A DNA stretch of 64,000 nt from Nocardia concava NBRC 100430 (GTDB lineage: Bacteria > Actinomycetota > Actinomycetes > Mycobacteriales > Mycobacteriaceae): positions 1 through 64,000 of the forward strand of contig NZ_BAFX01000047.1 in NCBI RefSeq assembly GCF_000308815.1, written 5' to 3'. Each line of letters starts with the position of its first letter. Position 1 is the first letter of the stretch. The notes under the pieces are model-generated. The model saw only the letters and a list, made by a program, of their open reading frames with translations. It ran no database searches and was not told where the DNA came from. The translations under genes were made by a program, and so were the position numbers. Positions 1 through 64,000 of the stretch are shown in pieces.

Positions 1-882
1 CCCGAATTGCAATCCCTGGCAGATGATTTCGAGCCCGATCTGATTCTGCACGCGCCGGTCGATCTGGCCGCTCCGGTGCTGGCGGCGCAACGAGGGGTGC
101 CTGCCATCACCTACGGCACGGGTCTGCTGCTCGAACCGGAACTGGTCGCGGCCATGGTGGAATGGGTCGCACCGCTCTGGATTTCGGCGGGGCTGGAGCC
201 GGACGAGCATGCCGGGCTCTACCGGGGTGGCTACCTGGATCCGGTACCGAGCAGCCTGCAACCCGACCTCGGACCCGCGGCCGCCATCGCACGGCCGATT
301 CGGCCCGCCGTCCCCGGCGAGATCGACGATGAGCTCCCGGACTGGGCACTGCGGCTCGGTAACCGCCCGACGGTGTACGTCTCACTGGGCACGGTGCCGA
401 TCTTCAACCAGCCCAGCGCTTTCGGTCCGCTGCTGGAGGGACTGGGCGGGAATGATGTGGATGTCGTGGTCACGGTCGGCCCCGGCAACGATCCGGCCGC
501 ACTCGGCCCGCAGCCGGGAAATATTCATGTCGCCCAATGGCTTTCGCTGGCCGCCATCCTCCCGCGCTGCGATGCCGTGGTCTGCCACGCGGGCGCGGGC
601 ACCACGCTGGCCGCGCTCTCGCACGGCCTGCCGCTGGTCCTCACTCCGCGCGGCGCCGATCAGTTCCCCACCGCCGCGGCGTGCGGCCGAGTCGGCGCGG
701 CCCGGATCCTGACCCCCGACCGGGTGACCCCGGCCGCCGTGCACGACGAGGTCGCCACGATCCTGACCGATCCCACGTATCGTGCGGGCGCGCAACGCAT
801 CCGGACCGAGATCGAGATACTGTCCGACGCCGATGCGGTGGCCGCCGATCTCGCATCGGAACTCGCCGCGCGGACGGCCTGA
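1..882 (+). CDS. UGT/MGT-type glycosyltransferase, 5' end cut by window edge
   Basis: The frame is open from the first base, so the start lies upstream and only about 293 C-terminal residues are visible. The fold is the GT-B type of macrolide and antibiotic glycosyltransferases, which move a sugar from a nucleotide donor to a small-molecule acceptor. The donor-binding signature is clear near the end: CHAGAGTTLAAL, then HGLPLVLTPRGADQ, matching the H-x-G-x-G-T...P-x-x-x-D-Q pattern of this family. The sequence TVYVSLGTVP marks the start of the C-terminal Rossmann domain. It is followed convergently by a methyltransferase gene. Acceptor and sugar cannot be told. A tailoring role is possible but no biosynthetic neighbours are visible. 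Confidence 0.85.
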   Translation, partial: PELQSLADDFEPDLILHAPVDLAAPVLAAQRGVPAITYGTGLLLEPELVAAMVEWVAPLWISAGLEPDEHAGLYRGGYLDPVPSSLQPDLGPAAAIARPIRPAVPGEIDDELPDWALRLGNRPTVYVSLGTVPIFNQPSAFGPLLEGLGGNDVDVVVTVGPGNDPAALGPQPGNIHVAQWLSLAAILPRCDAVVCHAGAGTTLAALSHGLPLVLTPRGADQFPTAAACGRVGAARILTPDRVTPAAVHDEVATILTDPTYRAGAQRIRTEIEILSDADAVAADLASELAARTA

Positions 883-906
883 CGACTTCTCCGCCCCGGG
901 CTGAGG

Positions 907-1749
907 TCAGGCCGCCTCCGGCGCCCGCGCGTCGAGCATCCAGCAGGCGGCGGTGAAGCGGGCCTGGTCGCCGTGGATGAAGGGTTCCATGGCGGCGCGG
1001 ACGGTGTGGACGACCTTTTCCCGGGTGGCGTCGTCGGCGTCGACGAGGGCGAGGCCGACGGGGCCCAGGCGGGAGATGTAGCCGATGAGTGCCGGTTCGG
1101 GCATGGCGCATTCGACGTCGACGGGGCGGAGCTCGATCTCGGTCCAGCCGCTGGACTCCAGGATTCCGGTCACGTAGTCGCGGTCCGCGAAGGCGAATTG
1201 CCCGGGCGCGCCGGGGATTCGAGGAGAGAGGTTGGGCAGCAGCGGTTCGGCGATGCGTTCGGCGAGGGTGAAGTATGGGTTCTCGTCCATATCGCGCCAG
1301 GCCAGACAGCCGAGCCGCCCGCCGGGGCGGGTGGCGTGGCGCAGGTTGGCGAAGGCGGCGACCGGATCCGCGAAGAACATCACCCCGAAGCGGGACGTGA
1401 CGAGGTCGTAGGCGGCGGGTTCGAACGGGTGGGTCTGGGCGTCGGCGCACACGAAATCGACGGGTAGATCGGTCGATTCGGCGTTGGCGCGCGCGGCGGT
1501 GAGCATCGGTTCGGCGATATCGACGCCGGTGCAGCGCGCACCGGTCGCGCGCGCGATCGCGATCGTGGTGCCGCCGGTGCCGCATCCGACATCGAGCACA
1601 TCCTTCGCCCCGGCGTCACGCGCGAGATCCACGAGGATGTCCTGCAGCGGTCGCATCACCTGGGCGATGAGGTCCTGGGCATCGACCCAGGCATTGCCGG
1701 AAGCGCCGTTCCAGCGGGCGGATTGGTCCTTGTCGAGCGGGGTAGTCAT
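907..1749 (-). CDS. Class I SAM-dependent methyltransferase
   Basis: A 280-residue cytosolic protein with the SAM-binding motif I VLDVGCGTGG at residues 51-60, followed by an acidic residue in the next strand (TGVDIAEPML) as expected for the Rossmann methyltransferase fold. The ATG is preceded by an AGGA ribosome site about 8 bases upstream. It is divergent from a MerR gene, with an 87-base shared promoter region that holds a perfect palindrome, so control by that regulator is likely. The methyl acceptor is unknown. The family is the UbiE/COQ5-like group of small-molecule methyltransferases, so a quinone, lipid or xenobiotic acceptor are all possible. Confidence 0.88.
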   Translation of the reverse strand: MTTPLDKDQSARWNGASGNAWVDAQDLIAQVMRPLQDILVDLARDAGAKDVLDVGCGTGGTTIAIARATGARCTGVDIAEPMLTAARANAESTDLPVDFVCADAQTHPFEPAAYDLVTSRFGVMFFADPVAAFANLRHATRPGGRLGCLAWRDMDENPYFTLAERIAEPLLPNLSPRIPGAPGQFAFADRDYVTGILESSGWTEIELRPVDVECAMPEPALIGYISRLGPVGLALVDADDATREKVVHTVRAAMEPFIHGDQARFTAACWMLDARAPEAA

Positions 1750-1800
1750 GAGCGCTGTCCTCGATTCGGTGGACTGGGCGGAGAACTACACTGTTTCAAT

Positions 1801-1820
1801 TCAAGTCGACTTGAGGTCAA
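1801..1820. promoter_or_regulatory. Palindromic MerR-type operator in divergent promoter
   Basis: TCAAGTCGACTTGA (1801-1814) is a perfect 14-base palindrome in the gap between the methyltransferase and merR starts. On the minus strand it directly follows a -35-like TTGACC (complement of 1815-1820), the arrangement in which MerR proteins act by untwisting an over-long spacer. The -10 on that strand is not clear. Assigning the site to the neighbouring MerR protein is inference from position. Confidence 0.6.
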
Positions 1821-1836
1821 GGCCCGAGGTGATCGC

Positions 1837-2259
1837 GTGAACAGCCTGGATATCTCGGAAGTCGTGCGCCGCTCCGGCGTCCCGGCCTCCACCCTGCGCT
1901 ACTACGAGGAACGCGGCCTGATCGTCTCGACCGGTCGCCGCGGACTGCGCCGCCAATTCGACGAATCGGTGCTGGAGCAGCTGGCGCTCATCGCGCTCGG
2001 CCGCACGGCCGGATTCGCGCTCGACGACATCGTGCTCGCCTTCGGCCCGCAGGGTGAACTGCGCGTCGATCGCGCCCTGCTCACCGGCAAGGCTGACGAA
2101 TTGGACCGCACCATCACGCAATTGAGCGCCGTCCGCGACGGCCTGCGGCACGCCGCCGCCTGCCCAGCAAAGCGCCACGCGGACTGCCCGACCTTCCGGG
2201 AGTTGCTGCGCGCGGTCATGGAGGGCCGCATCGGCACCCTCGAGGCGTTGACGCCGTGA
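1837..2259 (+). CDS. MerR family transcriptional regulator
   Basis: Start placed at GTG 1837, which gives a 140-residue protein opening with the MerR winged-helix DNA-binding domain (EVVRRSGVPASTLRYYEERGL, residues about 7-27). The open frame extends upstream through the operator region, but that extension has no MerR similarity. A coiled-coil dimerisation helix follows, then a C-terminal segment with C-P-x-x-x-H-x-x-C-P spacing that could bind a metal or act as a thiol sensor. That role is inference. It is divergent from the methyltransferase gene and probably controls it and itself through the palindrome at 1801-1814. Confidence 0.85.
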   Translation: MNSLDISEVVRRSGVPASTLRYYEERGLIVSTGRRGLRRQFDESVLEQLALIALGRTAGFALDDIVLAFGPQGELRVDRALLTGKADELDRTITQLSAVRDGLRHAAACPAKRHADCPTFRELLRAVMEGRIGTLEALTP

Positions 2260-2302
2260 CGCCCCTCAGCCGGAGCAGGTCGGCGGCGCAATCGATTCGG
2301 CG

Positions 2303-2785
2303 TCACACCGCCTTGTAGCCCGGATGCACGCCCGGCGTCAGCCCCTGGTCGGCGGCGATCCGGACCAGTAGCTCCGACAGCTGCTTGTGCTCCTCCGGTG
2401 TCAGCGACCGGCACAGGTGTTCCTCGGCTTCACGTGCGACCGCGGCCAATTCGCCGAGTTTGGCCCGCCCGGCCCCGGTCAGATACAGCGCGTGCTGCCG
2501 CCGATCCTCCGGATTGCGCTTGCGCTCGATGAGCCCGCGCCCCTCGAGCTGGTCGGCGAACTGGACGAACCGGCTGGGCGGCATGCCCAATTCGTCGGCG
2601 AGCTCGCGCTGACTGCGGCCCGGCTGCGCGATGAGCAGCCGGAGCAGTCCGGCCTGGGCCGGGGTCAGATCCATGGCGGCCGTGCGCTCGGCGAAGCGGC
2701 CGGCCGCGTACGCCCCGACCTGGGCCAGCAGGAATCCGACGGCCGTCAGGGCGCGCTGCGGCTGGACCTCGTCTGTCGCATCCAT
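2303..2785 (-). CDS. MarR family transcriptional regulator
   Basis: A 160-residue protein with the MarR winged helix-turn-helix between about residues 40 and 110: LTPAQAGLLRLL, then RSQRELADELGMPPSRFVQFADQL and the wing with RNPEDRRQHALYLT. MarR proteins are usually dimeric repressors released by small phenolic or oxidant ligands. It is divergent from a six-helix membrane protein followed by an SDR gene, and the shared promoter holds strong inverted repeats, so self-repression and repression of the + strand genes is the likely arrangement. The ligand is not predictable. Confidence 0.88.
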   Translation of the reverse strand: MDATDEVQPQRALTAVGFLLAQVGAYAAGRFAERTAAMDLTPAQAGLLRLLIAQPGRSQRELADELGMPPSRFVQFADQLEGRGLIERKRNPEDRRQHALYLTGAGRAKLGELAAVAREAEEHLCRSLTPEEHKQLSELLVRIAADQGLTPGVHPGYKAV

Positions 2786-2819
2786 GAAGAGATAGTAGCA
2801 GTGGGGAAATAATAGACGC

Positions 2820-2849
2820 TTGACAATCGTTACAGATTGTAATCATTAT
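2820..2849 (+). promoter_or_regulatory. Promoter with overlapping MarR-type inverted repeats
   Basis: TTGACA (2820-2825) is followed 18 bases later by CATTAT (2844-2849), a plausible -35/-10 pair for the + strand membrane protein. The spacer holds two overlapping inverted repeats: ACAATC-6-GATTGT (2823-2840) and TTACA-3-TGTAA (2830-2842). Binding here would block RNA polymerase. The divergent MarR protein is the obvious candidate binder, by position. Confidence 0.68.
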
Positions 2850-2889
2850 CGGAGGGGTACGGTTCGCTCCGAGATTGAGGATCACCGCG

Positions 2890-3513
2890 ATGAGCACCAC
2901 CACGACCGCTCGCACCAGCCCGTCCGTTCTCGCCCCCGCCGCCGCCTTCGCGGCGCTGACCATCGCCTACGTCGCGACCAATGCGCGCACCCCGCACCCG
3001 GATGCCAGCGGTTCGGACGTGCTCGCCTACACCTCCGCGCACGTCGGGCTCATCGATGCCGGGGCGCTGCTGCTGGTGTTGTCGGCCGCGCCGCTGGCCA
3101 TCGCCGCCGGAATGATCCAGCGCATCCAGCGCGGCCCGACCATCACAACCATCGGTGCGGCGCTGGCCGCGGGCGGGCTCACCTTCGGCGGCCTGTTCGC
3201 CTGGGCCGGTGCGCGCCTGAGCGATTCGGCCGACCCCGGTCTGGCGCGGACCATCGCCGATTTCGCATACCTCTCCGGCGGCCCGGCCTACGCGGCCGGA
3301 TTCGGCCTCCTCGCCGTAGGCATCGTGATTCCCGCACTGCTGGAACGGAACCTGCCGACCTGGCTGATCTGGTCCGGCGTCGCCCTCGTCGCCGTGGCCG
3401 CGCTCTCCACCCTGGCCCTGGTCGCCTCCGCCTTCGGCTTCCTGCTGCCGGTAGTCCGCTTCGGCGGCCTGCTCTGGCTGATCGCCGTCGCCGCCATCCT
3501 GTCCCGCCGCTGA
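2890..3513 (+). CDS. Six-helix integral membrane protein, uncharacterised
   Basis: ATG 2890 is chosen over an in-frame start 15 bases upstream because GAGGA lies about 8 bases before it. The 207-residue protein is almost wholly hydrophobic, with about six membrane segments separated by short loops, and resembles the DUF4386-type actinobacterial membrane proteins in size and layout. No catalytic motif is visible. It is expressed from the MarR-associated promoter and lies 33 bases ahead of an SDR gene on the same strand, so the two are probably cotranscribed. Function unknown. Confidence 0.75.
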   Translation: MSTTTTARTSPSVLAPAAAFAALTIAYVATNARTPHPDASGSDVLAYTSAHVGLIDAGALLLVLSAAPLAIAAGMIQRIQRGPTITTIGAALAAGGLTFGGLFAWAGARLSDSADPGLARTIADFAYLSGGPAYAAGFGLLAVGIVIPALLERNLPTWLIWSGVALVAVAALSTLALVASAFGFLLPVVRFGGLLWLIAVAAILSRR

Positions 3514-3546
3514 GTCCCGAACCGCCACACCGAAAGGCTCGATCCC

Positions 3547-4311
3547 ATGACCAGCAACTACTCCGACCTAGTCGGCAAGACGGCCGTTCTCACCGGAGGC
3601 TCGCGCGGCATCGGCGCGCAGACCGCCCGCATGCTCGCCACCCAGGGCGTCAAGGTGTGCGTGGTCGGGCGCGACAAGGAAGCCCTCGACGCGGTGGTCG
3701 CCGAGATCGTCGCGGCGGGCGGCACCGCGCTCGGCGCGGTCGCGGATGTCACCTCGGCCGAGGCCCTCGCCGACGTGCGCGAACTGGTCGAGCGCGAGTT
3801 CGGCCGGGTGGACATCCTCGGCGCATTCGCGGGTGGAATCGGTTCTCCGGCACCGAGTTCCGAGCTGACGGAGGAACTGTGGCGGCAGTCGCTGGACGCG
3901 AACCTCACCTCGGCATTCCTGACCGTGCGGACATTCCTGCCGATGCTGCTCGCGCAGGGGTCGGGCAGCATCATCACCATGTCCTCGGCGGCGGGCCGTC
4001 AGCCCAGCCAGGCGAATCTCGCCTACGGGGTGGCCAATGCCGGGATCATCATGCTGACCCGCCACCTCGCCACCGAGCTGGGACCGCAGGGCATCCGCGT
4101 GAATGCCATTGCGCCGTCGTCGATTCTGACCGAGAAGGTCGCCGCGCAGATGCCCGAGGCGGTCCAGCGGCAGGTGGCGGCGATCCACCCGCTGCGCCGG
4201 ATGGGATCGACCACCGATGTCGCGGAGGCCGCCCTGTTCCTGGCCTCGGACGCGTCCTCGTACCTGAGCGGCATCACCATCGACGTCGCCGGCGGCCGAA
4301 TCACCAACTGA
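3547..4311 (+). CDS. SDR family protein with catalytic Lys replaced by Asn
   Basis: A 254-residue classical short-chain dehydrogenase fold. The nucleotide-binding TGGSRGIG is at residues 16-23, and the active-site serine is near residue 147 (MSSAAG). The tyrosine Tyr160 is present, but the usual Y-x-x-x-K motif reads Y-G-V-A-N, so the catalytic lysine is Asn164 (AAT at 4036-4038). The rest is ordinary, including the RVNAIAPSSI loop and a C-terminal LSGITIDVAGG. Classical SDRs reduce or oxidise alcohols and ketones with NAD(P)H. Without the lysine this one may be slow or non-catalytic. It probably forms an operon with the preceding membrane protein under MarR control. Confidence 0.85.
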   Translation: MTSNYSDLVGKTAVLTGGSRGIGAQTARMLATQGVKVCVVGRDKEALDAVVAEIVAAGGTALGAVADVTSAEALADVRELVEREFGRVDILGAFAGGIGSPAPSSELTEELWRQSLDANLTSAFLTVRTFLPMLLAQGSGSIITMSSAAGRQPSQANLAYGVANAGIIMLTRHLATELGPQGIRVNAIAPSSILTEKVAAQMPEAVQRQVAAIHPLRRMGSTTDVAEAALFLASDASSYLSGITIDVAGGRITN

Positions 4312-4319
4312 CCACGCGG

Positions 4320-4362
4320 AACTCGTGTGGCGGTAGCCCGATGGGCAACCGCCACACGAGTT
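4320..4362. terminator. Bidirectional hairpin terminator
   Basis: AACTCGTGTGGCGGT (4320-4334) pairs perfectly with ACCGCCACACGAGTT (4348-4362) around a 13-base loop. It lies between the stop codons of the SDR gene and the convergent beta-lactamase gene, so it can end both transcripts. Confidence 0.8.
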
Positions 4363-4394
4363 TCCGGGCGCGGCCGAAGCCGGGGCGGCCGGTG

Positions 4395-5306
4395 TCAGTG
4401 CACCTGGGCGACGGCCTCTTTGGCGGCCGCTGCGACCAGCGGATTGTCCGCGGGGGCGGCTTGATCCGGCTTGCTGCTGAGCACCACGATCACCAGCGGC
4501 GGCTTGCCGTCGGCGGGCCAGGTGACGGCGGCGTCATTGGCGGTGCCGTAGTCGCCGCTGCCGGTCTTGTCGCCGGTCTTCCAGTCGGCGGGGATGCCCG
4601 CGCGGATGCGGGCGTCGCCGGTCTTGTTGGCCAGCAACCAATCCGTGAGCTGTTTGCGTTCGGGCGTGGCGAGCACATCGCCGAGCACCAGGGCGCGATA
4701 GTCGGCGGCCAGCGCGGCGGGGCTGGTGGTGTCGCGTTCGTCGCCGGGGATATCGGTATTGAGGTCCGGCTCCCAGCGGTCCAGGCGGGTGACCTGGTCG
4801 CCGAGTGAGCGGGCGAAGTCGGTGACGGCCTGCGGGCCGCCGAGCAGCTTCAGGATCTGATTGCCCGCGGTGTTGTCGCTGCGTGTGATGGCGGCCTCGC
4901 AGAGTTCGGTCACCGACATGCCGGAGTCGACGCGCGTCTGGGTGACGGGGGAGGCGCTCACGATCTCGTCGGCGGTGAAATGAACGACCTGGTCGAAGTA
5001 TCCGGTGTTGAGCGGGTGGGCGCGTAGCAGGGCGCCGCAGGCGAGGCTCTTGAAGGTGGAGTTGATGGTGAAGCGCTCGTTCTGGCGGTAGCCGATGGAC
5101 TTGCCGGTACCGGTGTCGAGGGCGAAGACGCCGACGCGAGCGCCGTGGTCCTGTTCGAGGGTGCGGAACGCGGGGTCGGCGGTGACGGCCTGGGCGGTGG
5201 TGGTTTCCGCCTGCGCCGCTTCGCTTTTCGAGTCCGTGCCGCAGGCCGCGGTCAGCGGTGCGAGCAGGAGCAGCGATGCCAGTGCGCCGTATTTCAGGGT
5301 CGACAA
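4395..5306 (-). CDS. Class A serine beta-lactamase, lipoprotein type
   Basis: A 303-residue precursor with a signal peptide and lipobox LTAAC (Cys22), so it is probably anchored outside the membrane. All class A landmarks are present: S-T-F-K at 83-86, S-D-N at 143-145, the omega-loop E-P-D-L-N at 179-183, and K-T-G at 247-249. These proteins hydrolyse beta-lactam rings, and Nocardia carries chromosomal enzymes of this type (FAR-1, AST-1). The closest named type cannot be fixed by eye. A PBP gene lies 58 bases upstream on the same strand, so the two may share a transcript. No AmpR-like regulator is divergently adjacent. Confidence 0.93.
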
Positions 5307-5364
5307 AACAAGCCTCTCGTCGGAGTGCGTTGGATGGATTCGGCTCTCGCCGTGTGGAATTGGT

Positions 5365-7143
5365 CTAACGCTGGGCGCGCAGCATGCGACCCGCGGCCTG
5401 TACGGCCGGTTCGGAACTGCCCGCGTCGCTGATGAATACGGCGAACGCGAGATCGCCGTCGATGCCGACGAACCAGCCGTGGGCGTGCTTGTCGTCGATG
5501 TATTCGGCGGTGCCGGTCTTGCCGAGCAGGCCGGGGATATCGCGCAGCGCGGTGGCGGTGCCGCCGGTGATCGTCTCGCGCATCATGGTTTTCACCTGCT
5601 CGGCGATGCCCGCGGGCAGGGTGGGCGGCTGCTTGTCGGGCTTGCCCGGCTGACCCTGCGCCACCATCGGCGGTTTGACCGAACCCTGCGCGAGCGCGGC
5701 GGCCACCAGCGCCATGCCGAACGGTGTGGCGGTCACCTTGCCCTGGCCGATGCCCTCCTCGACGCGCAAGGCGGGTGTGTCGGCGGTCGGGACCTTGCCG
5801 GTCACCGTGGTCAATCCCGGTGTCACATAGTCGATGCCGAGCCCGAGCTGCGCGGCGGCATTGGTCAGCCCGTCCGGCGGCAGCTGCACGGCCAACCGGC
5901 CCATGGTGGTGTTGCAGGACTTGGCGAATGCGGTGTGCAACGGGACCTGGCCGAGGTCGAAGTTGTTGTCATTGGGGATGACGCGGCCCTCGATGTTCTC
6001 CTTCCCCGGGCAGGCGACCATCGAATCGGGGGTCACCTCACCGGCCTGCAATGCGGCGGAGACGGTCACCGTCTTGAAGGTCGAACCCGGCGGGTACAGG
6101 CCGGTGAGGCCGATCGGCCCTTGCGCGTCCCCGGCCGCGTTCTGGGCCATGGCTAGGACGTTCCCGGTCGACGGCTGTAACGCGACAATGGCGGCCGGGG
6201 TGGTGATCGGTGCCAGCGCGGCCTCCGCCGCCCGCTGCAACGCGACATTGACGGTGGTGTGAATATCGCTGACCGGCTTGGGATCCGGTCCACCCACGCG
6301 CTGCGTGCCATCGGTGCCCTGCGCTCGCACCGCCCAGCCCGCGGCGGCATCGGCCTGCTGCTGCCACAGGTCGGCGAGTCCCGAGAAGGTCGGTGACGCA
6401 AGGGATTTGTCGACGGTCAGCAACCGGGTCTGCTGGGACGTGGTGACGTTCGCCAGGTTGGCCAGCGCGGGCTGGACTGTCGCGTAATCGGATTCGCGCA
6501 GAATCACCGCGGTGACCGGCTTGCCCTGGGCCGCCGCCAGATCCGAATTCAGGCTCGCGGCCGTGACATCCGACGCGACCGGTTGCAAGGCCGCCGCGAC
6601 CGCCGCGGTATCAGCCCCGGGCGCGACATTCACCAGCGTCACGATCTGCTGCGTGAGCAGGTCCCCGCCCGTGCTGTCGAGAATCTTGGCGGGAGCCGGG
6701 TAGGCGATGCCGTACGACAGCGGCCCGATATTCAATCCGGGCGCGATCGTCGCCGGATCCCACTGGATCTTCCAGTCACCGCCGGACTGATTCGCCCGCC
6801 CGGTGGTCGTGTAGGTCCACTCGTCCTTGTCGTCTTTCCCGAGCTTCCAGGTGGCGTTCAGGGTGAACGTGCCGCCGCCATCGGTCTTCTCGACCTTGCT
6901 CGCGGTGAATCGCACCTGCTTGCCCAGGTTGTCGTACAGCGTGCCCAGCGTGGCGGTGGCCGTGGTCGGATCGCTGGTCGCCTTCGCGGCCGCGGGCACA
7001 TCGTCGCGGGTGAGCGCGTCGGCGAAGGAATCGACCGTCTTGGACAGCCCCGAGGTGGAATCCGATCCCGAGCATGCCGTCGCCGTCACCAGCATTGCCG
7101 CGGCCCAGACACCCGTGAGCGCCCTCCTGCTGAACTCTGCCAT
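5365..7143 (-). CDS. Class B penicillin-binding protein, lipoprotein (PBP-lipo type)
   Basis: The open frame continues far upstream, but ATG 7143 begins a normal lipoprotein signal with lipobox TATAC (Cys24), giving 592 residues. An NTF2-like MecA_N domain (about residues 30-150) and a PBP dimer domain precede the transpeptidase domain. Active-site motifs are S354-T-F-K357, S409-C-N411 and K542-T-G544. Such enzymes cross-link peptidoglycan outside the membrane and are beta-lactam targets. The layout matches the PBP-lipo proteins of mycobacteria. It lies upstream of the class A beta-lactamase and divergent from another beta-lactamase-fold protein. Confidence 0.93.
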
Positions 7144-7227
7144 GCCTGCCACCCCAACACGGATGACCGGTCGGTGTCCAAGACCAACACGAGTGAGAAC
7201 CGATAAGGCTTTCGCTATCGTTCCAGC

Positions 7228-8133
7228 GTGGACGATATCTTCCGGACGGCCGGTGTCGAGGGGCGAGTACATGCCCGCTGCTTCGACTGCGACGGCGAAT
7301 TCGGCTGGAACGCGGACGAACCGGTGGTGCTCTCCTCGGTGGTCAAGGTGCCGCTGGTGCTGGAGTTCGCCAGGCAGGTGGCGGCCGGGCAACTCGATGC
7401 CACCGATCGGGTGCGGGCCACGGCGGCCGATCGCCTGGGCGGGGTCGGCACGGCGGGCTGCCTCGACGATGTCGAATACAGCCTGCGCGATGCCGCGTGC
7501 CTGGCGCTGACCATCAGCGACAACACCGCCGCGGACCTGCTCTTCGACCGCGTCGGGGTCGAGAACGTGCGCTCGCTGGTGCGCGAACTCGGGCTCACCC
7601 GGACCCGTGTCGAGGGCTCGATCCGCGACATCCTCTACAGCATGGCCGAGGATATCGGCGCACGTGACCTGCACGAATTCGCCCGGCGCTACCCGGAATC
7701 GAGTGCGGCGGAGGTGTTCGGCACGCGCGCGGTGGATCCGCTGCGGACCACCGCCGGCACCGCGCGCGATATGACGAGGCTGCTCCGGCTGATCGGCCGG
7801 GACGAGGCCGGGGCGCCCGAGGCGTGCGCCTGGGTGCGGGATCTCATGCGGCAGCAGGCATTCGGGCACCGGCTGCCGTCCGGATTCCCGCCCGGCGTCG
7901 ATATCTGGTCCAAGACCGGGACGCTGCCCGGCATCCGCAATGACATCGGCGTGGTCGGATATCCGGACGGAAGTCGTTACGCCATAGCGGTTTTCACCGT
8001 CTCGCACAGCCTGGCCGGGCGGCAGCCCGCGGTGGACCGGGCCATCGGGGAGGCGGCCCGGCTGGCGGTGGAGCGCCTCGCTCACGGCCTGCCCGACACC
8101 ACATCCCACGGTCGGCGCTGCGTCGCCTGCTGA
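7228..8133 (+). CDS. Beta-lactamase-fold serine hydrolase without signal peptide
   Basis: GTG 7228 gives 301 residues. The three penicilloyl-serine motifs are clear: S37-V-V-K40, S97-D-N99 and K229-T-G231. A glutamate at 129 (RVEGS) lies near the place of the class A omega-loop Glu, but the following L-N is not conserved, so true lactamase activity is uncertain. No signal peptide or lipobox is present, so it should stay in the cytosol, unlike secreted beta-lactamases. The 84-base gap to the PBP start is a shared divergent promoter region. Its 3' end overlaps the convergent LysR gene by 52 bases. A role in beta-lactam or muropeptide handling is inference from context. Confidence 0.8.
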   Translation: MDDIFRTAGVEGRVHARCFDCDGEFGWNADEPVVLSSVVKVPLVLEFARQVAAGQLDATDRVRATAADRLGGVGTAGCLDDVEYSLRDAACLALTISDNTAADLLFDRVGVENVRSLVRELGLTRTRVEGSIRDILYSMAEDIGARDLHEFARRYPESSAAEVFGTRAVDPLRTTAGTARDMTRLLRLIGRDEAGAPEACAWVRDLMRQQAFGHRLPSGFPPGVDIWSKTGTLPGIRNDIGVVGYPDGSRYAIAVFTVSHSLAGRQPAVDRAIGEAARLAVERLAHGLPDTTSHGRRCVAC

Positions 8134-9035
8134 ATCGGAGCCGGGCGGGACGCGCCGTCGCCCTGCACCACGCTCACGATGAGCTCGGCCAGCTCGCGCA
8201 CCAGCGGATGCGGCGCTGCGGCGGGCCAGGTCAGCGCGAGCCGCCAGCTCAGCGTCCCCTCGGGCAGCGGACGCCACACCACACGCGGCTCCTTCTGCGC
8301 GACCAGCCCCTGGTCGAAGGCGACGCCGCGGCCGGAAAGCACCATGCCGAGCACGAATTCGGGATTGCGGGCGTGCTGCACCGAGGTGGGCCGGAAGCCG
8401 TGCTCCCAGCAGGTGCGCAGGGTGGCGTCGTAGAGGCCGGGTGCGGCGGCGCGCGGGAAGATCACCAGCCCGTGTCCCGCCAGATCGGCCAGGGTCAGCG
8501 CGGAGCGCGCAGCCAGCGGCGAATCCCGGGGTAGCACCACACCCAGCGGCGTCTCCACGGCCGGACCCGATTCCAGCCCGACCACATCCACCGGATACTG
8601 CAGCAGCCCGGCATCCAACTCCCGATCCGCCAGCAGCCGAACCTGTTCCGCGGTGGTCAGCTCCTGCAGATCCAACCGCACCTCGCGGCTCTCGAACGCG
8701 GTCACCAGCGCGGCCAGCACCCGCCCGGCCAGCTCCGGCGGCACCCCCACCCGCAGCGCGTCGATCTCGCCCCGATGGGCCTTGCCCACCAGCGAGGTGG
8801 CCCGCTCCCACCGCGCGATCAGATCGCGGGCCTCCACCAGCAGGATCTGCCCCGCCTCGGTCAGTTCGACCCGCCGGCTGTCCCGTTCCAGCAGCCGCGC
8901 CCCGAGCTCGCTCTCCAGCTTGCGGATCCGCTGACTCAGCGCGGGCTGGGCGATCCGCAAGCGCTCCGCCGCCCGCCCGAAGTGCAGCTCCTCGGCCACG
9001 GCGATGAAGTAGCGCAACTGACGCAGCGGATCCAT
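8082..9035 (-). CDS. LysR family transcriptional regulator
   Basis: A 317-residue protein opening with a typical LysR helix-turn-helix (RQLRYFIAVAEELHFGRAAE, then RLRIAQPALSQRIRKLE), followed by a type 2 periplasmic-binding-like ligand domain. The C-terminus runs on past the domain and overlaps the end of the convergent serine hydrolase gene. LysR proteins usually regulate a divergent neighbour. Here the divergent side is only 42 bases from the end of a thioesterase gene on the same strand, so no classical divergent target exists. Control of the beta-lactam block is possible but unproven. Confidence 0.88.
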   Translation of the reverse strand: MDPLRQLRYFIAVAEELHFGRAAERLRIAQPALSQRIRKLESELGARLLERDSRRVELTEAGQILLVEARDLIARWERATSLVGKAHRGEIDALRVGVPPELAGRVLAALVTAFESREVRLDLQELTTAEQVRLLADRELDAGLLQYPVDVVGLESGPAVETPLGVVLPRDSPLAARSALTLADLAGHGLVIFPRAAAPGLYDATLRTCWEHGFRPTSVQHARNPEFVLGMVLSGRGVAFDQGLVAQKEPRVVWRPLPEGTLSWRLALTWPAAAPHPLVRELAELIVSVVQGDGASRPAPIQQATQRRPWDVVSGRP

Positions 9036-9077
9036 CCGTCCGACGATATCGGTTTCCTTATCGCCGGGCGCGGGGGT

Positions 9078-9941
9078 TCAGCCGCGGGCCCGGACCTCGA
9101 GAATCTGCAGGCACCGCCCGATCGGCCCCTGCTCGTCGTGCAGCACGGTCGAGCACATGCCGACGCCGTCGGGCCCGATCGACGTCTCGACCGCCAACCC
9201 GATCCATGCACCGACCGGCAGCCGGAACAGATCGATGGTCAGATCGGTGTTGAGGAACGTGTACTTGTACGGATCCAGCCGCGCCCCAATGCCATTGGCG
9301 ACGTCCGCCACCGAGAACACCCGCACCAGCGGCGAGATCTCCTCGCCCTCGACCACCTCGACCAGCGGCCGCACCCACACCCGCCGCGCGCCGCCGTCGC
9401 CGTCCACGGCCCGGATCTCCACGGATTTCACGTACCCGACGTCCCACCCGTCCGGCACGCCCCACCCGATCTCGGACGCCGCGGGCACCGGCGGCATCGG
9501 CGCATCCGCCGCGTACGCGACCGTCGAGGTATCCGACGTGGCGATCCGCCAGGCCGCGGCCTTCGCCACCGCCCGCGCACTCCCGTCCGCCTGTCGCGCC
9601 ACCAGCTCCGCCGCCACCAACTCGACCCGCCGCCCCGGCCGCTCCACCCGGGCCCGCACCTCGATCTCGCCGACCGGCACCGGCCCCAGAATCTCCATGG
9701 TCAGCCGCGTCACCCGCATCCCCTCGCGCGGTTCGCAGTTCTCCACGGCCCGGGCCAGCAAGGCCGAAGGCGGCGCACCGTGCTGCATGGTCGCCGCCCA
9801 CACGCTCACCGTCGAAGCGCTGGCCGAATACCGCTGATACCCATCCCCGCCCGCACCCAGCGGGACGTAATACGCCTTGGTCCCGGCCTCATCGCCCGAG
9901 GCCGCCTCCGTCGCCAGTGTCACGTCATGTACTCGGCTCAC
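9078..9941 (-). CDS. Double hot-dog acyl-CoA thioesterase family protein
   Basis: A 287-residue protein with two hot-dog halves, resembling the TesB/4HBT_3 thioesterase group of actinobacteria. The N-terminal half has QHGAPPSALLARAVE and RLTMEILGPVPVGEIEV, which fit the hot-dog helix and following strands. The C-terminal half has the FLNTDLTIDLFR strand typical of the second repeat. Such enzymes release fatty acids or other acyl groups from CoA in the cytosol. No signal peptide. It is upstream of lysR on the same strand (42-base gap), so cotranscription is possible. Confidence 0.75.
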   Translation of the reverse strand: MSRVHDVTLATEAASGDEAGTKAYYVPLGAGGDGYQRYSASASTVSVWAATMQHGAPPSALLARAVENCEPREGMRVTRLTMEILGPVPVGEIEVRARVERPGRRVELVAAELVARQADGSARAVAKAAAWRIATSDTSTVAYAADAPMPPVPAASEIGWGVPDGWDVGYVKSVEIRAVDGDGGARRVWVRPLVEVVEGEEISPLVRVFSVADVANGIGARLDPYKYTFLNTDLTIDLFRLPVGAWIGLAVETSIGPDGVGMCSTVLHDEQGPIGRCLQILEVRARG

Positions 9942-10051
9942 CCGGTCAACGTATCAGCCCACGTAACAGCCACTAGACGGTGTACGACAAACGGCTCGAT
10001 TCTTCGAAACTCTTGACAGTTGTCGGCGATAGTGTGCAGGCTTCACGAGGC

Positions 10052-10074
10052 GCAATTGTTCTCTCGACAATTGC
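10052..10074. promoter_or_regulatory. Inverted repeat in the upstream region of a small protein gene
   Basis: GCAATTGT (10052-10059) and ACAATTGC (10067-10074) form a perfect 8-base inverted repeat with a 7-base spacer, about 140 bases before the small-protein start. A TTGACA hexamer lies at 10013-10018. The long leader (9942-10211) holds no other gene. It could be an operator or a short leader hairpin. Confidence 0.4.
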
Positions 10075-10211
10075 CGCGCAGGTCCGGTTGTCGACGCCTT
10101 CGCGAATTGGGCGGAGAAAGGTCGGCAGCGCTCGGAGATTCGGAGGACGCGGATCGATCCCGCGTCTCATCTCGTAGTTTCGGACGAAAAACCACCAATG
10201 CGGAGGTTGGA

Positions 10212-10439
10212 ATGTCTGATCGCAAGCACGGCCGAAAACACGGCCAGATGGCCGCCAAGGTCAAGCAGGGCATGAAGGACCAGGGTCAGCGTATCGAGCA
10301 GAACATGGATCGCATGGCCGACGACGCCAAGCGCGACATGGACCGGCTCGGCGCGGGCATGCAGCGCGAAGCCCAGCAGGCGCGATCGGATATGCGAGAG
10401 ATGAACAAGGACATGAAGCGGAAGCTTCAGCATCACTGA
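10212..10439 (+). CDS. Small highly charged helical protein, unknown
   Basis: ATG 10212 follows GGAGG by a few bases, giving a 75-residue, Lys/Arg/Asp/Met-rich protein predicted as one long amphipathic helix. It has repeated MxxxxxRDM-like blocks (NMDRMADDAKRDMDRLGAGM). It has no membrane segment or signal. The composition recalls CsbD-like or hydrophilin-type stress proteins, but no family motif is clear. It stands alone, with a strong hairpin terminator 24 bases after its stop. Function unknown. Confidence 0.65.
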   Translation: MSDRKHGRKHGQMAAKVKQGMKDQGQRIEQNMDRMADDAKRDMDRLGAGMQREAQQARSDMREMNKDMKRKLQHH

Positions 10440-10462
10440 CCCGGGAGGGTGACCATATGAAG

Positions 10463-10500
10463 AATGGCCGGTCCTCGCAAATCTGCGAGGACCGGCCATT
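10463..10500. terminator. Strong bidirectional hairpin terminator
   Basis: A perfect 17-base stem (10463-10479 with TGCGAGGACCGGCCATT at 10484-10500) closes on a 4-base loop. It lies between the convergent ends of two small genes and can end transcripts from both strands. Confidence 0.85.
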
Positions 10501-10522
10501 CCGGTTACCTGAGAGGTTCCGC

Positions 10523-10663
10523 TTACATGACGAATTCCGCCACGAAGCCGCCGATCGTGAATGCGCCGATGACGATCGCCGCGATCTTCGAATTGATCGG
10601 GCGGGGCTGCTGAACGGCGAACAGGCCGAAGTTCTTCACCGAGCCACGTGTCTGGTCGTACAT
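10523..10663 (-). CDS. 46-residue single-span membrane protein
   Basis: ATG 10663 has a strong GGAGG ribosome site 6-8 bases upstream. The protein has a polar N-terminal half (MYDQTRGSVKNFG) and a single hydrophobic helix near the C-terminus (KIAAIVIGAFTIGGFVAEFV). It is convergent with the charged small protein and shares its terminator. Nothing identifies a family. It is typical of small actinobacterial membrane proteins that gene callers often miss. Confidence 0.6.
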   Translation of the reverse strand: MYDQTRGSVKNFGLFAVQQPRPINSKIAAIVIGAFTIGGFVAEFVM

Positions 10664-11101
10664 GGTTCCTCCAACAATTTCTCGGGCCGCCCCGGTGTGG
10701 TGGTTCCACACCGTCGAAATACCCGATGCCCCTCTCCGACTGTGTTTTCGGAGTTCGGGACGTCAACGCGAATTACGCACTAAGTATTACCACGTCGAGA
10801 CCCCTTCGGCCATGGGTGTTCCGGGCCACAACCGGGCCGGTGTGATCCCGGATATGCCCAGTAAGGGGCCCCTTTCGTAGACCCTCGCCAAACCGCCACC
10901 GGCAAACCGCGGTGGGATTCGGAGAATCACACCAAGGGATAAGGGAATTCGCCCCGCGCGGGCGTGGAAAAGTGTGCACGCCGTCACCATGAGATCTGCG
11001 ACACCACCGTTGTCGCGGCGGGTGGATCCGTGGTGGCGAAGCCCGGATTCCGGGAGCACACTGGGAACGGACAGCCGAATTCCACTCGCGGAGTTGATGA
11101 A
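10664..11101. other. 438-base non-coding stretch between divergent small genes
   Basis: No convincing reading frame. It holds the promoters of the small membrane protein (-) and the next + strand gene. One clear structure is CGGTGTGG-5-CCACACCG (10693-10713), a perfect 8-base inverted repeat close to the minus-strand start, which may be an operator or leader hairpin. The part 10760-10800 is relatively AT-rich and may hold the minus-strand promoter. Confidence 0.5.
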
Positions 11102-11485
11102 ATGGCGACCAACGGACCCCTCGGATTCGACCCGGAAGACCTCGAGCGCGCCCTGCGCGAGGCGGGCATCGACGTCCGCGACCTGCTCGGCAAGGCCTCC
11201 GACTACCTGGACCGCAGCACCTCGAACCCGCTCGGCGCGCTGTTCGGCCTGCTCGTACCGCCCGAACGCGCCACTCCACCGAAGGCCGAAGGCCCCACCA
11301 CCGGTGAATCCGGTGACGGGGTGTGGGCCATCTACTTCGTGGACGAGAACGGCGGCGCCACGGTCGATCAGGTCTTCGCCACCGAACTCGAGGCCCTGCG
11401 CGCGCACCGGGACAACACCGACCCCAAGCGCAAGGTCCGCTTCCTGCCCTACGGCGTAGCGGTCAGCGTCCTCGACGCGACCTGA
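11102..11485 (+). CDS. Conserved-looking cytosolic protein, unknown
   Basis: ATG 11102 has GGAG 8 bases upstream and gives 127 residues. The N-terminal half is acidic and helical (GFDPEDLERALREAGIDVRDLLG). A Pro/Ala/Glu linker follows, then a compact C-terminal domain of about 50 residues (WAIYFVDENGGATVDQVF, then ELEALRAHRDN). There is no signal or membrane segment. Its last 37 bases overlap the convergent formate/nitrite channel gene. I do not recognise a family. Confidence 0.65.
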   Translation: MATNGPLGFDPEDLERALREAGIDVRDLLGKASDYLDRSTSNPLGALFGLLVPPERATPPKAEGPTTGESGDGVWAIYFVDENGGATVDQVFATELEALRAHRDNTDPKRKVRFLPYGVAVSVLDAT

Positions 11486-12291
11486 CCCGAAGCCATCGAC
11501 GGCACGGCGACCGTGGACGTCCGGGTGCGGCGTGCGCCGGAGGTGTACCAGTAGACCGCGCCCACCAGCAGGCCGCCGCCGACGATATTGCCCGGCACCG
11601 TGTAGACGAGATTGCGGCCCAGTTCGGCGAATGTCGCCTGGCCCTCGAAGATTCCGATGGTGTACAGCGACATATTGGCGACGCAGTGCTCGAAGCCGAC
11701 GGCCACGAAGACCAGCACCGGCATCCACAGCAGGGCGATCTTCGCGCCGGAGCTCCGCACCCGGGAGAACATCCAGACGGCGAGGCAGACCAGCATGTTG
11801 CACAAGACCGCGCGCCAGAAGAGCTGACCGCCCGCCAGCGAGTTCTTCGCCGAAAGCAGTTCGGTGAGCATGGCTTTGGCGGTGGGGGAGGAAGTGACGC
11901 CGGAGGCGTGCACCATGGCCGCGAAGACCAGCGTGCCCGCGAAATTGCCGACGAGGGTGGCGGCCCAGGCGAGGAGCATGTCCTTGACGCCGGTGCGGCC
12001 GGACAGCGCCCCGACCAGCATGATCATGACCGTCGAGGTGAACAGCTGCGCCCCGGCGAACATCACCAGGGTCAAAGCGATAGGGAAGACCGCGCCTTCG
12101 AGCAGCTTCACCCCCGCGGCGTGCTCGGCCACGAACGGCGACACCGCCACCAGCAGCAGCACCTCACCCACCGCGATGAACGCCCCCGCCAAGATCGCCG
12201 ACACCAGGAACCGTCCCGGGCTGCGCATGTCGCCGGCCTTGTGAACGGCCTGGTCAACGGTGCTGGCGACATTCTCGGCGAGGGTATTCAC
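11449..12291 (-). CDS. Formate/nitrite transporter (FNT) family channel
   Basis: A 280-residue inner-membrane protein with six hydrophobic segments. Two FNT landmarks are visible: AGAQLFTSTVM in the second helix region and VGFEHCVANMSLY near the fifth, the signature around the pore. FNT proteins form pentameric channels for formate, nitrite or hydrosulfide. GTG 12291 is used as the start (VNTLAENVAS). The C-terminal tail is Arg/Thr-rich and cytosolic. No formate or nitrite metabolic gene is adjacent, so the substrate cannot be assigned. Confidence 0.9.
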   Translation of the reverse strand: MNTLAENVASTVDQAVHKAGDMRSPGRFLVSAILAGAFIAVGEVLLLVAVSPFVAEHAAGVKLLEGAVFPIALTLVMFAGAQLFTSTVMIMLVGALSGRTGVKDMLLAWAATLVGNFAGTLVFAAMVHASGVTSSPTAKAMLTELLSAKNSLAGGQLFWRAVLCNMLVCLAVWMFSRVRSSGAKIALLWMPVLVFVAVGFEHCVANMSLYTIGIFEGQATFAELGRNLVYTVPGNIVGGGLLVGAVYWYTSGARRTRTSTVAVPSMASGQVASRTLTATP

Positions 12292-12351
12292 TCATTTCAC
12301 GTTAGAACTCGTCCCGTTTCTCCGACACTGACCAATGTCCCGAGTTCTGTC

Positions 12352-13866
12352 TCAGGGGACGGGGTCAGGTGACGGGGCTGGGATGGATTCCTGAGCGGGC
12401 GCGGATTCGGTGCGCTTGCCCAGCACGGAATGCCGTCGGCTGTAGGCGAAGTAGATGACGATGCCGAGGGCCATCCAGATCACGAAGCGCAGCCAGGTCT
12501 CGATGGACAGGTTGAGCATCAGCCACAGGCAGGCCAGGGCGGCGAGGATCGGGACCAGCGGGACCAGTGGGACGCGGAAGCCGCGCTTCAGGTCCGGGCG
12601 CATGCGGCGCAGGATCGGGACACCCAGGGAGACCAGGACGAACGCCACCAGGGTGCCGATGTTCACCATCTCCTCGAGCGTGCCGAAGTCCACGAAGCCG
12701 GCCAGCAGCGCGCAGACGACGCCGACGATGACGGTCAGCCGGACCGGGGTGCCGTGCTTGCCGGTGTGGGCGAGGCCGCGGGGGAGCAGGCCGTCGCGGG
12801 CCATGGCGAACAGCACGCGGGTCTGGCCCAGGAACATGACCATGACCACCGTCGACAGGCCCGCGAGCGCGCCGATGGAGATGATGTTCTTCACCCAGGT
12901 CGCGCCGTGCAGGGCGAAAGCCGTTGCCAGGGTGGCGTTTCCATTGGCCAGGTCGGTGTAGGGCACCATGCCGGTGAGCACCAGCGACACCGCCACGTAC
13001 AGCACGGTCACGATGGCCAGCGAGCCGAAGATGCCGCGCGGCACGTCACGCTGCGGGTTGCGGGTCTCCTCGGCGGTGGTGGCGACCACGTCGAAGCCGA
13101 CGAAGGCGAAGAACACCAGCGAGGCCGCGGACAGCAGGCCGAACCAGCCGAAAGTCGTTCCGCCCGAACCGGTCAGGAAGGAGAACAGCGACTGGTGCAC
13201 GCCACCCGCCTGCTTCGAGGGCTGCGACGGCGGAATGTAGGGGCTCAGGTTGGAGGCCTTGAAGTAGGTCGCGCCGACCACCAGCACCAGCGCGATCACG
13301 GCCAGCTTGATGGCGACCGCGACGGCCGAGACCCGCGAGGACAGCTTGGTTCCGGTGGCCAGCAGCACGCCGACGATCGCGATGATCAGCACCGCGCCCC
13401 AGTCGAAGGAGATGGACCCGACGTGCGCGACCGGGTTCACCACATTGCCCAGCACCTCGCCGAGATACTGCGACCACCCCTTGGCGACCACCGAAACGGC
13501 AAGGGCGAACTCGAGAATCAGGTCCCACCCGATGATCCAGGCGATGACCTCGCCGAAAGTGGCGTACGCGAAGGTGTACGCACTGCCCGCCACCGGCACC
13601 GTCGAGGCGAATTCGGCGTAGCACAACGCCGTCAATCCGCAGGCGATGGCCGCGAACACGAAGGCCAGCGAGACCGAGGGCCCCGCGACCGTGCCCGCGG
13701 TCCGGGCGGTGAGGGTGAAGATGCCCGCCCCGATGACCACGGCGACACCGAAGATGGTGAGATCCCTCGCCGTCAGATCCTTGCGTAGCTTGGAATCCGG
13801 CTCATCGGTATCCCTGATCGATTGCTCGACGGACTTGGTGCGGAACACTCCGCTCGCGAACGCCAC
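12352..13866 (-). CDS. APC-family amino acid permease (cationic amino acid transporter type)
   Basis: A 504-residue protein with about 12-13 membrane segments. The N-terminal substrate/sodium helix reads VIGAGIFTLTA, the G-A-G-I-F motif of the APC superfamily, and the helix pattern including YAEFASTVPVAGSAY matches the CAT/YfnA-like subgroup. GTG 13866 follows a GAGGAG site by about 8 bases. It lies 30 bases downstream of an amino-acid dehydrogenase gene on the same strand, so import of the dehydrogenase substrate is a reasonable inference. Confidence 0.9.
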   Translation of the reverse strand: MAFASGVFRTKSVEQSIRDTDEPDSKLRKDLTARDLTIFGVAVVIGAGIFTLTARTAGTVAGPSVSLAFVFAAIACGLTALCYAEFASTVPVAGSAYTFAYATFGEVIAWIIGWDLILEFALAVSVVAKGWSQYLGEVLGNVVNPVAHVGSISFDWGAVLIIAIVGVLLATGTKLSSRVSAVAVAIKLAVIALVLVVGATYFKASNLSPYIPPSQPSKQAGGVHQSLFSFLTGSGGTTFGWFGLLSAASLVFFAFVGFDVVATTAEETRNPQRDVPRGIFGSLAIVTVLYVAVSLVLTGMVPYTDLANGNATLATAFALHGATWVKNIISIGALAGLSTVVMVMFLGQTRVLFAMARDGLLPRGLAHTGKHGTPVRLTVIVGVVCALLAGFVDFGTLEEMVNIGTLVAFVLVSLGVPILRRMRPDLKRGFRVPLVPLVPILAALACLWLMLNLSIETWLRFVIWMALGIVIYFAYSRRHSVLGKRTESAPAQESIPAPSPDPVP

Positions 13867-13896
13867 TTTGCGTCTCCTCTCTGAAAACTACGGCGA

Positions 13897-14976
13897 TCAG
13901 AGGGCCCGCGGAATGGCGTCGAGACGCCGCTCCGCGAACCTGTTGGCCGCCGCGCCGGTGCCGATACCCTCGGCCTTGCTTTCCGCGATGATGTCGCGGC
14001 AACGGTCGAAGATGCCCCTCACCGCGTCTTCGACCTCGGCCGGCGCCGCCTTGCGCAGCTCACCGGCCACCTGAATGAGCCCACCGGCATTGGCCACGAA
14101 ATCCGGGACCCAGGTGATGCCGCGCTCGTTCAGGGCGTATTCCACTGCGGGCGTGGCCAACTGGTTGTTGGCGGCGCCGCAGACGAGTTTCGCCTCGATG
14201 GCCTCGGCCGAGGACGCGGTGAGCGTGCCGCCGAGGGCGCAGGGGGCGTAGACGTCGACCGGAGCGGTGGAGACATTGCTCAACAGTCGAACCGAGGGAT
14301 TGCTCTTCGAAATGCGTTCCAGCGCCGCCTGGTTCACGTCGGTCGCGCAGACCTCCGCGCCGTCGGCGAGCAGCAGCTGGATGAGCTCGTTGCCGACCTT
14401 GCCGACGCCCTCGACGCCGACCGTGCGGCCCGCCAGGGTCGGTGCGCCCCAGACGGATTCGGCGCCGGCGCGCATGGCGTTGAAGACGCCGAGCGCCGTC
14501 AGCCGGGCGCTGTCGCCGGAGCCGCCCGCCGCGGTGCTGCGGCCGGTCACGTAGCCGGTGTAGCGGCCGATGGTGTCCAGGTCGTCGGTGTTGGTGCCGA
14601 CATCACCCGCCGTGATGTACCGCCCGCCAAGCGATTCCACGAACCGCGCGTACGCCGCGAACAGCTCCTCGCTCTTGTCCACCGCCGGATCGCCGATGAT
14701 GACGGCCTTGCCGCCACCCAGATCGCACCCCGCCGCCGCGGCCTTGTAGGTCATGCCCCACGACAGGCGCAGCACATCATCCAGCGCCGCCGACTCGCTC
14801 GCGTACGGGTACATCCGGGTCCCGCCCAGCGCCGGACCCAGCGTGGTCGAGTGAATCGCGATGATCGCCTTGAGCCCGCTCTTGTCGTCCTCGCAGAACA
14901 CCACCTGCTCGTGGCGTCGCCCGCTCAACTCGTGGGAGCGTCCGAAAACCCCTGCGTCGGTGTGCATTGCGGTCAC
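13897..14976 (-). CDS. Leu/Val/Phe-type amino acid dehydrogenase
   Basis: GTG 14976 is chosen because AAGGA lies 7 bases upstream; an ATG is 9 bases further in. The 359-residue protein has the Glu/Leu/Phe/Val dehydrogenase catalytic lysine region DLGGGKAVI (about residue 88) and the NAD-binding GVEGVGKVG (about residue 187). These enzymes deaminate branched-chain or aromatic amino acids to 2-oxo acids with NAD+. It sits between an APC permease and an indolepyruvate ferredoxin oxidoreductase, giving a transport-deamination-oxidation route. Whether the substrate is branched-chain or aromatic cannot be decided by eye. Confidence 0.9.
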   Translation of the reverse strand: MTAMHTDAGVFGRSHELSGRRHEQVVFCEDDKSGLKAIIAIHSTTLGPALGGTRMYPYASESAALDDVLRLSWGMTYKAAAAGCDLGGGKAVIIGDPAVDKSEELFAAYARFVESLGGRYITAGDVGTNTDDLDTIGRYTGYVTGRSTAAGGSGDSARLTALGVFNAMRAGAESVWGAPTLAGRTVGVEGVGKVGNELIQLLLADGAEVCATDVNQAALERISKSNPSVRLLSNVSTAPVDVYAPCALGGTLTASSAEAIEAKLVCGAANNQLATPAVEYALNERGITWVPDFVANAGGLIQVAGELRKAAPAEVEDAVRGIFDRCRDIIAESKAEGIGTGAAANRFAERRLDAIPRAL

Positions 14977-15056
14977 AATCGATTCCTTTCTGGACGCCGC
15001 TTGTGGCGGCTGATGGGTGGCCACGTGGTGGGCGGCCGGGGTGTGTGGGCAGCCTT

Positions 15057-15146
15057 CGTCATCCCGGCATGCTTTTGGCCGGGATCCATACCTGCATTGC
15101 CCATACGGTTTTGGTGGATTCCGGCCAAAAGCACGCCGGAATGACG
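15057..15146. repeat. Long palindromic dispersed repeat, copy 1
   Basis: Two 32-base arms, CGTCATCCCGGCATGCTTTT... (15057-15088) and its near-complement ending CGCCGGAATGACG (15115-15146), pair at 29 of 32 positions around a 26-base centre. A second copy lies at 56679-56759. The arms carry the same core (CCGGCCAAAA / TTTTGGCCGG) in both copies, while the centres differ. It sits between the IFO gene end and the dehydrogenase start. It may act as a terminator or be a REP/MITE-like element. Confidence 0.8.
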
Positions 15147-15152
15147 GGGTGG

Positions 15153-18100
15153 TCAGCCGTCGAGGCCGAGTTCGCGGAGGCGGGTGCGGTAGAGCTCGAC
15201 GTTGCCGAGCTTGACGTCCTCGTAGCCGCGGACCAGGTCGGGCAGGCCCGCCGCCTCGGTGGCCGTGGCATAGGTCTGGTCCGTCAGTCCGACCGCGAGG
15301 CGGTGGATCATTTCGGTGTAGTGGGACAGCAGCTCCCGCTCTACCTTCCGGACGTGGGCGTAGCCGAAGGGGTCGAGCTTGGTGCCGCGCAGGGACTTGC
15401 CCTTGGCGAGGAGTTTCAGGGCCACATGGGATTTGGGGGTGAGGCCGATCTTCTTCTTGCGGCCCATCGCCCGCAGCACGGGGGGATGCAGCTTGTAGGT
15501 GAGGTTTTCGCCGCCGGGGACCTGGGCCTTGACCTCGTCGAGGAAGGCGGGATCGACCAGCAGGCGGGCGACCTCGTACTCGTCCTTGTAGGCGGTCAAC
15601 TTGTACAGGCCACGGGCCACGGCTTCGCTGAAGTCGGTGCGGTCGGTGACCGCGCGCTCGGCGGTCCAGGCGGCCTGGACCGTGTCGATGTAGCGGCGGG
15701 CGACCTTCGCGTTCTGATAGCCGATCAGTTCACCGGCGCGCAGCTCGACGATCCGCCGCACCTCGCCCTCGAAACCGGTGCCCGCCAGCAGTTCCGCGGG
15801 AACCGCGCGTGCGGCACGCCGCGCCGCGGCCGGTTCGGTCGCCACCGCGAAGGCCTCCGGGTCGGCGATGGCCACCCGGCCCCAGCGGAAGGCGGCGATA
15901 TTGGCCGCCACCGCGACACCGTTGATGGTGATCGCCTCTTCGATCGCCGCGGCGGGCAGCCGCAGGCCACCGGTCTGGAAGGCCGCACCGACCATGAGGA
16001 AGTTGGCCGCGGCGGTATTGCCGAACAGCTGCTGCGCGGCCGCCAGGGCATCCAGGTCGAACATCGAATCCGATACCGCCGCAAGACGATCCAGCAAGGA
16101 GGTGGTCTCGGGGTAGGCGACCGACTTGTCGTAGACCATGTCACCGGTCGGTGTCTGACTGGTCGAGGCGACCACGACGGTGGTCTCCGGATTGCCGTAC
16201 TGCAGATTCTTGGGGTCGGCCGCGCCCAGCAGGTCGATGGCCATGATGCAGTCCGCGCTGCCCGGGGTGAGCCGGTTGGACGGCTCCAATTCCGTTGTGG
16301 CGAACCGCAGGTGGGACAGCACCGGCCCGGCCTTCTGGCTCAGCCCGATCTGGTCCAGGCTCTCCACCGCGTACCCGGCGCGCAGCGCGGCGGTGGCCAG
16401 CACCTGGTTGACCGTCACGATGCCGGTGCCGCCGATGCCCGCGATCAGCACGTTCTGCGTGCCCAGCGGTGCACCGAGACCCGGATCGGCCACGGTCGGC
16501 GGTTCGGCGGTCTTGCGCTTGGCGGGCTTGGCACCCTTGCGCCCCTTGGCCTCCGGGTTCACCTCCACCGTCACGAACGACGGGCAGTCGCCGTCGAGGC
16601 AGCTGTAGTCGGTATTGCACGAGGTCTGGTCGATGCGCGTCTTGCGCCCGAACTCGGTCTCCACCGGCTGCACCGACAGACAGTTCGACTTGGTGCCGCA
16701 ATCACCGCAGCCCTCGCACACCGCCTCGTTGATCACCACGCGGGTATTGCGCACCGGCAGTGTCCCCCGCTTGCGCTGCCGCCGGGCGTCGGCCGCGCAA
16801 TGCTGGTCGTAGATCAGCACGGTCACGCCCTTGACCTCGCGCAGCAGCTTCTGCGCCTCGTCGAGTCGGTCGCGATGCCACAGCAGGGTGCCCTTGGCGA
16901 GCGCTTTCTTGTTGTGCCGCTTGGGTTCATCGGCGCAGATGATGATCTGCTTGACGCCCTCGGTGGTCAGCTTGTGGGTCAGCTTCGCGACCGTCAGCCC
17001 GCCCTCGACGTCCTGCGCGCCGGTCATGGCGACGACTTCGTTGTAGAGCAGCTTGTAGGTGATGTTCACCCCGGCGGCCACGCACGCCTGCACGGCCAGC
17101 TGCCCGGAGTGAAAGAAGGTGCCGTCGCCGATGTTCTGGAACAGATGCGGCACATCGGTGAACGGGGCCTGCCCGATCCACTGACTGCCCTCGCCGCCCA
17201 TCTGGGTCAACCCGGTCACCGCGCTGTCACTACGCCCCGACAGTGTCACCAGGGTGTGGCAGCCGATGCCGCCACCGCCGATCGAGCCCTCCGGGATCGC
17301 GGTGGAGCGGTTGTGCGGGCAGCCGCTGCAGAAGTAGGGCGTCCGCTTCGCCGACAGCACCTCCAGCGAAAGCTGAGGCGGGGGAGCCTTCTTCAACTCG
17401 ACGTGATCGCGCAGCACCCGCCGCAGCGGTGCCAGCAGCCGACCGGCGGTGAGCTCGCCGTCGAAGGGCATGAGCGGCATGCCGTTGGCATCCAGCTTGC
17501 CGATGATGCGCGGCGCATCCGTTGTCCCGTACAGGATTTCGCGGATCTGCGTCTCGATGAACGCGGTCTTGTCCTCGACCACGATCACCTGCTCCAGCCC
17601 GTGCGCGAACTCCAGCACCCGGTGCGCGCCCACGGGATACGGCATCCCGATGCGCAGCAATCGAATTCCGGCCCGGTGCAGGGCCGCGTCGTCGACGCCG
17701 AGATCGACCAGCGCCTGCCGGACCGCGTCGAAGGTGGTGCCGGTGGCCGCGATACCGATCCGCGCCCCCATCGGATCCACCTCGATGACATCGAGCTCAT
17801 TGGCCGCCCCGAACGCGCGCACCGTCGCCCAGCGCGGCCCGTACAGATCGGCCTCGGCCAGCACACTGTCCGCGGGCGCCGCCATCGGCCGCTGCCGGTA
17901 GACGAAAGTCTTGCCCTCCCACTGGATCTCGGGCACCTCGATGGGCAGCTCGGCCACCGAGGAATCGACCGTCCACGCGCCGTCGGCGACATCGGCCACG
18001 ATCTTCATGGCCACGATGCATCCCGAGGCCCGCGACAGCGCCACCCCCTGCATGCCCATGGTGATGATCTCGCGGGCATTGCGCGGGAACAGCACCGGGA

Positions 18101-18638
18101 TCCCGAGAGCCGCCAGCGACCGCTCGCTCACCGCGGGCACGGTCGAGGACTTCGACGCCGGATCATCGCCCACCAGCAGCAGCACGCCGCCGCGCGGATT
18201 CACCCCGTACATGTTCGCGTGCCGGATGGCATCGGTGGCCCGGTCCACGCCCGGCCCCTTGCCGTACCAAACACCCACCACGCCATCGTGTGTCGCGGTC
18301 CCGGCGGGCAGATCCGCCTGGCTGCCCCACACCGAGGTGGCGGCGAGTTCCTCGTTGAAGCCCGGCACGAACGCGATGTCGTGCTCGGCCAGCACATTCG
18401 GCATGCCCAGCAGCATCTTGTCGACGCCGCCCAGCGGGCTGCCCTGGTACCCGGAAACGAAGGTGGCCACGCGGTGGCCGCTACGCATATCGCGCACATG
18501 CTGCTCGACGAGCAGTCTCGCGATGGCTTGCACACCGGTCAGCAGGACCGGACCCGCACCGGACCGGTAACGGTCGGCGAGGTCGTAGGGCGTAGCCGGC
18601 TCGGCCTGTCGTACAGGCGCACAGGCAACGTCGGTCAT
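15153..18638 (-). CDS. Indolepyruvate ferredoxin oxidoreductase, fused single-chain type
   Basis: A 1161-residue fused enzyme that oxidatively decarboxylates aryl- or branched 2-oxo acids to acyl-CoA, passing electrons to ferredoxin. The N-terminal TPP/pyrimidine domains are followed by a cysteine motif C-S-G-C-P-H-N near residue 437 and a TPP-binding region with GEGSQWIGQAPF. A ferredoxin-like cluster region (CEGCGDCG near residue 646, then CNTDYSCLDGDCPS) follows. A gamma domain (IAGIGGTGIVTV, about residue 728) completes it. The size and order match the fused IOR of aerobic proteobacteria and actinobacteria. It lies downstream of an AsnC-type gene and upstream of an amino acid dehydrogenase. 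Confidence 0.92.
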   Translation of the reverse strand: MTDVACAPVRQAEPATPYDLADRYRSGAGPVLLTGVQAIARLLVEQHVRDMRSGHRVATFVSGYQGSPLGGVDKMLLGMPNVLAEHDIAFVPGFNEELAATSVWGSQADLPAGTATHDGVVGVWYGKGPGVDRATDAIRHANMYGVNPRGGVLLLVGDDPASKSSTVPAVSERSLAALGIPVLFPRNAREIITMGMQGVALSRASGCIVAMKIVADVADGAWTVDSSVAELPIEVPEIQWEGKTFVYRQRPMAAPADSVLAEADLYGPRWATVRAFGAANELDVIEVDPMGARIGIAATGTTFDAVRQALVDLGVDDAALHRAGIRLLRIGMPYPVGAHRVLEFAHGLEQVIVVEDKTAFIETQIREILYGTTDAPRIIGKLDANGMPLMPFDGELTAGRLLAPLRRVLRDHVELKKAPPPQLSLEVLSAKRTPYFCSGCPHNRSTAIPEGSIGGGGIGCHTLVTLSGRSDSAVTGLTQMGGEGSQWIGQAPFTDVPHLFQNIGDGTFFHSGQLAVQACVAAGVNITYKLLYNEVVAMTGAQDVEGGLTVAKLTHKLTTEGVKQIIICADEPKRHNKKALAKGTLLWHRDRLDEAQKLLREVKGVTVLIYDQHCAADARRQRKRGTLPVRNTRVVINEAVCEGCGDCGTKSNCLSVQPVETEFGRKTRIDQTSCNTDYSCLDGDCPSFVTVEVNPEAKGRKGAKPAKRKTAEPPTVADPGLGAPLGTQNVLIAGIGGTGIVTVNQVLATAALRAGYAVESLDQIGLSQKAGPVLSHLRFATTELEPSNRLTPGSADCIMAIDLLGAADPKNLQYGNPETTVVVASTSQTPTGDMVYDKSVAYPETTSLLDRLAAVSDSMFDLDALAAAQQLFGNTAAANFLMVGAAFQTGGLRLPAAAIEEAITINGVAVAANIAAFRWGRVAIADPEAFAVATEPAAARRAARAVPAELLAGTGFEGEVRRIVELRAGELIGYQNAKVARRYIDTVQAAWTAERAVTDRTDFSEAVARGLYKLTAYKDEYEVARLLVDPAFLDEVKAQVPGGENLTYKLHPPVLRAMGRKKKIGLTPKSHVALKLLAKGKSLRGTKLDPFGYAHVRKVERELLSHYTEMIHRLAVGLTDQTYATATEAAGLPDLVRGYEDVKLGNVELYRTRLRELGLDG

Positions 18639-18799
18639 GAACAGTCACCACACTCTCCACGGCCCAGATCGTGAGCCGCAATGGAAGGGACCAGCGGTCG
18701 GTGCAGCGAAATCTGCCGTGGGGAGTGATCTGTGTCAACAGACGCGCGAAAAGTTGATCAGACTGCTCAAAAGTGATCTACAACACTGTGACGTACGCG
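18639..18799 (-). promoter_or_regulatory. Promoter region of the IFO gene
   Basis: The gap between the AsnC-type gene and the IFO start is locally AT-rich. On the minus strand TTGACA (complement of 18733-18738) is followed 17 bases later by CAGATT, a weak -10. Just upstream are AT-rich half-sites resembling Lrp binding DNA (TGATCA and AAAAGTGATC on the + strand, 18752-18778). Binding by the neighbouring Lrp/AsnC protein is inference. Confidence 0.45.
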
Positions 18800-19276
18800 T
18801 CATTCTGCTCGAGTCAGATGCTCCACCAGGGGCAGCGAGCGGTATTCGATCGGCGTCGCCAGCGCCAGCATGGTCTCGGTGTGCTTGACGCCGGGGATGG
18901 CGTGCACGCGCTGGATGATCGCCAGCAGATCCGGCTGCGACCGCGCCGCGATCCGCACCAGCAGATCGTTGCGGCCGGTGGTGGCGTGCACCTCGAGGAC
19001 GTTCGGGAAGGCCCGCAGCGCCTCGACGATGTCGTTCATCTTGTTCTGATTCAGCTCGATGCCCAGGAACGCGTGCACCGCGAACCCGATCGCCTCCAGA
19101 TCCACATCGGGCGGATAGCCGCGCACCGCCCCGGCCGTCTCCAGCCGTTTCATCCTGGCCTGCACCGTGTTCCGGGCGATCCCGAGCCGCTGCGCCAACT
19201 CCAGGATCGGCACGCGCGGATCGGTCGCCAGCTCCGCCAAAAGCGCGGAATCGAGCCGGTCGATCTTGATGCTCAT
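18800..19276 (-). CDS. Lrp/AsnC family transcriptional regulator
   Basis: Start placed at ATG 19276 (MSIKIDRLD); another possible start lies 15 bases upstream. The 158-residue protein has the Lrp helix-turn-helix (ILELAQRLGIARNTVQARMKRL) and a C-terminal RAM ligand domain (TGRNDLLVRIAARSQPDL, then IPGVKHTETMLAL). Lrp/AsnC proteins respond to amino acids and control their catabolism or transport. It is directly upstream of the IFO gene on the same strand, so it very likely controls the amino-acid catabolic block at 12.3-18.6 kb. Confidence 0.9.
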   Translation of the reverse strand: MSIKIDRLDSALLAELATDPRVPILELAQRLGIARNTVQARMKRLETAGAVRGYPPDVDLEAIGFAVHAFLGIELNQNKMNDIVEALRAFPNVLEVHATTGRNDLLVRIAARSQPDLLAIIQRVHAIPGVKHTETMLALATPIEYRSLPLVEHLTRAE

Positions 19277-19368
19277 ACCGCATTCTCGCACCCGGCCCCG
19301 ACCCTCCCGATAACGTGCGTTCCGGCCTGCTCGATGATCAGGGCGTGAAGCGAGACCGGAGGGGATTC

Positions 19369-19917
19369 ATGAAGGCCAGGTCAATAGCGGTGGTCGCGAT
19401 GGCGGCCGGGGCGGTGTTCGGCGTCAGCGGTTGTCAGGACACGTCCTCGGCGGGGGGCTCCACGACGACGGTGCCCGCGGCGGCCCAGCAACAGGCCGCG
19501 CCGAACGGGAGTGGGCACGGACTGTGTTTCGACCTGAATTCCGGTCTCGCGCAAGACGCGATCGCCAAGCTGTCCCCGCCGCCGGTGGGGAAGTGGCAGA
19601 CCGGGCAAGCCAGTGAGGACAAGATCTCCTCGGGCTGCGACGGGGTGCTGTCGTGGCTGGAGGTCAGCTCGAACGTCAACCACCCTTATACCCACGTGCT
19701 GTTCTTCACCAATGGCACTTACCTCGGGACCGCGACCTCGGATCCGTACATGTACACGATGATCACCGGCAAGACGCGGACGAGCCTGTCGCTGACCTAT
19801 CACTGGCTCAATGACAATGACGCCATGTGCTGCCCGAAGGGCGGGCCGAGCGTCGTCACCTTCACCTTGAACGGCACCAAGGTCACCGCGAACGGGCAGT
19901 TCCCGCCGCACGGCTGA
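19369..19917 (+). CDS. LppP/LprE family lipoprotein
   Basis: ATG 19369 follows GGAGGGG closely and gives a 182-residue precursor with a lipobox VSGC (FGVSGCQD). After a Thr/Ala/Gln linker, the mature domain shows the LppP/LprE pattern: HVLFFTNGTYLGTAT, then LTYHWLNDNDAMCCPKGG, with the paired cysteines and the W-L-x-x-D-D-like block of the mycobacterial family. The family is exported and lipid-anchored. Its role is not established beyond links to envelope and persistence. It is a monocistronic gene between the AsnC regulator and a membrane-protein pair. Confidence 0.85.
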   Translation: MKARSIAVVAMAAGAVFGVSGCQDTSSAGGSTTTVPAAAQQQAAPNGSGHGLCFDLNSGLAQDAIAKLSPPPVGKWQTGQASEDKISSGCDGVLSWLEVSSNVNHPYTHVLFFTNGTYLGTATSDPYMYTMITGKTRTSLSLTYHWLNDNDAMCCPKGGPSVVTFTLNGTKVTANGQFPPHG

Positions 19918-19966
19918 CCGAGCCCGCCTGAGCAAACTGACCGGTCGGACCGGGTATTTGCCGCGA

Positions 19967-20016
19967 ACTCATTATGGACAGTGTCACTATCGATAATTAC
20001 GCTATCCATTATGAGT
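19967..20016. promoter_or_regulatory. 50-base imperfect palindrome overlapping a start codon
   Basis: The sequence from ACTCATTATGG (19967) to CCATTATGAGT (20016) is a palindrome centred on TATCGATA, matching at 20 of 25 positions per arm. It contains the whole region where RNA polymerase and ribosome would bind for the following gene, including its ATG (20011). The size suggests two regulator dimers, for example TetR-like. No regulator gene is adjacent. Confidence 0.6.
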
Positions 20017-20937
20017 ATCGCGGCTGTCACCCCTGTTCCCCTTCGATCGCGTTGGCATCTCCCGCTGCTGTGGCTGGCGGCGGCCATGTTCGCGCTGGTG
20101 GTGTTCTCCGTGGGCGGGATGGTGATCGACCATCGGGTCATCACCGGCCTGCCCGCCTGGGACAAACCGGCGAAATTCGCTCTCTCCGTGCTGATTTACG
20201 CGGTGACCTGGGCCTGGCTCATTCCGCAGCTACCCAGGGGGCGGCGCCTCGCCGAACGGGCCGGGACCGTGGCCGCGGTCATGCTGGGCGTGGAGATGGT
20301 CGCCATCGTGATCCAGGTGGTGCGCGGAACCACCAGCCATTTCAATGTGAGCTCGCCCCTGAACAGCACGATCTGGTACGTGATGGCCGCGTCGATCGGC
20401 GCGCTGTGGCTGGCCACCGCGGTGATCGCGGTGGTGCTGTTCCGCAACCCCGGCCCGGACCGGGCGCGCAACCTCGCGTTCCGCTACGGGACCGTGCTGT
20501 CCCTGATCGGAATGGGGTTGGGGCTGTTGATGGTCGGGCCCAAGGCGGGCCAGCACGACGTTCCGCGCACCATCTCGGGCGCGCACACCGTGGGCCTGGC
20601 CGACGGCGGGCCGGGACTGCCGCTGCTCGGATGGAGCACCGTCGGCGGGGATTTGCGGATTCCGCATTTCGTGGGAATCCATGCCCTGCAGGTGATTCCG
20701 CTGATCGTCATCGCGTTCGAACTGCTGGCGCACCGCTCGCGGTCGTTCGGCGAGGTACGTACGCGAGCAACCCTCGTCACCGTCGCGACCGGCGCGTACA
20801 CCGCACTGCTGGGATTGGTGACCTGGCAGGCGCTACGCGGGGAGTCGATAGTGCATCCACAAGCGCCGACCCTCATCGCGCTGGCCGTCATCGCCGCCGC
20901 GACCGCCGCCGCCACCGTCTGGGCGGTGCGTCGATGA
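20011..20937 (+). CDS. Polytopic membrane protein, unknown
   Basis: ATG 20011 gives 308 residues with about eight hydrophobic helices and short polar loops. An in-frame GTG 30 bases upstream is also possible. Neither has a good ribosome site, so the mRNA may be leaderless. The loop DKPAKFALSVLIYAVTWAWL and the HFNVSSPLNS block look conserved-type, but I cannot name a family. Its stop overlaps the start of the DUF4281 gene (ATGA), so the two are translationally coupled and probably act together in the membrane. A long palindrome covers the promoter and start. Confidence 0.75.
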   Translation: MSIAAVTPVPLRSRWHLPLLWLAAAMFALVVFSVGGMVIDHRVITGLPAWDKPAKFALSVLIYAVTWAWLIPQLPRGRRLAERAGTVAAVMLGVEMVAIVIQVVRGTTSHFNVSSPLNSTIWYVMAASIGALWLATAVIAVVLFRNPGPDRARNLAFRYGTVLSLIGMGLGLLMVGPKAGQHDVPRTISGAHTVGLADGGPGLPLLGWSTVGGDLRIPHFVGIHALQVIPLIVIAFELLAHRSRSFGEVRTRATLVTVATGAYTALLGLVTWQALRGESIVHPQAPTLIALAVIAAATAAATVWAVRR

Positions 20938-21389
20938 CCACCACCCTGTTCAACCTCGTCTTCTGGCTGGCCGCCCCGTTCTGGGCCGCCATGATCTTCG
21001 CCCCGGGGCATCGGTGGACCGCGAAACTCGTTGCCTCGCCGCTGATCGCGGTCCCACCGCTGCTGATCTACCTGGTGATCATGCTGCCGCACTTCTCCCA
21101 GTTCTTCACCGCGATGACGCGCCCCGATCTCACCACGCTGACCGAATTGCTGGGCAGCGCACCGGGATCCGCCGCCACCTGGTCACACCTCATCGGCTTC
21201 GATCTGTTCATCGGCCGCTGGATCTACCTGGACAGCCGCGACCGCCGGATCTCCGCGTTCCTGACCTCGCCGATCCTGTTCCTCACCATCTTCTTCTCTC
21301 CGATCGGACTGCTGTCGTATCTCGTTGTCCGCGAGGTGAAGAAGACTCCGGAGGTGCGGGATCAGCGGGTCGGCGCCAGGTGGCTGTAG
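20934..21389 (+). CDS. DUF4281 / ABA4-like membrane protein
   Basis: A 151-residue membrane protein overlapping the previous stop by 4 bases. The block WSHLIGFDLFIGRWIYLDSR, followed by FLTSPILFLTIFFSPIGLLSYLVVR, is the ABA4-like (DUF4281) signature. Plant ABA4 is needed for neoxanthin formation, but the bacterial members have no known reaction. About four hydrophobic segments are present. The last 28 bases overlap the convergent SGNH hydrolase gene. Coupling with the upstream membrane protein suggests a joint function. Confidence 0.82.
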   Translation: MTTTLFNLVFWLAAPFWAAMIFAPGHRWTAKLVASPLIAVPPLLIYLVIMLPHFSQFFTAMTRPDLTTLTELLGSAPGSAATWSHLIGFDLFIGRWIYLDSRDRRISAFLTSPILFLTIFFSPIGLLSYLVVREVKKTPEVRDQRVGARWL

Positions 21390-22369
21390 ACCTCGGCGGC
21401 GACAGCGGTGTCGTTGCGCGGGGTCGGATGGAACGGCAGGCCGACCAGGCTGACCCGGGGATCCATGACGGCGAGCAGCCAAGGGTCGGGGGAGCACAGG
21501 CCGTGGCCGGCGGTGGGGATCCGGGAGTCGACGAAATCGATCGAAAGGATCTGGGCGGCTTCGCGTTCGGCGTCGTTGATGCGGTTCCAGTAGGCGGTGA
21601 TGGCGCCGCCGCGCGGCTGCACGTAGCGGTAGACGCCCATGATGTCGAGGCACCAGGTGGCCGAACTCTCCGGCGCCAGTTCGGGATAGCCGACCAGCTG
21701 GATGGTGGCGTTCGGGGCGTAGTACTTGATGTACTCGACGACCTTGCGGATGCGGTCCGCGTAGGCGGGCCCGGTGACCGCGTTCAGGTCGAGCCAGCGG
21801 CCCTGGGCCACCGCGTCCGGATCGCAGCCCTGGGTGGTGTTGAACGCGCAGGCCAGCTGGGTGGGGGCGTCGGCGGCGGTCGCGGTGTCGCGGGGCCATT
21901 CGTCGTTGGCGCCCAACTGGATCGCCACCACCTTGGTGCGCGGACCGAACGCGCCGTTCTTGGTGGCCTTGATCGCCAGCTGCGACAGGGTGTATCCGTC
22001 GCGGCCGGGGACCTTCTGCCCGGAGGAGGTCACCGGGCCGCTGTCGATCGAGGCGTTGGTGCAGGTGGCGTTCTCGAAATCGGCTGGGGCGACACCCATC
22101 AGCGCGCTCAGCTGGACGGGCCAGGAGGTGTCGCGGTGCAGGCACTCGTGGGACGCGGGGTCGTTGTTGCCGTCGCATCTGACCAGGACACCGTCGCAGG
22201 CGGGGTTCGCGGCGAACGAATCACCCAGCACCACCAGTGTTTTGCCTGCCGCCGGGGTCGGTTCGTCGGCGGCGGCGGTGCCTATCGAGCCGGTCGCGGC
22301 GAGCATGGCGACGGCGGCGGCCAGCCGTAGCGGGAACACGGCTCGGCCGCGGGTCCTGAAATTGATCAT
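21362..22369 (-). CDS. Exported SGNH/GDSL hydrolase, paralogue A
   Basis: A 335-residue precursor with a signal peptide cleaved near residue 34 (TAAADEP). Block I is VVLGDSF with Ser51. The block III-type GxND is QLGANDEW, and the C-terminal FHPTPRND gives the catalytic histidine. SGNH enzymes are esterases or acyl-hydrolases acting on lipids, acylated sugars or cell-wall esters. Conserved cysteines (CDGVLVRCDG, CTNASID, CAFN...GC) suggest disulfides outside the cell. A paralogue lies at 23994-24989 with a membrane glycosyltransferase between them, all on the minus strand. Confidence 0.87.
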   Translation of the reverse strand: MINFRTRGRAVFPLRLAAAVAMLAATGSIGTAAADEPTPAAGKTLVVLGDSFAANPACDGVLVRCDGNNDPASHECLHRDTSWPVQLSALMGVAPADFENATCTNASIDSGPVTSSGQKVPGRDGYTLSQLAIKATKNGAFGPRTKVVAIQLGANDEWPRDTATAADAPTQLACAFNTTQGCDPDAVAQGRWLDLNAVTGPAYADRIRKVVEYIKYYAPNATIQLVGYPELAPESSATWCLDIMGVYRYVQPRGGAITAYWNRINDAEREAAQILSIDFVDSRIPTAGHGLCSPDPWLLAVMDPRVSLVGLPFHPTPRNDTAVAAEVYSHLAPTR

Positions 22370-22398
22370 GCAAATCCTCTATGAATGTGTCGGCTATC

Positions 22399-23952
22399 TC
22401 AAGTCGCCGGTGGGACAACCATATAGGTCAACTTCGGCCAGGCAACCGACATGGGTACCAGTGGATCGCGGCAGATCCAGACCGTCATGTTGTGGTTCTC
22501 GCCGGCGATGCCGAGTGGGTTGTCCATCCGCAGCGCGGGCGTGGTCCGGGCGAAATTGGCCAGGAAGGCACGCTTCTCGGGTCCGTCGTTGGGGCCGACC
22601 CACAGCACGGTGGTGGCCGAGTCCGGCGGTGGACCCCATTGCGCGAAGCCGCGATTGGGGCTGTACGCCGGCGGGAGCCATTGGAACCGGCCGTACTGGT
22701 CGAGGGCGCCGGCTTGGTTGTAGGCCGCCGCGACGACCACGGCGTTCGATCGCTCGGCGGGCGGCAGGCCGATGGCCACCGTGTGCACCGCGTCGGCCAG
22801 GTCGGCCCAGTCGTCATTGCCGTAGTGCTGCAGGAATCCCCAGTAACCAATGGTGGTCGCGTGGATCCAGCTCTTCGGATAGGGCAGCATCGCCAGCAAC
22901 GCGGCCAGTATCGCGGTGAGCACGGTCAATCCGGTGAACAGCCGCCGCAGCGGGGAGCGGGCGCCGGGGGTGTCGAGCAGCCCGGACAGCACCGCCGCGC
23001 CGGCGCCGAGGATCGCGGGCACGATTCCGGCGACGTAGTAGGACCGGCCGTGCGACGCGACCACCAGGACCACCATGAGCAAGGCCGCGATCAGTACGAA
23101 TCGATACGGCCGCAGTTTCGGCGAGCGGGCCAGGCCGTACAAGCCGAGCACGCCCAGACCGCCGCCGAGGAAGCCGGTGACCACCATGATCGCGATGACG
23201 GTGCCGAGCTGGCCGCCGTCGCTGCCCGAGGTCTCCTGGGCGATGGCGTGGTTGGTCGCCAGCTGCGGCCAGTCGTGGGACGCCTGCCAGAGCAGGGCGG
23301 GAGTCATCGCGGCAGCGAGGATCAGCAGTCCGAGCCACAGGGCGGGGCGGCGCAGGATCTCCCGGGGTCCGGCGACGAGGATGCCGAAGGCGACGCACGC
23401 GCCCAGCATGAGCACCAGCCATTTGTCCTGTACGTCGATCGCAGCGGCGACGCCTGCCGCGATGAGCAACCGGTCCCGGCGGGTGCGCACCCAGCGGACC
23501 AGCAGCCAGATGATCAACGCCTGGCAGGCCACATCGAAGGCGACGCTGTCCAGCACGGTGTAGGCGAAGATGAACGGCGAGGCGGCGTAGCCCGCCGCGG
23601 CCAGCAGCTGATACCGCGGCCGCGCACCGCATTCGAAGGCCACCGCGGCGGTCAGGACCGATACCACGATGAGGAACAGCAGTCCGGGAATGCGCAACGC
23701 GATCACCGATCCGGGCGCGATCAGATCGCACAGCCGGGCGATCAGCGGGATCGCCGGACCGTTGTCGACGTAGCTGACCGCCAGCCGCCGCCCGCACGCC
23801 AGGTAGTACAGCTCGTCACCGGCCAGCTGGAACCGCGCCGCGGAGACCGACCAGACCAGCGTGATCAGGCCCGAGACCAGCAGGACGCCGCGCCACGCGA
23901 AAAGCGGCGGCGCGGAGGTCGATTCGGACTCGGGGGTGTAGGTCAGCGTCAT
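22399..23952 (-). CDS. GT39/ArnT-like polyprenyl-phosphate-sugar glycosyltransferase
   Basis: ATG 23952 has GGAGA about 8 bases upstream and gives 517 residues with about 10-12 membrane helices. The first external loop carries the catalytic acidic pair in AGDELYYLACGRR, matching the D-E-x-Y-Y motif of GT-C enzymes of the PMT/ArnT type. A soluble C-terminal domain of about 120 residues follows. Such enzymes transfer a sugar from a polyprenyl-phosphate donor to a protein, lipid or polysaccharide outside the membrane. It is placed between two paralogous SGNH hydrolases, so a shared envelope glycan or glycolipid substrate is plausible. Confidence 0.87.
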   Translation of the reverse strand: MTLTYTPESESTSAPPLFAWRGVLLVSGLITLVWSVSAARFQLAGDELYYLACGRRLAVSYVDNGPAIPLIARLCDLIAPGSVIALRIPGLLFLIVVSVLTAAVAFECGARPRYQLLAAAGYAASPFIFAYTVLDSVAFDVACQALIIWLLVRWVRTRRDRLLIAAGVAAAIDVQDKWLVLMLGACVAFGILVAGPREILRRPALWLGLLILAAAMTPALLWQASHDWPQLATNHAIAQETSGSDGGQLGTVIAIMVVTGFLGGGLGVLGLYGLARSPKLRPYRFVLIAALLMVVLVVASHGRSYYVAGIVPAILGAGAAVLSGLLDTPGARSPLRRLFTGLTVLTAILAALLAMLPYPKSWIHATTIGYWGFLQHYGNDDWADLADAVHTVAIGLPPAERSNAVVVAAAYNQAGALDQYGRFQWLPPAYSPNRGFAQWGPPPDSATTVLWVGPNDGPEKRAFLANFARTTPALRMDNPLGIAGENHNMTVWICRDPLVPMSVAWPKLTYMVVPPAT

Positions 23953-23993
23953 TACTTCTCCGGTGGCGGTGCTCGACCTGGGTTGGGGCCGGG

Positions 23994-24989
23994 TCAGTTG
24001 GTCTGTGCGACATGGCCGTAGACGGCGGCGGCCACGGCGGCGTCCCCGCGGGCCGAGGGGTGGAAGGGCAGACCGCCGTGTTGCGGATCCAGGAATCCGT
24101 TGAACCACGGATCGGGGGAGCAGAGGTCGTGACCGGCGGTCGGCGGCTTCACATCGACGAAATCGATGCCCAGCGAACCGGCAGCATAGCGCTCGGCATC
24201 CTGCAGGCGATTCCAGTACTCGACCATGGCGCGGGCCCGCGGCTGGACCCAGCGGGCGGTGCCGAGGAAGTCGGCGCACCACTGCCCGGAGCCCGCGGGC
24301 ATCACCTCGGGATAACCGACCAGTTCGATCTTCGCGTTGGGCGCGTAGTACTTCACGTACTCGACGACCTTGCGCACGCGGTCGGCGTAGGCCGGGCCGG
24401 TGACCGCGGCGGGATCGGGCCACCGGTCCTCGGCGACCGCGTTCTCGTCACAGCCCCGCAGGAGGTCGAATACGCAGGTGAACACGCTCGAGGCCGCGGG
24501 GGTGACCGCACCGTCCTTGGGCCAGGCGTCGTTGAAGCCCAGCTGGATCGCGACCACCCGGGTGCGCGGACCGAACGATCCGTTCTTCGCGGCCGCGAGC
24601 GCCTCCTGGGCCAGGGTGAATCCGTCGCGGCCCGGGACCGTTTCGCCGGTCGAGGTCGTCGGCCCGGTGTCGATCGTGGCGCTCGAGCACGAATTGTTCT
24701 CGAGGTCTTCGGGATCGAGGCCCATCAGCGCGCCGAGCTGGACCGGCCACGAGGTCGGCCCGTGCAGGCAGGCACGCAGACCCGTAGTGTCCGGGTCCAC
24801 GCATTTCACGAATATCGCATCGCACGGCGGGTTCGCCGTGTAGGAATCACCCAGCACGACCAGCGTGCGGCCCGGGGCCGGAGCGGGCTCGGCATCGGCC
24901 GTACCCACCGAAGCCGCCGCGGCGAGGACGCCCACGGCGGCCACGCGCAGCAGGTGAAACGCCCTGCCCGGGGTCCAGGAACTGGTCAA
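23994..24989 (-). CDS. Exported SGNH/GDSL hydrolase, paralogue B
   Basis: A 331-residue precursor with a signal peptide cleaved near residue 32. The blocks match paralogue A closely: VVLGDSY (Ser49), QLGFNDAW, cysteine-rich segments (CDAIFVKC, CSSATID, CVFDLLRGC) and GLPFHPSARGD at the end. It is the first gene of a probable operon (B, then GT39, then A). The gap to the GT39 gene is 41 bases. The two hydrolases share gene order, length and motifs, so they arose by duplication. Their difference in substrate, if any, is not visible. Confidence 0.87.
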   Translation of the reverse strand: MTSSWTPGRAFHLLRVAAVGVLAAAASVGTADAEPAPAPGRTLVVLGDSYTANPPCDAIFVKCVDPDTTGLRACLHGPTSWPVQLGALMGLDPEDLENNSCSSATIDTGPTTSTGETVPGRDGFTLAQEALAAAKNGSFGPRTRVVAIQLGFNDAWPKDGAVTPAASSVFTCVFDLLRGCDENAVAEDRWPDPAAVTGPAYADRVRKVVEYVKYYAPNAKIELVGYPEVMPAGSGQWCADFLGTARWVQPRARAMVEYWNRLQDAERYAAGSLGIDFVDVKPPTAGHDLCSPDPWFNGFLDPQHGGLPFHPSARGDAAVAAAVYGHVAQTN

Positions 24990-25285
24990 TGCACATCCTC
25001 GTCGCGCCTACAGGTCAAGCAAAATAATGCTGTTTCACTTTATGGGCAAGCAGTTGCTCGGTGGGCGGGATTCGGACAGGAAGCCCCGAATTACTGGGGC
25101 ACACAGCACTTGCCGCCGGGGCGCGCAGCACTCGCTACTCGGTTCGCCTTACTCGGTGCGCGGCCCCGGCTACGCGTCGATTCGGGTAGTTGGCTACGCG
25201 TTATCGGCGTTGCGCGCGGGGCAATGATGAGGTCATGCCGCTCCTCGGAGCGGCGGGCAAGACTCCCGCTCGAAAGAAGACCATC

Positions 25286-26257
25286 ATGTCCAAGGCAGTC
25301 GAACAGACCCGGAGCGGACTCACCGTCGCGCACGCCGGGCTCGGGCGCGCACCCGATGGGACCGTCGATTCCGTCGCCCGGGCGGTGCACGACGGCGACA
25401 CCGTCTCCATCGATCCCGCGGGCAATGTGAGCACCCGCCTGCTCGGCATGGACGCCCCGGAGGTGAGTTTCACCCTGCCGGACGCGCCGAAGACCTTCCG
25501 CTCCATCGGGTCACCGCAGTGGGCGGACTTCCTGAACGATCCGTTCGCCGCGGGGACGCCGCCGTTCGATCCGCCGCTGGCCGCGCCGCTGCTGGCCGAT
25601 CTGCGGGCCCGGCTCGGCGCCGGCTGCGCGGCCAATCACGCCAAGCATGCCGGGGTGGCGACGAAGGTGCTGGAGGGGCTGGTCGACAAGGATCGCACCG
25701 ACAAGGGCGCGACCCTGGAGGACTTTCGTTTCTTCCTGGCCTTCGCCACCGATGTGATCGACCGGTACGGCCGCTTCCTCTGCTACCTCAATGTCGATGT
25801 CCCCAAGGGGCAATCGCATCCGCTGACCTACAACGAGCGGCTGCTGGCGGGCGGGTTCGTCACGCCGTACTTCATCTGGCCCAATATCGATCCGTTCCGC
25901 AGGCAACCCGTGCTGACCGACGCCGTTCCCGTTCCGGGGCAACCGATCAGCGATCCGCGGCTGGATGCGGCCCGGCAATCGGTCAAGGCCGCCCGTGCCG
26001 CCCACGACGGCGTCTTCGAGACCGCCGATCCGCTGCGCCTGCTGCCGTTCGAACTCCGCTATCTGGGCCGGGTGGCCGAGCGGGGCGGGCAAACGGTCCG
26101 CACGGGTCCCGATCGCTGGGTCATCGACCTGAACGCTACGGACGGCAAACTGCTTGCGCCGCATCGGTATATCGAGATCCCGCTGCCGGAGGACCGCCTG
26201 TTCGTCCCGTCCGAGTTCCTACCGCTGTTCCTACTGAAAGGCTGGGCCGAGGCATAG
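25286..26257 (+). CDS. SNase-like (thermonuclease-fold) protein
   Basis: The start is uncertain: ATG 25286 (MSKAVEQTRS) is preferred, and ATG 25235 is an alternative. The 323-residue protein begins with a staphylococcal-nuclease-like OB domain: AVHDGDTVSID, TRLLGMDAPEV (catalytic-type Arg and Glu) and DRYGRFLCYLNVD (the R-x-G-R strand). A large helical insertion (about residues 75-135) interrupts the fold, making it longer than simple thermonucleases. No signal peptide is visible, so it is probably cytosolic. Nuclease activity is likely but not certain given the insertion. Confidence 0.78.
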   Translation: MSKAVEQTRSGLTVAHAGLGRAPDGTVDSVARAVHDGDTVSIDPAGNVSTRLLGMDAPEVSFTLPDAPKTFRSIGSPQWADFLNDPFAAGTPPFDPPLAAPLLADLRARLGAGCAANHAKHAGVATKVLEGLVDKDRTDKGATLEDFRFFLAFATDVIDRYGRFLCYLNVDVPKGQSHPLTYNERLLAGGFVTPYFIWPNIDPFRRQPVLTDAVPVPGQPISDPRLDAARQSVKAARAAHDGVFETADPLRLLPFELRYLGRVAERGGQTVRTGPDRWVIDLNATDGKLLAPHRYIEIPLPEDRLFVPSEFLPLFLLKGWAEA

Positions 26258-26470
26258 CAAAATTACATATCGCAGGTGCGACTCGTACGTGCGATCCGGG
26301 CAACGGAAGTTGTCGGTGGGTCGCCGTAGTGTTGCGCTCATGAGCATTTCGATGTGCCGGCGCGCAGGACCACACGAATTCGGTTGCGCTACCGGTGGTT
26401 CGGATAGCACTGTGTCAGTCGTAAACGATACACCGAATGGGTCATGGGGAGTGACCCTCGGGGGGAAGGA

Positions 26471-26701
26471 ATGAATGCCATGAACCGCAATATGATTCGC
26501 GGGGGCCACTGCGGCCCCAGGTTCGCGAAGAGCAGTTTCAGCTACGGCGGCGGCGATTGCGTCGAGGTCGCGTACCACGAAGGACAGATCGCGGTGCGCG
26601 ACTCGAAGGATCGCCACAGCCCGACGCTGTGGTTCACGCGCTCCGAGTGGCGGGCGTTCACGTCGGGTGTCCGGGCCGGTGAGTTCGACTTCGGGGACTG
26701 A
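26471..26701 (+). CDS. DUF397 protein (WhiJ-module partner)
   Basis: ATG 26471 directly follows a GGGGGAAGGA ribosome site and gives 76 residues. The DUF397 core is complete: FAKSSFSYGGGDCVEVAY, then IAVRDSKDRHSPTLWFTRSEW and FTSGVRAGEFD. These small proteins are paired with XRE/DUF5753 regulators in actinobacteria, in the WhiJ type of developmental or toxin-antitoxin-like modules. Here the regulator gene is convergent rather than in the same operon, with a hairpin between them. Confidence 0.88.
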   Translation: MNAMNRNMIRGGHCGPRFAKSSFSYGGGDCVEVAYHEGQIAVRDSKDRHSPTLWFTRSEWRAFTSGVRAGEFDFGD

Positions 26702-26707
26702 CGTGAA

Positions 26708-26741
26708 GGTGGTGTCGCAGCGGGTTTACTGCGACACCACC
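26708..26741. terminator. Hairpin terminator between DUF397 and XRE genes
   Basis: GGTGGTGTCGCAG (26708-26720) pairs perfectly with CTGCGACACCACC (26729-26741) across an 8-base loop. It lies between convergent genes and can serve both. Confidence 0.8.
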
Positions 26742-26784
26742 ACCCCCACGTGCGGCCGACCCCTCGACGGCCGCTGGAAAATGG

Positions 26785-27705
26785 TCAATCGGTTGCGACA
26801 CGGTGGATTTCGTCCCGGAGGTCGCTGAGAAATGAACGGGCTTCGGCGTCGAAGACCGCCATTCGGGTCAAGGCGTCCCAGCGGCGGCGATGGGCGTCGA
26901 CGAGTTCGGGGCCGCGGGTCACCATGCTGCCGGGGATCGGTTCGGCGGAGGCGAGGGCGTGATCCTCGTTCTCGTAGATCACGAAACCGTGCGGAATGGT
27001 GGTACTGGCCTCGATGTCCTGAGGAATCACCCCGATGGTGACGGTATCGAGGGTCTCGATCGAGATGATCCGGTCCAGCTGGGCCAGCAGCACGCGATGC
27101 GGGCCGGGCCGAAAGCGCAGGGCCGCTTCGGTAATCAGGAATTCGAAGTGCTTGGCGGGGTCGTACAGCACCCGCTGGCGATCCAGTCGCGCCGCGAGCG
27201 CGGCGGCCGCGGCATCGGGCGAATAGGGCGGATCGAAGGTCGCGAACACCCGGCGGGCGTACTCGGCGGTCTGTAGTAGGCCGGGCACCAGCGCGGGCTG
27301 GAAGTTCCGCACCACGTGCGCGTCTTCCTCGAAGGCCCGGACATCGTCCTGCAGGTGCGGGCGGCCGGCCAGCGAGGTCGTCCAGTCGCGCACCTCGGGC
27401 GAGTGCGCCGCCTCGGTGAGCGTGCGTAGCGAACTCTGAGAATCCGCCTCCGCCCCAACCGCTTTGGCCCAGTCGAGCACCTGGGGTAGTGGCGGCACCA
27501 CGGTGCCCGCTTCGATCCGGGACAAAGTCGACTGACTGATCCCGACCCGTTTCGCCAACTCCCGCCCCGAGATTCCGGCAATGTCCCGCAACCGTCGCAG
27601 CTCCGTGCCCAACTGCTGGGCCGGGCGCGATTGGCGCGCAACCGAACTCGCGGCGTTAACCGCCGCGATGCTCGCGCCCCCTGCGGGTCGATTCACTGGA
27701 ACCAT
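26785..27705 (-). CDS. XRE-family regulator with DUF5753 domain
   Basis: A 306-residue protein. The helix-turn-helix spans about residues 33-90 (LGTELRRLRDIAGISGRELA, then KRVGISQSTLSRIEAG). The C-terminal DUF5753 domain has the typical FQPALVPGLLQTAEYARRVF and YDPAKHFEFLITEAALRFR blocks. These proteins bind DNA and partner with DUF397 proteins, as in the Streptomyces WhiJ modules. The N-terminal 30 residues are extra and low in complexity, so the true start may be downstream. The partner gene is convergent at 26471-26701. Confidence 0.88.
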   Translation of the reverse strand: MVPVNRPAGGASIAAVNAASSVARQSRPAQQLGTELRRLRDIAGISGRELAKRVGISQSTLSRIEAGTVVPPLPQVLDWAKAVGAEADSQSSLRTLTEAAHSPEVRDWTTSLAGRPHLQDDVRAFEEDAHVVRNFQPALVPGLLQTAEYARRVFATFDPPYSPDAAAAALAARLDRQRVLYDPAKHFEFLITEAALRFRPGPHRVLLAQLDRIISIETLDTVTIGVIPQDIEASTTIPHGFVIYENEDHALASAEPIPGSMVTRGPELVDAHRRRWDALTRMAVFDAEARSFLSDLRDEIHRVATD

Positions 27706-27826
27706 GATGATTCAGATCGAATCATCTTGATTCACAAGAGTCAAGCGTCGCCCGGTCACACCCTGAATCAGCCCTCGAATCACGCCACGGTGAGAGCTTG
27801 CGCAGTGCAAGACTCGACCGAAAGCC

Positions 27827-27882
27827 GATCGGCCGGCAGCTCGGGAGCCTCTCGCGGAGGCGTCCCGAGCTACCGGCCGATC
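27827..27882 (-). terminator. Hairpin terminator after the thiolase gene
   Basis: GATCGGCCGG and AGCTCGGGA on one arm (27827-27846) pair with TCCCGAGCT and CCGGCCGATC on the other (27863-27882), with one internal mismatch. It lies just past the thiolase stop on the minus strand and upstream of the XRE gene. Confidence 0.75.
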
Positions 27883-27903
27883 CGATTCGGCTCGCCGATG
27901 GTG

Positions 27904-29142
27904 TCAGGCTGTGGCGGAGGGGTTTTCGAGGACGATGGCGACGCCCTGGCCGGAGCCGATGCAGACGCCGATGGCGCCGTAGCGGGCATTGCGCTCGCGG
28001 AGTTCGGTGGCCAGGGTCAGGACGTAGCGGGCGCCAGTGGCGCCGAAGGGGTGTCCGATGGCGACCGCGCCGCCGTTGGGGGTGAGTTTTTCGTCGGGGA
28101 TGGTGAAACCGCCGAGCTGGTTGGGCAACTCGCGCAGCACGCCGAGGGCCTGGGCGCTGAAGGCCTCGTGCACTTCCCACACGTCGATCTGCTCGGGTGT
28201 CAGGCCCGCCCGCTGGATCGCCAGCGGCAGTGCCCAGGCCGGCGCCAGGCCCATGTACAGCGGGTCGATGCCGTAGACCGCGGAGGACACGATCCGGGCC
28301 AGCGGTTCGACGCCGAGCTGCGCGGCACGTTCGCCCGAGGCGAGGATCAGGGCGCTGGCCCCGTCGGTCAGCGGTGTGGAGTTCCCGGCGGTCATCTGCG
28401 TGGTGCCCGGCTGCGCGGGCAGGGCCGCGAGCTGCTCCGCGGTGGTGTCGCGGATGAACTCGTCGTGCTCGAACAGCCGCGCCGGGGTCTTCCTGGTGGC
28501 CGCGATCTCGACCGGCATGATCTCCTTGGCCAGTCGCCCGGAATCCCTGGCGGCCTTGGCATTCCGCTGCGTGCGCAGCGCGAACGCGTCGATCTCCTCG
28601 CGCGTCAGCCCGTAGCGGTCGGCCACGTTCTGCGCGGTCTCGATCATGCCGATGTAGGCATTGCGCGCCAGGAGGGCCGGGTTCGCGGGGCCGCCCGCTC
28701 CGGCCCACATGGTGTCGAGCAGGATGACGGGCCCGCGCGGCCCGAACGGCGAGTCCCCCTTCATGAATGCCCATCCCGACCGTGACATCGATTCGACGCC
28801 GCACGCGATTCCGACTCCCAGGTCTCCGGCCTTGATCGCATGCGCCACATTGACGGTGGCACTCAACGACGATCCGCAGAACCGGTTGATCGTCACCCCG
28901 GCCACGCTGTCCGGGAACCCGGCCGCCAGTGCGCCCCACCGCGCGACATCGCCCATGCCTTCGTGCGCGGGATTCACGCACCCCGCGACAATGTCCTCGA
29001 TTTGATCGAGCTCGACCCCGACCCGTTCGCACGCGCCTTTCATGGTCATCCCGAGCAGGTCATCGGTCCGCAAATGCGATAGCGAACCTCCGTACCGGGC
29101 AAACGGTGTCCGGACACCACCGAGCACAAACGCCTCAGTCAT
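27904..29142 (-). CDS. Thiolase (acetyl-CoA acetyltransferase / 3-ketoacyl-CoA thiolase)
   Basis: Start placed at ATG 29142 (MTEAFVLGG), giving 412 residues. All thiolase active-site motifs are present: the acyl-enzyme cysteine in NRFCGSS (about residue 90), the histidine in GHPFGATG and the second cysteine in VCIGSGQG. Thiolases cleave or form 3-ketoacyl-CoA. Fatty-acid or branched acid degradation is more likely than PHB synthesis in this context, though no other beta-oxidation gene is adjacent. It is monocistronic, with a hairpin terminator 22 bases beyond the stop. Confidence 0.92.
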   Translation of the reverse strand: MTEAFVLGGVRTPFARYGGSLSHLRTDDLLGMTMKGACERVGVELDQIEDIVAGCVNPAHEGMGDVARWGALAAGFPDSVAGVTINRFCGSSLSATVNVAHAIKAGDLGVGIACGVESMSRSGWAFMKGDSPFGPRGPVILLDTMWAGAGGPANPALLARNAYIGMIETAQNVADRYGLTREEIDAFALRTQRNAKAARDSGRLAKEIMPVEIAATRKTPARLFEHDEFIRDTTAEQLAALPAQPGTTQMTAGNSTPLTDGASALILASGERAAQLGVEPLARIVSSAVYGIDPLYMGLAPAWALPLAIQRAGLTPEQIDVWEVHEAFSAQALGVLRELPNQLGGFTIPDEKLTPNGGAVAIGHPFGATGARYVLTLATELRERNARYGAIGVCIGSGQGVAIVLENPSATA

Positions 29143-29359
29143 CAACGCTCTCCCTCGATTTGGCCAATTCCCTTTGATTTCGACGCGAGCGTACCGCCGC
29201 TCCGATTCGTCGGCCCTCATCCGGGCCGCCGCCGTTGTCCGCTCGGGTCAAAGCTGTGGCGGTCCGGGCCAACCGGCGGGTCCGGCCGCGGGATTACGGT
29301 TTGACGCCACGGGTCGTGTGGGTCGTGGATCCAATCGCGTTGTCGCTCCGGAGGAATCG

Positions 29360-31204
29360 GTGAGAAGACTCTCCATTCTGGTGCTCGCAGCCCTGCTGCT
29401 TCCGATCACCGTGGCACCCGCGGAAGCGGATCCGCCGGAGCGCACCGAGCGGGTCGTGCAGACGGGCGATGGTCTGATCGTCAGCGAGGTGACCAGGTAC
29501 GCGCCGCTGCCGCCGAGCGCGGCCCGGCATGCCCCGGCTTGCGACTACCTCACCTACCTGCGGTATCGACTGGCGGACGGACCGGAGGATCCACAGCAGG
29601 CCGATGCCGTGATCATCGGTCAGCCCGCGGCGCTGATGGCCGGATACAGCCTGGACGGATTGGCCCGCAACCTGGAGCACCAATTGCGGGATACCGGCGA
29701 GAAAGCCGAGTTCTGGGCCGTTCATCCGCGCAATATCTGCATGTTCGATCGGACCGGGCTGCAGGCCGCCAATGACGCGCGGGATTACCACGTCGCGTGG
29801 GATTACTACTTCGAGGGCAAGGAGATCGACGGCAAGAGGTTCGGCGGATTCAAGGCCGACTGGGATATGCCCGAGGTCTCCGATATGGCGCTCGCGCAGA
29901 CCGTTCGGGACCAGTACACGATCATGAGCCGGGATCTGCCGGATCCCGTTTTCCGCCAGGACCGCACGTTCTGCCTGGGCACCTCGGACGGCGGGCTGTG
30001 GGAGGCCGCGTTCGCCGCTTGGGATTTCAACGGTGATCCCGGGTACCGGCAGTGCCGGGCGCTGATCACTCCCGAGGCCGTCCCGGCCGTCGATCCGGCT
30101 GGGCTGCAACGTATTCCGGTGGCTGGCGACATTTTCGGCGCGGTCGCCTCCGTGGTCTACAGCATCTATCTGGCGTTGTTCCATCTCGGCGTGAATCTGC
30201 CCGGCGGCGATCGGCTGGCGCTGTTCCCGACGACCCCGACGCTGGGGTTCATGTTCAGCCCGCGCTGGTGGACGCTCGTTTCGATTGCCGGAATCGCGGC
30301 CACCTACCAGCCGGATGACGAAACCGATCTCAACAGGCTGGCCATGCGGGACATATTCCTGAACATCAGTCTGCGGGTGAATTTCCCCAACAACTGGGCC
30401 GATATTCTGTTGGGCACCAATGGAATCGACACCTTCCGGTTCACCAACCGGGCCTTCCTCGGTGAGTTGGTGGGCAATACCGCCGTGAACATCCCCTACC
30501 CGCCGTACAGCGTCGGGGTGCTCGACGGCGGGCCGGTGGTTCTCAAAGAAGCGCCCTTGCCGGGCAATATTCTGCCGAATATCCCTATTCTCGGTAAATA
30601 CCTGGCGACCATCACCGGCACCACCAATCGTGTCGGCCCAACCGATCATTCCGTGCTGTACACCTGGCGCAGGTTCGATCAATTGGATGGGTTGCCGTAT
30701 GCCGATCCGTCCAAGCATTTCGTGGACATCGATTACTTCGCCCGGCAGGTCGGCAGCCCGCTCGGCTGGGCGAATCCGTACATGGCGCTGAAATGGACGG
30801 TGGCGGACCAGATCATGATCTGGTTCGGGGCGCGGAACCAGGATCTGTCGGGCGTTCGGCATGTCGACGAGGCCAATGCGCTGCCGTCGCTGACGATCTG
30901 GTCGAAGGACAGCCTCGAAGGGGCGCTGGTTTCGCCGTTGTTCCCCAACAACACCGAATTCGTCGAGGGGCCGGTGCATTACGACATCGGCAGTGCCGCA
31001 CCGGTGCAGAACAATGGCGGGCCCGATCCGTACAGCTCCCGGATCACGAGCTTCATCACGGATCTGGTGAACACGCCGCCCGGACAAGCGCAGGCGACGG
31101 GTACGCCGCCGGCCTTCGGCAGCTCGAATCCGCCGAATCTGTTGCCGCTCGGCGTCACCGGCAGCGCCGATGACGGGCGCGGCACAGGTTCGGGCGGGCA
31201 CTGA
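29360..31204 (+). CDS. Exported alpha/beta-hydrolase-like protein, paralogue 1 (GTSDGG class)
   Basis: GTG 29360 follows GGAGG by 5 bases. The 614-residue precursor has a signal peptide (ILVLAALLLPITVAPAEA) and no lipobox. Family blocks in order: DGLIVSEVTRYAPLP, CDYLTYLRYRLADGP, a conserved Asp-x-Thr-Gly (FDRTGL), YYFEGKEIDG, the nucleophile elbow GTSDGG with Ser209, WDFNGDPGY, and a C-terminal H540-Y-D542. Cys residues flank the elbow (FCLGTSDGG and YRQCRA), possibly forming a disulfide. A Gly/Pro/Asn-rich tail of about 60 residues is extra compared with its paralogues. It is the first gene of a three-gene operon. I do not recognise a named family. Confidence 0.8.
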   Translation: MRRLSILVLAALLLPITVAPAEADPPERTERVVQTGDGLIVSEVTRYAPLPPSAARHAPACDYLTYLRYRLADGPEDPQQADAVIIGQPAALMAGYSLDGLARNLEHQLRDTGEKAEFWAVHPRNICMFDRTGLQAANDARDYHVAWDYYFEGKEIDGKRFGGFKADWDMPEVSDMALAQTVRDQYTIMSRDLPDPVFRQDRTFCLGTSDGGLWEAAFAAWDFNGDPGYRQCRALITPEAVPAVDPAGLQRIPVAGDIFGAVASVVYSIYLALFHLGVNLPGGDRLALFPTTPTLGFMFSPRWWTLVSIAGIAATYQPDDETDLNRLAMRDIFLNISLRVNFPNNWADILLGTNGIDTFRFTNRAFLGELVGNTAVNIPYPPYSVGVLDGGPVVLKEAPLPGNILPNIPILGKYLATITGTTNRVGPTDHSVLYTWRRFDQLDGLPYADPSKHFVDIDYFARQVGSPLGWANPYMALKWTVADQIMIWFGARNQDLSGVRHVDEANALPSLTIWSKDSLEGALVSPLFPNNTEFVEGPVHYDIGSAAPVQNNGGPDPYSSRITSFITDLVNTPPGQAQATGTPPAFGSSNPPNLLPLGVTGSADDGRGTGSGGH

Positions 31205-31221
31205 GAGGCCAGGGGGTTCGG

Positions 31222-32961
31222 ATGCGAGCGACCATCGCGATCGCGCTTTTCGCGGCGACCATGACGACCACCGCGCTGTGCACGGCCGCGGCACACGCGG
31301 AGCCGGAGCGTCGGGAGACGGTCCTGGATCGGCGCGGTGACCTCATCGTCAGTGAAGTCACCTGGGCCGCACCGCTTCCGGCCTCGGCCGGACCGCATCC
31401 CGCACGCTGCGACACCCTGTCGTATCTGCGCCTGCGCATGGCCGACGGTCCCGACGACCCGGCCGACGCCGATGTCATCTACTCCGGCCAGCCCGGATTC
31501 ATCGGCGGGCCAAGGTCTTTGGGGCCGATCGCGGAGAACACCCTGCATGCCCTGGCCCGGACCGGCAAGCACGGGGAGTTCTGGGCGATGCAGCGGCGGC
31601 CGAGCTGCCTCGACGATCGGACCGGGATGGTCGCCGCCGTCGAACAGCACGACTATCGGGTCGCCATGGACTACTACTTCCACGGCGGCACCGTGGACGG
31701 GCGCACCTACGGTGGCGTCGTCCCGGTCGGTCAGCAGGCGTTCCTGAAGGACCTGGGCGTCAGATCCATCGTCGAGGACTGGCAGTACATCAACTCGCGG
31801 GAGATCCCGGATCCCGCTGTGCGCAAACAGAAGATCTATCTGGGCGGTCATTCCCTGGGCGGTCCGCTCACCGCCTACTTCGCCGCCTGGGATTTCGCCG
31901 GGCACGCCGGATACGACGAGGTCGCGGGCCTGTGGGTGCTGGACGCGCCGATGCAGCTCGACCCCGCGGACCTGGGGCGGGTGCCCGCGCTGAAGTGGGT
32001 CGTCGATCACCTGACCGGGCTGACGTATCAGGCCGCCACGGATCTACTGGGCTCCGGTCTGTTGCCGTATGCGGTGAATCTCGGCTTGGTCGATCCCGCG
32101 CTCACCGGTATCGCGCAGGCGCTGCTCGGGCTGAGCGGGATCGAGACCAATACGCTGTTCCAGCTGGTGAGCATCGCGGGCATCGCCACCCGGTTCGAGC
32201 CGACCGCGGAGAGCGAACTGCCGCGCAACCTGCCGCGGGCACCGGCCTGGGATATCGGGTTGTCCGCCTTGTATTCCCGGGATCTGTTCCAGCCCGTCCG
32301 TCCCGACTTCCGCGACTGGCGGCTGACCAACCAGGCCATGCTCGCCTCGCTGATCGACAGCAATACCAATCCCACGCCGTTCTCGGCGGGGCTCGGAAGT
32401 TACGACGGACCGGTCGTGGAGCGGAACATGCCGGTGCCGCTGTCCTGGTTCACCGATCTGCCGATGGTCGGCCCGCAGCTCAGGACGATCGTGCGACCCC
32501 AGGTGGTGCCCGCGGATCCGGCCGGGCGGCTCAACGGCTGGCGCAACTACGACACCCTCGCCGACGAACCGGCGGCCCCGGATGCGGGCGGACAGCCGTT
32601 CGCGACGCCGCAGGAAAAGGTCTGCGACATGGAGCAATTCGCCTACTACTTCGGTGGCGGCGAGCTCGCGGTGGGTTCGCCGTACGACACGGTCCGCACG
32701 GCGATGGACATCGTGTACGGCGTGCTCGGCGCCAAGTCCGGTGATCTCGCGGCGCTGCGGCATCCCGACTATCTGTCCCGCGTGCCGTACGTCCGGCTGG
32801 CCAGCGGACTGTGGCAGCTGGCCTCGATCTTCGGTATCGACGCCGAACCGACCACCTATCTCACCAACCTGCGGCATCTCGACTTCCCGTTCAGCGGCGC
32901 GCCGTCGAACGACGGGAGTCCCACCGCCGCCGATGCGCTGGTCGAACTGACCCGTCGCTGA
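31222..32961 (+). CDS. Exported alpha/beta-hydrolase-like protein, paralogue 2 (GGHSLGG class)
   Basis: ATG 31222 has an AGGGGG site and starts 17 bases after paralogue 1 ends. The 579-residue precursor has a signal peptide ending near AAAHAEPE. The same block order is present: DLIVSEVTWAAPLP, CDTLSYLRLRMADGP, LDDRTGM, YYFHGGTVDG, then a lipase-type elbow GGHSLGG with Ser211, WDFAGHAGY and the C-terminal H552-L-D. The cysteines that flank the elbow in paralogue 1 are absent. ESEL replaces the ETDL block of paralogue 1. It is most like the fourth copy at 51.5 kb. Secreted esterase or lipase activity is inference. Confidence 0.82.
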   Translation: MRATIAIALFAATMTTTALCTAAAHAEPERRETVLDRRGDLIVSEVTWAAPLPASAGPHPARCDTLSYLRLRMADGPDDPADADVIYSGQPGFIGGPRSLGPIAENTLHALARTGKHGEFWAMQRRPSCLDDRTGMVAAVEQHDYRVAMDYYFHGGTVDGRTYGGVVPVGQQAFLKDLGVRSIVEDWQYINSREIPDPAVRKQKIYLGGHSLGGPLTAYFAAWDFAGHAGYDEVAGLWVLDAPMQLDPADLGRVPALKWVVDHLTGLTYQAATDLLGSGLLPYAVNLGLVDPALTGIAQALLGLSGIETNTLFQLVSIAGIATRFEPTAESELPRNLPRAPAWDIGLSALYSRDLFQPVRPDFRDWRLTNQAMLASLIDSNTNPTPFSAGLGSYDGPVVERNMPVPLSWFTDLPMVGPQLRTIVRPQVVPADPAGRLNGWRNYDTLADEPAAPDAGGQPFATPQEKVCDMEQFAYYFGGGELAVGSPYDTVRTAMDIVYGVLGAKSGDLAALRHPDYLSRVPYVRLASGLWQLASIFGIDAEPTTYLTNLRHLDFPFSGAPSNDGSPTAADALVELTRR

Positions 32962-32977
32962 CTACCGGGAAGGAACA

Positions 32978-34675
32978 ATGGTCACGCGAAAGAGGTTCGC
33001 GCGCTGGGTGATACCGGCTCTGTGTGCGGCGCTGGTACCGATTCACGCCTTGGCCGCACCGGTGCCCGACGAGGTGCGCACCGAGACGATCGTGGAGGCG
33101 GACGGGGATATCACCGTCAGCCATGTACGGCTGTTCGATCCGCTGCCCGCCGGTGCTCTGCCGCATCCGGCCGCCTGTGATTGGGTCGAATACCTGCGCT
33201 ACCGGCCCGCTTCCGGCCCGGCCGATCCGCAGCAGGCGGACGCGGTGGTGCTGTCCCAGGTCGGTGCTTGGCTGGGGGCGACCTCGATGGGCCTGTTGGC
33301 ACGCAACACGATTCACGCACTCGGCGCACGGGGCAAGCGGATCGAATGGTGGTCGCAGCCGCGCCGCACCACCTGTCTGTTCGACGACACCGGCCTGCAC
33401 GCGGCCGCCGATGCGCACGATGGCCGGGTCGCCTTCGATTACTACTACGGGGACAAGGCCGTCGAAGGACACCGCTTCGCCGGATTCCATTCGAATGCCG
33501 AGCTGGGCTGGCTCGCCGACATCGGCCTCGCCCGCTACGTCGAGGACATGCACACCGTGCTCACCCGCGAGCTGCCCGACCCGGATATCCGGCGCGCCAA
33601 AGCATTCTGCGGCGGCACCTCCGACGGCGGCCTGGTCGCAGGGGCCTTCGCAGCATGGGATTTCGGCGGTGGCGAAGAGAACGCCGGATACAACCAGTGT
33701 GCGGCGTTCCTGGGCATAGATTCACTGATCTCCACCGACCCGCTTGCCTTGCAGTCGATTCCGTTGCTGCGCGAGACCGCTGGATTGGGCAGTGGCCTGT
33801 CGTATCAGGCTCAGGTCGCGGCCTTGCACGCCGGGATTCTTCCGGTGAGTTTCACCGGAATCCCTTATGTGGAACCGCGTTTCTACACCCTGCTCGCCGC
33901 ACTGGGAGCCGCCGCCCACTACGCCCCGGACGAGGAAACCGACCTGCACCGCCGCCTGCCCGCGGACTGGATCGACGAGATCTCCACCCGCCTCGCCTTC
34001 GCGGGAACCTACGCCGACCTTTTCGGTGGAGGTAATACGTTGCGCGACTTCCGCTTCACCAACACCGCCCTGCTCGGCATGCTGCTGGGCGACCACACCC
34101 TCAACGTCGGCCCCATGCAGTTCGGCATCGGCGCTCTCGACGGCGGCCCGGTGACCGCGAAGACCGTACCCTGGCCCGACAACCCGGCCTCACCGCTGAG
34201 CGCCGTCACCGGCCGCGGCCCGCGCATGATCCCCACCGACAAAACCGCCCTCTACACCTGGCGCGACTACGACCAACTGGACGGAATCGACTACGCCCCA
34301 CCCGGATCCGAGGTCGTCAGCATCCACGACCTGTCCACCGCCCTCTCCACCGCCCCCGGCGAATCCCTAGGCTTCCTCGACCCCTACTTCTCCCCCCGCT
34401 TCCTCATAGACATCCAATCCGCCTTCACCGGAACCCGAACCGCCGACCTCGCCCCCATCCGCTTCAACGACCGCATCCGCCAACGCCCCGTCCTCACCAC
34501 CGTCGGCACCAAATCCTGGATCGCCGTAGCCAAACCCCTCTTCCCCGCCGACACCATCTACCTCGACAACTACACCCACACCGACGTCAACATCGCAGCC
34601 ACCCACCAGCCCGCCGACCACCCCGAACAAGTCAGCACCACCATCGCCGACTTCATCCTCCGCAACCTCACCTGA
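32978..34675 (+). CDS. Exported alpha/beta-hydrolase-like protein, paralogue 3 (GTSDGG class)
   Basis: ATG 32978 follows GGAAGGAA and lies 16 bases after paralogue 2. The 565-residue precursor has a signal peptide ending near HALAAPVPD. The blocks match paralogue 1: CDWVEYLRYRPASGP, FDDTGL, YYYGDKAVEG, elbow GTSDGG with Ser215, flanking cysteines FCGG and YNQC, PDEETDL, and the C-terminal H534-T-D. The last 600 bases differ sharply in codon use: third positions become almost all C or A, and rare codons such as CTA and ATA appear (34360-34420). The reading frame and family similarity are unbroken across this change. Confidence 0.82.
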   Translation: MVTRKRFARWVIPALCAALVPIHALAAPVPDEVRTETIVEADGDITVSHVRLFDPLPAGALPHPAACDWVEYLRYRPASGPADPQQADAVVLSQVGAWLGATSMGLLARNTIHALGARGKRIEWWSQPRRTTCLFDDTGLHAAADAHDGRVAFDYYYGDKAVEGHRFAGFHSNAELGWLADIGLARYVEDMHTVLTRELPDPDIRRAKAFCGGTSDGGLVAGAFAAWDFGGGEENAGYNQCAAFLGIDSLISTDPLALQSIPLLRETAGLGSGLSYQAQVAALHAGILPVSFTGIPYVEPRFYTLLAALGAAAHYAPDEETDLHRRLPADWIDEISTRLAFAGTYADLFGGGNTLRDFRFTNTALLGMLLGDHTLNVGPMQFGIGALDGGPVTAKTVPWPDNPASPLSAVTGRGPRMIPTDKTALYTWRDYDQLDGIDYAPPGSEVVSIHDLSTALSTAPGESLGFLDPYFSPRFLIDIQSAFTGTRTADLAPIRFNDRIRQRPVLTTVGTKSWIAVAKPLFPADTIYLDNYTHTDVNIAATHQPADHPEQVSTTIADFILRNLT

Positions 34676-34713
34676 CCTGGGTCTGCAGCGGTTTGCCGAA
34701 TCGGGGCGCGTAT

Positions 34714-34748
34714 GGCCGTGTTTGGCGCGTGCCGGCCGTGTTTGGCGC
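34714..34748 (+). repeat. 15-base direct repeat, 20-base period
   Basis: GGCCGTGTTTGGCGC occurs at 34714-34728 and again at 34734-34748. It lies in the leader between the hydrolase operon and a small ORF. It could be a tandem operator or a slippage duplication. Confidence 0.6.
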
Positions 34749-34794
34749 AATCGGTCCCCGTGGCTCGGAGAGGGATCGCGCCCGGTCCTGCAGA

Positions 34795-35037
34795 ATGCCC
34801 AGGGTGACACTGTCGGGCCGCGACAGCGGCGAGGTCAGGGGTAGCGAGCCGGTCGAGGCGATAACCGCGGCGAGCGTCCGGCAACTCATCAATGAGGTAC
34901 TGGCCCGCTACGGGTCGGTCGAAGCATTCTGCGACTACCTGCGCAGCCTGCTCGATTCCCCCACCGACCAGCTCCCTGCCGCGGCCCTGGCGGCACCGGT
35001 CACGGTCGGCCGCCACCGACGCCGCGGACCCGCCTGA
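34795..35037 (+). CDS. Small helical protein, hypothetical
   Basis: ATG 34795 or GTG 34804 gives a protein of about 78-80 residues. The central part is a well-formed amphipathic helix region (VRQLINEVLARYGSVEAFCD, then YLRSLLDS). The tail is basic (GRHRRRGPA). No ribosome site is strong. No family is recognised. The coding nature rests on amino-acid texture only, and the open frame extends 100 bases upstream. Confidence 0.4.
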   Translation: MPRVTLSGRDSGEVRGSEPVEAITAASVRQLINEVLARYGSVEAFCDYLRSLLDSPTDQLPAAALAAPVTVGRHRRRGPA

Positions 35038-35297
35038 CCGTTACTCCGTGGACTCCTGCGACCACTGTTCGGCGGGCGACTATAGAAGGTGACCTGGCCG
35101 ATCGCCAGCGCCAAGGTGGTCAACGCCTCCATCACCATCGGTAGTTCTCGAATTTCCGCAGCGAACCCCTACAGGTGAGGGACTCGCCGCGATAACCGAC
35201 AGTGAACGGCAGGCCGCGGCCGAGATCGATGACGGCGGCAGACCCGATCAGCGACCCGGCAAGAATCGTCACCGGCCGCATCGGCGGATTCCGGTGG

Positions 35298-35825
35298 CTA
35301 TTTCGTCTCGGGCCAGAGAGTAGGTCCGGGATCGCAGACCTGCGCGGGCTGTGACCGCCGCGCCGGTCCGCTACCGGCGTCGAAGGTCCACTGCGAAATC
35401 GGGCCCGCGGCCTTCCAGAACAGTTGCCCGCCATCGGATACGGCCTCGTACATGGCCTCATTGCCGTCGACCAGTTGAGCGCCGACACAGTAGTCGTTGT
35501 ACTCGGTCCCCGGCTGTATGGCTCCGACACTGAACAACCCCGCCGGGTTCGTGAGGGCGCCGGGATTCGCCACCGTGCTCGCCCCGCTCACGGCTGCTCC
35601 CCGAGACCACCGCGGCACACCGGAAGCCCCTGTCCCACAGCTGAAATTCCAGCCCCCGGCCACCACCGTCGCGCCCTGTGCATGGGCCGTTCCCGCCCAC
35701 AGACAGTCGCCGGGACTCGCCGCAGCCGTCCCCTCGGCCACCCCGACCAACCCGAAGGCACTGGCCGCTGTCACCAGAACCGCGATCCCCCAGGGCATTT
35801 GATACTTCAAAGAAGGCTTCCGCAT
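35298..35825 (-). CDS. Small exported protein with two Cys pairs, unknown
   Basis: ATG 35825 gives 175 residues with a charged start (MRKPSLKYQ), a hydrophobic core and cleavage near TAAASPGD, so it is probably secreted. Four cysteines in the mature part (DCLW, SCGTG, DYCVG, VCDPG) suggest two disulfides. The mature sequence is rich in Gly, Ala and Trp. I do not recognise a family. The region 35038-35297 downstream holds no gene that I can support. Confidence 0.65.
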   Translation of the reverse strand: MRKPSLKYQMPWGIAVLVTAASAFGLVGVAEGTAAASPGDCLWAGTAHAQGATVVAGGWNFSCGTGASGVPRWSRGAAVSGASTVANPGALTNPAGLFSVGAIQPGTEYNDYCVGAQLVDGNEAMYEAVSDGGQLFWKAAGPISQWTFDAGSGPARRSQPAQVCDPGPTLWPETK

Positions 35826-36014
35826 GCAGTCAATCGTCTCGCCGGCCTCGATCACACACATCCGGTCGCCACCCCCAACCCCGCCTCCGGAATCTCCCCG
35901 GCACATCCCTGATCGGGTACCGGGTATCGGAATCCGGATGAGTGCAACCGGTTCGGGTAGTAGTACGCCCCGCTAACGTCTTGTGGTCGGACGCCTGATG
36001 CGGAGGAGTGTGCC

Positions 36015-36722
36015 TTGACCACGGAGTCGGTCGTAGATGTCGAAACCTCGCTGCACCCGCTGGATGACCCGGTGCGGTCGTCACTGCGCGGTGTACACCG
36101 GCGGTTCGCCGCATGGGAGGGCCGGATCGGGCGCTACGACCCCGAGGTCGCCCGGTTCTTCGGGCATCCACCCGTCCTGGAGGAACAGGACTGGGCTGAC
36201 TTGGCCACCCTGCTCGGACCGGGCGGCGTCACCGCACTGCGCGGCCACGGACACGTACCGCCCGACGGCTGGAAAACACTCGACACCATCGAATCGGTGC
36301 AGATGGACGGTTCGGGCCTACGCGTCGCCCACGACCCCGACCTCGAGGTACTCACCCCGGCCGACGTCCCCGAGATCCTCGAACTGATCGGCCGCACCGA
36401 GCCGGGCCCGTTCGCACCCCGAACCATCGAAATGGGCACCTACCTGGGCCTTCGATCCGAGGGCAGACTGATCGCCATGGCCGGCGAACGCCTGCGCCCA
36501 CAGGGCTGGACCGAAATCAGCGCCGTCTGCACCGACGCCGCCTTCCGCGGCCGCGGCCTCGCCACCCGCCTGATCCGCGCGGTGGGCGCCGGCATCCGCG
36601 ACCGCGGCGACACCCCGTTCCTGCACGCGGTCGCCCACAACACCACCGCGATAAGCCTCTACGAGACTTTGGGATTCACCCTGCGCAAGCGCTCCCGGCT
36701 CACATTCGTGCAAGCGCCGTAA
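36015..36722 (+). CDS. GNAT family N-acetyltransferase
   Basis: TTG 36015 follows a GGAGGAG site by 6 bases. The 235-residue protein has an N-terminal helical half and a C-terminal FR47-type acetyltransferase core with the acetyl-CoA loop VCTDAAFRGRGLATRLIRAV and the strand FLHAVAHNTTAISLYETLGF. GNAT enzymes move an acetyl group from CoA to an amine. The two-domain layout is common in actinobacterial FR47-like members. No substrate can be deduced from the neighbours. Confidence 0.88.
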   Translation: MTTESVVDVETSLHPLDDPVRSSLRGVHRRFAAWEGRIGRYDPEVARFFGHPPVLEEQDWADLATLLGPGGVTALRGHGHVPPDGWKTLDTIESVQMDGSGLRVAHDPDLEVLTPADVPEILELIGRTEPGPFAPRTIEMGTYLGLRSEGRLIAMAGERLRPQGWTEISAVCTDAAFRGRGLATRLIRAVGAGIRDRGDTPFLHAVAHNTTAISLYETLGFTLRKRSRLTFVQAP

Positions 36723-36747
36723 CCGCCGGTGGAATGCGGGGGCGCGA

Positions 36748-37143
36748 TCAGCGTCGGCCTCGGTCGTATTCGTATGCGTTGTTCGGCAGGGCGGGGCGGG
36801 TCGGTACCTGGGTAATCCGCGCGCCGGTCGCGATCCCGATCTGTCCGAGCGTGGTCGGCATCATGCACTCCCGGCCCGCCTGGATGCCGGGCTGGTCGGC
36901 GAATCCGGTGTCCGCCTTGAAATATGGGCCGAACAGCTGGCCTGAGGCGAGACTCATGCCGAAGCAGTCCACCTCCAGGATGTAGCTGCCATCGCCACCG
37001 CAATGCGCCGTCGCACCGGTCGGCCCTTGGTTCACTACGCAGTCCTGCGGTTCCGCCGCCGCCGAACCGGCCGCGATCGAGATCATCGTCGCCAAGCCGC
37101 CGACGAGGGCTGACATGCTGACGACCTTGCTGGTGCTGCCCAT
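36748..37143 (-). CDS. Small exported protein, unknown
   Basis: ATG 37143 has a GGGAGA site about 8 bases upstream. The 131-residue precursor has a signal peptide (MSALVGGLATMISIAAGSAAA) with probable cleavage before EPQD. Four cysteines (CVVNQ, HCGGDG, DCFGM, ECMM) fit two disulfides in the mature protein. No family is recognised. Its stop converges on the GNAT gene end. Confidence 0.65.
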   Translation of the reverse strand: MGSTSKVVSMSALVGGLATMISIAAGSAAAEPQDCVVNQGPTGATAHCGGDGSYILEVDCFGMSLASGQLFGPYFKADTGFADQPGIQAGRECMMPTTLGQIGIATGARITQVPTRPALPNNAYEYDRGRR

Positions 37144-37190
37144 GCTCGTTCTCCCTATCGGTGTCCATCGGATGTCGCTGCGGCTGTTGC

Positions 37191-37994
37191 TCAGTTGATC
37201 GTGGCCGATTGCTCGATGTCGTCGATCGGCAGGGGGCCGTCCACGGTTGCGCTGACCCATACCGCGTTGAGGTTGATGTCGCCGCCGCGGTGGGAGAGGA
37301 AGGCGATGTCGGAGGCGTCGCGGCCGGTGGCGATGCGGACCAGGGTCGAGCGCGGAGCGAGCATGGTCGGATCCAGCGCCTGCCAGGTTTCGTTCACCCA
37401 CGCCTCGGTCACCGAGTGGAAGTCCATGGGGAAGCAGCCGGGTGCGTAGACCGATGCGACGCGGGCCGGTATCCCGATGGCCCGCACGAGTGCGACCACC
37501 AGATGCGAGTAGTCGCGGCACACCCCGGTGCCGGACAACAGCGTCTCGACGGCGCCGTCGACGGGGGTGCTGCTGCCCGCGACATAGCGGATGCGGCGGC
37601 CGACCCAGGACGAGATCCGGGCAGGCATATCGGGATCGTTTGTGCCGCTGCCGAATTCGGAAGCGGCGAAGCCGAGCAGCCGGTCCGACTCGGCGAATCG
37701 GCTCGGCCGCAGATACAGGGTGTGATCGTAGTCGGAGGCGTCCTGCGGCAGTGCCGTGCCCAGGGTAGTGGCGCGATAGTCGACCTGCAGATTGCCTGCG
37801 CCGGAATCGAATACGTGAATTCGGCTGCCGTGGGGGCCGTTGACCTCGCGGGGCACGATCGTCTGGCCGTCGAGCGTGAGGACCATCGATTCGGTCAGGT
37901 CGAGCCCCGGCTGCCGGGCGACGGCGATCTGCAGTTCGAGCGTCGCGGGGGAAAGGACCGCGACGTCGAGATGGGCGGAGACGTCACGCTTCAT
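37191..37994 (-). CDS. Transglutaminase-like cysteine peptidase family protein
   Basis: Start placed at ATG 37994 (MKRDVSAHLD); the open frame runs on upstream but without family similarity. The 267-residue protein has an N-terminal beta-rich bacterial transglutaminase domain. The papain-like core follows, with the catalytic Cys in GTGVCRDYSHLVVALVRAIG, a His in FHSVTEAWV and an Asp in ALDPTM. No signal peptide, so it is likely cytosolic. Bacterial members of this group are peptidases or amide hydrolases of unknown substrate. A minus-strand small exported protein gene lies 47 bases downstream. Confidence 0.87.
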   Translation of the reverse strand: MKRDVSAHLDVAVLSPATLELQIAVARQPGLDLTESMVLTLDGQTIVPREVNGPHGSRIHVFDSGAGNLQVDYRATTLGTALPQDASDYDHTLYLRPSRFAESDRLLGFAASEFGSGTNDPDMPARISSWVGRRIRYVAGSSTPVDGAVETLLSGTGVCRDYSHLVVALVRAIGIPARVASVYAPGCFPMDFHSVTEAWVNETWQALDPTMLAPRSTLVRIATGRDASDIAFLSHRGGDINLNAVWVSATVDGPLPIDDIEQSATIN

Positions 37995-38061
37995 TCCCTG
38001 ATCCTCGCAGGATGCGCAGGAGTTCGGGGTATCCCGGAGATCCGGCCCGCCACGGCTGCTG

Positions 38062-38448
38062 TTGCGTGCGAACGATGCCGGTGCCGGACCCATCGATGGG
38101 GCCTGGTGGCCGCGAACCGCGGACCCGATGACCGAGCTGCACCAGGTGATCGAGGCGATCGGCCCGGTGCTGGGGCAGCTGGTTCGCGTCCGATTCGATT
38201 GGGCCGCAGCGGGATCGGTCTTCGATGCCGCCGCCGGTGCGCACCCTGATCGCGGCGGGTGCGTCGGCGGCATCATGCACCTGCTCGGATCGCGCGACGC
38301 GCGGCTGGCTCTGCTGGTGGTTCCGGCGGATACCGCGCCCGCCCTTGCCGCGATCCAGATGCGTTGGGCTGCGGGGCAACCGCTGCCCGACGACCGAATG
38401 GCGTGCGCGGTGTCCACCACGAGCCCGATGGGTCCACGCCCGGATTGA
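38062..38448 (+). CDS. DUF5994 family protein, copy 1, start unclear
   Basis: The conserved DUF5994 signature reads GAWWPRTADPMTEL, followed by LLGSRDARLALLVVPADTAP. The frame is open from 38002, and the family-like N-terminal strand (PRLLLRA) lies before any ATG or GTG. The only visible start inside is TTG 38062, which would remove part of that strand. This copy may be translated from a weak start or be decaying. It converges tail to tail with copy 2, with one base between the stop codons. The function of the family is unknown. Confidence 0.6.
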   Translation: MRANDAGAGPIDGAWWPRTADPMTELHQVIEAIGPVLGQLVRVRFDWAAAGSVFDAAAGAHPDRGGCVGGIMHLLGSRDARLALLVVPADTAPALAAIQMRWAAGQPLPDDRMACAVSTTSPMGPRPD

Positions 38449-38449
38449 G

Positions 38450-38989
38450 TCAGTTGGGCGTCGACGTGCGTTCGGCCCAGCGGCGAGCAGCCGTCCGCCG
38501 CACGGTGCGTTCGCGCCGGCACCGATTACCGGTTCGCAACAGGTCGTGCACCGTCGGTGTGCCGTTCGCTGTGGCGGCGGCGGTCATCGCCGAGCACGCG
38601 TCGGTCGGCGCGGTGTCGGGCGGCACCACCAGGAGCACGAGTCTGCGGTCGCGCAACCCGATCAGTTCGACGGTGTGCGCGGGGGAGTAACCGTGCCAAT
38701 CGAGCCGCACCGGCTTTCCGGCCACACTCAGCGCACGGGTGGGCGTATCCCAGTCGGTCAGGTAGTACGCGACCCTCAGGACCGGACCGAAGTTCGCCGC
38801 GACGGCCGTGATCAGGCCGGGGAGCTCGGCCACGAGGTCATTGGTATAGGGCCACCAGCCGCCGTCCACGTAACCGGTTTTCGGAGCCCACCGCTTCATC
38901 AGCACACGCGGCATCGGCACCCCCCGACCGGATTGGGCGTCGATATCGGGGCGGGCCGGCCGTGGCGGGTGAATCGGATGCGTCGTCAT
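38450..38989 (-). CDS. DUF5994 family protein, copy 2
   Basis: ATG 38989 gives 179 residues. ATG 38914 (MPRVLMKRW), preceded by a G-rich ribosome site, is an equally likely start. The signature is GGWWPYTNDLVAELPGL, followed by LIGLRDRRLVLLVVPPDTAP, close to copy 1. A basic Arg-rich tail follows. The promoter side faces the tetR gene, with a TetR-like palindrome at 39068-39077, so joint control is likely. No signal peptide; cytosolic. Biochemical role unknown. Confidence 0.75.
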   Translation of the reverse strand: MTTHPIHPPRPARPDIDAQSGRGVPMPRVLMKRWAPKTGYVDGGWWPYTNDLVAELPGLITAVAANFGPVLRVAYYLTDWDTPTRALSVAGKPVRLDWHGYSPAHTVELIGLRDRRLVLLVVPPDTAPTDACSAMTAAATANGTPTVHDLLRTGNRCRRERTVRRTAARRWAERTSTPN

Positions 38990-39067
38990 GGTGTGCGGAT
39001 TGTCCTGTCTCGGCCGTGAGCGGCTGGTTCTCCGGGCATGTTGCGCCTACGCTGGTCGAATGAGACG

Positions 39068-39162
39068 TAGGCCTACACTGTTGACATTCTACCCACGCCG
39101 CGTGGCGAACGGGCGCGCAAATGGCTGATGGCGTGGCCGCCCGTCAACGCTGTAGCTCTACA
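39068..39162. promoter_or_regulatory. Two TetR-type palindromes upstream of tetR
   Basis: GTAGGCCTAC (39068-39077) and TGTAG-CT-CTACA (39151-39162) are perfect palindromes built on the same GTAG/CTAC half-site, in the region between DUF5994 copy 2 and tetR. A TTGACA hexamer lies at 39081-39086. A third related site precedes DUF5994 copy 3. Confidence 0.6.
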
Positions 39163-39207
39163 CTCGGCCGAGCAGTGCAGATTCCGATCGGACGGAGGGC
39201 ATCCTGA

Positions 39208-39936
39208 ATGGCCGAACAGCCTGTCAATCACAGGAATTCGCGATCGGCGAACCCGCGGTCGGCGCCCGGCGCGCGGCGGGACGCGCCGATCACCCGGGCG
39301 GTGGTGTTGAACGCCGCCCTCGAGATCGTCGATCGGGACGGGGTCGACGGGTTGTCGATGCGGCGGCTGGCCGAGGCGGTCGGGCGGGATCCGATGGTGA
39401 TCTATCGGCATGTGCCCAACAAGGCGGCGGTGCTGGACGGAGTGGCCGAGATCGTGTTCGACCAGCTGTCGGTCGACACCACCGATTCGGACTGGGCCGG
39501 ACAACTGCGGGTGGTCGCCCGCGAATTCCGCCGGCTGGCGCTCGAGCATCCCCGGGTGGTGCCGCTGTTGGTGACGCGGCCGCTGGCGACGCCGTTGGGA
39601 CAGCGGCCGCCTGCGGTGGTTCGCCCGCTGGAGGGGATCCTGGAATTGCTCACTCGCGCAGGGTTTTCCGGTGTCGATGCGCTGCATGTCTACCGTGCGC
39701 TGTTCGGGTTTCTCTACGGGCACGTGCTCAACGAGCTGCAAGAGATCGTGGAGCGTCCCGAGGAAACCGACGAGGTGCTGCGCCTGGGGTTGTATCGACT
39801 CTCCATCGAGGAGTTCCCGCTGGTGCGCGAGCTGGCGCCGGAGCTGGCGGCCTACGACGGCGCGGCCGAACTCGAGCGCGGTCTCGACATCCTGCTCACG
39901 GGTTTGGCGGCGACCCTGCCCGACCTGGGGAAATGA
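39208..39936 (+). CDS. TetR family regulator (TetR_C_1 type)
   Basis: ATG 39208 has GGAGG 9 bases upstream and gives 242 residues. The helix-turn-helix is classical: LSMRRLAEAVGRDPMVIYRH, then VPNKAAVLDGV. The C-terminal domain (about residues 90-235) resembles the tetracycline-repressor-type ligand domain. TetR proteins are dimeric repressors released by a small ligand. It lies between DUF5994 copies 2 and 3, with GTAG/CTAC palindromes before itself and before copy 3, so it likely controls both and itself. Confidence 0.88.
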   Translation: MAEQPVNHRNSRSANPRSAPGARRDAPITRAVVLNAALEIVDRDGVDGLSMRRLAEAVGRDPMVIYRHVPNKAAVLDGVAEIVFDQLSVDTTDSDWAGQLRVVAREFRRLALEHPRVVPLLVTRPLATPLGQRPPAVVRPLEGILELLTRAGFSGVDALHVYRALFGFLYGHVLNELQEIVERPEETDEVLRLGLYRLSIEEFPLVRELAPELAAYDGAAELERGLDILLTGLAATLPDLGK

Positions 39937-39986
39937 CCACCCTTTTCGTGCCTCGACCTCGGGGTCACGGTTGTCTACGGCGTTAA

Positions 39987-39999
39987 TCTACGATGTAGA
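39987..39999. promoter_or_regulatory. TetR-type operator before DUF5994 copy 3
   Basis: TCTAC-GAT-GTAGA is a perfect palindrome between TTGTCT (39971-39976) and TAGACT (39996-40001), a plausible promoter with a long spacer. It shares its half-site with the two palindromes before tetR. A repressor bound here would block transcription of the gene at 40046. Confidence 0.65.
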
Positions 40000-40045
40000 C
40001 TATCGTTGTGGTTGAGGGCGCGGCTCCGCTACTTCGAAAGCAGGC

Positions 40046-40474
40046 ATGCTCATGATCACCTTCGGCGACGTTCTCCGGCTGGGCAGACACGACCGATCCG
40101 CCGGGCGTCATGAGTCCCACGACGGCAGGCCTCGTCTGCGATTGAAGGCACGGGGCCAGGACGACGGCTATATCGACGGCGAGTGGTGGCCCCGTTCCAC
40201 TGATCTCTGTGCCGAGCTGCCGAATCTATTGGCGGCGCTCGCGGTTCGGCTCGGGCCTGCCCGGCGTGTGGTCTACGACCGGGTCAGTTGGTCGAGGGTG
40301 CCGCGGCGGGTGGTTCTCGGCGGTCGCGCGGTAGAGCTCGATGCCCACCGATTCGAGCTGGGCAATACCTTGTACATCTTCGGCAGCGCCGGCGGCATGA
40401 TCGTGCTGCGCGTGGTCACCACGGCCGACGACTACGCCGCGGCCTGCGCGACCCTGATGGACCGAGACGCCTGA
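40046..40474 (+). CDS. DUF5994 family protein, copy 3
   Basis: ATG 40046 or 40052 gives about 140-142 residues. The signature is GEWWPRSTDLCAELPNLL after an N-terminal strand RLRLKARGQDDGYID, followed by YIFGSAGGMIVLRVVT. It is the most complete of the three copies in the window. Palindromes matching those at tetR lie just upstream, and the tetR gene is 109 bases away on the same strand. The family is small and actinobacterial; its role is unknown. Confidence 0.78.
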   Translation: MLMITFGDVLRLGRHDRSAGRHESHDGRPRLRLKARGQDDGYIDGEWWPRSTDLCAELPNLLAALAVRLGPARRVVYDRVSWSRVPRRVVLGGRAVELDAHRFELGNTLYIFGSAGGMIVLRVVTTADDYAAACATLMDRDA

Positions 40475-40618
40475 TCGCCCGTCCCGAACTACCGTTGGCG
40501 TGGAGGCGCGGCTCCATCTCCGGGGTCGGCTCCGCAAGAACAGACGGGCGTCGGATATGAAGGCCGGCCAGGCTGATGTTCGAAATCTCCGTCGGCTCAT
40601 GGCGAGTGGTCGATCATC

Positions 40619-41344
40619 GTGAGCGGCTTCGATCCGGTGGGTTCGGAGCGCTTCCTCGCCGCGCTGTCGGCCGTGCCGCGTTCGGTCGTCGGTCCGTCGC
40701 GCATCGCGATGGCGTGTGTGGACGTGCTGGCCGTGCAGCGCGCCGCGATCGCGGTGGGCGTCACCGAGACCGGCTGGGAGGTATTGTGCGCCAGCGATTC
40801 GGTCGCCGATCGGTTCGAGGCGTTGCAGGCCACCGCCGGGCAGGGCCCCGGGATCGACGCGGTCGTGCGCGGCGAGGCGGTCGTGGTCGAGGATCTGGCC
40901 CTGATCCAGCATCGGTGGCCGCTCCTGGCCGCCGCGATGACCCCCGGCGAAACCGGTGCGGTGTATTCGATTCCGCTGCAAGCCGGTGCCGCCCGGCTGG
41001 GTGTGCTGGATCTGTTCAATGAGAAACCGGGGCTCCTGGATGGCATCCAGTGGGCGGCGGCGTCCTCGGTCGCCATGATGGTGACGATGATCCTGCTGTC
41101 GGATCAGAGCGCCGACGCCGAGAGCGCCGAAATGGTGTTGGGGCAGTGGTGGAGTTCCGCGCCTCGCACCCGAGAGATCCATCAGGCCAGTGGGATGGTC
41201 GCCGTGCAGCTGGGGATTCCGGTCCGCGATGCCTACTCCCGCCTGCAGGCCCACGCATTCGCCCACGGGTTCACCCTGGCCGAGGTCGCCGCCGATGTGG
41301 TGGCCCGCCGCTTGCGCTTCGGTCGCGGTCCCGAGATGTCCTGA
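40619..41344 (+). CDS. GAF-ANTAR domain protein
   Basis: GTG 40619 gives 241 residues. A GAF-type sensor domain (about residues 20-165; GVTETGWEVLCASD, AVYSIPLQAGAARLGVLDLF) is followed by a C-terminal ANTAR RNA-binding domain (TREIHQASGMVAVQLGIPVR, then DAYSRLQAHAFAHGF). ANTAR proteins bind paired hairpins in nascent RNA and prevent transcription termination. The ligand of the GAF domain and the RNA target are unknown. A separate short ORF resembling the end of an ANTAR domain follows 12 bases downstream. Confidence 0.87.
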   Translation: MSGFDPVGSERFLAALSAVPRSVVGPSRIAMACVDVLAVQRAAIAVGVTETGWEVLCASDSVADRFEALQATAGQGPGIDAVVRGEAVVVEDLALIQHRWPLLAAAMTPGETGAVYSIPLQAGAARLGVLDLFNEKPGLLDGIQWAAASSVAMMVTMILLSDQSADAESAEMVLGQWWSSAPRTREIHQASGMVAVQLGIPVRDAYSRLQAHAFAHGFTLAEVAADVVARRLRFGRGPEMS

Positions 41345-41356
41345 CACACAACGGAG

Positions 41357-41485
41357 ATGGAATCCGCCTTCGGACAATTGCGCGGCTACGCCCGCGCCCA
41401 CAACCTGCGCCTGACCGCCCTCGCCCGTGCCGTCGTGGAGGGGACCTCCGAGATCGGACCCCTCCTCGACGGATCCGCTCCCTGA
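41357..41485 (+). pseudogene. Stray half-ANTAR ORF
   Basis: ATG 41357 opens a 42-codon frame starting MESAFGQLRGYARAHNLRLT and ending with EGTSEIGPLLDG. It aligns with the last two helices of an ANTAR domain, as in the gene just upstream (DAYSRLQAHAFAHGF, then TLAEVAADVV), but is clearly a different sequence. It lacks the first ANTAR helix and any GAF domain. It is probably the remnant of a second GAF-ANTAR gene lost by deletion. Expression as a small protein is possible: CGGAG precedes the ATG, but very closely. Confidence 0.6.
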
Positions 41486-41553
41486 CCTCGGCGGGCCGGC
41501 GTCGTAGCGCAGGCCGTATCGCCGGCACCGGGTTCGCACCCCGGGGCAACAGG

Positions 41554-42297
41554 TCAGTCGAGGAGTTCGTCGAGGTATTTGGCGGGGTTGTCGAGGAAGG
41601 TGCGGGTGATGCGGTAGTGCTCGGTGTCCTCGTATTCGACGAGTTCGAAGCCGTCGTCGCCGATTTGGTAGATCCAGGCGTCGGGGTAGGACATCAGGAT
41701 CGGGGAGTGGGTGGCGATCAGGAATTGGGAACGGGCGCGGACGAGTTCGTGAATGCGGGCGATCATGGCCAGTTGGCGGCTCGGGGACAGGGCCGCTTCC
41801 GGCTCGTCGAGCACATAGAAACCGTGCCCGCCGAAGCGATGCATCAGCAGCGCGAAGAATGACTCCCCGTGCGATTGTTCGTGCAGCGACACCCCGCCGT
41901 AGGAGGCGATCACCGGCGGTCCGGGCGCGGGTTCGCGGTCCAGATCCTCGATATTCGTGGCCACATTGAAGAAGCTCTCCGCCCGCAGGAAGAACCCGTC
42001 CCGCGGCTTGTGCACCGACTTCACCAGCCGCAGATGCTCATTGAGCCGCGAGTGCGAACTGCGCGTCGCGAAGTTGAAATTCCGCGTCCCGCCTTCCGGA
42101 TTGAAGCCCCAATCCGTGGCAATGGCCTCCAGCAGCGTCGACTTCCCGCTCCCGTTCTCGCCCACGACGAACGTCACCCGCGGATGCAATTCCAGTTCCG
42201 AGAATCCGCGCACCACCGGCAGCGAAAACGGATACTCGTCGAAGGACGGCACCCTCGCCCGATCCAGCACGGCTCGCCGAACGTAGGGCGCGCTCAC
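41554..42297 (-). CDS. AAA/ABC-type ATPase, stand-alone
   Basis: A 247-residue single-domain ATPase. Walker A is GENGSGKST (46-54). The ABC-like signature region is SHGESFFALL, Walker B is FYVLDEPEAAL, and the switch histidine is in ATHSPIL. It lacks the membrane domains or partner of an ABC transporter and resembles the small AAA_15/AAA_21 ATPases seen alone or with nucleases in defence islands. No nuclease is adjacent. It lies beside a pair of tiny genes and an XRE/DUF397 operon. Function unknown. Confidence 0.87.
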   Translation of the reverse strand: MSAPYVRRAVLDRARVPSFDEYPFSLPVVRGFSELELHPRVTFVVGENGSGKSTLLEAIATDWGFNPEGGTRNFNFATRSSHSRLNEHLRLVKSVHKPRDGFFLRAESFFNVATNIEDLDREPAPGPPVIASYGGVSLHEQSHGESFFALLMHRFGGHGFYVLDEPEAALSPSRQLAMIARIHELVRARSQFLIATHSPILMSYPDAWIYQIGDDGFELVEYEDTEHYRITRTFLDNPAKYLDELLD

Positions 42298-42648
42298 CCG
42301 CGCCCCGCCTCGTCTATCAGTCGCGCCGTATCCACCCGGACAGTGTGCCCGGAAATAGCTGTGTTCGCCTCGGGGTTCTCACCCATTCTCTGTTCAACCT
42401 CGGAGGACGGCCCCGGTCCGATGCGGTGTGACCGGACAGCTGGTCCTCGACGCGGTTCCCGGCCGCGGCGCGGGCTTCAGCCTCGAGGCGGAGCAGCCCA
42501 TCACCGGCGCGGCGTGGGAACAAGGCCGCCGCCCCACCACCACCACCTTCACCGAACCGCAGGTTGTCGCCCATGCCGTCGATGCCTGCCCGATCCCCGG
42601 GCGGACCTGACCGCCGATACCAGCGCTCGGCGCGGATGGCGTGGACGT
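42298..42648. other. 351-base stretch without a supported gene
   Basis: It holds the promoter of the ATPase gene (minus strand). A GTG-initiated + strand frame of 60 codons (42428-42610) is present, but it has no clear ribosome site or recognisable motif, and competing frames are open on the other strand. I do not call it. Confidence 0.4.
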
Positions 42649-42951
42649 TCAGTTCACCGGTGCCACGTGGCTGCGGATGGCTTGCTCCACAGGCTGATTC
42701 GCGTCCGCGGCACCGGATGGTTCCGCACCGTTGAGGATCTCGTCCAAGACGGGTGCGCGATCGAGTGTCGCCGGAATGCGATGCGTTTCCCTGGCGCTCA
42801 CGACGACCGCGAGCAGCACCGCGGCGTACACGCGTGAACGCGGCACCGTCAGCCGCAACCCGCATTGCTCCGCCGCGCGGATTCGCGCCTCCACGGTGTC
42901 GAGAACATCCTGGATCACCTGCAATTCGATCGCGGTGTCATCGCGCGGCAT
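42649..42951 (-). CDS. Small protein, second of a coupled pair
   Basis: ATG 42951 lies inside the end of the upstream small gene (14-base overlap), a sign of translational coupling. The 100-residue protein has an acidic helical start (IELQVIQDVLDTVEARIRAA), a short hydrophobic segment (VYAAVLLAVVVSA) and a polar tail. It may be a membrane-associated or coiled-coil protein. No family is recognised. It is divergent from the XRE/DUF5753 gene at 43330. Confidence 0.6.
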   Translation of the reverse strand: MPRDDTAIELQVIQDVLDTVEARIRAAEQCGLRLTVPRSRVYAAVLLAVVVSARETHRIPATLDRAPVLDEILNGAEPSGAADANQPVEQAIRSHVAPVN

Positions 42952-43150
42952 GACGGCCCGCCCATCGCAGCACGCCGTCGCCGAACAACGCCACCTCGAG
43001 CAGTGCGAGTCCGTAACGCCACACGCGCCGCTGCTGTCTCCGATGCGCCGCCGGGTATCGCCGCGCGTGCCGGCCACTCCCGCCCTTCCGCCGCTCCGCC
43101 TCGACCCGTTCGATGATGGACTGGACCGACCACTGATTGCCGTCGGACAT
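42938..43150 (-). CDS. Small basic protein, first of a coupled pair
   Basis: ATG 43150 gives 70 residues: an N-terminal helix (WSVQSIIERVEAERRKGG), a strongly basic middle (GRHARRYPAAHRRQQRRVWR) and a hydrophobic end (GLALLEVALFGDGVLRW). Its stop overlaps the next gene start by 14 bases. The basic patch could contact nucleic acid or membrane. It is divergent from the XRE regulator, so the module may be regulated by it. No family is recognised. Confidence 0.55.
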   Translation of the reverse strand: MSDGNQWSVQSIIERVEAERRKGGSGRHARRYPAAHRRQQRRVWRYGLALLEVALFGDGVLRWAGRHAAR

Positions 43151-43329
43151 CGCGATCTCCTCCCTGTCGTCGCTGCGCCACCAGCACACCAGTGAAACGC
43201 GCAGGTCTAAGCGAAATCGGACGTTCCGAACAGAATTGGTCCGATTCACCAGGGTGCGGTCCGACAGCGGCGTACCGTCTGTTCCGCGATGGCGTGTGTT
43301 CCCGTTCCGAAAATTCCGAGGATGCAGAC

Positions 43330-44220
43330 ATGGCCGACGATGACGAGCCCTCGACGCTGCCGCGGCGACAGCTCGGCCGCTTTCTCCGGGAAGCCCGTGA
43401 AGGACGCGGATTCTCGATGGATCGTGCCGCGAGCCTGGTGGAGCTGAGCAAAACAGCGTTGCACCGGATCGAGACCGGCGGGGTGAAGAAGATGCGCGTC
43501 CGCGATATCCGCGCCCTGTGTGAGTTGTACGAGGTGAACGAGGCAGACACGGCGCGTGCGGTCGAGTTGGCCGAGCAGGCGCGAAACCCGTCCTGGTACA
43601 CCGCTTTCAGCGGGCTCTACAGCGATGCGACCTTCAATATGTATGTCGGGCTGGCGGCGTCCGCGCGGCGGCTGATCGCCTACCACGAGATGGTCTTGGG
43701 ATTGGTGCAGACCGCCGACTACGCCAGGACTCTCATCAGCGCCTTCTATCGGGACGGCAGTGCCGAAGACATCGATCGCCGAGTCGAGCTGCGTTTGAAA
43801 CGGCAGACGATCATTACTCGCAAGGTGGATCCGGTGCAGCTCGAATTTCTGCTGCACGAATCCACATTGCATCGGGTCGTCGGCAGCCCCCGGATCATGG
43901 CCGCCCAACTCAAGCATCTGGCCGAGGTCAGTACGCTGCCGAACGTCTCGGTGCGAATCCAGCCGTTCGCCAGCGGCTACGCATGGGGAATTCTGCACGG
44001 CCCGTTCGTGATTCTGGATTTCGGCACCGCCGCGCGGGGTCACCGCGTCGAACCACCGCTGGTGTACTGCGAGGGCAACGGCAAACCCGATCTCTACCTC
44101 GAACACGCCGACGACGTGCAGCGCTACATTGACATTGCCTCGGCGGTGCGCCGAACCGCCCTGGACGAAACGCGTACGCGAGACCTGCTTCGGCAGGTGG
44201 CAAGGAGCTATCAGACATGA
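43330..44220 (+). CDS. XRE-family regulator with DUF5753 domain, second module
   Basis: ATG 43330 gives 296 residues. The helix-turn-helix is near the N-terminus (LGRFLREAREGRGFSMDRAA, then SLVELSKTALHRIETGG). The DUF5753 domain follows, with YHEMVLGLVQTADYARTLI, LEFLLHESTLHRVVG and VRIQPFASGYAWGILHGPF. It overlaps the DUF397 gene by the classic ATGA, so the two are cotranslated as a WhiJ-type module. Two tiny genes diverge from its promoter. The module differs in organisation from the convergent pair at 26.5-27.7 kb. Confidence 0.9.
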   Translation: MADDDEPSTLPRRQLGRFLREAREGRGFSMDRAASLVELSKTALHRIETGGVKKMRVRDIRALCELYEVNEADTARAVELAEQARNPSWYTAFSGLYSDATFNMYVGLAASARRLIAYHEMVLGLVQTADYARTLISAFYRDGSAEDIDRRVELRLKRQTIITRKVDPVQLEFLLHESTLHRVVGSPRIMAAQLKHLAEVSTLPNVSVRIQPFASGYAWGILHGPFVILDFGTAARGHRVEPPLVYCEGNGKPDLYLEHADDVQRYIDIASAVRRTALDETRTRDLLRQVARSYQT

Positions 44221-44423
44221 GTGCCGACCTCACCGGAGCGACCTGGTTCAAGAGCACCCGCAGCGGCGGCCAAACCGATTGTGTCGAGGTGGCGTGGCTG
44301 GCGGATGGTGTTGTCGGCGTGCGTGATTCGAAGGATCCCAGCGGCCCGGCGCTGACTTTCGCGCCGGAGGCGTGGGATTCGTTCACCTCCGGCGTGGTGC
44401 TCGGAGCCTTCGACCGCACATGA
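44217..44423 (+). CDS. DUF397 protein, second module
   Basis: A 68-residue DUF397 protein overlapping the regulator stop by 4 bases. The core is complete: TWFKSTRSGGQTDCVEVAWL, then VGVRDSKDPSGPALTFAPEAW and FTSGVVLGAFD. Partner of the XRE/DUF5753 protein just upstream. In Streptomyces such pairs act in development, and the regulator can be toxic without its partner. That role is known only for studied members. Confidence 0.9.
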   Translation: MSADLTGATWFKSTRSGGQTDCVEVAWLADGVVGVRDSKDPSGPALTFAPEAWDSFTSGVVLGAFDRT

Positions 44424-44465
44424 TCAAGGGAGACGCATCCGTGTGAAGGTGCCTGTGCGCGCGAG

Positions 44466-44999
44466 TCAGTGCCGGCAGAGCCAGTCGGTGCCGTAGTGGC
44501 CGGCGTTTCCGCCTTCGAGGTGTACCCAATGGCCGTCGCCCTCGCAGGGGCCGCCTTCGACGCGGTCGCTGGCGGGTTGGGTGGTCGTGGTCGGTACGAC
44601 CGGCGGGGCGGTGGTGGTCTCCGGGCCCGCGCCGTGGTTGGGGTTGGTGCAGATGGTGCCCTCGCACGGTACCCAGGTGCCGTCGCCATTGGGGTTGGGG
44701 ATGGCGTTGGGTCCGATGTAGCTGCCCAGCGGGCATCCCGGATCCTGGTTCTTCGCGCAGTATTCGGCCGAGAGCCCGTTGCCGGTCGAGCCATCCGCGC
44801 CGCGTTGCGCGATGGTCGTGGTGGGTTGGGCGGGCGCGGTGCTGGCGGGTGCCGTGGTCGACGTCGTCGGGGCGGTGGTCGAGGTCGCGGGCGCTGCGGT
44901 GGTGGTGCTGGGTTTGGGTTCCGGCGTCGAATCGTGCGAGCAGGCGGCCGCGCCCGCGATCAGGGCCAGGCCCGCGAACGCGATCAGCAAACGCTTCAT
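44466..44999 (-). CDS. Lipoprotein with Thr/Pro-rich linkers
   Basis: ATG 44999 opens a 177-residue precursor with lipobox GAAAC (AGAAACSHD, Cys20). A long Thr/Ala/Pro linker follows, probably glycosylated in actinobacteria. The two small cysteine-containing segments (YCAKNQDPGCPLGSYIG and PCEGTICTNPN) and the end (GHWVHLEGGNAGHYGTDWLC) form the structured part. Function unknown; it is exposed on the cell surface. Confidence 0.75.
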   Translation of the reverse strand: MKRLLIAFAGLALIAGAAACSHDSTPEPKPSTTTAAPATSTTAPTTSTTAPASTAPAQPTTTIAQRGADGSTGNGLSAEYCAKNQDPGCPLGSYIGPNAIPNPNGDGTWVPCEGTICTNPNHGAGPETTTAPPVVPTTTTQPASDRVEGGPCEGDGHWVHLEGGNAGHYGTDWLCRH

Positions 45000-45066
45000 C
45001 GGAGAACACCTTTCGGAGTCGATGTGGGGAGCGGACCTGCCGCGGGGCCGGCGCTTCCGCCGGGGG

Positions 45067-45195
45067 TCAGGAGCAGACCGCGGCCTGGATGGAGTTGGCC
45101 AGCGGGAGCAGCGGACTGGAGGCGCCGCCGGTGGCTTCGATCGGAAAGACCAGGGGATAGGAGACGATGGCGGCGGTGGCGAGCAATTTGCGCAT
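45067..45195 (-). CDS. 42-residue exported peptide
   Basis: ATG 45195 has GGAG about 8 bases upstream. The peptide begins MRKLLATAAIVSYPLVFPIE, like a signal peptide with a positively charged start and hydrophobic core, and ends SIQAAVCS with a single cysteine near the C-terminus. Almost the whole product is signal-like, so the mature part would be about 20 residues. It sits 67 bases downstream of the lipoprotein gene start region, on the same strand and probably upstream of it in the same transcript. No family is known to me. Confidence 0.5.
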   Translation of the reverse strand: MRKLLATAAIVSYPLVFPIEATGGASSPLLPLANSIQAAVCS

Positions 45196-45249
45196 GTCGA
45201 TCTCCAACTTTCGTCTTCCGGATGAGCTTCTCACCGGCTCAGTCAACTC

Positions 45250-45926
45250 TCAGCAACTATTCTCGGCACGGGCCATCTCCCGATGGAAGTTGGCCGCGTC
45301 GGGCCCGGTGCGGGTGAACCAGTACAGGCTCGCGGTGAGCAGGACGTTGTCGCGACAGATCGGGGTCGCGGGATTGGCCCACTCGACGAATTTCTCCGCG
45401 ATCCAGGCCAGTTGCAGGATCGGGGAGTCGGCCAGGCCCGCCGACAAGGCGTTGGGCTGTGTCGAGTGCAGCACGCGGTAGCCCTTCCGCTGTGCCCAAT
45501 CACGTTGCGCGGCTTCGAGTTGCTCGAGCTCATCGGCATCGAGGCCGTTCGGCACGGGAAGGTCTTCGCCGACCATGCCGAGCTGGAGACGGTCGCCGTG
45601 GGTGTGTGCGCCGATGACGCGAAGCGGGCTCGAGAACACGAACCCGGGCAGCGACGGGATCACCAGATGGAACGCATCCGCCGGGTCGCCACCGTGAGCG
45701 CGGGGATCGCTCAACGGCCTACTCGCAGCGAGGAATTCGACGAACGAGGTCGGGTAGCTGTGGTTGAGCAACAGCGGGGTGGCGTCGGGCTCGGGTGAGC
45801 GCAGGTGCAGGAAATGAATGGTCTGCCCGTCGATCTCGGTCACGAAGTGTGGCAGCTCGTTCAGCTCGGCTTCGTGTGCGCGCCAATCGAACCCGTCCGC
45901 CCAATAGGGGCGTGGCGCAGGTAGTC
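45250..45926 (-). pseudogene. Epoxide hydrolase remnant A (frameshift and core deletion)
   Basis: The frame from 45843 downward reads as an EHN-type epoxide hydrolase: [20 protein letters not shown], then [10 protein letters not shown]. It then jumps straight to the lid and cap region ([60 protein letters not shown]). The stretch with the nucleophile aspartate (GGDWG in the family) is missing, as is the final histidine domain. The N-terminal part is in another frame: DYLRHA at 45926-45909 joins PYWADGFDW only after a one-base shift in the G run 45907-45910. Clearly non-functional. Remnant B lies at 49.5 kb. Confidence 0.85.
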
Positions 45927-46211
45927 CTCGAAGATTTCGATCAGGGCTTTTCGCTGCCGCTCGACGCGGCGGCGGAATTGCGGCGGGGTGCTGTCGACCA
46001 GGCTGAACGCGGCGCGCCAGCGATCGACTGGAGCCGTGGCTACGCCTCGGGCCACCGCTGATTTCCGATTTGCCGACCTGGACGGCATCGGCCGTTCGGT
46101 TGATGGAATGCTGTGATTATCGGCCGGATGGCCGATGTCGTCGGCTCCGTCGAACTCTGATGATGGCGTAAGCAGGGAAATCTCGGTATCCACTCGTCGG
46201 AAGGGCCGAAA

Positions 46212-46742
46212 ATGCGGATTGCCACGCTACTCACTCTCGCGCTGTCGATGGGGTCCGTTGCGTCGATGACGGCGCTGGGCGGCGGTATCGCCGCCGCGGA
46301 TACTCCACTCAGCGGGCCTACCGCGTGCACCGGGGGAACCCTCACGATCTACCGCTACCCGGCCTCGGGGAGTGCGGGCCCGGGTACCTCCGTGTACGGG
46401 GACCTCGGCACCTGCGACGGCATTCAATATCCCTCCGTGGACCTGAAATACCCCGTCATCCCCACCGAACCTGGACCGCAGCCGATCTCGTCGGGAACCC
46501 TCACGATGCACGACCCGCTCGCCGTCGGCAATGCCCCTACCGACCCCTACCAGAACTCCACCGATATCTCCGGTGTCTGGGTCGAGTCCCCGGTCGGTGT
46601 ACCCACTTCCACCACCCTCACGGTCGGACGGCCAGGTACCACCCAGTTCGGCCTGACCATCGAGTCGACCGTGATCAGCGATCCCGGCTCCGCGTGGGGT
46701 GGTCTGGGCAAGATCCGGGTCGACCGCGCCGTCATCTTCTGA
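46212..46742 (+). CDS. Exported beta-rich protein, unknown
   Basis: A 176-residue precursor with a signal peptide (LLTLALSMGSVASMTALGGG) and probable cleavage after GIAAAD. The mature part is Gly/Thr/Pro-rich and beta-like, with one cysteine pair (TACTG and GTCDG). No lipobox. It precedes the histidine kinase gene by 8 bases on the same strand, so it may be cotranscribed and could be the sensed or regulated product. No family is recognised. Confidence 0.65.
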   Translation: MRIATLLTLALSMGSVASMTALGGGIAAADTPLSGPTACTGGTLTIYRYPASGSAGPGTSVYGDLGTCDGIQYPSVDLKYPVIPTEPGPQPISSGTLTMHDPLAVGNAPTDPYQNSTDISGVWVESPVGVPTSTTLTVGRPGTTQFGLTIESTVISDPGSAWGGLGKIRVDRAVIF

Positions 46743-46750
46743 CCCGCCGC

Positions 46751-47947
46751 GTGACGTATCGAGTTCCCGAGGTGCGGCGGACCCGCGGGGTGGCTATCGG
46801 CGTGCTGTGGCTGGTCCTGGTGCTGCTGTGGCTGGTCGATTGGATCAGTGTGTGGCCACCGATCACGGGTCGACACAGCGTGTGGGACTGGCTGCTGGTG
46901 GTGTGCGGACCAGTGTTCGCGGCCTTGGTTGTCGTGCCCGGCCGAGGGCTGACGGTGGCGTGGCGGGCGGGTCTGGCGGCGGCCGGTTCCTGGCTCTTGA
47001 CGGTGGCGTTGGCGGTGTTTCCGTCCCACGACGCGTTGTCGCTGTGGGGGTTCCTGGAAACCGGTGCGCTGCTGATCCTGTTGGGTGTCACCGCTCGTCG
47101 CGTCCAGCCGCTGAGCCTGGCGGTCGTGCTGTGTAGCGTGCTCGGCTTGGCGATTGTCGCGTTGCCGCTGCGCGTCGCTCATCACGTGGTCGACGCGGTC
47201 ATCTACACGATCGTGATGGCCTGGTGTGTGGCGATCGCGCTGATTCTGGGCGGGTATGTGCGGTCGGTGGATATGCGCCGGGTGCAGACGGTGGCGCGGG
47301 TGCAGCAGGCCGAGCGGCTCGAACTCGCAAGGGAACTGCATGATTTCGTCGCCCATCACGTAACGGGCATTATCGTGCAGGCGCAGGCCGCACGCACCAT
47401 CCTGGCGACGGCGCCGAACGAGGTCGAGGGCATCCTGAATGCGATCGAGACCGCTGGGACCGAGACTCTCGATTCGATGCGCCGATTGGTGCGGGTGCTG
47501 CGCGAACAAGATTCGCGCACAGTTCGACCCGGTGAGCTGTACACCGAATTGGCTGATCTGGTGGCCGATTTCGCGCGCGGCGGTGGTCCCGAGCCCACGG
47601 TCCACGTCACGGGTGCGGCCAGGAATGTCCGGCTGGCTCCGGAGGCGGAGATCTCGGTGCATCGAGTGGTGCAGGAATCGCTGACCAATGTTCGCCGGCA
47701 CGCACCCGGCGCGGCGTTGGTCACCGTCGGCGTCGACGTCTCGAATGCGCAACTGGCAGTGGAGGTGTGCAACAGCGCGCCTGCCGAGCGGGGGGCGGTG
47801 CCGGTCGGCGGTCTCGGCGGACTGGGTCTGGTCGGTCTGGCCGAACGCGTCGAGGCCGTCGGCGGGGTGTTCACCGCGGGCACGGTGACCGGCGGCGGCT
47901 GGCGTGTGCTGGCGTGTTTTCCGGTCCTCGACACGATCGAGGGGTAG
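46751..47947 (+). CDS. Two-component sensor histidine kinase (NarL/HisKA_3 type)
   Basis: GTG 46751 gives 398 residues. Five or six membrane helices form the N-terminal half (about residues 12-175), with no large external sensor domain. The dimerisation helix carries the phosphorylated histidine in ELARELHDFVAHHVTGI. The ATPase domain has HRVVQESLTNVRRHAPG (N box) and GGLGGLGLVGLAERVEAVGG (G box). Such kinases phosphorylate a LuxR-type regulator. The response-regulator gene starts 49 bases downstream. The stimulus, sensed in or near the membrane, is unknown. Confidence 0.92.
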   Translation: MTYRVPEVRRTRGVAIGVLWLVLVLLWLVDWISVWPPITGRHSVWDWLLVVCGPVFAALVVVPGRGLTVAWRAGLAAAGSWLLTVALAVFPSHDALSLWGFLETGALLILLGVTARRVQPLSLAVVLCSVLGLAIVALPLRVAHHVVDAVIYTIVMAWCVAIALILGGYVRSVDMRRVQTVARVQQAERLELARELHDFVAHHVTGIIVQAQAARTILATAPNEVEGILNAIETAGTETLDSMRRLVRVLREQDSRTVRPGELYTELADLVADFARGGGPEPTVHVTGAARNVRLAPEAEISVHRVVQESLTNVRRHAPGAALVTVGVDVSNAQLAVEVCNSAPAERGAVPVGGLGGLGLVGLAERVEAVGGVFTAGTVTGGGWRVLACFPVLDTIEG

Positions 47948-47996
47948 CTGCGTCGCGCGTCGGGAACCTGCTGTCCATGTGGCACGATCGGGTCTC

Positions 47997-48710
47997 GTGA
48001 CCACCCCCGGCGCACGCCTCCCCGAGAGCCGTGACGGCGACTCCGGATCGCCGATCCGGGTGTTGCTGGCCGATGATCAGGAACTGGTGCGCGGCGGTTT
48101 CCGGCTGATCCTGCAGGCCCAACCCGACATCGAGGTCATCGCCGAGGTCGGCGATGGCCTGTCCTGTGTGGAGACCGCCCGGCGGCTGCGCCCGGACGTC
48201 TGCTTGGTGGATATCCGCATGCCCAAACTCGACGGTCTCGAGGTGACCCGTGCTCTCGCCGGGCCCGGTGTCGTCGACCCGATGAAAGTCGTCGTCGTAA
48301 CCACCTTCGACCAGGACGACTACGTCTACGGTGCGCTGCGGGGCGGGGCCTGCGGGTTCCTGCTCAAGGACGCGGGCCCCGCCCTGCTCGTGGAAGCGGT
48401 CCGGTCCGCGGTCCGCGGTGACGCGCTGGTCTCCCCGTCGGTGACCGTCCGACTGCTTCAACGACTCGCCACCCCGGCCGCCGCCGAGTCTGAAACATCC
48501 TGTGCGACAGCCACTCTCACTGAGCGGGAGGGGGAGGTCGTCGGGCTTGTCGCGCAAGGATGCACCAATCAGGAGATCGGCGCGACTCTGCATCTCTCGC
48601 TCGGCACGGTCAAAACCCATCTGGGCAATGTGCAGACCAAACTCGGTCTACGCAATCGCGTCGAAATCGCGGCGTGGGCCTGGCGGAACGGGCATCGAAC
48701 CCAGCCCTGA
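47997..48710 (+). CDS. NarL/LuxR-type response regulator
   Basis: GTG 47997 gives 237 residues. The receiver domain has acidic pair ADDQELV and the phosphoacceptor aspartate in CLVDIRMPKLDG, with VVVTTFDQDDYV and LLKDAGPALL. The LuxR helix-turn-helix is at the C-terminus (LTEREGEVVGLVAQGCTNQE, then IGATLHLSLGTVKTHLGN). It is the partner of the upstream kinase. Likely target genes are the neighbouring exported proteins at 46212 and 48860, by position only. Confidence 0.93.
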   Translation: MTTPGARLPESRDGDSGSPIRVLLADDQELVRGGFRLILQAQPDIEVIAEVGDGLSCVETARRLRPDVCLVDIRMPKLDGLEVTRALAGPGVVDPMKVVVVTTFDQDDYVYGALRGGACGFLLKDAGPALLVEAVRSAVRGDALVSPSVTVRLLQRLATPAAAESETSCATATLTEREGEVVGLVAQGCTNQEIGATLHLSLGTVKTHLGNVQTKLGLRNRVEIAAWAWRNGHRTQP

Positions 48711-48859
48711 ATCGTGTCGTTCCGTCCTCTCGGACTTTCGGCCGATACGTGCCGCGGTATTTCGGCTGAACGGTCGATATCCCGGCACCTGTCACTGGCC
48801 GACGATGGTCGGGTACAGCAGCACCAATACCCGAGCAAGTTCAGGAAAGGGACAGTCCG

Positions 48860-49372
48860 ATGATGCGGAATGCGATCACAAAGGTGTGCGCGGGAATCGT
48901 TGTCGCCGCGATCCCTGCCTTCGTAGCCCTGGGCAGCGCGGGCACGGCCAACGCCGACGCGCCCGACCCCGCCGACACGGTCCAGCCGGTGGACTCGGTT
49001 CCCGCGTCCAATCCCGTCGCCAGCGGTGCCCTCGAAGGAGCGGGTATCGGTGCTGCGACGGGAGCGGCCAGCGGTGCGCTCGCCGGGTTGCCGTGCAGCG
49101 TGGCCGCCGGCGCGGCCGGTGGGCTGGCGGGTGCGGCGGCCGGAGCGGCCGCGGGTACCGCCGTGGGCCTGGCCACCGCCGGACTGGCCCTGCCCGTCAC
49201 CCTTCCGGCCGGAGCCGTCCTCGGCGGCCTGGCCGGTGCGGGACTCGGCGTAGCCGCGTGTGAGACCCTCCCGATCGCCACCGGAGCCGGTATGGGCGCC
49301 GCCCTCGGCGCAGTCGGCGGGGCGGCGGCAGGAGCGATCGACCCGAGCGCGGTGCCCAACCTCGTCCCCTGA
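48860..49372 (+). CDS. Exported glycine-zipper protein
   Basis: A 170-residue precursor with a signal peptide (IVVAAIPAFVALGSAGTANA) cleaved before DAPDP. The mature protein is a string of Gly/Ala zipper helices (AGIGAATGAASGALAGL, LAGAAAGAAAGTAVGLA and similar), the pattern of small envelope or pore-forming proteins. Two cysteines (PCSV and ACET) could pair. It follows the response regulator by 149 bases and has a hairpin terminator after it. A membrane-inserting or oligomerising role is inference from composition. Confidence 0.65.
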   Translation: MMRNAITKVCAGIVVAAIPAFVALGSAGTANADAPDPADTVQPVDSVPASNPVASGALEGAGIGAATGAASGALAGLPCSVAAGAAGGLAGAAAGAAAGTAVGLATAGLALPVTLPAGAVLGGLAGAGLGVAACETLPIATGAGMGAALGAVGGAAAGAIDPSAVPNLVP

Positions 49373-49392
49373 ATCCGCGACCTCGAATGGTA

Positions 49393-49425
49393 GGAGGGTC
49401 CGTCCGCACAGCGGGCGGACCCTCC
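49393..49425 (+). terminator. Hairpin terminator after the glycine-zipper gene
   Basis: GGAGGGTCCGTCCGC (49393-49407) pairs with GCGGGCGGACCCTCC (49411-49425), with one G-T pair and a 3-base loop. It lies 20 bases after the stop codon. Confidence 0.82.
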
Positions 49426-49482
49426 GCCCTGTTATCCCGAGTCGGGGGTGTGGTGGGCGACACGATCGTGCGCTGGTGAAAT

Positions 49483-49499
49483 AGGACAGATTCTGTCCT
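49483..49499. promoter_or_regulatory. Palindrome before epoxide hydrolase remnant B
   Basis: AGGACAG-ATT-CTGTCCT is a perfect 7-base inverted repeat 24 bases upstream of the start at 49523. It is probably an operator of the original gene. No matching site was found before remnant A, which has lost its 5' end. Confidence 0.55.
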
Positions 49500-49522
49500 G
49501 CAGGGTTCGTAGATTGGTCGAT

Positions 49523-50056
49523 ATGAACGCTGACATCATTCCCTTCCGGATCGAAATTCCGCAGGTCGAGCTCGATGATCTGCGTGAGCGCTTGGCCCGC
49601 ACCCGAGCACCGTTCCCGGTTTCCGGGGCCGGTTCGGATTGGGAGCGTGGCATTTCCCCGGACTACCTGCGTGAGCTGGCTGCCTATTGGGCCGACGGTT
49701 TCGATTGGCGCGCTCAGGAAGCCGAGCTGAATCGCTACCCGCAGTTCGTCACCGAGATCGATGGGCAGCGGATTCATTTTCTGCATTTGCGCTCGCCCGA
49801 GCCGAACGCGACTCCGCTGTTGCTCAACCACAGCTATCCGACTTCGTTCGTCGAGTTCCTCGCTGCGAGTGGGCCTTTGACCGATCCGCGCGCCCACGGC
49901 GGCGACCCGGCCGATGCGTTTCATCTGGTCATCCCGTCACTACCCGGGTTCGTCTTCTCGAGCCAACACGCCGAGGGCGGCCATTTCCCCGCTTTCGAGG
50001 TCCCCGATCTGTTCGCCGACGACATCCGCGCCTTCTTCCGCCAACTCCGGAGCTGA
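49523..50056 (+). pseudogene. Epoxide hydrolase remnant B (core deleted in frame)
   Basis: ATG 49523 opens a 177-codon frame. The EHN-type N-terminal domain is complete ([50 protein letters not shown]). It is then joined in frame to the last residues of an epoxide hydrolase ([21 protein letters not shown]), which hold the catalytic histidine. About 180-200 residues with the nucleophile and cap are missing compared with a normal enzyme of about 380. The reading frame is intact, so a short non-catalytic protein could still be made. The N-terminal 72 residues shared with remnant A are identical at 68. Confidence 0.85.
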
Positions 50057-50129
50057 CACCAAAGCACCTCAGCTGAGGGGCGTCGTGCCGATGCCGAGCG
50101 CGTTGACGCGATCGACGGCTGTGAACGTG

Positions 50130-51401
50130 TCAGGGCCGGGATCCCGGGGCGGTGTTGCGGAAGATATGGATGGCGATGTTGGTGGGGGAGCCGGAGGGGA
50201 GCCAGGTGGGGACGGCCAGGTCGGGGTAGCCGTCGCCGGTGAGGTCGGTGGCGAGGAATTCCTGGGGCAGGGTCAGCGGCAGGTTGAGCAGGGGGACCGG
50301 GTCTCCGATCGGAACTTCGCCCGCCGCAACGAAATTGCGGTTGCCCTCGTTGTGGTACAGGAGTACGCGGCTGGTGACTGTTTCCACGATGGCGAGGTCG
50401 GGTCGGCCGTCGTTGTCGAAGTCCGCGACCTGGACGGCGGGGTTGCCGTCGATCAGGCCGGGGCCGTGGATCTTGGTGGTCGCGGCGGAGAAGGCGCCGT
50501 CGCCGGTGCCGTAGAGGATGGTGACGTCATTGCTGTTGGCGTCGCCCACGATGATGTCCGGACGACCGTTGCCGTCCAGGTCGGTGATCTGGATCTGTTC
50601 CGGTGACCAGCCGACGCGGTAGGCATCGGCGAAGCGGAAGGTGGCGTCGCCGTTGTTGAGGAACACTCTGAGGTAGTCACCCTGGATCGGGCCGAGCGGA
50701 TGCGCCTCGCCCACCACCAGATCGGGGAAGCCGTCGTGGTTGAGATCCGCCACGGCCATCGACATCGCGATACCGAAGCCGACCGCGTAAAGCGGTGCTC
50801 CGGCGGGTGCGAACGCGCCGTCCCCGGTGCCGCGGAAGATGGTGACCGTGCCGGGCAAGTTGCCGTGGACGGCGAAGTCGGCGCGGCCGTCGCAGTCGAA
50901 ATCGGCGACCGAGATCTTCATCGGCGGATACCCGTTGATGGTGAAATTGCTTGGTGGCGTGAAGGTTCCGTCCGGTCGGCTCAATATTACGCTGACCTGA
51001 TCGGTGGCCCAGCTGCCGGTGAGGATATCGGGTATCCCATCGCCGTTGACGTCGGCGGCGGTCACCGTGCAGGCGTCGCGTCCGATGTCGATCAGCGTGG
51101 GCGGCCCGAAGGTGCCGTCCCCGTTGCCGTGTGCGATCAACGGGCCGGACCCGAGGCAGTTGGCGAGCACCAGATCTCGGCGTCCGGTTCCCGAGAAGTC
51201 CGCAGCGGCAACGGGATTGCCGCCGTACACCGAGTCCGGCGCGAAGAGCCCACCCGGGACGCGGCCTTGTGGCAGGAAGGATATGGCCGGTTGCTCCGCG
51301 GCCGTGGGGGTGAGGGAGGCGGAGACGGTAAGGGCGGTGATGAACACCGCCAGCGCGGCGACGCGTCGGTACGAGTCTGGATTGGACGACACAGACCCCA
51401 T
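50130..51401 (-). CDS. Exported seven-bladed FG-GAP/VCBS propeller protein
   Basis: A 423-residue precursor with a signal peptide (RRVAALAVFITALTVSASL). Seven repeats each carry a calcium-loop motif of the D-x-x-G-D-G-x-x-D type: ADFSGTGRRDL, ADVNGDGIPDI, ADFDCDGRADF, ADLNHDGFPDL, TDLDGNGRPDI, ADFDNDGRPDL and TDLTGDGYPDL. Seven such units are expected to close into an integrin-like beta-propeller outside the cell. No enzyme domain is attached. Such proteins bind ligands or partner proteins. It is divergent from the fourth exported hydrolase, with a shared 116-base promoter region. Confidence 0.9.
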   Translation of the reverse strand: MGSVSSNPDSYRRVAALAVFITALTVSASLTPTAAEQPAISFLPQGRVPGGLFAPDSVYGGNPVAAADFSGTGRRDLVLANCLGSGPLIAHGNGDGTFGPPTLIDIGRDACTVTAADVNGDGIPDILTGSWATDQVSVILSRPDGTFTPPSNFTINGYPPMKISVADFDCDGRADFAVHGNLPGTVTIFRGTGDGAFAPAGAPLYAVGFGIAMSMAVADLNHDGFPDLVVGEAHPLGPIQGDYLRVFLNNGDATFRFADAYRVGWSPEQIQITDLDGNGRPDIIVGDANSNDVTILYGTGDGAFSAATTKIHGPGLIDGNPAVQVADFDNDGRPDLAIVETVTSRVLLYHNEGNRNFVAAGEVPIGDPVPLLNLPLTLPQEFLATDLTGDGYPDLAVPTWLPSGSPTNIAIHIFRNTAPGSRP

Positions 51402-51517
51402 ACTTTGCGGTGGGGATCGAGTGGCGGCCGCCGCATCCGTTCAGATGTCGAGCACGGTCAATGGTGTGGCGCACACCGTCAATCACGAACCTGGACAGCG
51501 CGAATAGCGTTCCGCGC

Positions 51518-53245
51518 ATGCGGCAGGGCGGGTTGAACGGGGCACGCTACGCGATCGCGGTGGTGCTCATGGCGATCGGCGTGAGCTGGTACCCCGTGCC
51601 GGTGGCGCACGCGGAGCAGCCGGGTCGTAGCGAGACACCGATAGAAACCCGCGGCGACATCCTGGTCAGCCAGGTCACCTGGGACGCGCCGCTGCCCGCG
51701 GGCTCGGCCCCGCACGCGCCCGAGTGCGACCGATTGTCGTTCCTGCGCTACCGGTTCGCCGACGGGCCCGCGGATCCGAACGAGGCCGATGCGGTGATCA
51801 GCGTGCAGGCGGGCAATATCGGCGGTCCCAGTTCGCTGGGGACACTGGCGGTTTCGACGCTGCATCAGCTGCGGGCGACCGGAAAGACCGCCGAGTACTG
51901 GGCGATGGCGCGCCGTCCCGTCTGTTTGGAGGACCGCGCCGGAATGATCGCGGCGGTGCGCGACCGGGACTATCGCACCGCGCTGAACTATTACTTCCGG
52001 GGCGCTGCGGTCGATGGCCACACCTGGCCGGGCTGGGCCAGCGACACCGAGCAGCGCTGGCTCGCCGACTACGGGCTGCGGCAGACGATGGCGGACTGGC
52101 ATCTGATCAATGCGCTCGAACTCCCCGATCCGGTTGTGCGCAAGGCGAAGATGTTCATCGGCGGGCACTCGCTGGGCGGCCCGCTGTCCTCGTTCTACGC
52201 GCAGTTCGACTTCCCCGACGGACCCGGCTTCACACAGGTCGCGGGAGTCATCGGCATCGACGGCCCGATCCGGTCGGATCCGTTCCTGCTGCGGCAGCTT
52301 GCCTTGCAGCCAGTGGCCGACGTGTACGGCATGATCGGACTGCCACTGTCCACCGCCCTGCTCGGCACCGGAATCCTGCCGCAGGCAACCCAACTCGGCT
52401 TCGCCAATACCGGCGACCTGTTCAACCTGATCAATATCGCCGGAATCGCGGCACGGTTCATGCCCGACGTCGAAAGTGAGATCCCGCAGTCGATTCCGCA
52501 CACCCCGTTCTGGGATATCGTGCTCGGCACCTTGTTTCCCGGCGCACCGGATTTCCGGCAGTGGCGACTGACCAATGCCGCGGTACTGGGCGCGTTGATC
52601 GGAAAGAACTCGATGCCCTCGGTCGGATTGCAGTCCGGCTTCGGCGTTTTCGAGGGGCCGGTGGTCGAGAAGCACGTCATCGTCCCGCCCGAACTGACCC
52701 AGCTGCCGGTCATCGGCGGCATGTTCAAGGTGGTCTCCGCCGAACGACTGATGCGCCCCGCCGACCCGACCGGGCGACTCACCGGATGGCTCGACTACGA
52801 CCAACTCGACCGGGCGCAGGACGGGGGTGCGCCGTTCACCACCCCGGCCGAACAGGTCGCGGCACTGGCCGACGTGGCCACCGATGTCGGCGCGGGCGCC
52901 CTCGGCTACACCACCGCCTTCGACTCCAACCGCCAGCTCGCCGATCTCGGCTTCGCCGAAACCGGCTACCGCGGAGGCGATCTCGCGCTCCTGCGCTACC
53001 CCGACTATCAAGCCCACACCCCGACAACGGTGATCATCGGCGACATCTGGCGGCCCTATCAAATGCTGGGCCCCAACCTCGGCCTGCCCTGGATCGAATT
53101 CGGCCAGCCGGCCTCGGCCCACTACGCCGAGCACTACAGCCACCTCGACATGCTCGCCGCCGCCGAACGGCAGAACAACGGCCGCCCCGAACTGGTCGGC
53201 ACCACCATCGCCACCTTCGTCGAAGGAGTGCTCGAACCGTCATAG
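51518..53245 (+). CDS. Exported alpha/beta-hydrolase-like protein, paralogue 4 (GGHSLGG class)
   Basis: ATG 51518 gives a 575-residue precursor with a signal peptide ending near VAHAEQPG. The block order is that of the 29-35 kb family: DILVSQVTWDAPLP, CDRLSFLRYRFADGP, LEDRAGM, YYFRGAAVDG, elbow GGHSLGG with Ser218, FDFPDGPGF, and the C-terminal H542-L-D followed by VGTTIATFVEGVL. It is closest to paralogue 2 in elbow, missing cysteines and the ESEI block. No clear ribosome site is seen. It is isolated from the other three by 17 kb and lies beside the FG-GAP protein gene. Confidence 0.82.
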   Translation: MRQGGLNGARYAIAVVLMAIGVSWYPVPVAHAEQPGRSETPIETRGDILVSQVTWDAPLPAGSAPHAPECDRLSFLRYRFADGPADPNEADAVISVQAGNIGGPSSLGTLAVSTLHQLRATGKTAEYWAMARRPVCLEDRAGMIAAVRDRDYRTALNYYFRGAAVDGHTWPGWASDTEQRWLADYGLRQTMADWHLINALELPDPVVRKAKMFIGGHSLGGPLSSFYAQFDFPDGPGFTQVAGVIGIDGPIRSDPFLLRQLALQPVADVYGMIGLPLSTALLGTGILPQATQLGFANTGDLFNLINIAGIAARFMPDVESEIPQSIPHTPFWDIVLGTLFPGAPDFRQWRLTNAAVLGALIGKNSMPSVGLQSGFGVFEGPVVEKHVIVPPELTQLPVIGGMFKVVSAERLMRPADPTGRLTGWLDYDQLDRAQDGGAPFTTPAEQVAALADVATDVGAGALGYTTAFDSNRQLADLGFAETGYRGGDLALLRYPDYQAHTPTTVIIGDIWRPYQMLGPNLGLPWIEFGQPASAHYAEHYSHLDMLAAAERQNNGRPELVGTTIATFVEGVLEPS

Positions 53246-53285
53246 CGCTGCACACGATCCGCGCACGGCCCCCGGGCTTTACTCG

Positions 53286-53588
53286 CTACTTCAGTTCGAA
53301 GGCTGCATGAATGGCGTCGGTCAGGCTCTGCTCTTGCCCGGGCTGCAGGTAACCGACGCGGCGGCCGAGCGCGTCGGCGGGGATGGTGGTGACTTTGTCC
53401 AACAGCGCCACACAGTCGTGATCGAGCCCGTTGCCAGCGCCGAGCCGGACCTCGGTGGGTATATCGCGGATGGTGCTCGTGATCGGGGCGACGGTGACCG
53501 TGTTCAGCACCGGCCGGGCGATCTCACGGGTCAGCACCAGAACGGGCCGCGGTTTGGTGCCCAGTTCGGCTATGTGAATCGGTCTCAC
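53286..53588 (-). CDS. mazF: MazF/PemK-type endoribonuclease toxin
   Basis: A 100-residue MazF-fold protein overlapping the antitoxin gene by 4 bases (ATGA). The core strands include TKPRPVLVLTREI, NTVTVAPITSTIRDIPTEVR and HDCVALLDKVTTIPADALGR, the usual MazF blocks. MazF toxins cut mRNA at short sequence sites when the antitoxin is degraded. The catalytic Arg/Thr positions appear present in the ITSTIR block. The cut site cannot be predicted. Confidence 0.88.
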   Translation of the reverse strand: MRPIHIAELGTKPRPVLVLTREIARPVLNTVTVAPITSTIRDIPTEVRLGAGNGLDHDCVALLDKVTTIPADALGRRVGYLQPGQEQSLTDAIHAAFELK

Positions 53589-53824
53589 TCATCACCCCAT
53601 ACGGCCTTGTTCGCCGCGCCCAGGAATTCGTCCAGGTCCTCGTCTTTGCCGTCGGGGATGGCGGTGTACCCGGCGACGATGGCTTCTCCGATGGCGCGTT
53701 CGCGGTAGTGCTCGAGGGCGGCGGCGACCAGGGCGGCGCGGCTGGCGCAGTGTTGGGCGGCTACCTCGGCGTCGACGAAGTCGACTAGCTCGTCGGGCAG
53801 GCGGATGGTGATCTGCTTACTCAT
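53585..53824 (-). CDS. mazE: Ribbon-helix-helix antitoxin (MazE type)
   Basis: ATG 53824 gives 79 residues. The N-terminal ribbon-helix-helix (MSKQITIRLPDELVDFVDAE) binds DNA, and the acidic C-terminal tail (GKDEDLDEFLGAANKAVWGD) should wrap the toxin. It overlaps the mazF start by ATGA, so the pair is cotranslated. Repeats before the gene (53822-53850) are likely its own operator. Confidence 0.85.
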   Translation of the reverse strand: MSKQITIRLPDELVDFVDAEVAAQHCASRAALVAAALEHYRERAIGEAIVAGYTAIPDGKDEDLDEFLGAANKAVWGDE

Positions 53825-53850
53825 ACCGACAAGCATACCGAGTTTGGTAT
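53822..53850. promoter_or_regulatory. Repeats upstream of mazEF
   Basis: ATACC-6-GGTAT (53835-53850) is a perfect inverted repeat, and CATACCGA occurs twice as a direct repeat (53822-53829 and 53834-53841), the first copy overlapping the mazE start codon. Arrays of this kind are typical RHH antitoxin binding sites. Confidence 0.6.
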
Positions 53851-53932
53851 TATCGTCGGGATTCATTTGGATTTGCCCGGCGCCGGAACGACTGGGGATT
53901 CGTTGACAGCGCACCTTTGGGTGGAATGCGTC

Positions 53933-53962
53933 GAGGCCCCGATTCATAGGAATCAGGGCCTC
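53933..53962 (-). terminator. Terminator after tRNA-His
   Basis: GAGGCCC and GATTC (53933-53945) pair with GAATC and GGGCCTC (53950-53962), with a C-A mismatch and a 4-base loop. It begins 7 bases after the tRNA 3' end on the minus strand. Confidence 0.75.
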
Positions 53963-53969
53963 GTGTCGG

Positions 53970-54043
53970 GGTGGCTGACGGGACTCGAACCCGCGACACC
54001 CAGGATCACAACCTGGTGCTCTACCAGCTGAACTACAGCCACC
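53970..54043 (-). tRNA. tRNA-His (anticodon GTG)
   Basis: The minus strand folds as a cloverleaf: 5' GGTGGCTGTAG, a D-arm with TTCAGCTGGTAGAGC, the anticodon arm CCAGG-TTGTGAT-CCTGG with anticodon GTG, the T-arm with GGTTCGAGTCC, and the 3' acceptor CAGCCACC. The extra 5' G facing the discriminator C is the identity element of tRNA-His. The CCA end is not encoded. It sits between mazEF and orn. Confidence 0.96.
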
Positions 54044-54119
54044 ATTGCCGGTAACTTCCGGCGCGGTAGAGCTTAACTTGTTCCCCGGTCGAGTACCTAA
54101 TCGGCTGTTCAGGTGGGGT

Positions 54120-54746
54120 TTAGCCCGCCTCGGGCGGGGTTGCGGCGGGGGTGGAGAGGTCGGCGGCTACCGCGGCGATTTCGGCGGTGGAGGGGCCGGG
54201 GGGAGCGACGAAGGCGGTGCGGCGGTAGTACTGGAGTTCGCGGATGGATTCTTGGATGTCGGCGAGGGCGCGGTGGGCGAGGCCCTTTTCCGGCTGGCCG
54301 AAGTAGATGCGGGGGTACCAGCGGCGGGCCAGTTCCTTGATGGAGCTGACGTCGATCATGCGGTAGTGCAGGTGCCCGTCGAGGGTGGGCATGTCGCGGG
54401 CGATGAAGCCGCGGTCGGTGGCGATGGAGTTGCCGGCGAGGGGGACCGTGCGCGGGGTGGGGACGTACTGCTTGATGTAGTCCAGGATCTGCTGCTCGGC
54501 TTCCTCGACCGACACGGTGGAGCGGCGGACCTCATCGGTGAGCCCGGAGCGGGCGTGCATCTCGGTCACCACCGGCGGCATGGCGGCCAGCGCGGCGTCG
54601 TCGGCGTGGATCACGATGTCCACGCCCTCGCCGAGGATATTGAGGTCACTGTCGGTCACGAGCGCGGCCACCTCGATCAGCTTGTCGCTGTCGAGCCGTA
54701 GGCCCGTCATCTCGCAATCCATCCACACCACGTATTTGTCGGACAC
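54120..54746 (-). CDS. orn: Oligoribonuclease
   Basis: A 208-residue DEDD-family 3'-5' exonuclease that degrades 2-5 nucleotide RNA fragments to monomers. ExoI motif WMDCEMTGL, the middle motif [15 protein letters not shown] and the C-terminal [11 protein letters not shown] are all present, with the family catalytic residues D, E, D and H-x4-D. Orn is essential or growth-limiting in many actinobacteria and also clears pGpG. The C-terminal tail of about 30 residues is Ala/Pro-rich. Divergent from the HerA-type gene. Confidence 0.95.
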
Positions 54747-54934
54747 TCGCCAAACCTTAGACCTTTCGCGTGTTTCGCCCCCGGTACCCGGCCGCGTCGA
54801 GGGCGCTCACCTGCGCGACCGGGCAGTATCGTTCTCTCCAGATCCGCGCATAACGAGCGGTCGGCATGTTGGTTGGGCAGTTCCGAGCAGTTCGCAGGGC
54901 AGTCGCAGTTGGCAGAGCAGACGGAGGAAGCGCG

Positions 54935-56650
54935 ATGACCACCCCGCAGGAGAAGGCAGCGGCGGCACGGAAGGCAGCGGAGGAGGCGGCGCGGATCGCG
55001 GCCGAAGCGGCGGCCGCGGCGGAAGCGGCGGAAAAGGAAGCGGCCGATCAGGAAGCCGCGGAGAAGGCGGCCGACAAGCCGAAAAGCACTGCCGCCCCGG
55101 CCGGTTCGGGTGACAAGGACGAGGCGGCCGCGCAGGAGATCGCGGCGGGCTATGCGATGGAGGGGCTGGCACTCGAACTCGGCACCGTCATCACCGGCGG
55201 CACCGTGCATCCCGATGCGCGTGTGCGGATTCCGATGAAGACCATGAACCGCCACGGTCTGGTCGCGGGCGCCACCGGTACCGGTAAGACCAAGACCGTG
55301 CAGGGGATCGCCGAGCAGCTCTCGGCGGCGGGCGTGCCGGTCGTGGTGGCCGACATCAAGGGCGACCTCTCGGGGCTGTCGCAGCCGGGCCAGTCCAACG
55401 ACAAACTGCTCACCCGCGCACAGGAAACCGGCGACGCGGACTGGAAGCCGCAGGGGTTCCCGTGTGAGTTCGTCTCGCTGGGCACCGAGGGCATTGGCGT
55501 GCCGATCCGCGCCACCATCACCTCGTTCGGGCCGATTCTGCTCAGTAAGGCGTTGGGGCTCAATGAGACTCAGGAATCCACCCTCGGCCTGATCTTCCAC
55601 TGGTCGGACCAGAACGGCTTCCCGCTGCTGGATCTGAAGGACCTGCGTGCCGTCATCCAGTTCCTCACCAGCCCGGAGGGCAAGGAGGATCTCAAGGGGA
55701 TCGGCGGCGTCTCCGCGCAGACCGCGGGTGTGATCCTGCGCGCGCTGGTGAATCTGGAGGCCGACGGCGGTGACACGTTCTTCGGTGAGCCCGAACTGGA
55801 TCCGGCCGATCTGATGCGCACCATGGGCGGCCAGGGCGTCATCACCCTGTTCGAGCTGGGCGCGCAGGCGGCCCGCCCGCAGATGTTCTCGACCTTCCTG
55901 ATGTGGGTGCTGGCCGACCTGTTCCAGACCTTGCCCGAGGTCGGTGATATGGACAAACCCAAGCTGGTGTTCATCTTCGACGAGGCGCACCTGCTGTTCA
56001 ACGGCGCGTCCAAGGCGTTCCTCAATCAGGTCGAGCAGACCGTCAAGCTGATCCGCTCCAAGGGTGTGGGTGTCTTCTTCTGCACCCAGCTGCCCACCGA
56101 CATCCCGAATCAGGTGCTCTCCCAGCTGGGTGCGCGCATCCAGCACGCGCTGCGTGCGTTCACGCCGGAAGATCAAGCGGCACTGTCCAAGACGGTCCGC
56201 ACCTACCCGAAGACGGCGACCTACGATCTCGAAAAGGCGCTCACCTCACTGGGCATCGGTGAGGCCATCGTGACGGTGCTGTCGGAGAAGGGCGCACCCA
56301 CCCCGGTGGCCTGGGCGCGCATGCAGCCGCCGCGCTCGCTCATGGACACCATCGGCGACGACCAGATCCGCGCTCGCGCACAGCAATCCACGCTGTACGG
56401 CAAGTACGGCACCACGGTCGACGCGGATTCCGCCTACGAGATCCTGGCCGAGAAGTTGGCCGCCGCCCAGCAGCAGGCGGAGGAGGAGCCCCCGGCCAGG
56501 TCCTCGCGCTCGACGAAGGCCGCACCCGAGCCGGAGTCCATGGCGGAGAAGATCGTCAACAACCCTGCCTTCAAGAACCTCCTCCGCTCGGCTGCCACCG
56601 TCGCCGGCCGCGAAATCAGCCGCAGCATCTTCGGCACCCGCAAACGCTGA
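54935..56650 (+). CDS. HerA-C / DUF853 family ATPase
   Basis: ATG 54935 follows GGAGGAAG and gives 571 residues. Residues 5-75 are an Ala/Glu/Lys-rich coiled coil. The ATPase core has Walker A GATGTGKTK (about residue 111) and Walker B LVFIFDEAHLL. C-terminal blocks include GVGVFFCTQLPTDIPNQVLS and LGARIQHALRAFTP. The family resembles the HerA/FtsK hexameric motor group and is conserved in actinobacteria, where its role is uncertain (DNA or membrane-linked ATPase). No nuclease partner is adjacent. A palindromic repeat follows the gene. Confidence 0.9.
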   Translation: MTTPQEKAAAARKAAEEAARIAAEAAAAAEAAEKEAADQEAAEKAADKPKSTAAPAGSGDKDEAAAQEIAAGYAMEGLALELGTVITGGTVHPDARVRIPMKTMNRHGLVAGATGTGKTKTVQGIAEQLSAAGVPVVVADIKGDLSGLSQPGQSNDKLLTRAQETGDADWKPQGFPCEFVSLGTEGIGVPIRATITSFGPILLSKALGLNETQESTLGLIFHWSDQNGFPLLDLKDLRAVIQFLTSPEGKEDLKGIGGVSAQTAGVILRALVNLEADGGDTFFGEPELDPADLMRTMGGQGVITLFELGAQAARPQMFSTFLMWVLADLFQTLPEVGDMDKPKLVFIFDEAHLLFNGASKAFLNQVEQTVKLIRSKGVGVFFCTQLPTDIPNQVLSQLGARIQHALRAFTPEDQAALSKTVRTYPKTATYDLEKALTSLGIGEAIVTVLSEKGAPTPVAWARMQPPRSLMDTIGDDQIRARAQQSTLYGKYGTTVDADSAYEILAEKLAAAQQQAEEEPPARSSRSTKAAPEPESMAEKIVNNPAFKNLLRSAATVAGREISRSIFGTRKR

Positions 56651-56678
56651 CAACCAGCTCCTTGTCCGGCAGCAGCAC

Positions 56679-56759
56679 CCCCGTCATCCCGGCATGTTTT
56701 GGCCGGGATCCACAGCCACGGTGGTGGATTCCGGCCAAAAACGCGCCGGAATGACGGGG
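56679..56759. repeat. Long palindromic dispersed repeat, copy 2
   Basis: Arms CCCCGTCATCCCGGCATGTT... (from 56679) and its near-complement ending CGCCGGAATGACGGGG (to 56759) enclose a short centre. The arms share the CCGGCATG.TTTTGGCCGGGATCCA core with copy 1 at 15057-15146. It lies between convergent genes, so it could act as a terminator for both. Confidence 0.8.
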
Positions 56760-56813
56760 CGGGCTTTCTGCGGCAGCCGGGATGGCTGGGGCGTTATGCC
56801 GCGGCCGGATACC

Positions 56814-58160
56814 TCAGCAGCCCATCTCGCGGCACATCAGGTCGTCGATGGTTTCTCGGCGGATCAGTTCGCGGGTGCGGCCCTCGGTGACGGCGATGAT
56901 GGGTGGGCGGCCGATGCCGTTGTAGGAGGAGGCCAGGCTGTGGTGGTAGGCGCCGGTGCAGGGCATGGCCAGGACTTCGCCGGGGCGGAGGTCGGCGGGG
57001 AGGCGGACGTCGTGGGCGAGGATGTCGCCGGCCTCGCAGTGGCGGCCCGCGATGGTGGCGGTCATGTGCGGACCGGTGGGGTGGCGGTTGACCACGACGG
57101 CGTCGTAGCGCGCACCGTAGAGGGCCACGCGCGGGTTGTCGCTCATGCCGCCGTCCACCGTCACGTAGGTGTGGCCGTCCTCCACGTGCTTGACCGACAG
57201 CACTCGGTAGAGGGTGACGCCCGCGCGGGCGACCACCGCCCGGCCGGGCTCCAAAGCGATTCGGGGCCTGGGGAATCCGTGCCGCGCGCACGCCGCGTCG
57301 AGCGAGTCCTCGATGATGTCGGCCAGCTCGGCCAGATTCATTTCCGCGTCCCCGCCGCGATAGGCGACCGCGTGCCCGCCCCCGAGATCGAGCTCGGTCA
57401 GCGTGATGTCGAATTCGTCACGGATGCGTGCCATTTCGCCGATCATCCGCCGCACGGCCTCGCCATAGGGGAAGGTGTCGTGGATCTGCGACCCGATGTG
57501 GCAGTGCAGCCCGGCCAGCTCCAGATTCGGTTGCCGCACAATGCGATCCACCGCCTCCCAGACCGCCTGCCCGCCGATCGGGAACCCGAACTTCTGATCG
57601 GTGACCCCGGTGCGTACCGCCGGGTGCCCGTGTACGTCGATATCGGGAGTCACCCGGATCAGCACTCGCTGCGGCCGATTCGCCAGCGCGGACAGCAGCG
57701 TGATCTCGGTGGGGGAGTCGACGACGATGCGCCCCACCCCGCAGTTGATGGCCGTCTCCAGCTCGGCGAACGGTTTCCCGTTGCCGTGCAGCACGATTCG
57801 CCGTGGATCGGCCCATGCTGCCAGCGCCACCGCCAGTTCCCCCGCCGAACACACGTCCAGCGACAGCCCCTCGTCGGTGATCCATTCGGCCACCGCGCGG
57901 GTGAGTAGCGCCTTGCCCGCGTAGATGATCTCGGCGTCGGGGAACCGCTTGCGGTATTCCTGGCAGCGCCCGCGCACCTCGCCCTCGTCCAGGACGTAGG
58001 TCGGGGTGCCGTACTGATCGGCGATATCGGCCAGCGCCACCCCGCCGACGGTGATGCGTCCGTCGCCGTCGTAGTGGGTGTCCCGGGGCCAGATGGCCGG
58101 GTCGAGCCGGGGCGTCATGCCCCCGTCACGCAGCGACGGAAAGATCTCGAGCAGCGTCAA
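56814..58160 (-). CDS. PLP-dependent diaminopimelate decarboxylase-like enzyme
   Basis: TTG 58160 has AGGAGA 7 bases upstream. The 448-residue protein is a fold type III PLP decarboxylase. PLP lysine region IIYAGKALLTRAV, the LHCHIGSQI block, the glycine-rich LDLGGGHAVAY, EPGRAVVARAG and the C-terminal PCTGAYHHSLASSYNG all match LysA. DAP decarboxylase makes lysine from meso-DAP. The usual lysA neighbours (argS, thrA) are absent here, so this may be a second, specialised copy or a related decarboxylase. Confidence 0.85.
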   Translation of the reverse strand: MTLLEIFPSLRDGGMTPRLDPAIWPRDTHYDGDGRITVGGVALADIADQYGTPTYVLDEGEVRGRCQEYRKRFPDAEIIYAGKALLTRAVAEWITDEGLSLDVCSAGELAVALAAWADPRRIVLHGNGKPFAELETAINCGVGRIVVDSPTEITLLSALANRPQRVLIRVTPDIDVHGHPAVRTGVTDQKFGFPIGGQAVWEAVDRIVRQPNLELAGLHCHIGSQIHDTFPYGEAVRRMIGEMARIRDEFDITLTELDLGGGHAVAYRGGDAEMNLAELADIIEDSLDAACARHGFPRPRIALEPGRAVVARAGVTLYRVLSVKHVEDGHTYVTVDGGMSDNPRVALYGARYDAVVVNRHPTGPHMTATIAGRHCEAGDILAHDVRLPADLRPGEVLAMPCTGAYHHSLASSYNGIGRPPIIAVTEGRTRELIRRETIDDLMCREMGC

Positions 58161-58327
58161 GGCATCTCCTGTGGGCGTCCCCGCTTTCTCTTCTGCGGGG
58201 CCGATCTCAGGACTACGCCGGTCCGCAAGGCACGGGTACATCCGGCTACGCGGCCTTGACGATGCTCGCGCGGATCCTTACGCGATGTTGACCTTGGCTG
58301 AATGAATACGCGGCTCCGCCGCGGTTG

Positions 58328-59122
58328 TCACTCGCCCAGTTTCTTGTAGGCGGCCCCGGCCACCACCGAGGTGATCGAGCGCGGCCCGAACTGCCCGGCC
58401 AGGCTCATACCCTTGCTGATCAGGCCCGGAACCACGCGCATCTTGTTGCGGGCGAGCGCGTCGATGGTGATCTTGGCGGTGTGGGCGGCGGTGACCCAGA
58501 TGAACTCCGGGATCTTGTTGCCCATCTCCTCCTGGTCCGGATTGTCGGTGCGCACCGGTCCGGGCGCCAGCAGCGTGACATGCACGCCGGTGCCCTTGAG
58601 TTCGCCGCGCAGCGACTCGGAGAAGGTGTTGACGAACGCCTTGCTCGCCGAATACGTGGTGTTGTGCGGAATCGGCATATTGCCCGCCGCGGACCCGGTG
58701 ATCATGATGCCGCCCGCGCGCCGCTCCAGCATGCCGGGCAGCACCGCCAGCGTGAGATCGTGCACCGCAACGGCATTCAGTTCCATGATGTCGCGCTCGT
58801 AGTCCAGATCCAGCTTGGACAGCGGCCCGAAGGTGGCGACGCCGGCGTTGTTGCACAGGATGGCGATATCGCGCGCGGCCAGTTCCTTGGCCAGCGGGGT
58901 GCGCTGGTCGCGGTCGGACAGATCCACCGCGCGCACCTCGGCGGTGATGCCGTACCGCTCGGTCAGCCGCTGCGCCAGCTCGGCCAGCAGATCGCCGCGC
59001 CGGGCGACGAGGATCAGGGAGTAGCCCCGCGAGGCAAGCTCTTCGGCGAGGGCGACGCCGATCCCGGAGGAGGATCCGGTGACGACGGCGCGATTGTCGG
59101 CGGTGGGTGCAGGCAGGCTCAC
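58328..59122 (-). CDS. SDR family oxidoreductase (DltE-like)
   Basis: GTG 59122 is taken as the start, though a GTG 21 bases upstream is possible. The 264-residue protein has VVTGSSSGIG, the structural NNAGV, and the active site Ser...YSASK with both Tyr and Lys present, unlike the SDR at 3.5 kb. The layout recalls membrane-linked SDRs of the DltE/YqjQ group. Substrate unknown. No close operon partner; the LysA-like gene lies 167 bases downstream. Confidence 0.87.
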   Translation of the reverse strand: MSLPAPTADNRAVVTGSSSGIGVALAEELASRGYSLILVARRGDLLAELAQRLTERYGITAEVRAVDLSDRDQRTPLAKELAARDIAILCNNAGVATFGPLSKLDLDYERDIMELNAVAVHDLTLAVLPGMLERRAGGIMITGSAAGNMPIPHNTTYSASKAFVNTFSESLRGELKGTGVHVTLLAPGPVRTDNPDQEEMGNKIPEFIWVTAAHTAKITIDALARNKMRVVPGLISKGMSLAGQFGPRSITSVVAGAAYKKLGE

Positions 59123-59176
59123 GACATCGCAGCCTACCCACACCCCGCCCCGGGCCTCACCCCGTGGCGGTATCGG

Positions 59177-59608
59177 TCAGCCGGCGTTGCCGGTGCACTG
59201 CGATTCGCTGATGTGCACTTCGCTCGGCTCGGCGCTGCCGAGGCTGACCAGCAGCGGGTTCGGGCTCGTGCCGCTGGCGGCGATGGCGTTGCGCTCGGCA
59301 ATCGCCTTGGTGGGACCCAGGCCGGTGAACAGGTTGCCGTCGCGGTTGGCGATGGCGGCGCAGCCGTTCATGAACCGGACCTTCACGTAGCAGTTGGAGA
59401 CCCCGCACTCCTTGATGGCGTCGGCGTCCGCGCTGCCCTGATCGGGGTAGTTCCAGGTGGTGCCGAAGTTGTAGTAGTAGCCGTCATCGCCGACGGCGAT
59501 CGCGCCGTAGAGGTCGGCGGCGGCATGCGCGGTGCCCGCACCGCCGACGAACAGTGCGGTGGTGGTCGAGGCCACCATCGCGAGGGCGGCTTTACGAGAC
59601 AGGTGCAT
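59177..59608 (-). CDS. Exported DUF4189 protein
   Basis: ATG 59608 follows a GGAGG site. The 143-residue precursor has a signal peptide (LAMVASTTTALFVGGAGTAHA). The mature domain shows the DUF4189 pattern: YGAIAVGDDGYYYNFGTTWN, CGVSNCYVKVRF, CAAIANRDGNLF and GPTKAIAERNAI. Cysteines form probable disulfides. The role of DUF4189 proteins is unknown; they are small secreted proteins frequent in Nocardia and mycobacteria. Confidence 0.85.
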   Translation of the reverse strand: MHLSRKAALAMVASTTTALFVGGAGTAHAAADLYGAIAVGDDGYYYNFGTTWNYPDQGSADADAIKECGVSNCYVKVRFMNGCAAIANRDGNLFTGLGPTKAIAERNAIAASGTSPNPLLVSLGSAEPSEVHISESQCTGNAG

Positions 59609-59718
59609 TGAGAGTTCCTCCCCCAAGATCGATTTATGGTGCCTCGCGATCATGACAGGGCGGTACGACAACTCCGACCATCTGAATCGGTTGCCGTATA
59701 GGTCATTCCGAGACGACG

Positions 59719-59746
59719 AAGGCCCCGCCGGATTCGACGGGGCCTT
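59719..59746 (-). terminator. Hairpin terminator
   Basis: AAGGCCCCG (59719-59727) pairs with CGGGGCCTT (59738-59746) around a 10-base loop. On the minus strand it follows the stop of the exported protein at 59762. Confidence 0.8.
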
Positions 59747-59761
59747 TCGGGAGGGTCGGTT

Positions 59762-60268
59762 TCAGCCGATGATGACCGACTGGAACGGAATGGTGATGCT
59801 GCGCGCGCTCGCGGACAGACACGGCCCAACCAGCGACGGCGGGTTGTCGATCGGCCCGGTGTTCACGATGATGTTCGAGCCCGCGTCGGGGCCCGAGGTC
59901 GCCTGCAGCGTATTGCTGGTTCCGGGCGGAGTGGGACCGCCGGGCACATGGAACGGCCCGGTGACGTGGGTCTTGTCGCCGTTGGCCCAGATCAGATCCG
60001 CGTCCACATTGACCTGGACGTCGTTGCAGCTGCCGGTGCCGGTGAAGGTGCCTTGGAAGCCCTGCACGTCACAACCGGTCAGGGTGCCGCTGAGATTGCC
60101 GTTCACCGGCATGTCCATCTCACCGATGGGGCTGGTGGTGACGGTCAGATTGCCGCCGTTGCAGACCGTGCTGGCGGTGGCGGTCGGGGTGAACGGGGTG
60201 AAGCTGAGCAAAGCGCCGCCGGCGAGGGCGGAGCCCACGAGCGCGAAGGTCTTGCGGGGTGATGCCAT
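59762..60268 (-). CDS. Exported beta-rich protein, unknown
   Basis: A 168-residue precursor with a signal peptide (LVGSALAGGALLSFTPFTPT). The mature part is Gly/Thr/Asn-rich and probably all beta (CNGGNLTVTTSPIG, LTGCDVQGFQGTFTGTG, VNVDADLIWANGDKTH). It has four cysteines. It is followed by its own terminator. The texture is like that of the actinobacterial exported protein at 46212, but no family can be named. Confidence 0.68.
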   Translation of the reverse strand: MASPRKTFALVGSALAGGALLSFTPFTPTATASTVCNGGNLTVTTSPIGEMDMPVNGNLSGTLTGCDVQGFQGTFTGTGSCNDVQVNVDADLIWANGDKTHVTGPFHVPGGPTPPGTSNTLQATSGPDAGSNIIVNTGPIDNPPSLVGPCLSASARSITIPFQSVIIG

Positions 60269-60328
60269 GGTGCTCGTCTCCTTGGATCGATGCAGATCAG
60301 GTGGCGAAACGTGGCGAAACGTGAGGGA

Positions 60329-60921
60329 CTATACCCCTGTCTTTTTCGGCTCCATGAAGGCGATGCCCCAGGTCAGATGTCCATGCCAGACGCTGGCGAT
60401 GCGGCCGCCCTGGACGGCCGGTTTGGGATCGCCGATGGGACCGCCCGCGGCGCGCACGGCGGCCACGGTGGCATCCAGATCGGGACACAGGAAGGCGACG
60501 CCCACCAGCGCGGGCGGCAGTCCCGAGGTGACCGCCTCGATGAAGGGCTCACCGACGCGGTAGAACGCCATCTCCGGCCCCTGCGGCCCGCGCGGGAAGA
60601 ACCGGCGGCGCGGCGGAACACCCAGCACGGCATTGAGATTCGTGACCGCGTCGTCCAGGTCGGGAACCCAGTAGACGACGTGGTCGACGGTCGTGACGCC
60701 ATTGGCGTGCGTGGACGGCCAATCGTTCTCGGCCGGTTCGGAATCCAGGTACGCGACGCCGAGAGCATCCGGAGCGGCGTGGGTTTCGTCGAAACCCCAG
60801 GCGGCCTCGCCCAGCACGCAGTCGACCGCACCGATCCGGATCCGATCGTCGCGAACCGTGAAACCCAGTGCCGCCCAGGACCGCTCGTCTCCGGGCAGCC
60901 CCAGGCGGGTGAGGTTCGGCA

Positions 60922-60922
<1 letters not shown>
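60329..60922 (-). CDS. VOC (glyoxalase-like) family protein
   Basis: GTG 60922 overlaps the upstream fadH stop by one base (TAGTG), so the two are translationally coupled. The 197-residue protein has a VOC beta-alpha-beta-beta-beta half in TTVDHVVYWVPDLDDAVTNL, then FIEAVTSG and VGVAFLCPDLDATVAAVRAA. A metal-binding His is plausible in VDHVV. Function in the operon may be handling of an enoyl or dicarbonyl by-product, which is inference. Confidence 0.8.
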
Positions 60923-63681
<2,759 letters not shown>

Positions 63682-63706
63682 TTATGGCGAAACAGGGGAG
63701 GCAGCC

Positions 63707-64000
63707 ATGCGCTCGAAATTCACCACCGTCGGAGCGGCGGTACTGATCGCGACCTCGGCCGTGCTGATGACGGCGTGCAATGACAAGGACGTCAAGGGCA
63801 CGCCGGTGGCGTCGGTGACGACGGCGGCGGGCGGTGCGAATCAGCCCACCGACGCCAAGGCGGGCGGCAATACGTCGAAGTCGGCCGTGCGCACCATCGG
63901 CAAGACCGGCTGGTACGAGGGCTTCGAGATCACCGTCGACAAGGCCACCGTCACACCGGACGAGTTCGGCGGCGCGAAGGTGCGCATCGACATCACCTAC
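63707..64000 (+). CDS. Lipoprotein, 3' end beyond the window
   Basis: ATG 63707 follows AGGGGAGG closely. The frame is open to the last base, giving 98 visible residues. It has a signal peptide with lipobox LMTAC (Cys23), a Gly/Ala/Thr linker, and then the start of a beta domain (GWYEGFEITVDKATVTPD), like DUF4352-type antigen domains. It is divergent from padR. Family and length cannot be fixed. Confidence 0.7.
   Translation, partial: MRSKFTTVGAAVLIATSAVLMTACNDKDVKGTPVASVTTAAGGANQPTDAKAGGNTSKSAVRTIGKTGWYEGFEITVDKATVTPDEFGGAKVRIDITY

Follow-up and report, generated by a model that had tools for sequence, protein, structure and literature searches.

The window analysed here, a 64,000-nucleotide stretch of Nocardia concava NBRC 100430, harbors three consecutive forward-strand genes encoding exported alpha/beta-hydrolase-like proteins. 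Copy 1 (29360–31204; 614 aa) starts at a GTG at 29360 with GGAGG upstream and carries the elbow C-LGTSDGG. Copy 2 (31222–32961; 579 aa) has the elbow GGHSLGG and lacks the C211/C241 pair, and copy 3 (32978–34675; 565 aa) has the elbow C-GGTSDGG. An earlier note on this DNA had described three exported genes of 565–614 residues separated by 16–17 bases; the open reading frames and the gaps (17 bases between copies 1 and 2, 16 between copies 2 and 3) are confirmed, and by eye each copy opens with what looks like a Sec signal peptide containing an AxA site. The ordered blocks that the same note reported are present in all three copies.

The next gene upstream of copy 1 is divergent (27904–29142, reverse strand) and encodes a thiolase (acetyl-CoA C-acyltransferase) with the Pfam Thiolase_N/C domains and a TIGR01930 score of 386 bits (cut-off 241). 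A fourth paralogue, from the same clade as copy 2, is found on the forward strand at 51410–53245 (open reading frame limits), with a Met ahead of a signal-like stretch near 51518. Divergent from it is a gene for an FG-GAP repeat protein identified by Pfam (50130–51401, reverse strand); a 28% match to this protein adjoins a family member in N. colli. Promoter and terminator scans returned nothing above chance. Acquisition as a horizontal island was considered and rejected, as the G+C content of the operon resembles that of its surroundings, although DNA from a donor of similar composition would look the same.

The three copies are homologous far beyond chance, copy 3 matching copy 1 with an E value of 2.1e-115 (41% identity) and copy 2 with an E value of 1.2e-71 (37% identity). 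The earlier description of three paralogues is correct to that extent, but the genome contains seven, four of them in the window. The family is found in Nocardia, Rhodococcus, Gordonia, Streptomyces, Actinomadura, and other genera. Of 59 genomes of the genus (N. concava included), 28 contain matches, with up to eight in one genome. A search of 149 other genomes of the genus (E up to 1e-100) found no full-length match to copy 1 exceeding 40%, and conservation of the three-gene operon consequently cannot be used as evidence. A plasmid search with a single query, the paralogue L002 at C112, gave no match.

The family has no recognised name, as had been suggested, and no Pfam or NCBIfam model claims its members. 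Among 13 members scanned against Pfam, the best score was 16.0 bits against a gathering score of 25.8 (Abhydrolase_1), and the gathering scores of Abhydrolase_1/5 and Hydrolase_4 were not reached; NCBIfam returned no family for copies 1–3 up to an E value of 10. A sequence search of solved structures found nothing significant, and no match to a well-described enzyme family was obtained. Tannases and feruloyl esterases are characterized by a CS-D-HC motif, in which a Cys directly precedes both the Ser and the His. This assignment was rejected for the present family, in which C211 lies four residues before S215, no Cys precedes H534, and the Pfam match is absent. Actinobacterial secreted lipases, cutinases, and Ag85-type mycolyltransferases are, like this family, exported serine esterases of lipid-rich actinobacteria, and cutinase and Ag85-like genes adjoin the family hydrolase in Streptomyces; they belong to other Pfam families, whose models miss all 13 members scanned. 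A literature search of titles and the beginnings of abstracts found no description of the family or of the Streptomyces cluster discussed below, and no biochemical test of a member.

Phylogenetically, the clade of copies 1 and 3 is distinct from that of copy 2, and both are old. In both a 91-row tree (45 of 136 rows were dropped by eye as near-duplicates or fragments) and a 31-row tree selected further from it, copy 1 groups with copy 3, L002, and the N. colli member, while copy 2 groups with the paralogue at 51410. A recent tandem triplication was rejected: the 31-row tree does not allow a single clade of all three copies (AU p 2.1e-10). In this respect the earlier proposal is supported: old lineages have been kept together, and side-by-side pairs from different clades recur at other loci. 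A strict sister relationship between copies 1 and 3 is allowed (p 0.41); in the best tree, copy 3 instead pairs, on long branches, with a relative from G028 carrying Ala in place of the elbow Ser.

The alpha/beta hydrolase fold is present in the AlphaFold models of both copy 3 (pLDDT 92.3, pTM 0.90) and copy 2 (pLDDT 88.5, pTM 0.89). The best PDB match of both is 2RAU (NP_343859.1), a putative lipase from Sulfolobus solfataricus, with a Z score of 23.5 over 318 aligned residues (3.6 Å) for copy 3 and 21.9 over 311 (4.3 Å) for copy 2, leading the next-ranked row by 3.8 and 4.7, respectively. The 2RAU elbow and its GYGHLDVYTG block are collinear with the family elbow and GYNHLDVLTA, with a sequence E value of only 1.1; 2RAU differs in its length of about 350 residues and is 14–15% identical to the family models. 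A literature search on 2RAU found no tested substrate. PMC5424146 names an S. solfataricus esterase, SSO2517, which could not be linked to 2RAU.

The PDB rows after 2RAU include monoglyceride, gastric, and lysosomal acid lipases. Gastric lipase (1K8Q; Z 18.8 over 304 residues of the copy 3 model) and lysosomal acid lipase (6V7N; Z 19.3 over 303) share an alpha/beta hydrolase fold with a large cap. The likeness is one of fold, as the two are only 10–12% identical to the family and acid lipase family profiles match none of the 13 members up to an E value of 10. Both AlphaFold models, which are confident, have about 250 residues inserted between beta-6 and beta-7 (strand numbering of this analysis), an insertion taken as the cap.

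Conservation and order of residues point to Ser215 and His534 as the catalytic residues. Ser215 is found in 134 of 135 alignment rows, most of them fetched by peptide patterns of which one is the elbow, and His534 in 134 of 134, the only His above 90%. In the copy 3 model a strand at 209–214 lies just ahead of the G-x-S-x-G elbow, and another at 527–529 ahead of this His near the C-terminus. The acid is probably Asp248 (134 of 135 rows), which is replaced by Glu in the remaining row, copy 1. Asp248 stands at the end of strand 243–247, and a conserved acid is absent just after strand 505–510. The acid apparently follows beta-6, unlike that of gastric lipase, in which it follows beta-7. Because G028 carries Ala at the elbow position, not all family members need be hydrolases.

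The earlier note had also proposed two active-site classes, a contrast that is true of copies 1 and 3 against copy 2 but does not extend to the family. The GTSDGG elbow occurs in two of 135 alignment rows, copies 1 and 3. Among 33 relatives from outside the genome recovered independently of any pattern (the best matches among the profile-search loci listed, at most 30 per search, omitting fragments L049, L050, and L053), 27 have C-GGHS[LM]GG and six CTGISLGG, so a GGHSLGG elbow is usually accompanied by the cysteines. The copy 2 clade lacks the C211/C241 pair and keeps the C67/C133 pair in four of seven rows. Elsewhere, differences in the elbow and in the cysteines do not run in parallel, so the contrast is not a family rule. 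Two peptide patterns, of which the C-GGHS elbow is one, were used to retrieve the 80 named loci, and this biases the conservation of Ser215 and the cysteines upward. The 34 full-length profile-search loci are pattern-free best matches, of which 15 entered the 135-row alignment; the rest are mostly duplicates of other rows, with a few left out. Fragment row L152_7041, which lacks the elbow, was excluded from the residue counts.

Outside Streptomyces, some gene neighbourhoods hint, weakly, at action on lipids. Genes here were called by a GC-frame heuristic rather than taken from annotation; YrbE and a number of mce genes were identified by inspection. A paralogue at C74 is surrounded by an oleate hydratase family gene, a 3-hydroxyacyl-CoA dehydrogenase, and a patatin, and the C112 surroundings include mce-like genes, two cholesterol-oxidase-like GMC proteins, and an AMP-dependent ligase. 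At 34 of the 45 named non-Streptomyces loci, none of the 16 neighbours sought was found (raw counts). The secreted esterase- or lipase-like action on lipids envisaged earlier is thus supported in its fold and its export, and weakly in its lipid substrate.

The family is best read as secreted lipid-ester hydrolases, a new family inside a very well-known superfamily, and it is likely that the trio are serine hydrolases cutting long-chain lipid esters outside the membrane. Each copy would be exported by Sec, have its signal cleaved, and fold with the cap between beta-6 and beta-7, using a putative triad of Ser215, His534, and probably Asp248. The cap would form a pocket able to hold a bulky hydrophobic acyl ester, so that long-chain lipid esters would likely be hydrolysed, or used in acyl transfer. 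The acids set free may be taken up and enter beta-oxidation, a route hinted at by the divergent thiolase, and the substrate or acceptor of copies 1/3 is probably not that of copy 2. An exported lipase-like family that no Pfam or NCBIfam model covers can now be described by its fold, its likely active site, and its neighbourhoods.

An unlikely alternative is that the family acts on the cell's own mycolate-type (alpha-branched) envelope esters rather than on food lipids, as a remodelling hydrolase or acyltransferase comparable to Ag85 or cutinase. Its case comes from Streptomyces, where 30 of 35 named loci place the hydrolase near a Pks13-like synthase, a mycolyltransferase-like esterase (best PDB match, the corynebacterial protein PS1), a cutinase, and a PucR regulator. 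A fatty acyl-AMP ligase is also present at 26 loci, preceded by an AccD-like carboxyltransferase in G407 and G318, the two genomes examined for it, and 16 of 18 Streptomyces genomes with one particular Pks13-like synthase carry the hydrolase within 11 kb. However, this particular synthase is absent from four of 20 hydrolase-bearing Streptomyces, the cluster occurs at one of the 45 named loci beyond Streptomyces (L089, an actinobacterium), and no mycolate genes adjoin the window paralogues. Cluster proteins do not reach the NCBIfam cut-offs for Pks13, FadD32, or the carboxyltransferase model, and the cutinase match to the Culp6 model is trivial (25.7 bits against 570). The patchy distribution within the genus hardly suggests a core envelope function.

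This Streptomyces cluster is the most surprising by-product of the analysis. Streptomyces are held to lack mycolic acids; the resemblance to a mycolic-acid condensation locus raises the question of whether these strains make a mycolate-like lipid. We regard as speculative and rather unlikely the further proposal that the family, often in divergent pairs, is devoted to mycolate-type esters and marks a cryptic mycolate-condensation pathway (carboxyltransferase, FadD32-like ligase, Pks13-like synthase, mycolyltransferase-like esterase, cutinase, and hydrolase) in some Streptomyces.

It is quite improbable that these proteins are steryl-ester hydrolases feeding Mce-dependent sterol uptake. The fold resembles lysosomal acid lipase, two C112 paralogues lie among the cholesterol-oxidase-like genes beside the mce-like operon, and a tandem pair adjoins mce-like genes in G024, but among 105 other loci searched such neighbours were seen at C112 and G024 only. 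At 472 and 580 bits, the matches to cholesterol oxidase fall below the NCBIfam cut-off of 850, and the one MCE protein profile-scanned falls below its own (93.9 against 140.5). Membership in a sterol regulon was rejected: the window contains no exact KstR or KstR2 box, which is weak evidence given the expectations of 0.11 and 0.02, and one-mismatch KstR matches at C112 occur about as often as chance predicts (1 found where 1.5 are expected, and 3 where 1.1 are). Secreted proteins of 580–608 residues near L002 show no detectable relationship to the family; one has a weak Peptidase_S15 match.

Finally, it seems highly improbable that certain copies, possibly 1 and 3, have altered catalysis and act as partners in complex with an active paralogue. 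Different-clade pairs repeatedly lie side by side, the presumed acid is Glu in copy 1, and a near relative of copy 3 in G028 has Ala for the Ser, but both Ser and His are kept in copies 1 and 3.

Copies 1 (29360–31204, 614 residues), 2 (31222–32961, 579 residues) and 3 (32978–34675, 565 residues) lie on the forward strand, separated by 17 and then 16 bases. Copy 1 starts at the GTG at 29360, which has a GGAGG upstream, and all three N-termini read by eye as Sec signals. Copy 3 matches copy 1 at 41% (E 2.1e-115) and copy 2 at 37% (E 1.2e-71). Reading frames, spacing and mutual homology thus agree with an earlier note, which had described a tandem of secreted 565–614-residue paralogues with 16–17 base gaps, the signals resting on inspection by eye. 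The 8.93 Mb genome (205 contigs) encodes seven paralogues: copies 1–3, a fourth in the window (51410–53245), two on contig C112 and one on contig C74. In a search of 149 further genomes from the genus (E up to 1e-100), no full-length match to copy 1 exceeded 40%.

The family is new, and the superfamily is ordinary. No Pfam family reached its cut-off in the 13 members scanned, alpha/beta hydrolase models scoring weakly (at most 16.0 bits) over the nucleophile elbow region, and NCBIfam returned none for copies 1–3, in keeping with the earlier remark that the family was not recognised as named. At the level of titles and the beginnings of abstracts, the literature yielded no family member with a tested function. 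The chemistry is probably ordinary, and functions are put forward throughout as predictions. Matches, some of them short fragments, occur in 28 of 59 genomes of the genus, 40 of 251 of the taxonomic family and 9 of 296 of the class, this genome being counted each time. Relatives are encoded in 200 of 246 stretches fetched by peptide pattern, of which the best 80 constitute the named loci (35 from Streptomyces, 45 from elsewhere). Named hosts include Nocardia, Rhodococcus, Rhodococcoides, Gordonia, Aldersonia, Streptomyces, Actinomadura, Actinoplanes and Saccharopolyspora.

Structure models of copy 3 (mean pLDDT 92.3, pTM 0.90; 54-sequence alignment) and copy 2 (88.5 and 0.89; 40 sequences) are both closest to 2RAU (Z 23.5, 318 aligned, 3.6 Å, and Z 21.9, 311 aligned, 4.3 Å, respectively). 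The next matches of both models (Z 16–20) include monoglyceride, gastric and lysosomal acid lipases, epoxide hydrolases and esterases. The elbow Ser215 is kept in 134 of 135 aligned rows, and two cysteine pairs are common, C67 (133/134) with C133 (131/134) and C211 with C241 (128/135 each), conservation that is biased upward by rows mostly fetched with patterns, including an elbow pattern. His534, the sole histidine above 90% in up to 135 rows, and the Asp536 that follows it are each kept in 134 of 134. Asp248, at the end of strand 243–247, is kept in 134 of 135, copy 1 having Glu. From the alignment and the modelled strands we infer a probable Ser215-Asp248-His534 catalytic triad because these residues are conserved and no conserved acid stands just after strand 505–510 in up to 135 rows.

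Among the best profile-search matches listed, relatives outside this genome have the elbow C-GGHS[LM]GG (27/33) or CTGISLGG (6/33); GTSDGG occurs only in copies 1 and 3 (2 of 135 rows). Trees, in which long branches were flagged, show a broad core clade, one clade each with the CTGISLGG and CGGHSLGA elbows, and two further clades. One of these unites copies 1 and 3 with the paralogue L002 from C112, a Nocardia colli member and two copies from genome G028. Copy 2 falls in the other, which lacks C211/C241, together with the 51410 paralogue, the paralogue L005 from C112 and four copies from G028. A single clade of copies 1–3 was rejected (p 2.1e-10). CTGISLGG and CGGHSLGA genes adjoin in 8 of the 28 matching genus genomes, with one copy broken in G025, and also stand side by side in G073 and G117. 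The copy-1/3 type is paired with the copy-2 type here, on C112 (5.7 kb apart) and on G028 contig C19. Since pairs from different clades recur side by side, it is reasonable to suppose, as proposed earlier, that different roles have been kept together. One member on G028 C19 (L146:6201-7781), joined with copy 3 in the tree, carries Ala at the position of the elbow Ser (GGHADGA); intact paralogues adjoin it.

In Streptomyces, the hydrolase family is tied to an unexpected mycolate-like gene set. The hydrolase is present in 20 of 150 Streptomyces genomes and a particular cutinase in 17 (both E up to 1e-30), all 17 within the hydrolase set (Fisher p 1e-19, ignoring relatedness). The two genes are 73–201 bases apart in 14 genomes, 1.1 and 5.4 kb apart in two and unlinked in one. 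A Pks13-like synthase, searched by its ketosynthase part, has matches in 27 of the 150 (E up to 1e-150), with a close form in 18 (at least 84% identity; next match 67%). The hydrolase lies 5 to 11 kb from this close form in 16 of the 18; the other two are drafts of 630 contigs (79% complete) and 1010 contigs. G585, G657, G674 and G693 have the hydrolase and lack the close synthase. Cutinase, synthase, esterase and PucR genes accompany 30 of the 35 named Streptomyces loci, and a ligase 26, a count limited by locus ends. The five misses comprise two contigs under 10 kb and L107, L133 and L134, which form a separate clade. Only one of the 45 other loci, L089, has the set.

The cluster was read in G407 (contig C1; L141:10809-19354 and L142:930-3471) and G318 (L139/L140). 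In G407 the carboxyltransferase (L141:10809-12380) comes first, followed by the fatty acyl-AMP ligase (12402-14300), the synthase (14300-18286), the esterase (18311-19354) and the cutinase (L142:930-1568), and the hydrolase is convergent; the carboxyltransferase precedes the ligase in G318 too. Domains found in the synthase are KS, AT, two phosphopantetheine stretches and a thioesterase. Pks13 is both the synthase's best match in the PDB (844 bits; next enzyme 640) and its best NCBIfam model (1189 bits, under the cut-off of 2100). General fatty acyl-AMP ligase models score the ligase higher (537 bits) than FadD32 does (489), the best carboxyltransferase model (666 bits) is under its cut-off of 999, and the cutinase match to Culp6 is trivial. 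The esterase best matches protein PS1 (E 4e-38), followed by Cmt1 and a generic esterase (about E 4e-23 to 5e-23) and Ag85C (from E 1e-14). In mycobacteria the locus is fbp-culp6-fadD32-pks13-accD4. The Streptomyces cluster is similar, and its PS1/Ag85-like esterase, cutinase, Pks13-like synthase, ligase and carboxyltransferase bring it near the mycolate condensation locus in gene content. Streptomyces are not known to make mycolic acids.

Elsewhere, 34 of the 45 named non-Streptomyces loci have none of 16 neighbours sought, and no KstR boxes were found in the window or C112. The window has a divergent thiolase (TIGR01930, 386 bits; cut-off 241), and a thiolase of 33% identity lies about 3 kb off in four related Rhodococcus loci (L062, L063, L069 and L070). 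C112 carries mce-like and YrbE-like genes (the single MCE protein scanned scoring 93.9 bits, under the cut-off of 140.5), two GMC proteins with cholesterol oxidase as best NCBIfam model (472 and 580 bits, under 850), an AMP-dependent ligase and an AraC regulator. On C74 the neighbours are an oleate hydratase family protein, a 3-hydroxyacyl-CoA dehydrogenase, a patatin and a GDSL lipase. Such lipid-type neighbours would fit fatty-ester hydrolysis.

PucR-type regulators with HTH_30 recurrently adjoin family members (L067, L154, L155 and Streptomyces loci). In the window, a short ORF (45253–45843), perhaps a gene remnant, matches the N-terminal domain of epoxide hydrolases over just its final 36 positions. 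An FG-GAP repeat gene (50130–51401) adjoins the fourth paralogue, and a 28% match to its product adjoins the N. colli member (L056:5594-7057); an ORF by L002 (L136:7041-8465) belongs to its group only indirectly. Also on C112, L136:3387-7201 encodes two adjacent secreted-looking proteins of 580–608 residues from a family other than the hydrolases, with one weak Peptidase_S15 match and relatives near family members in N. colli and G028.
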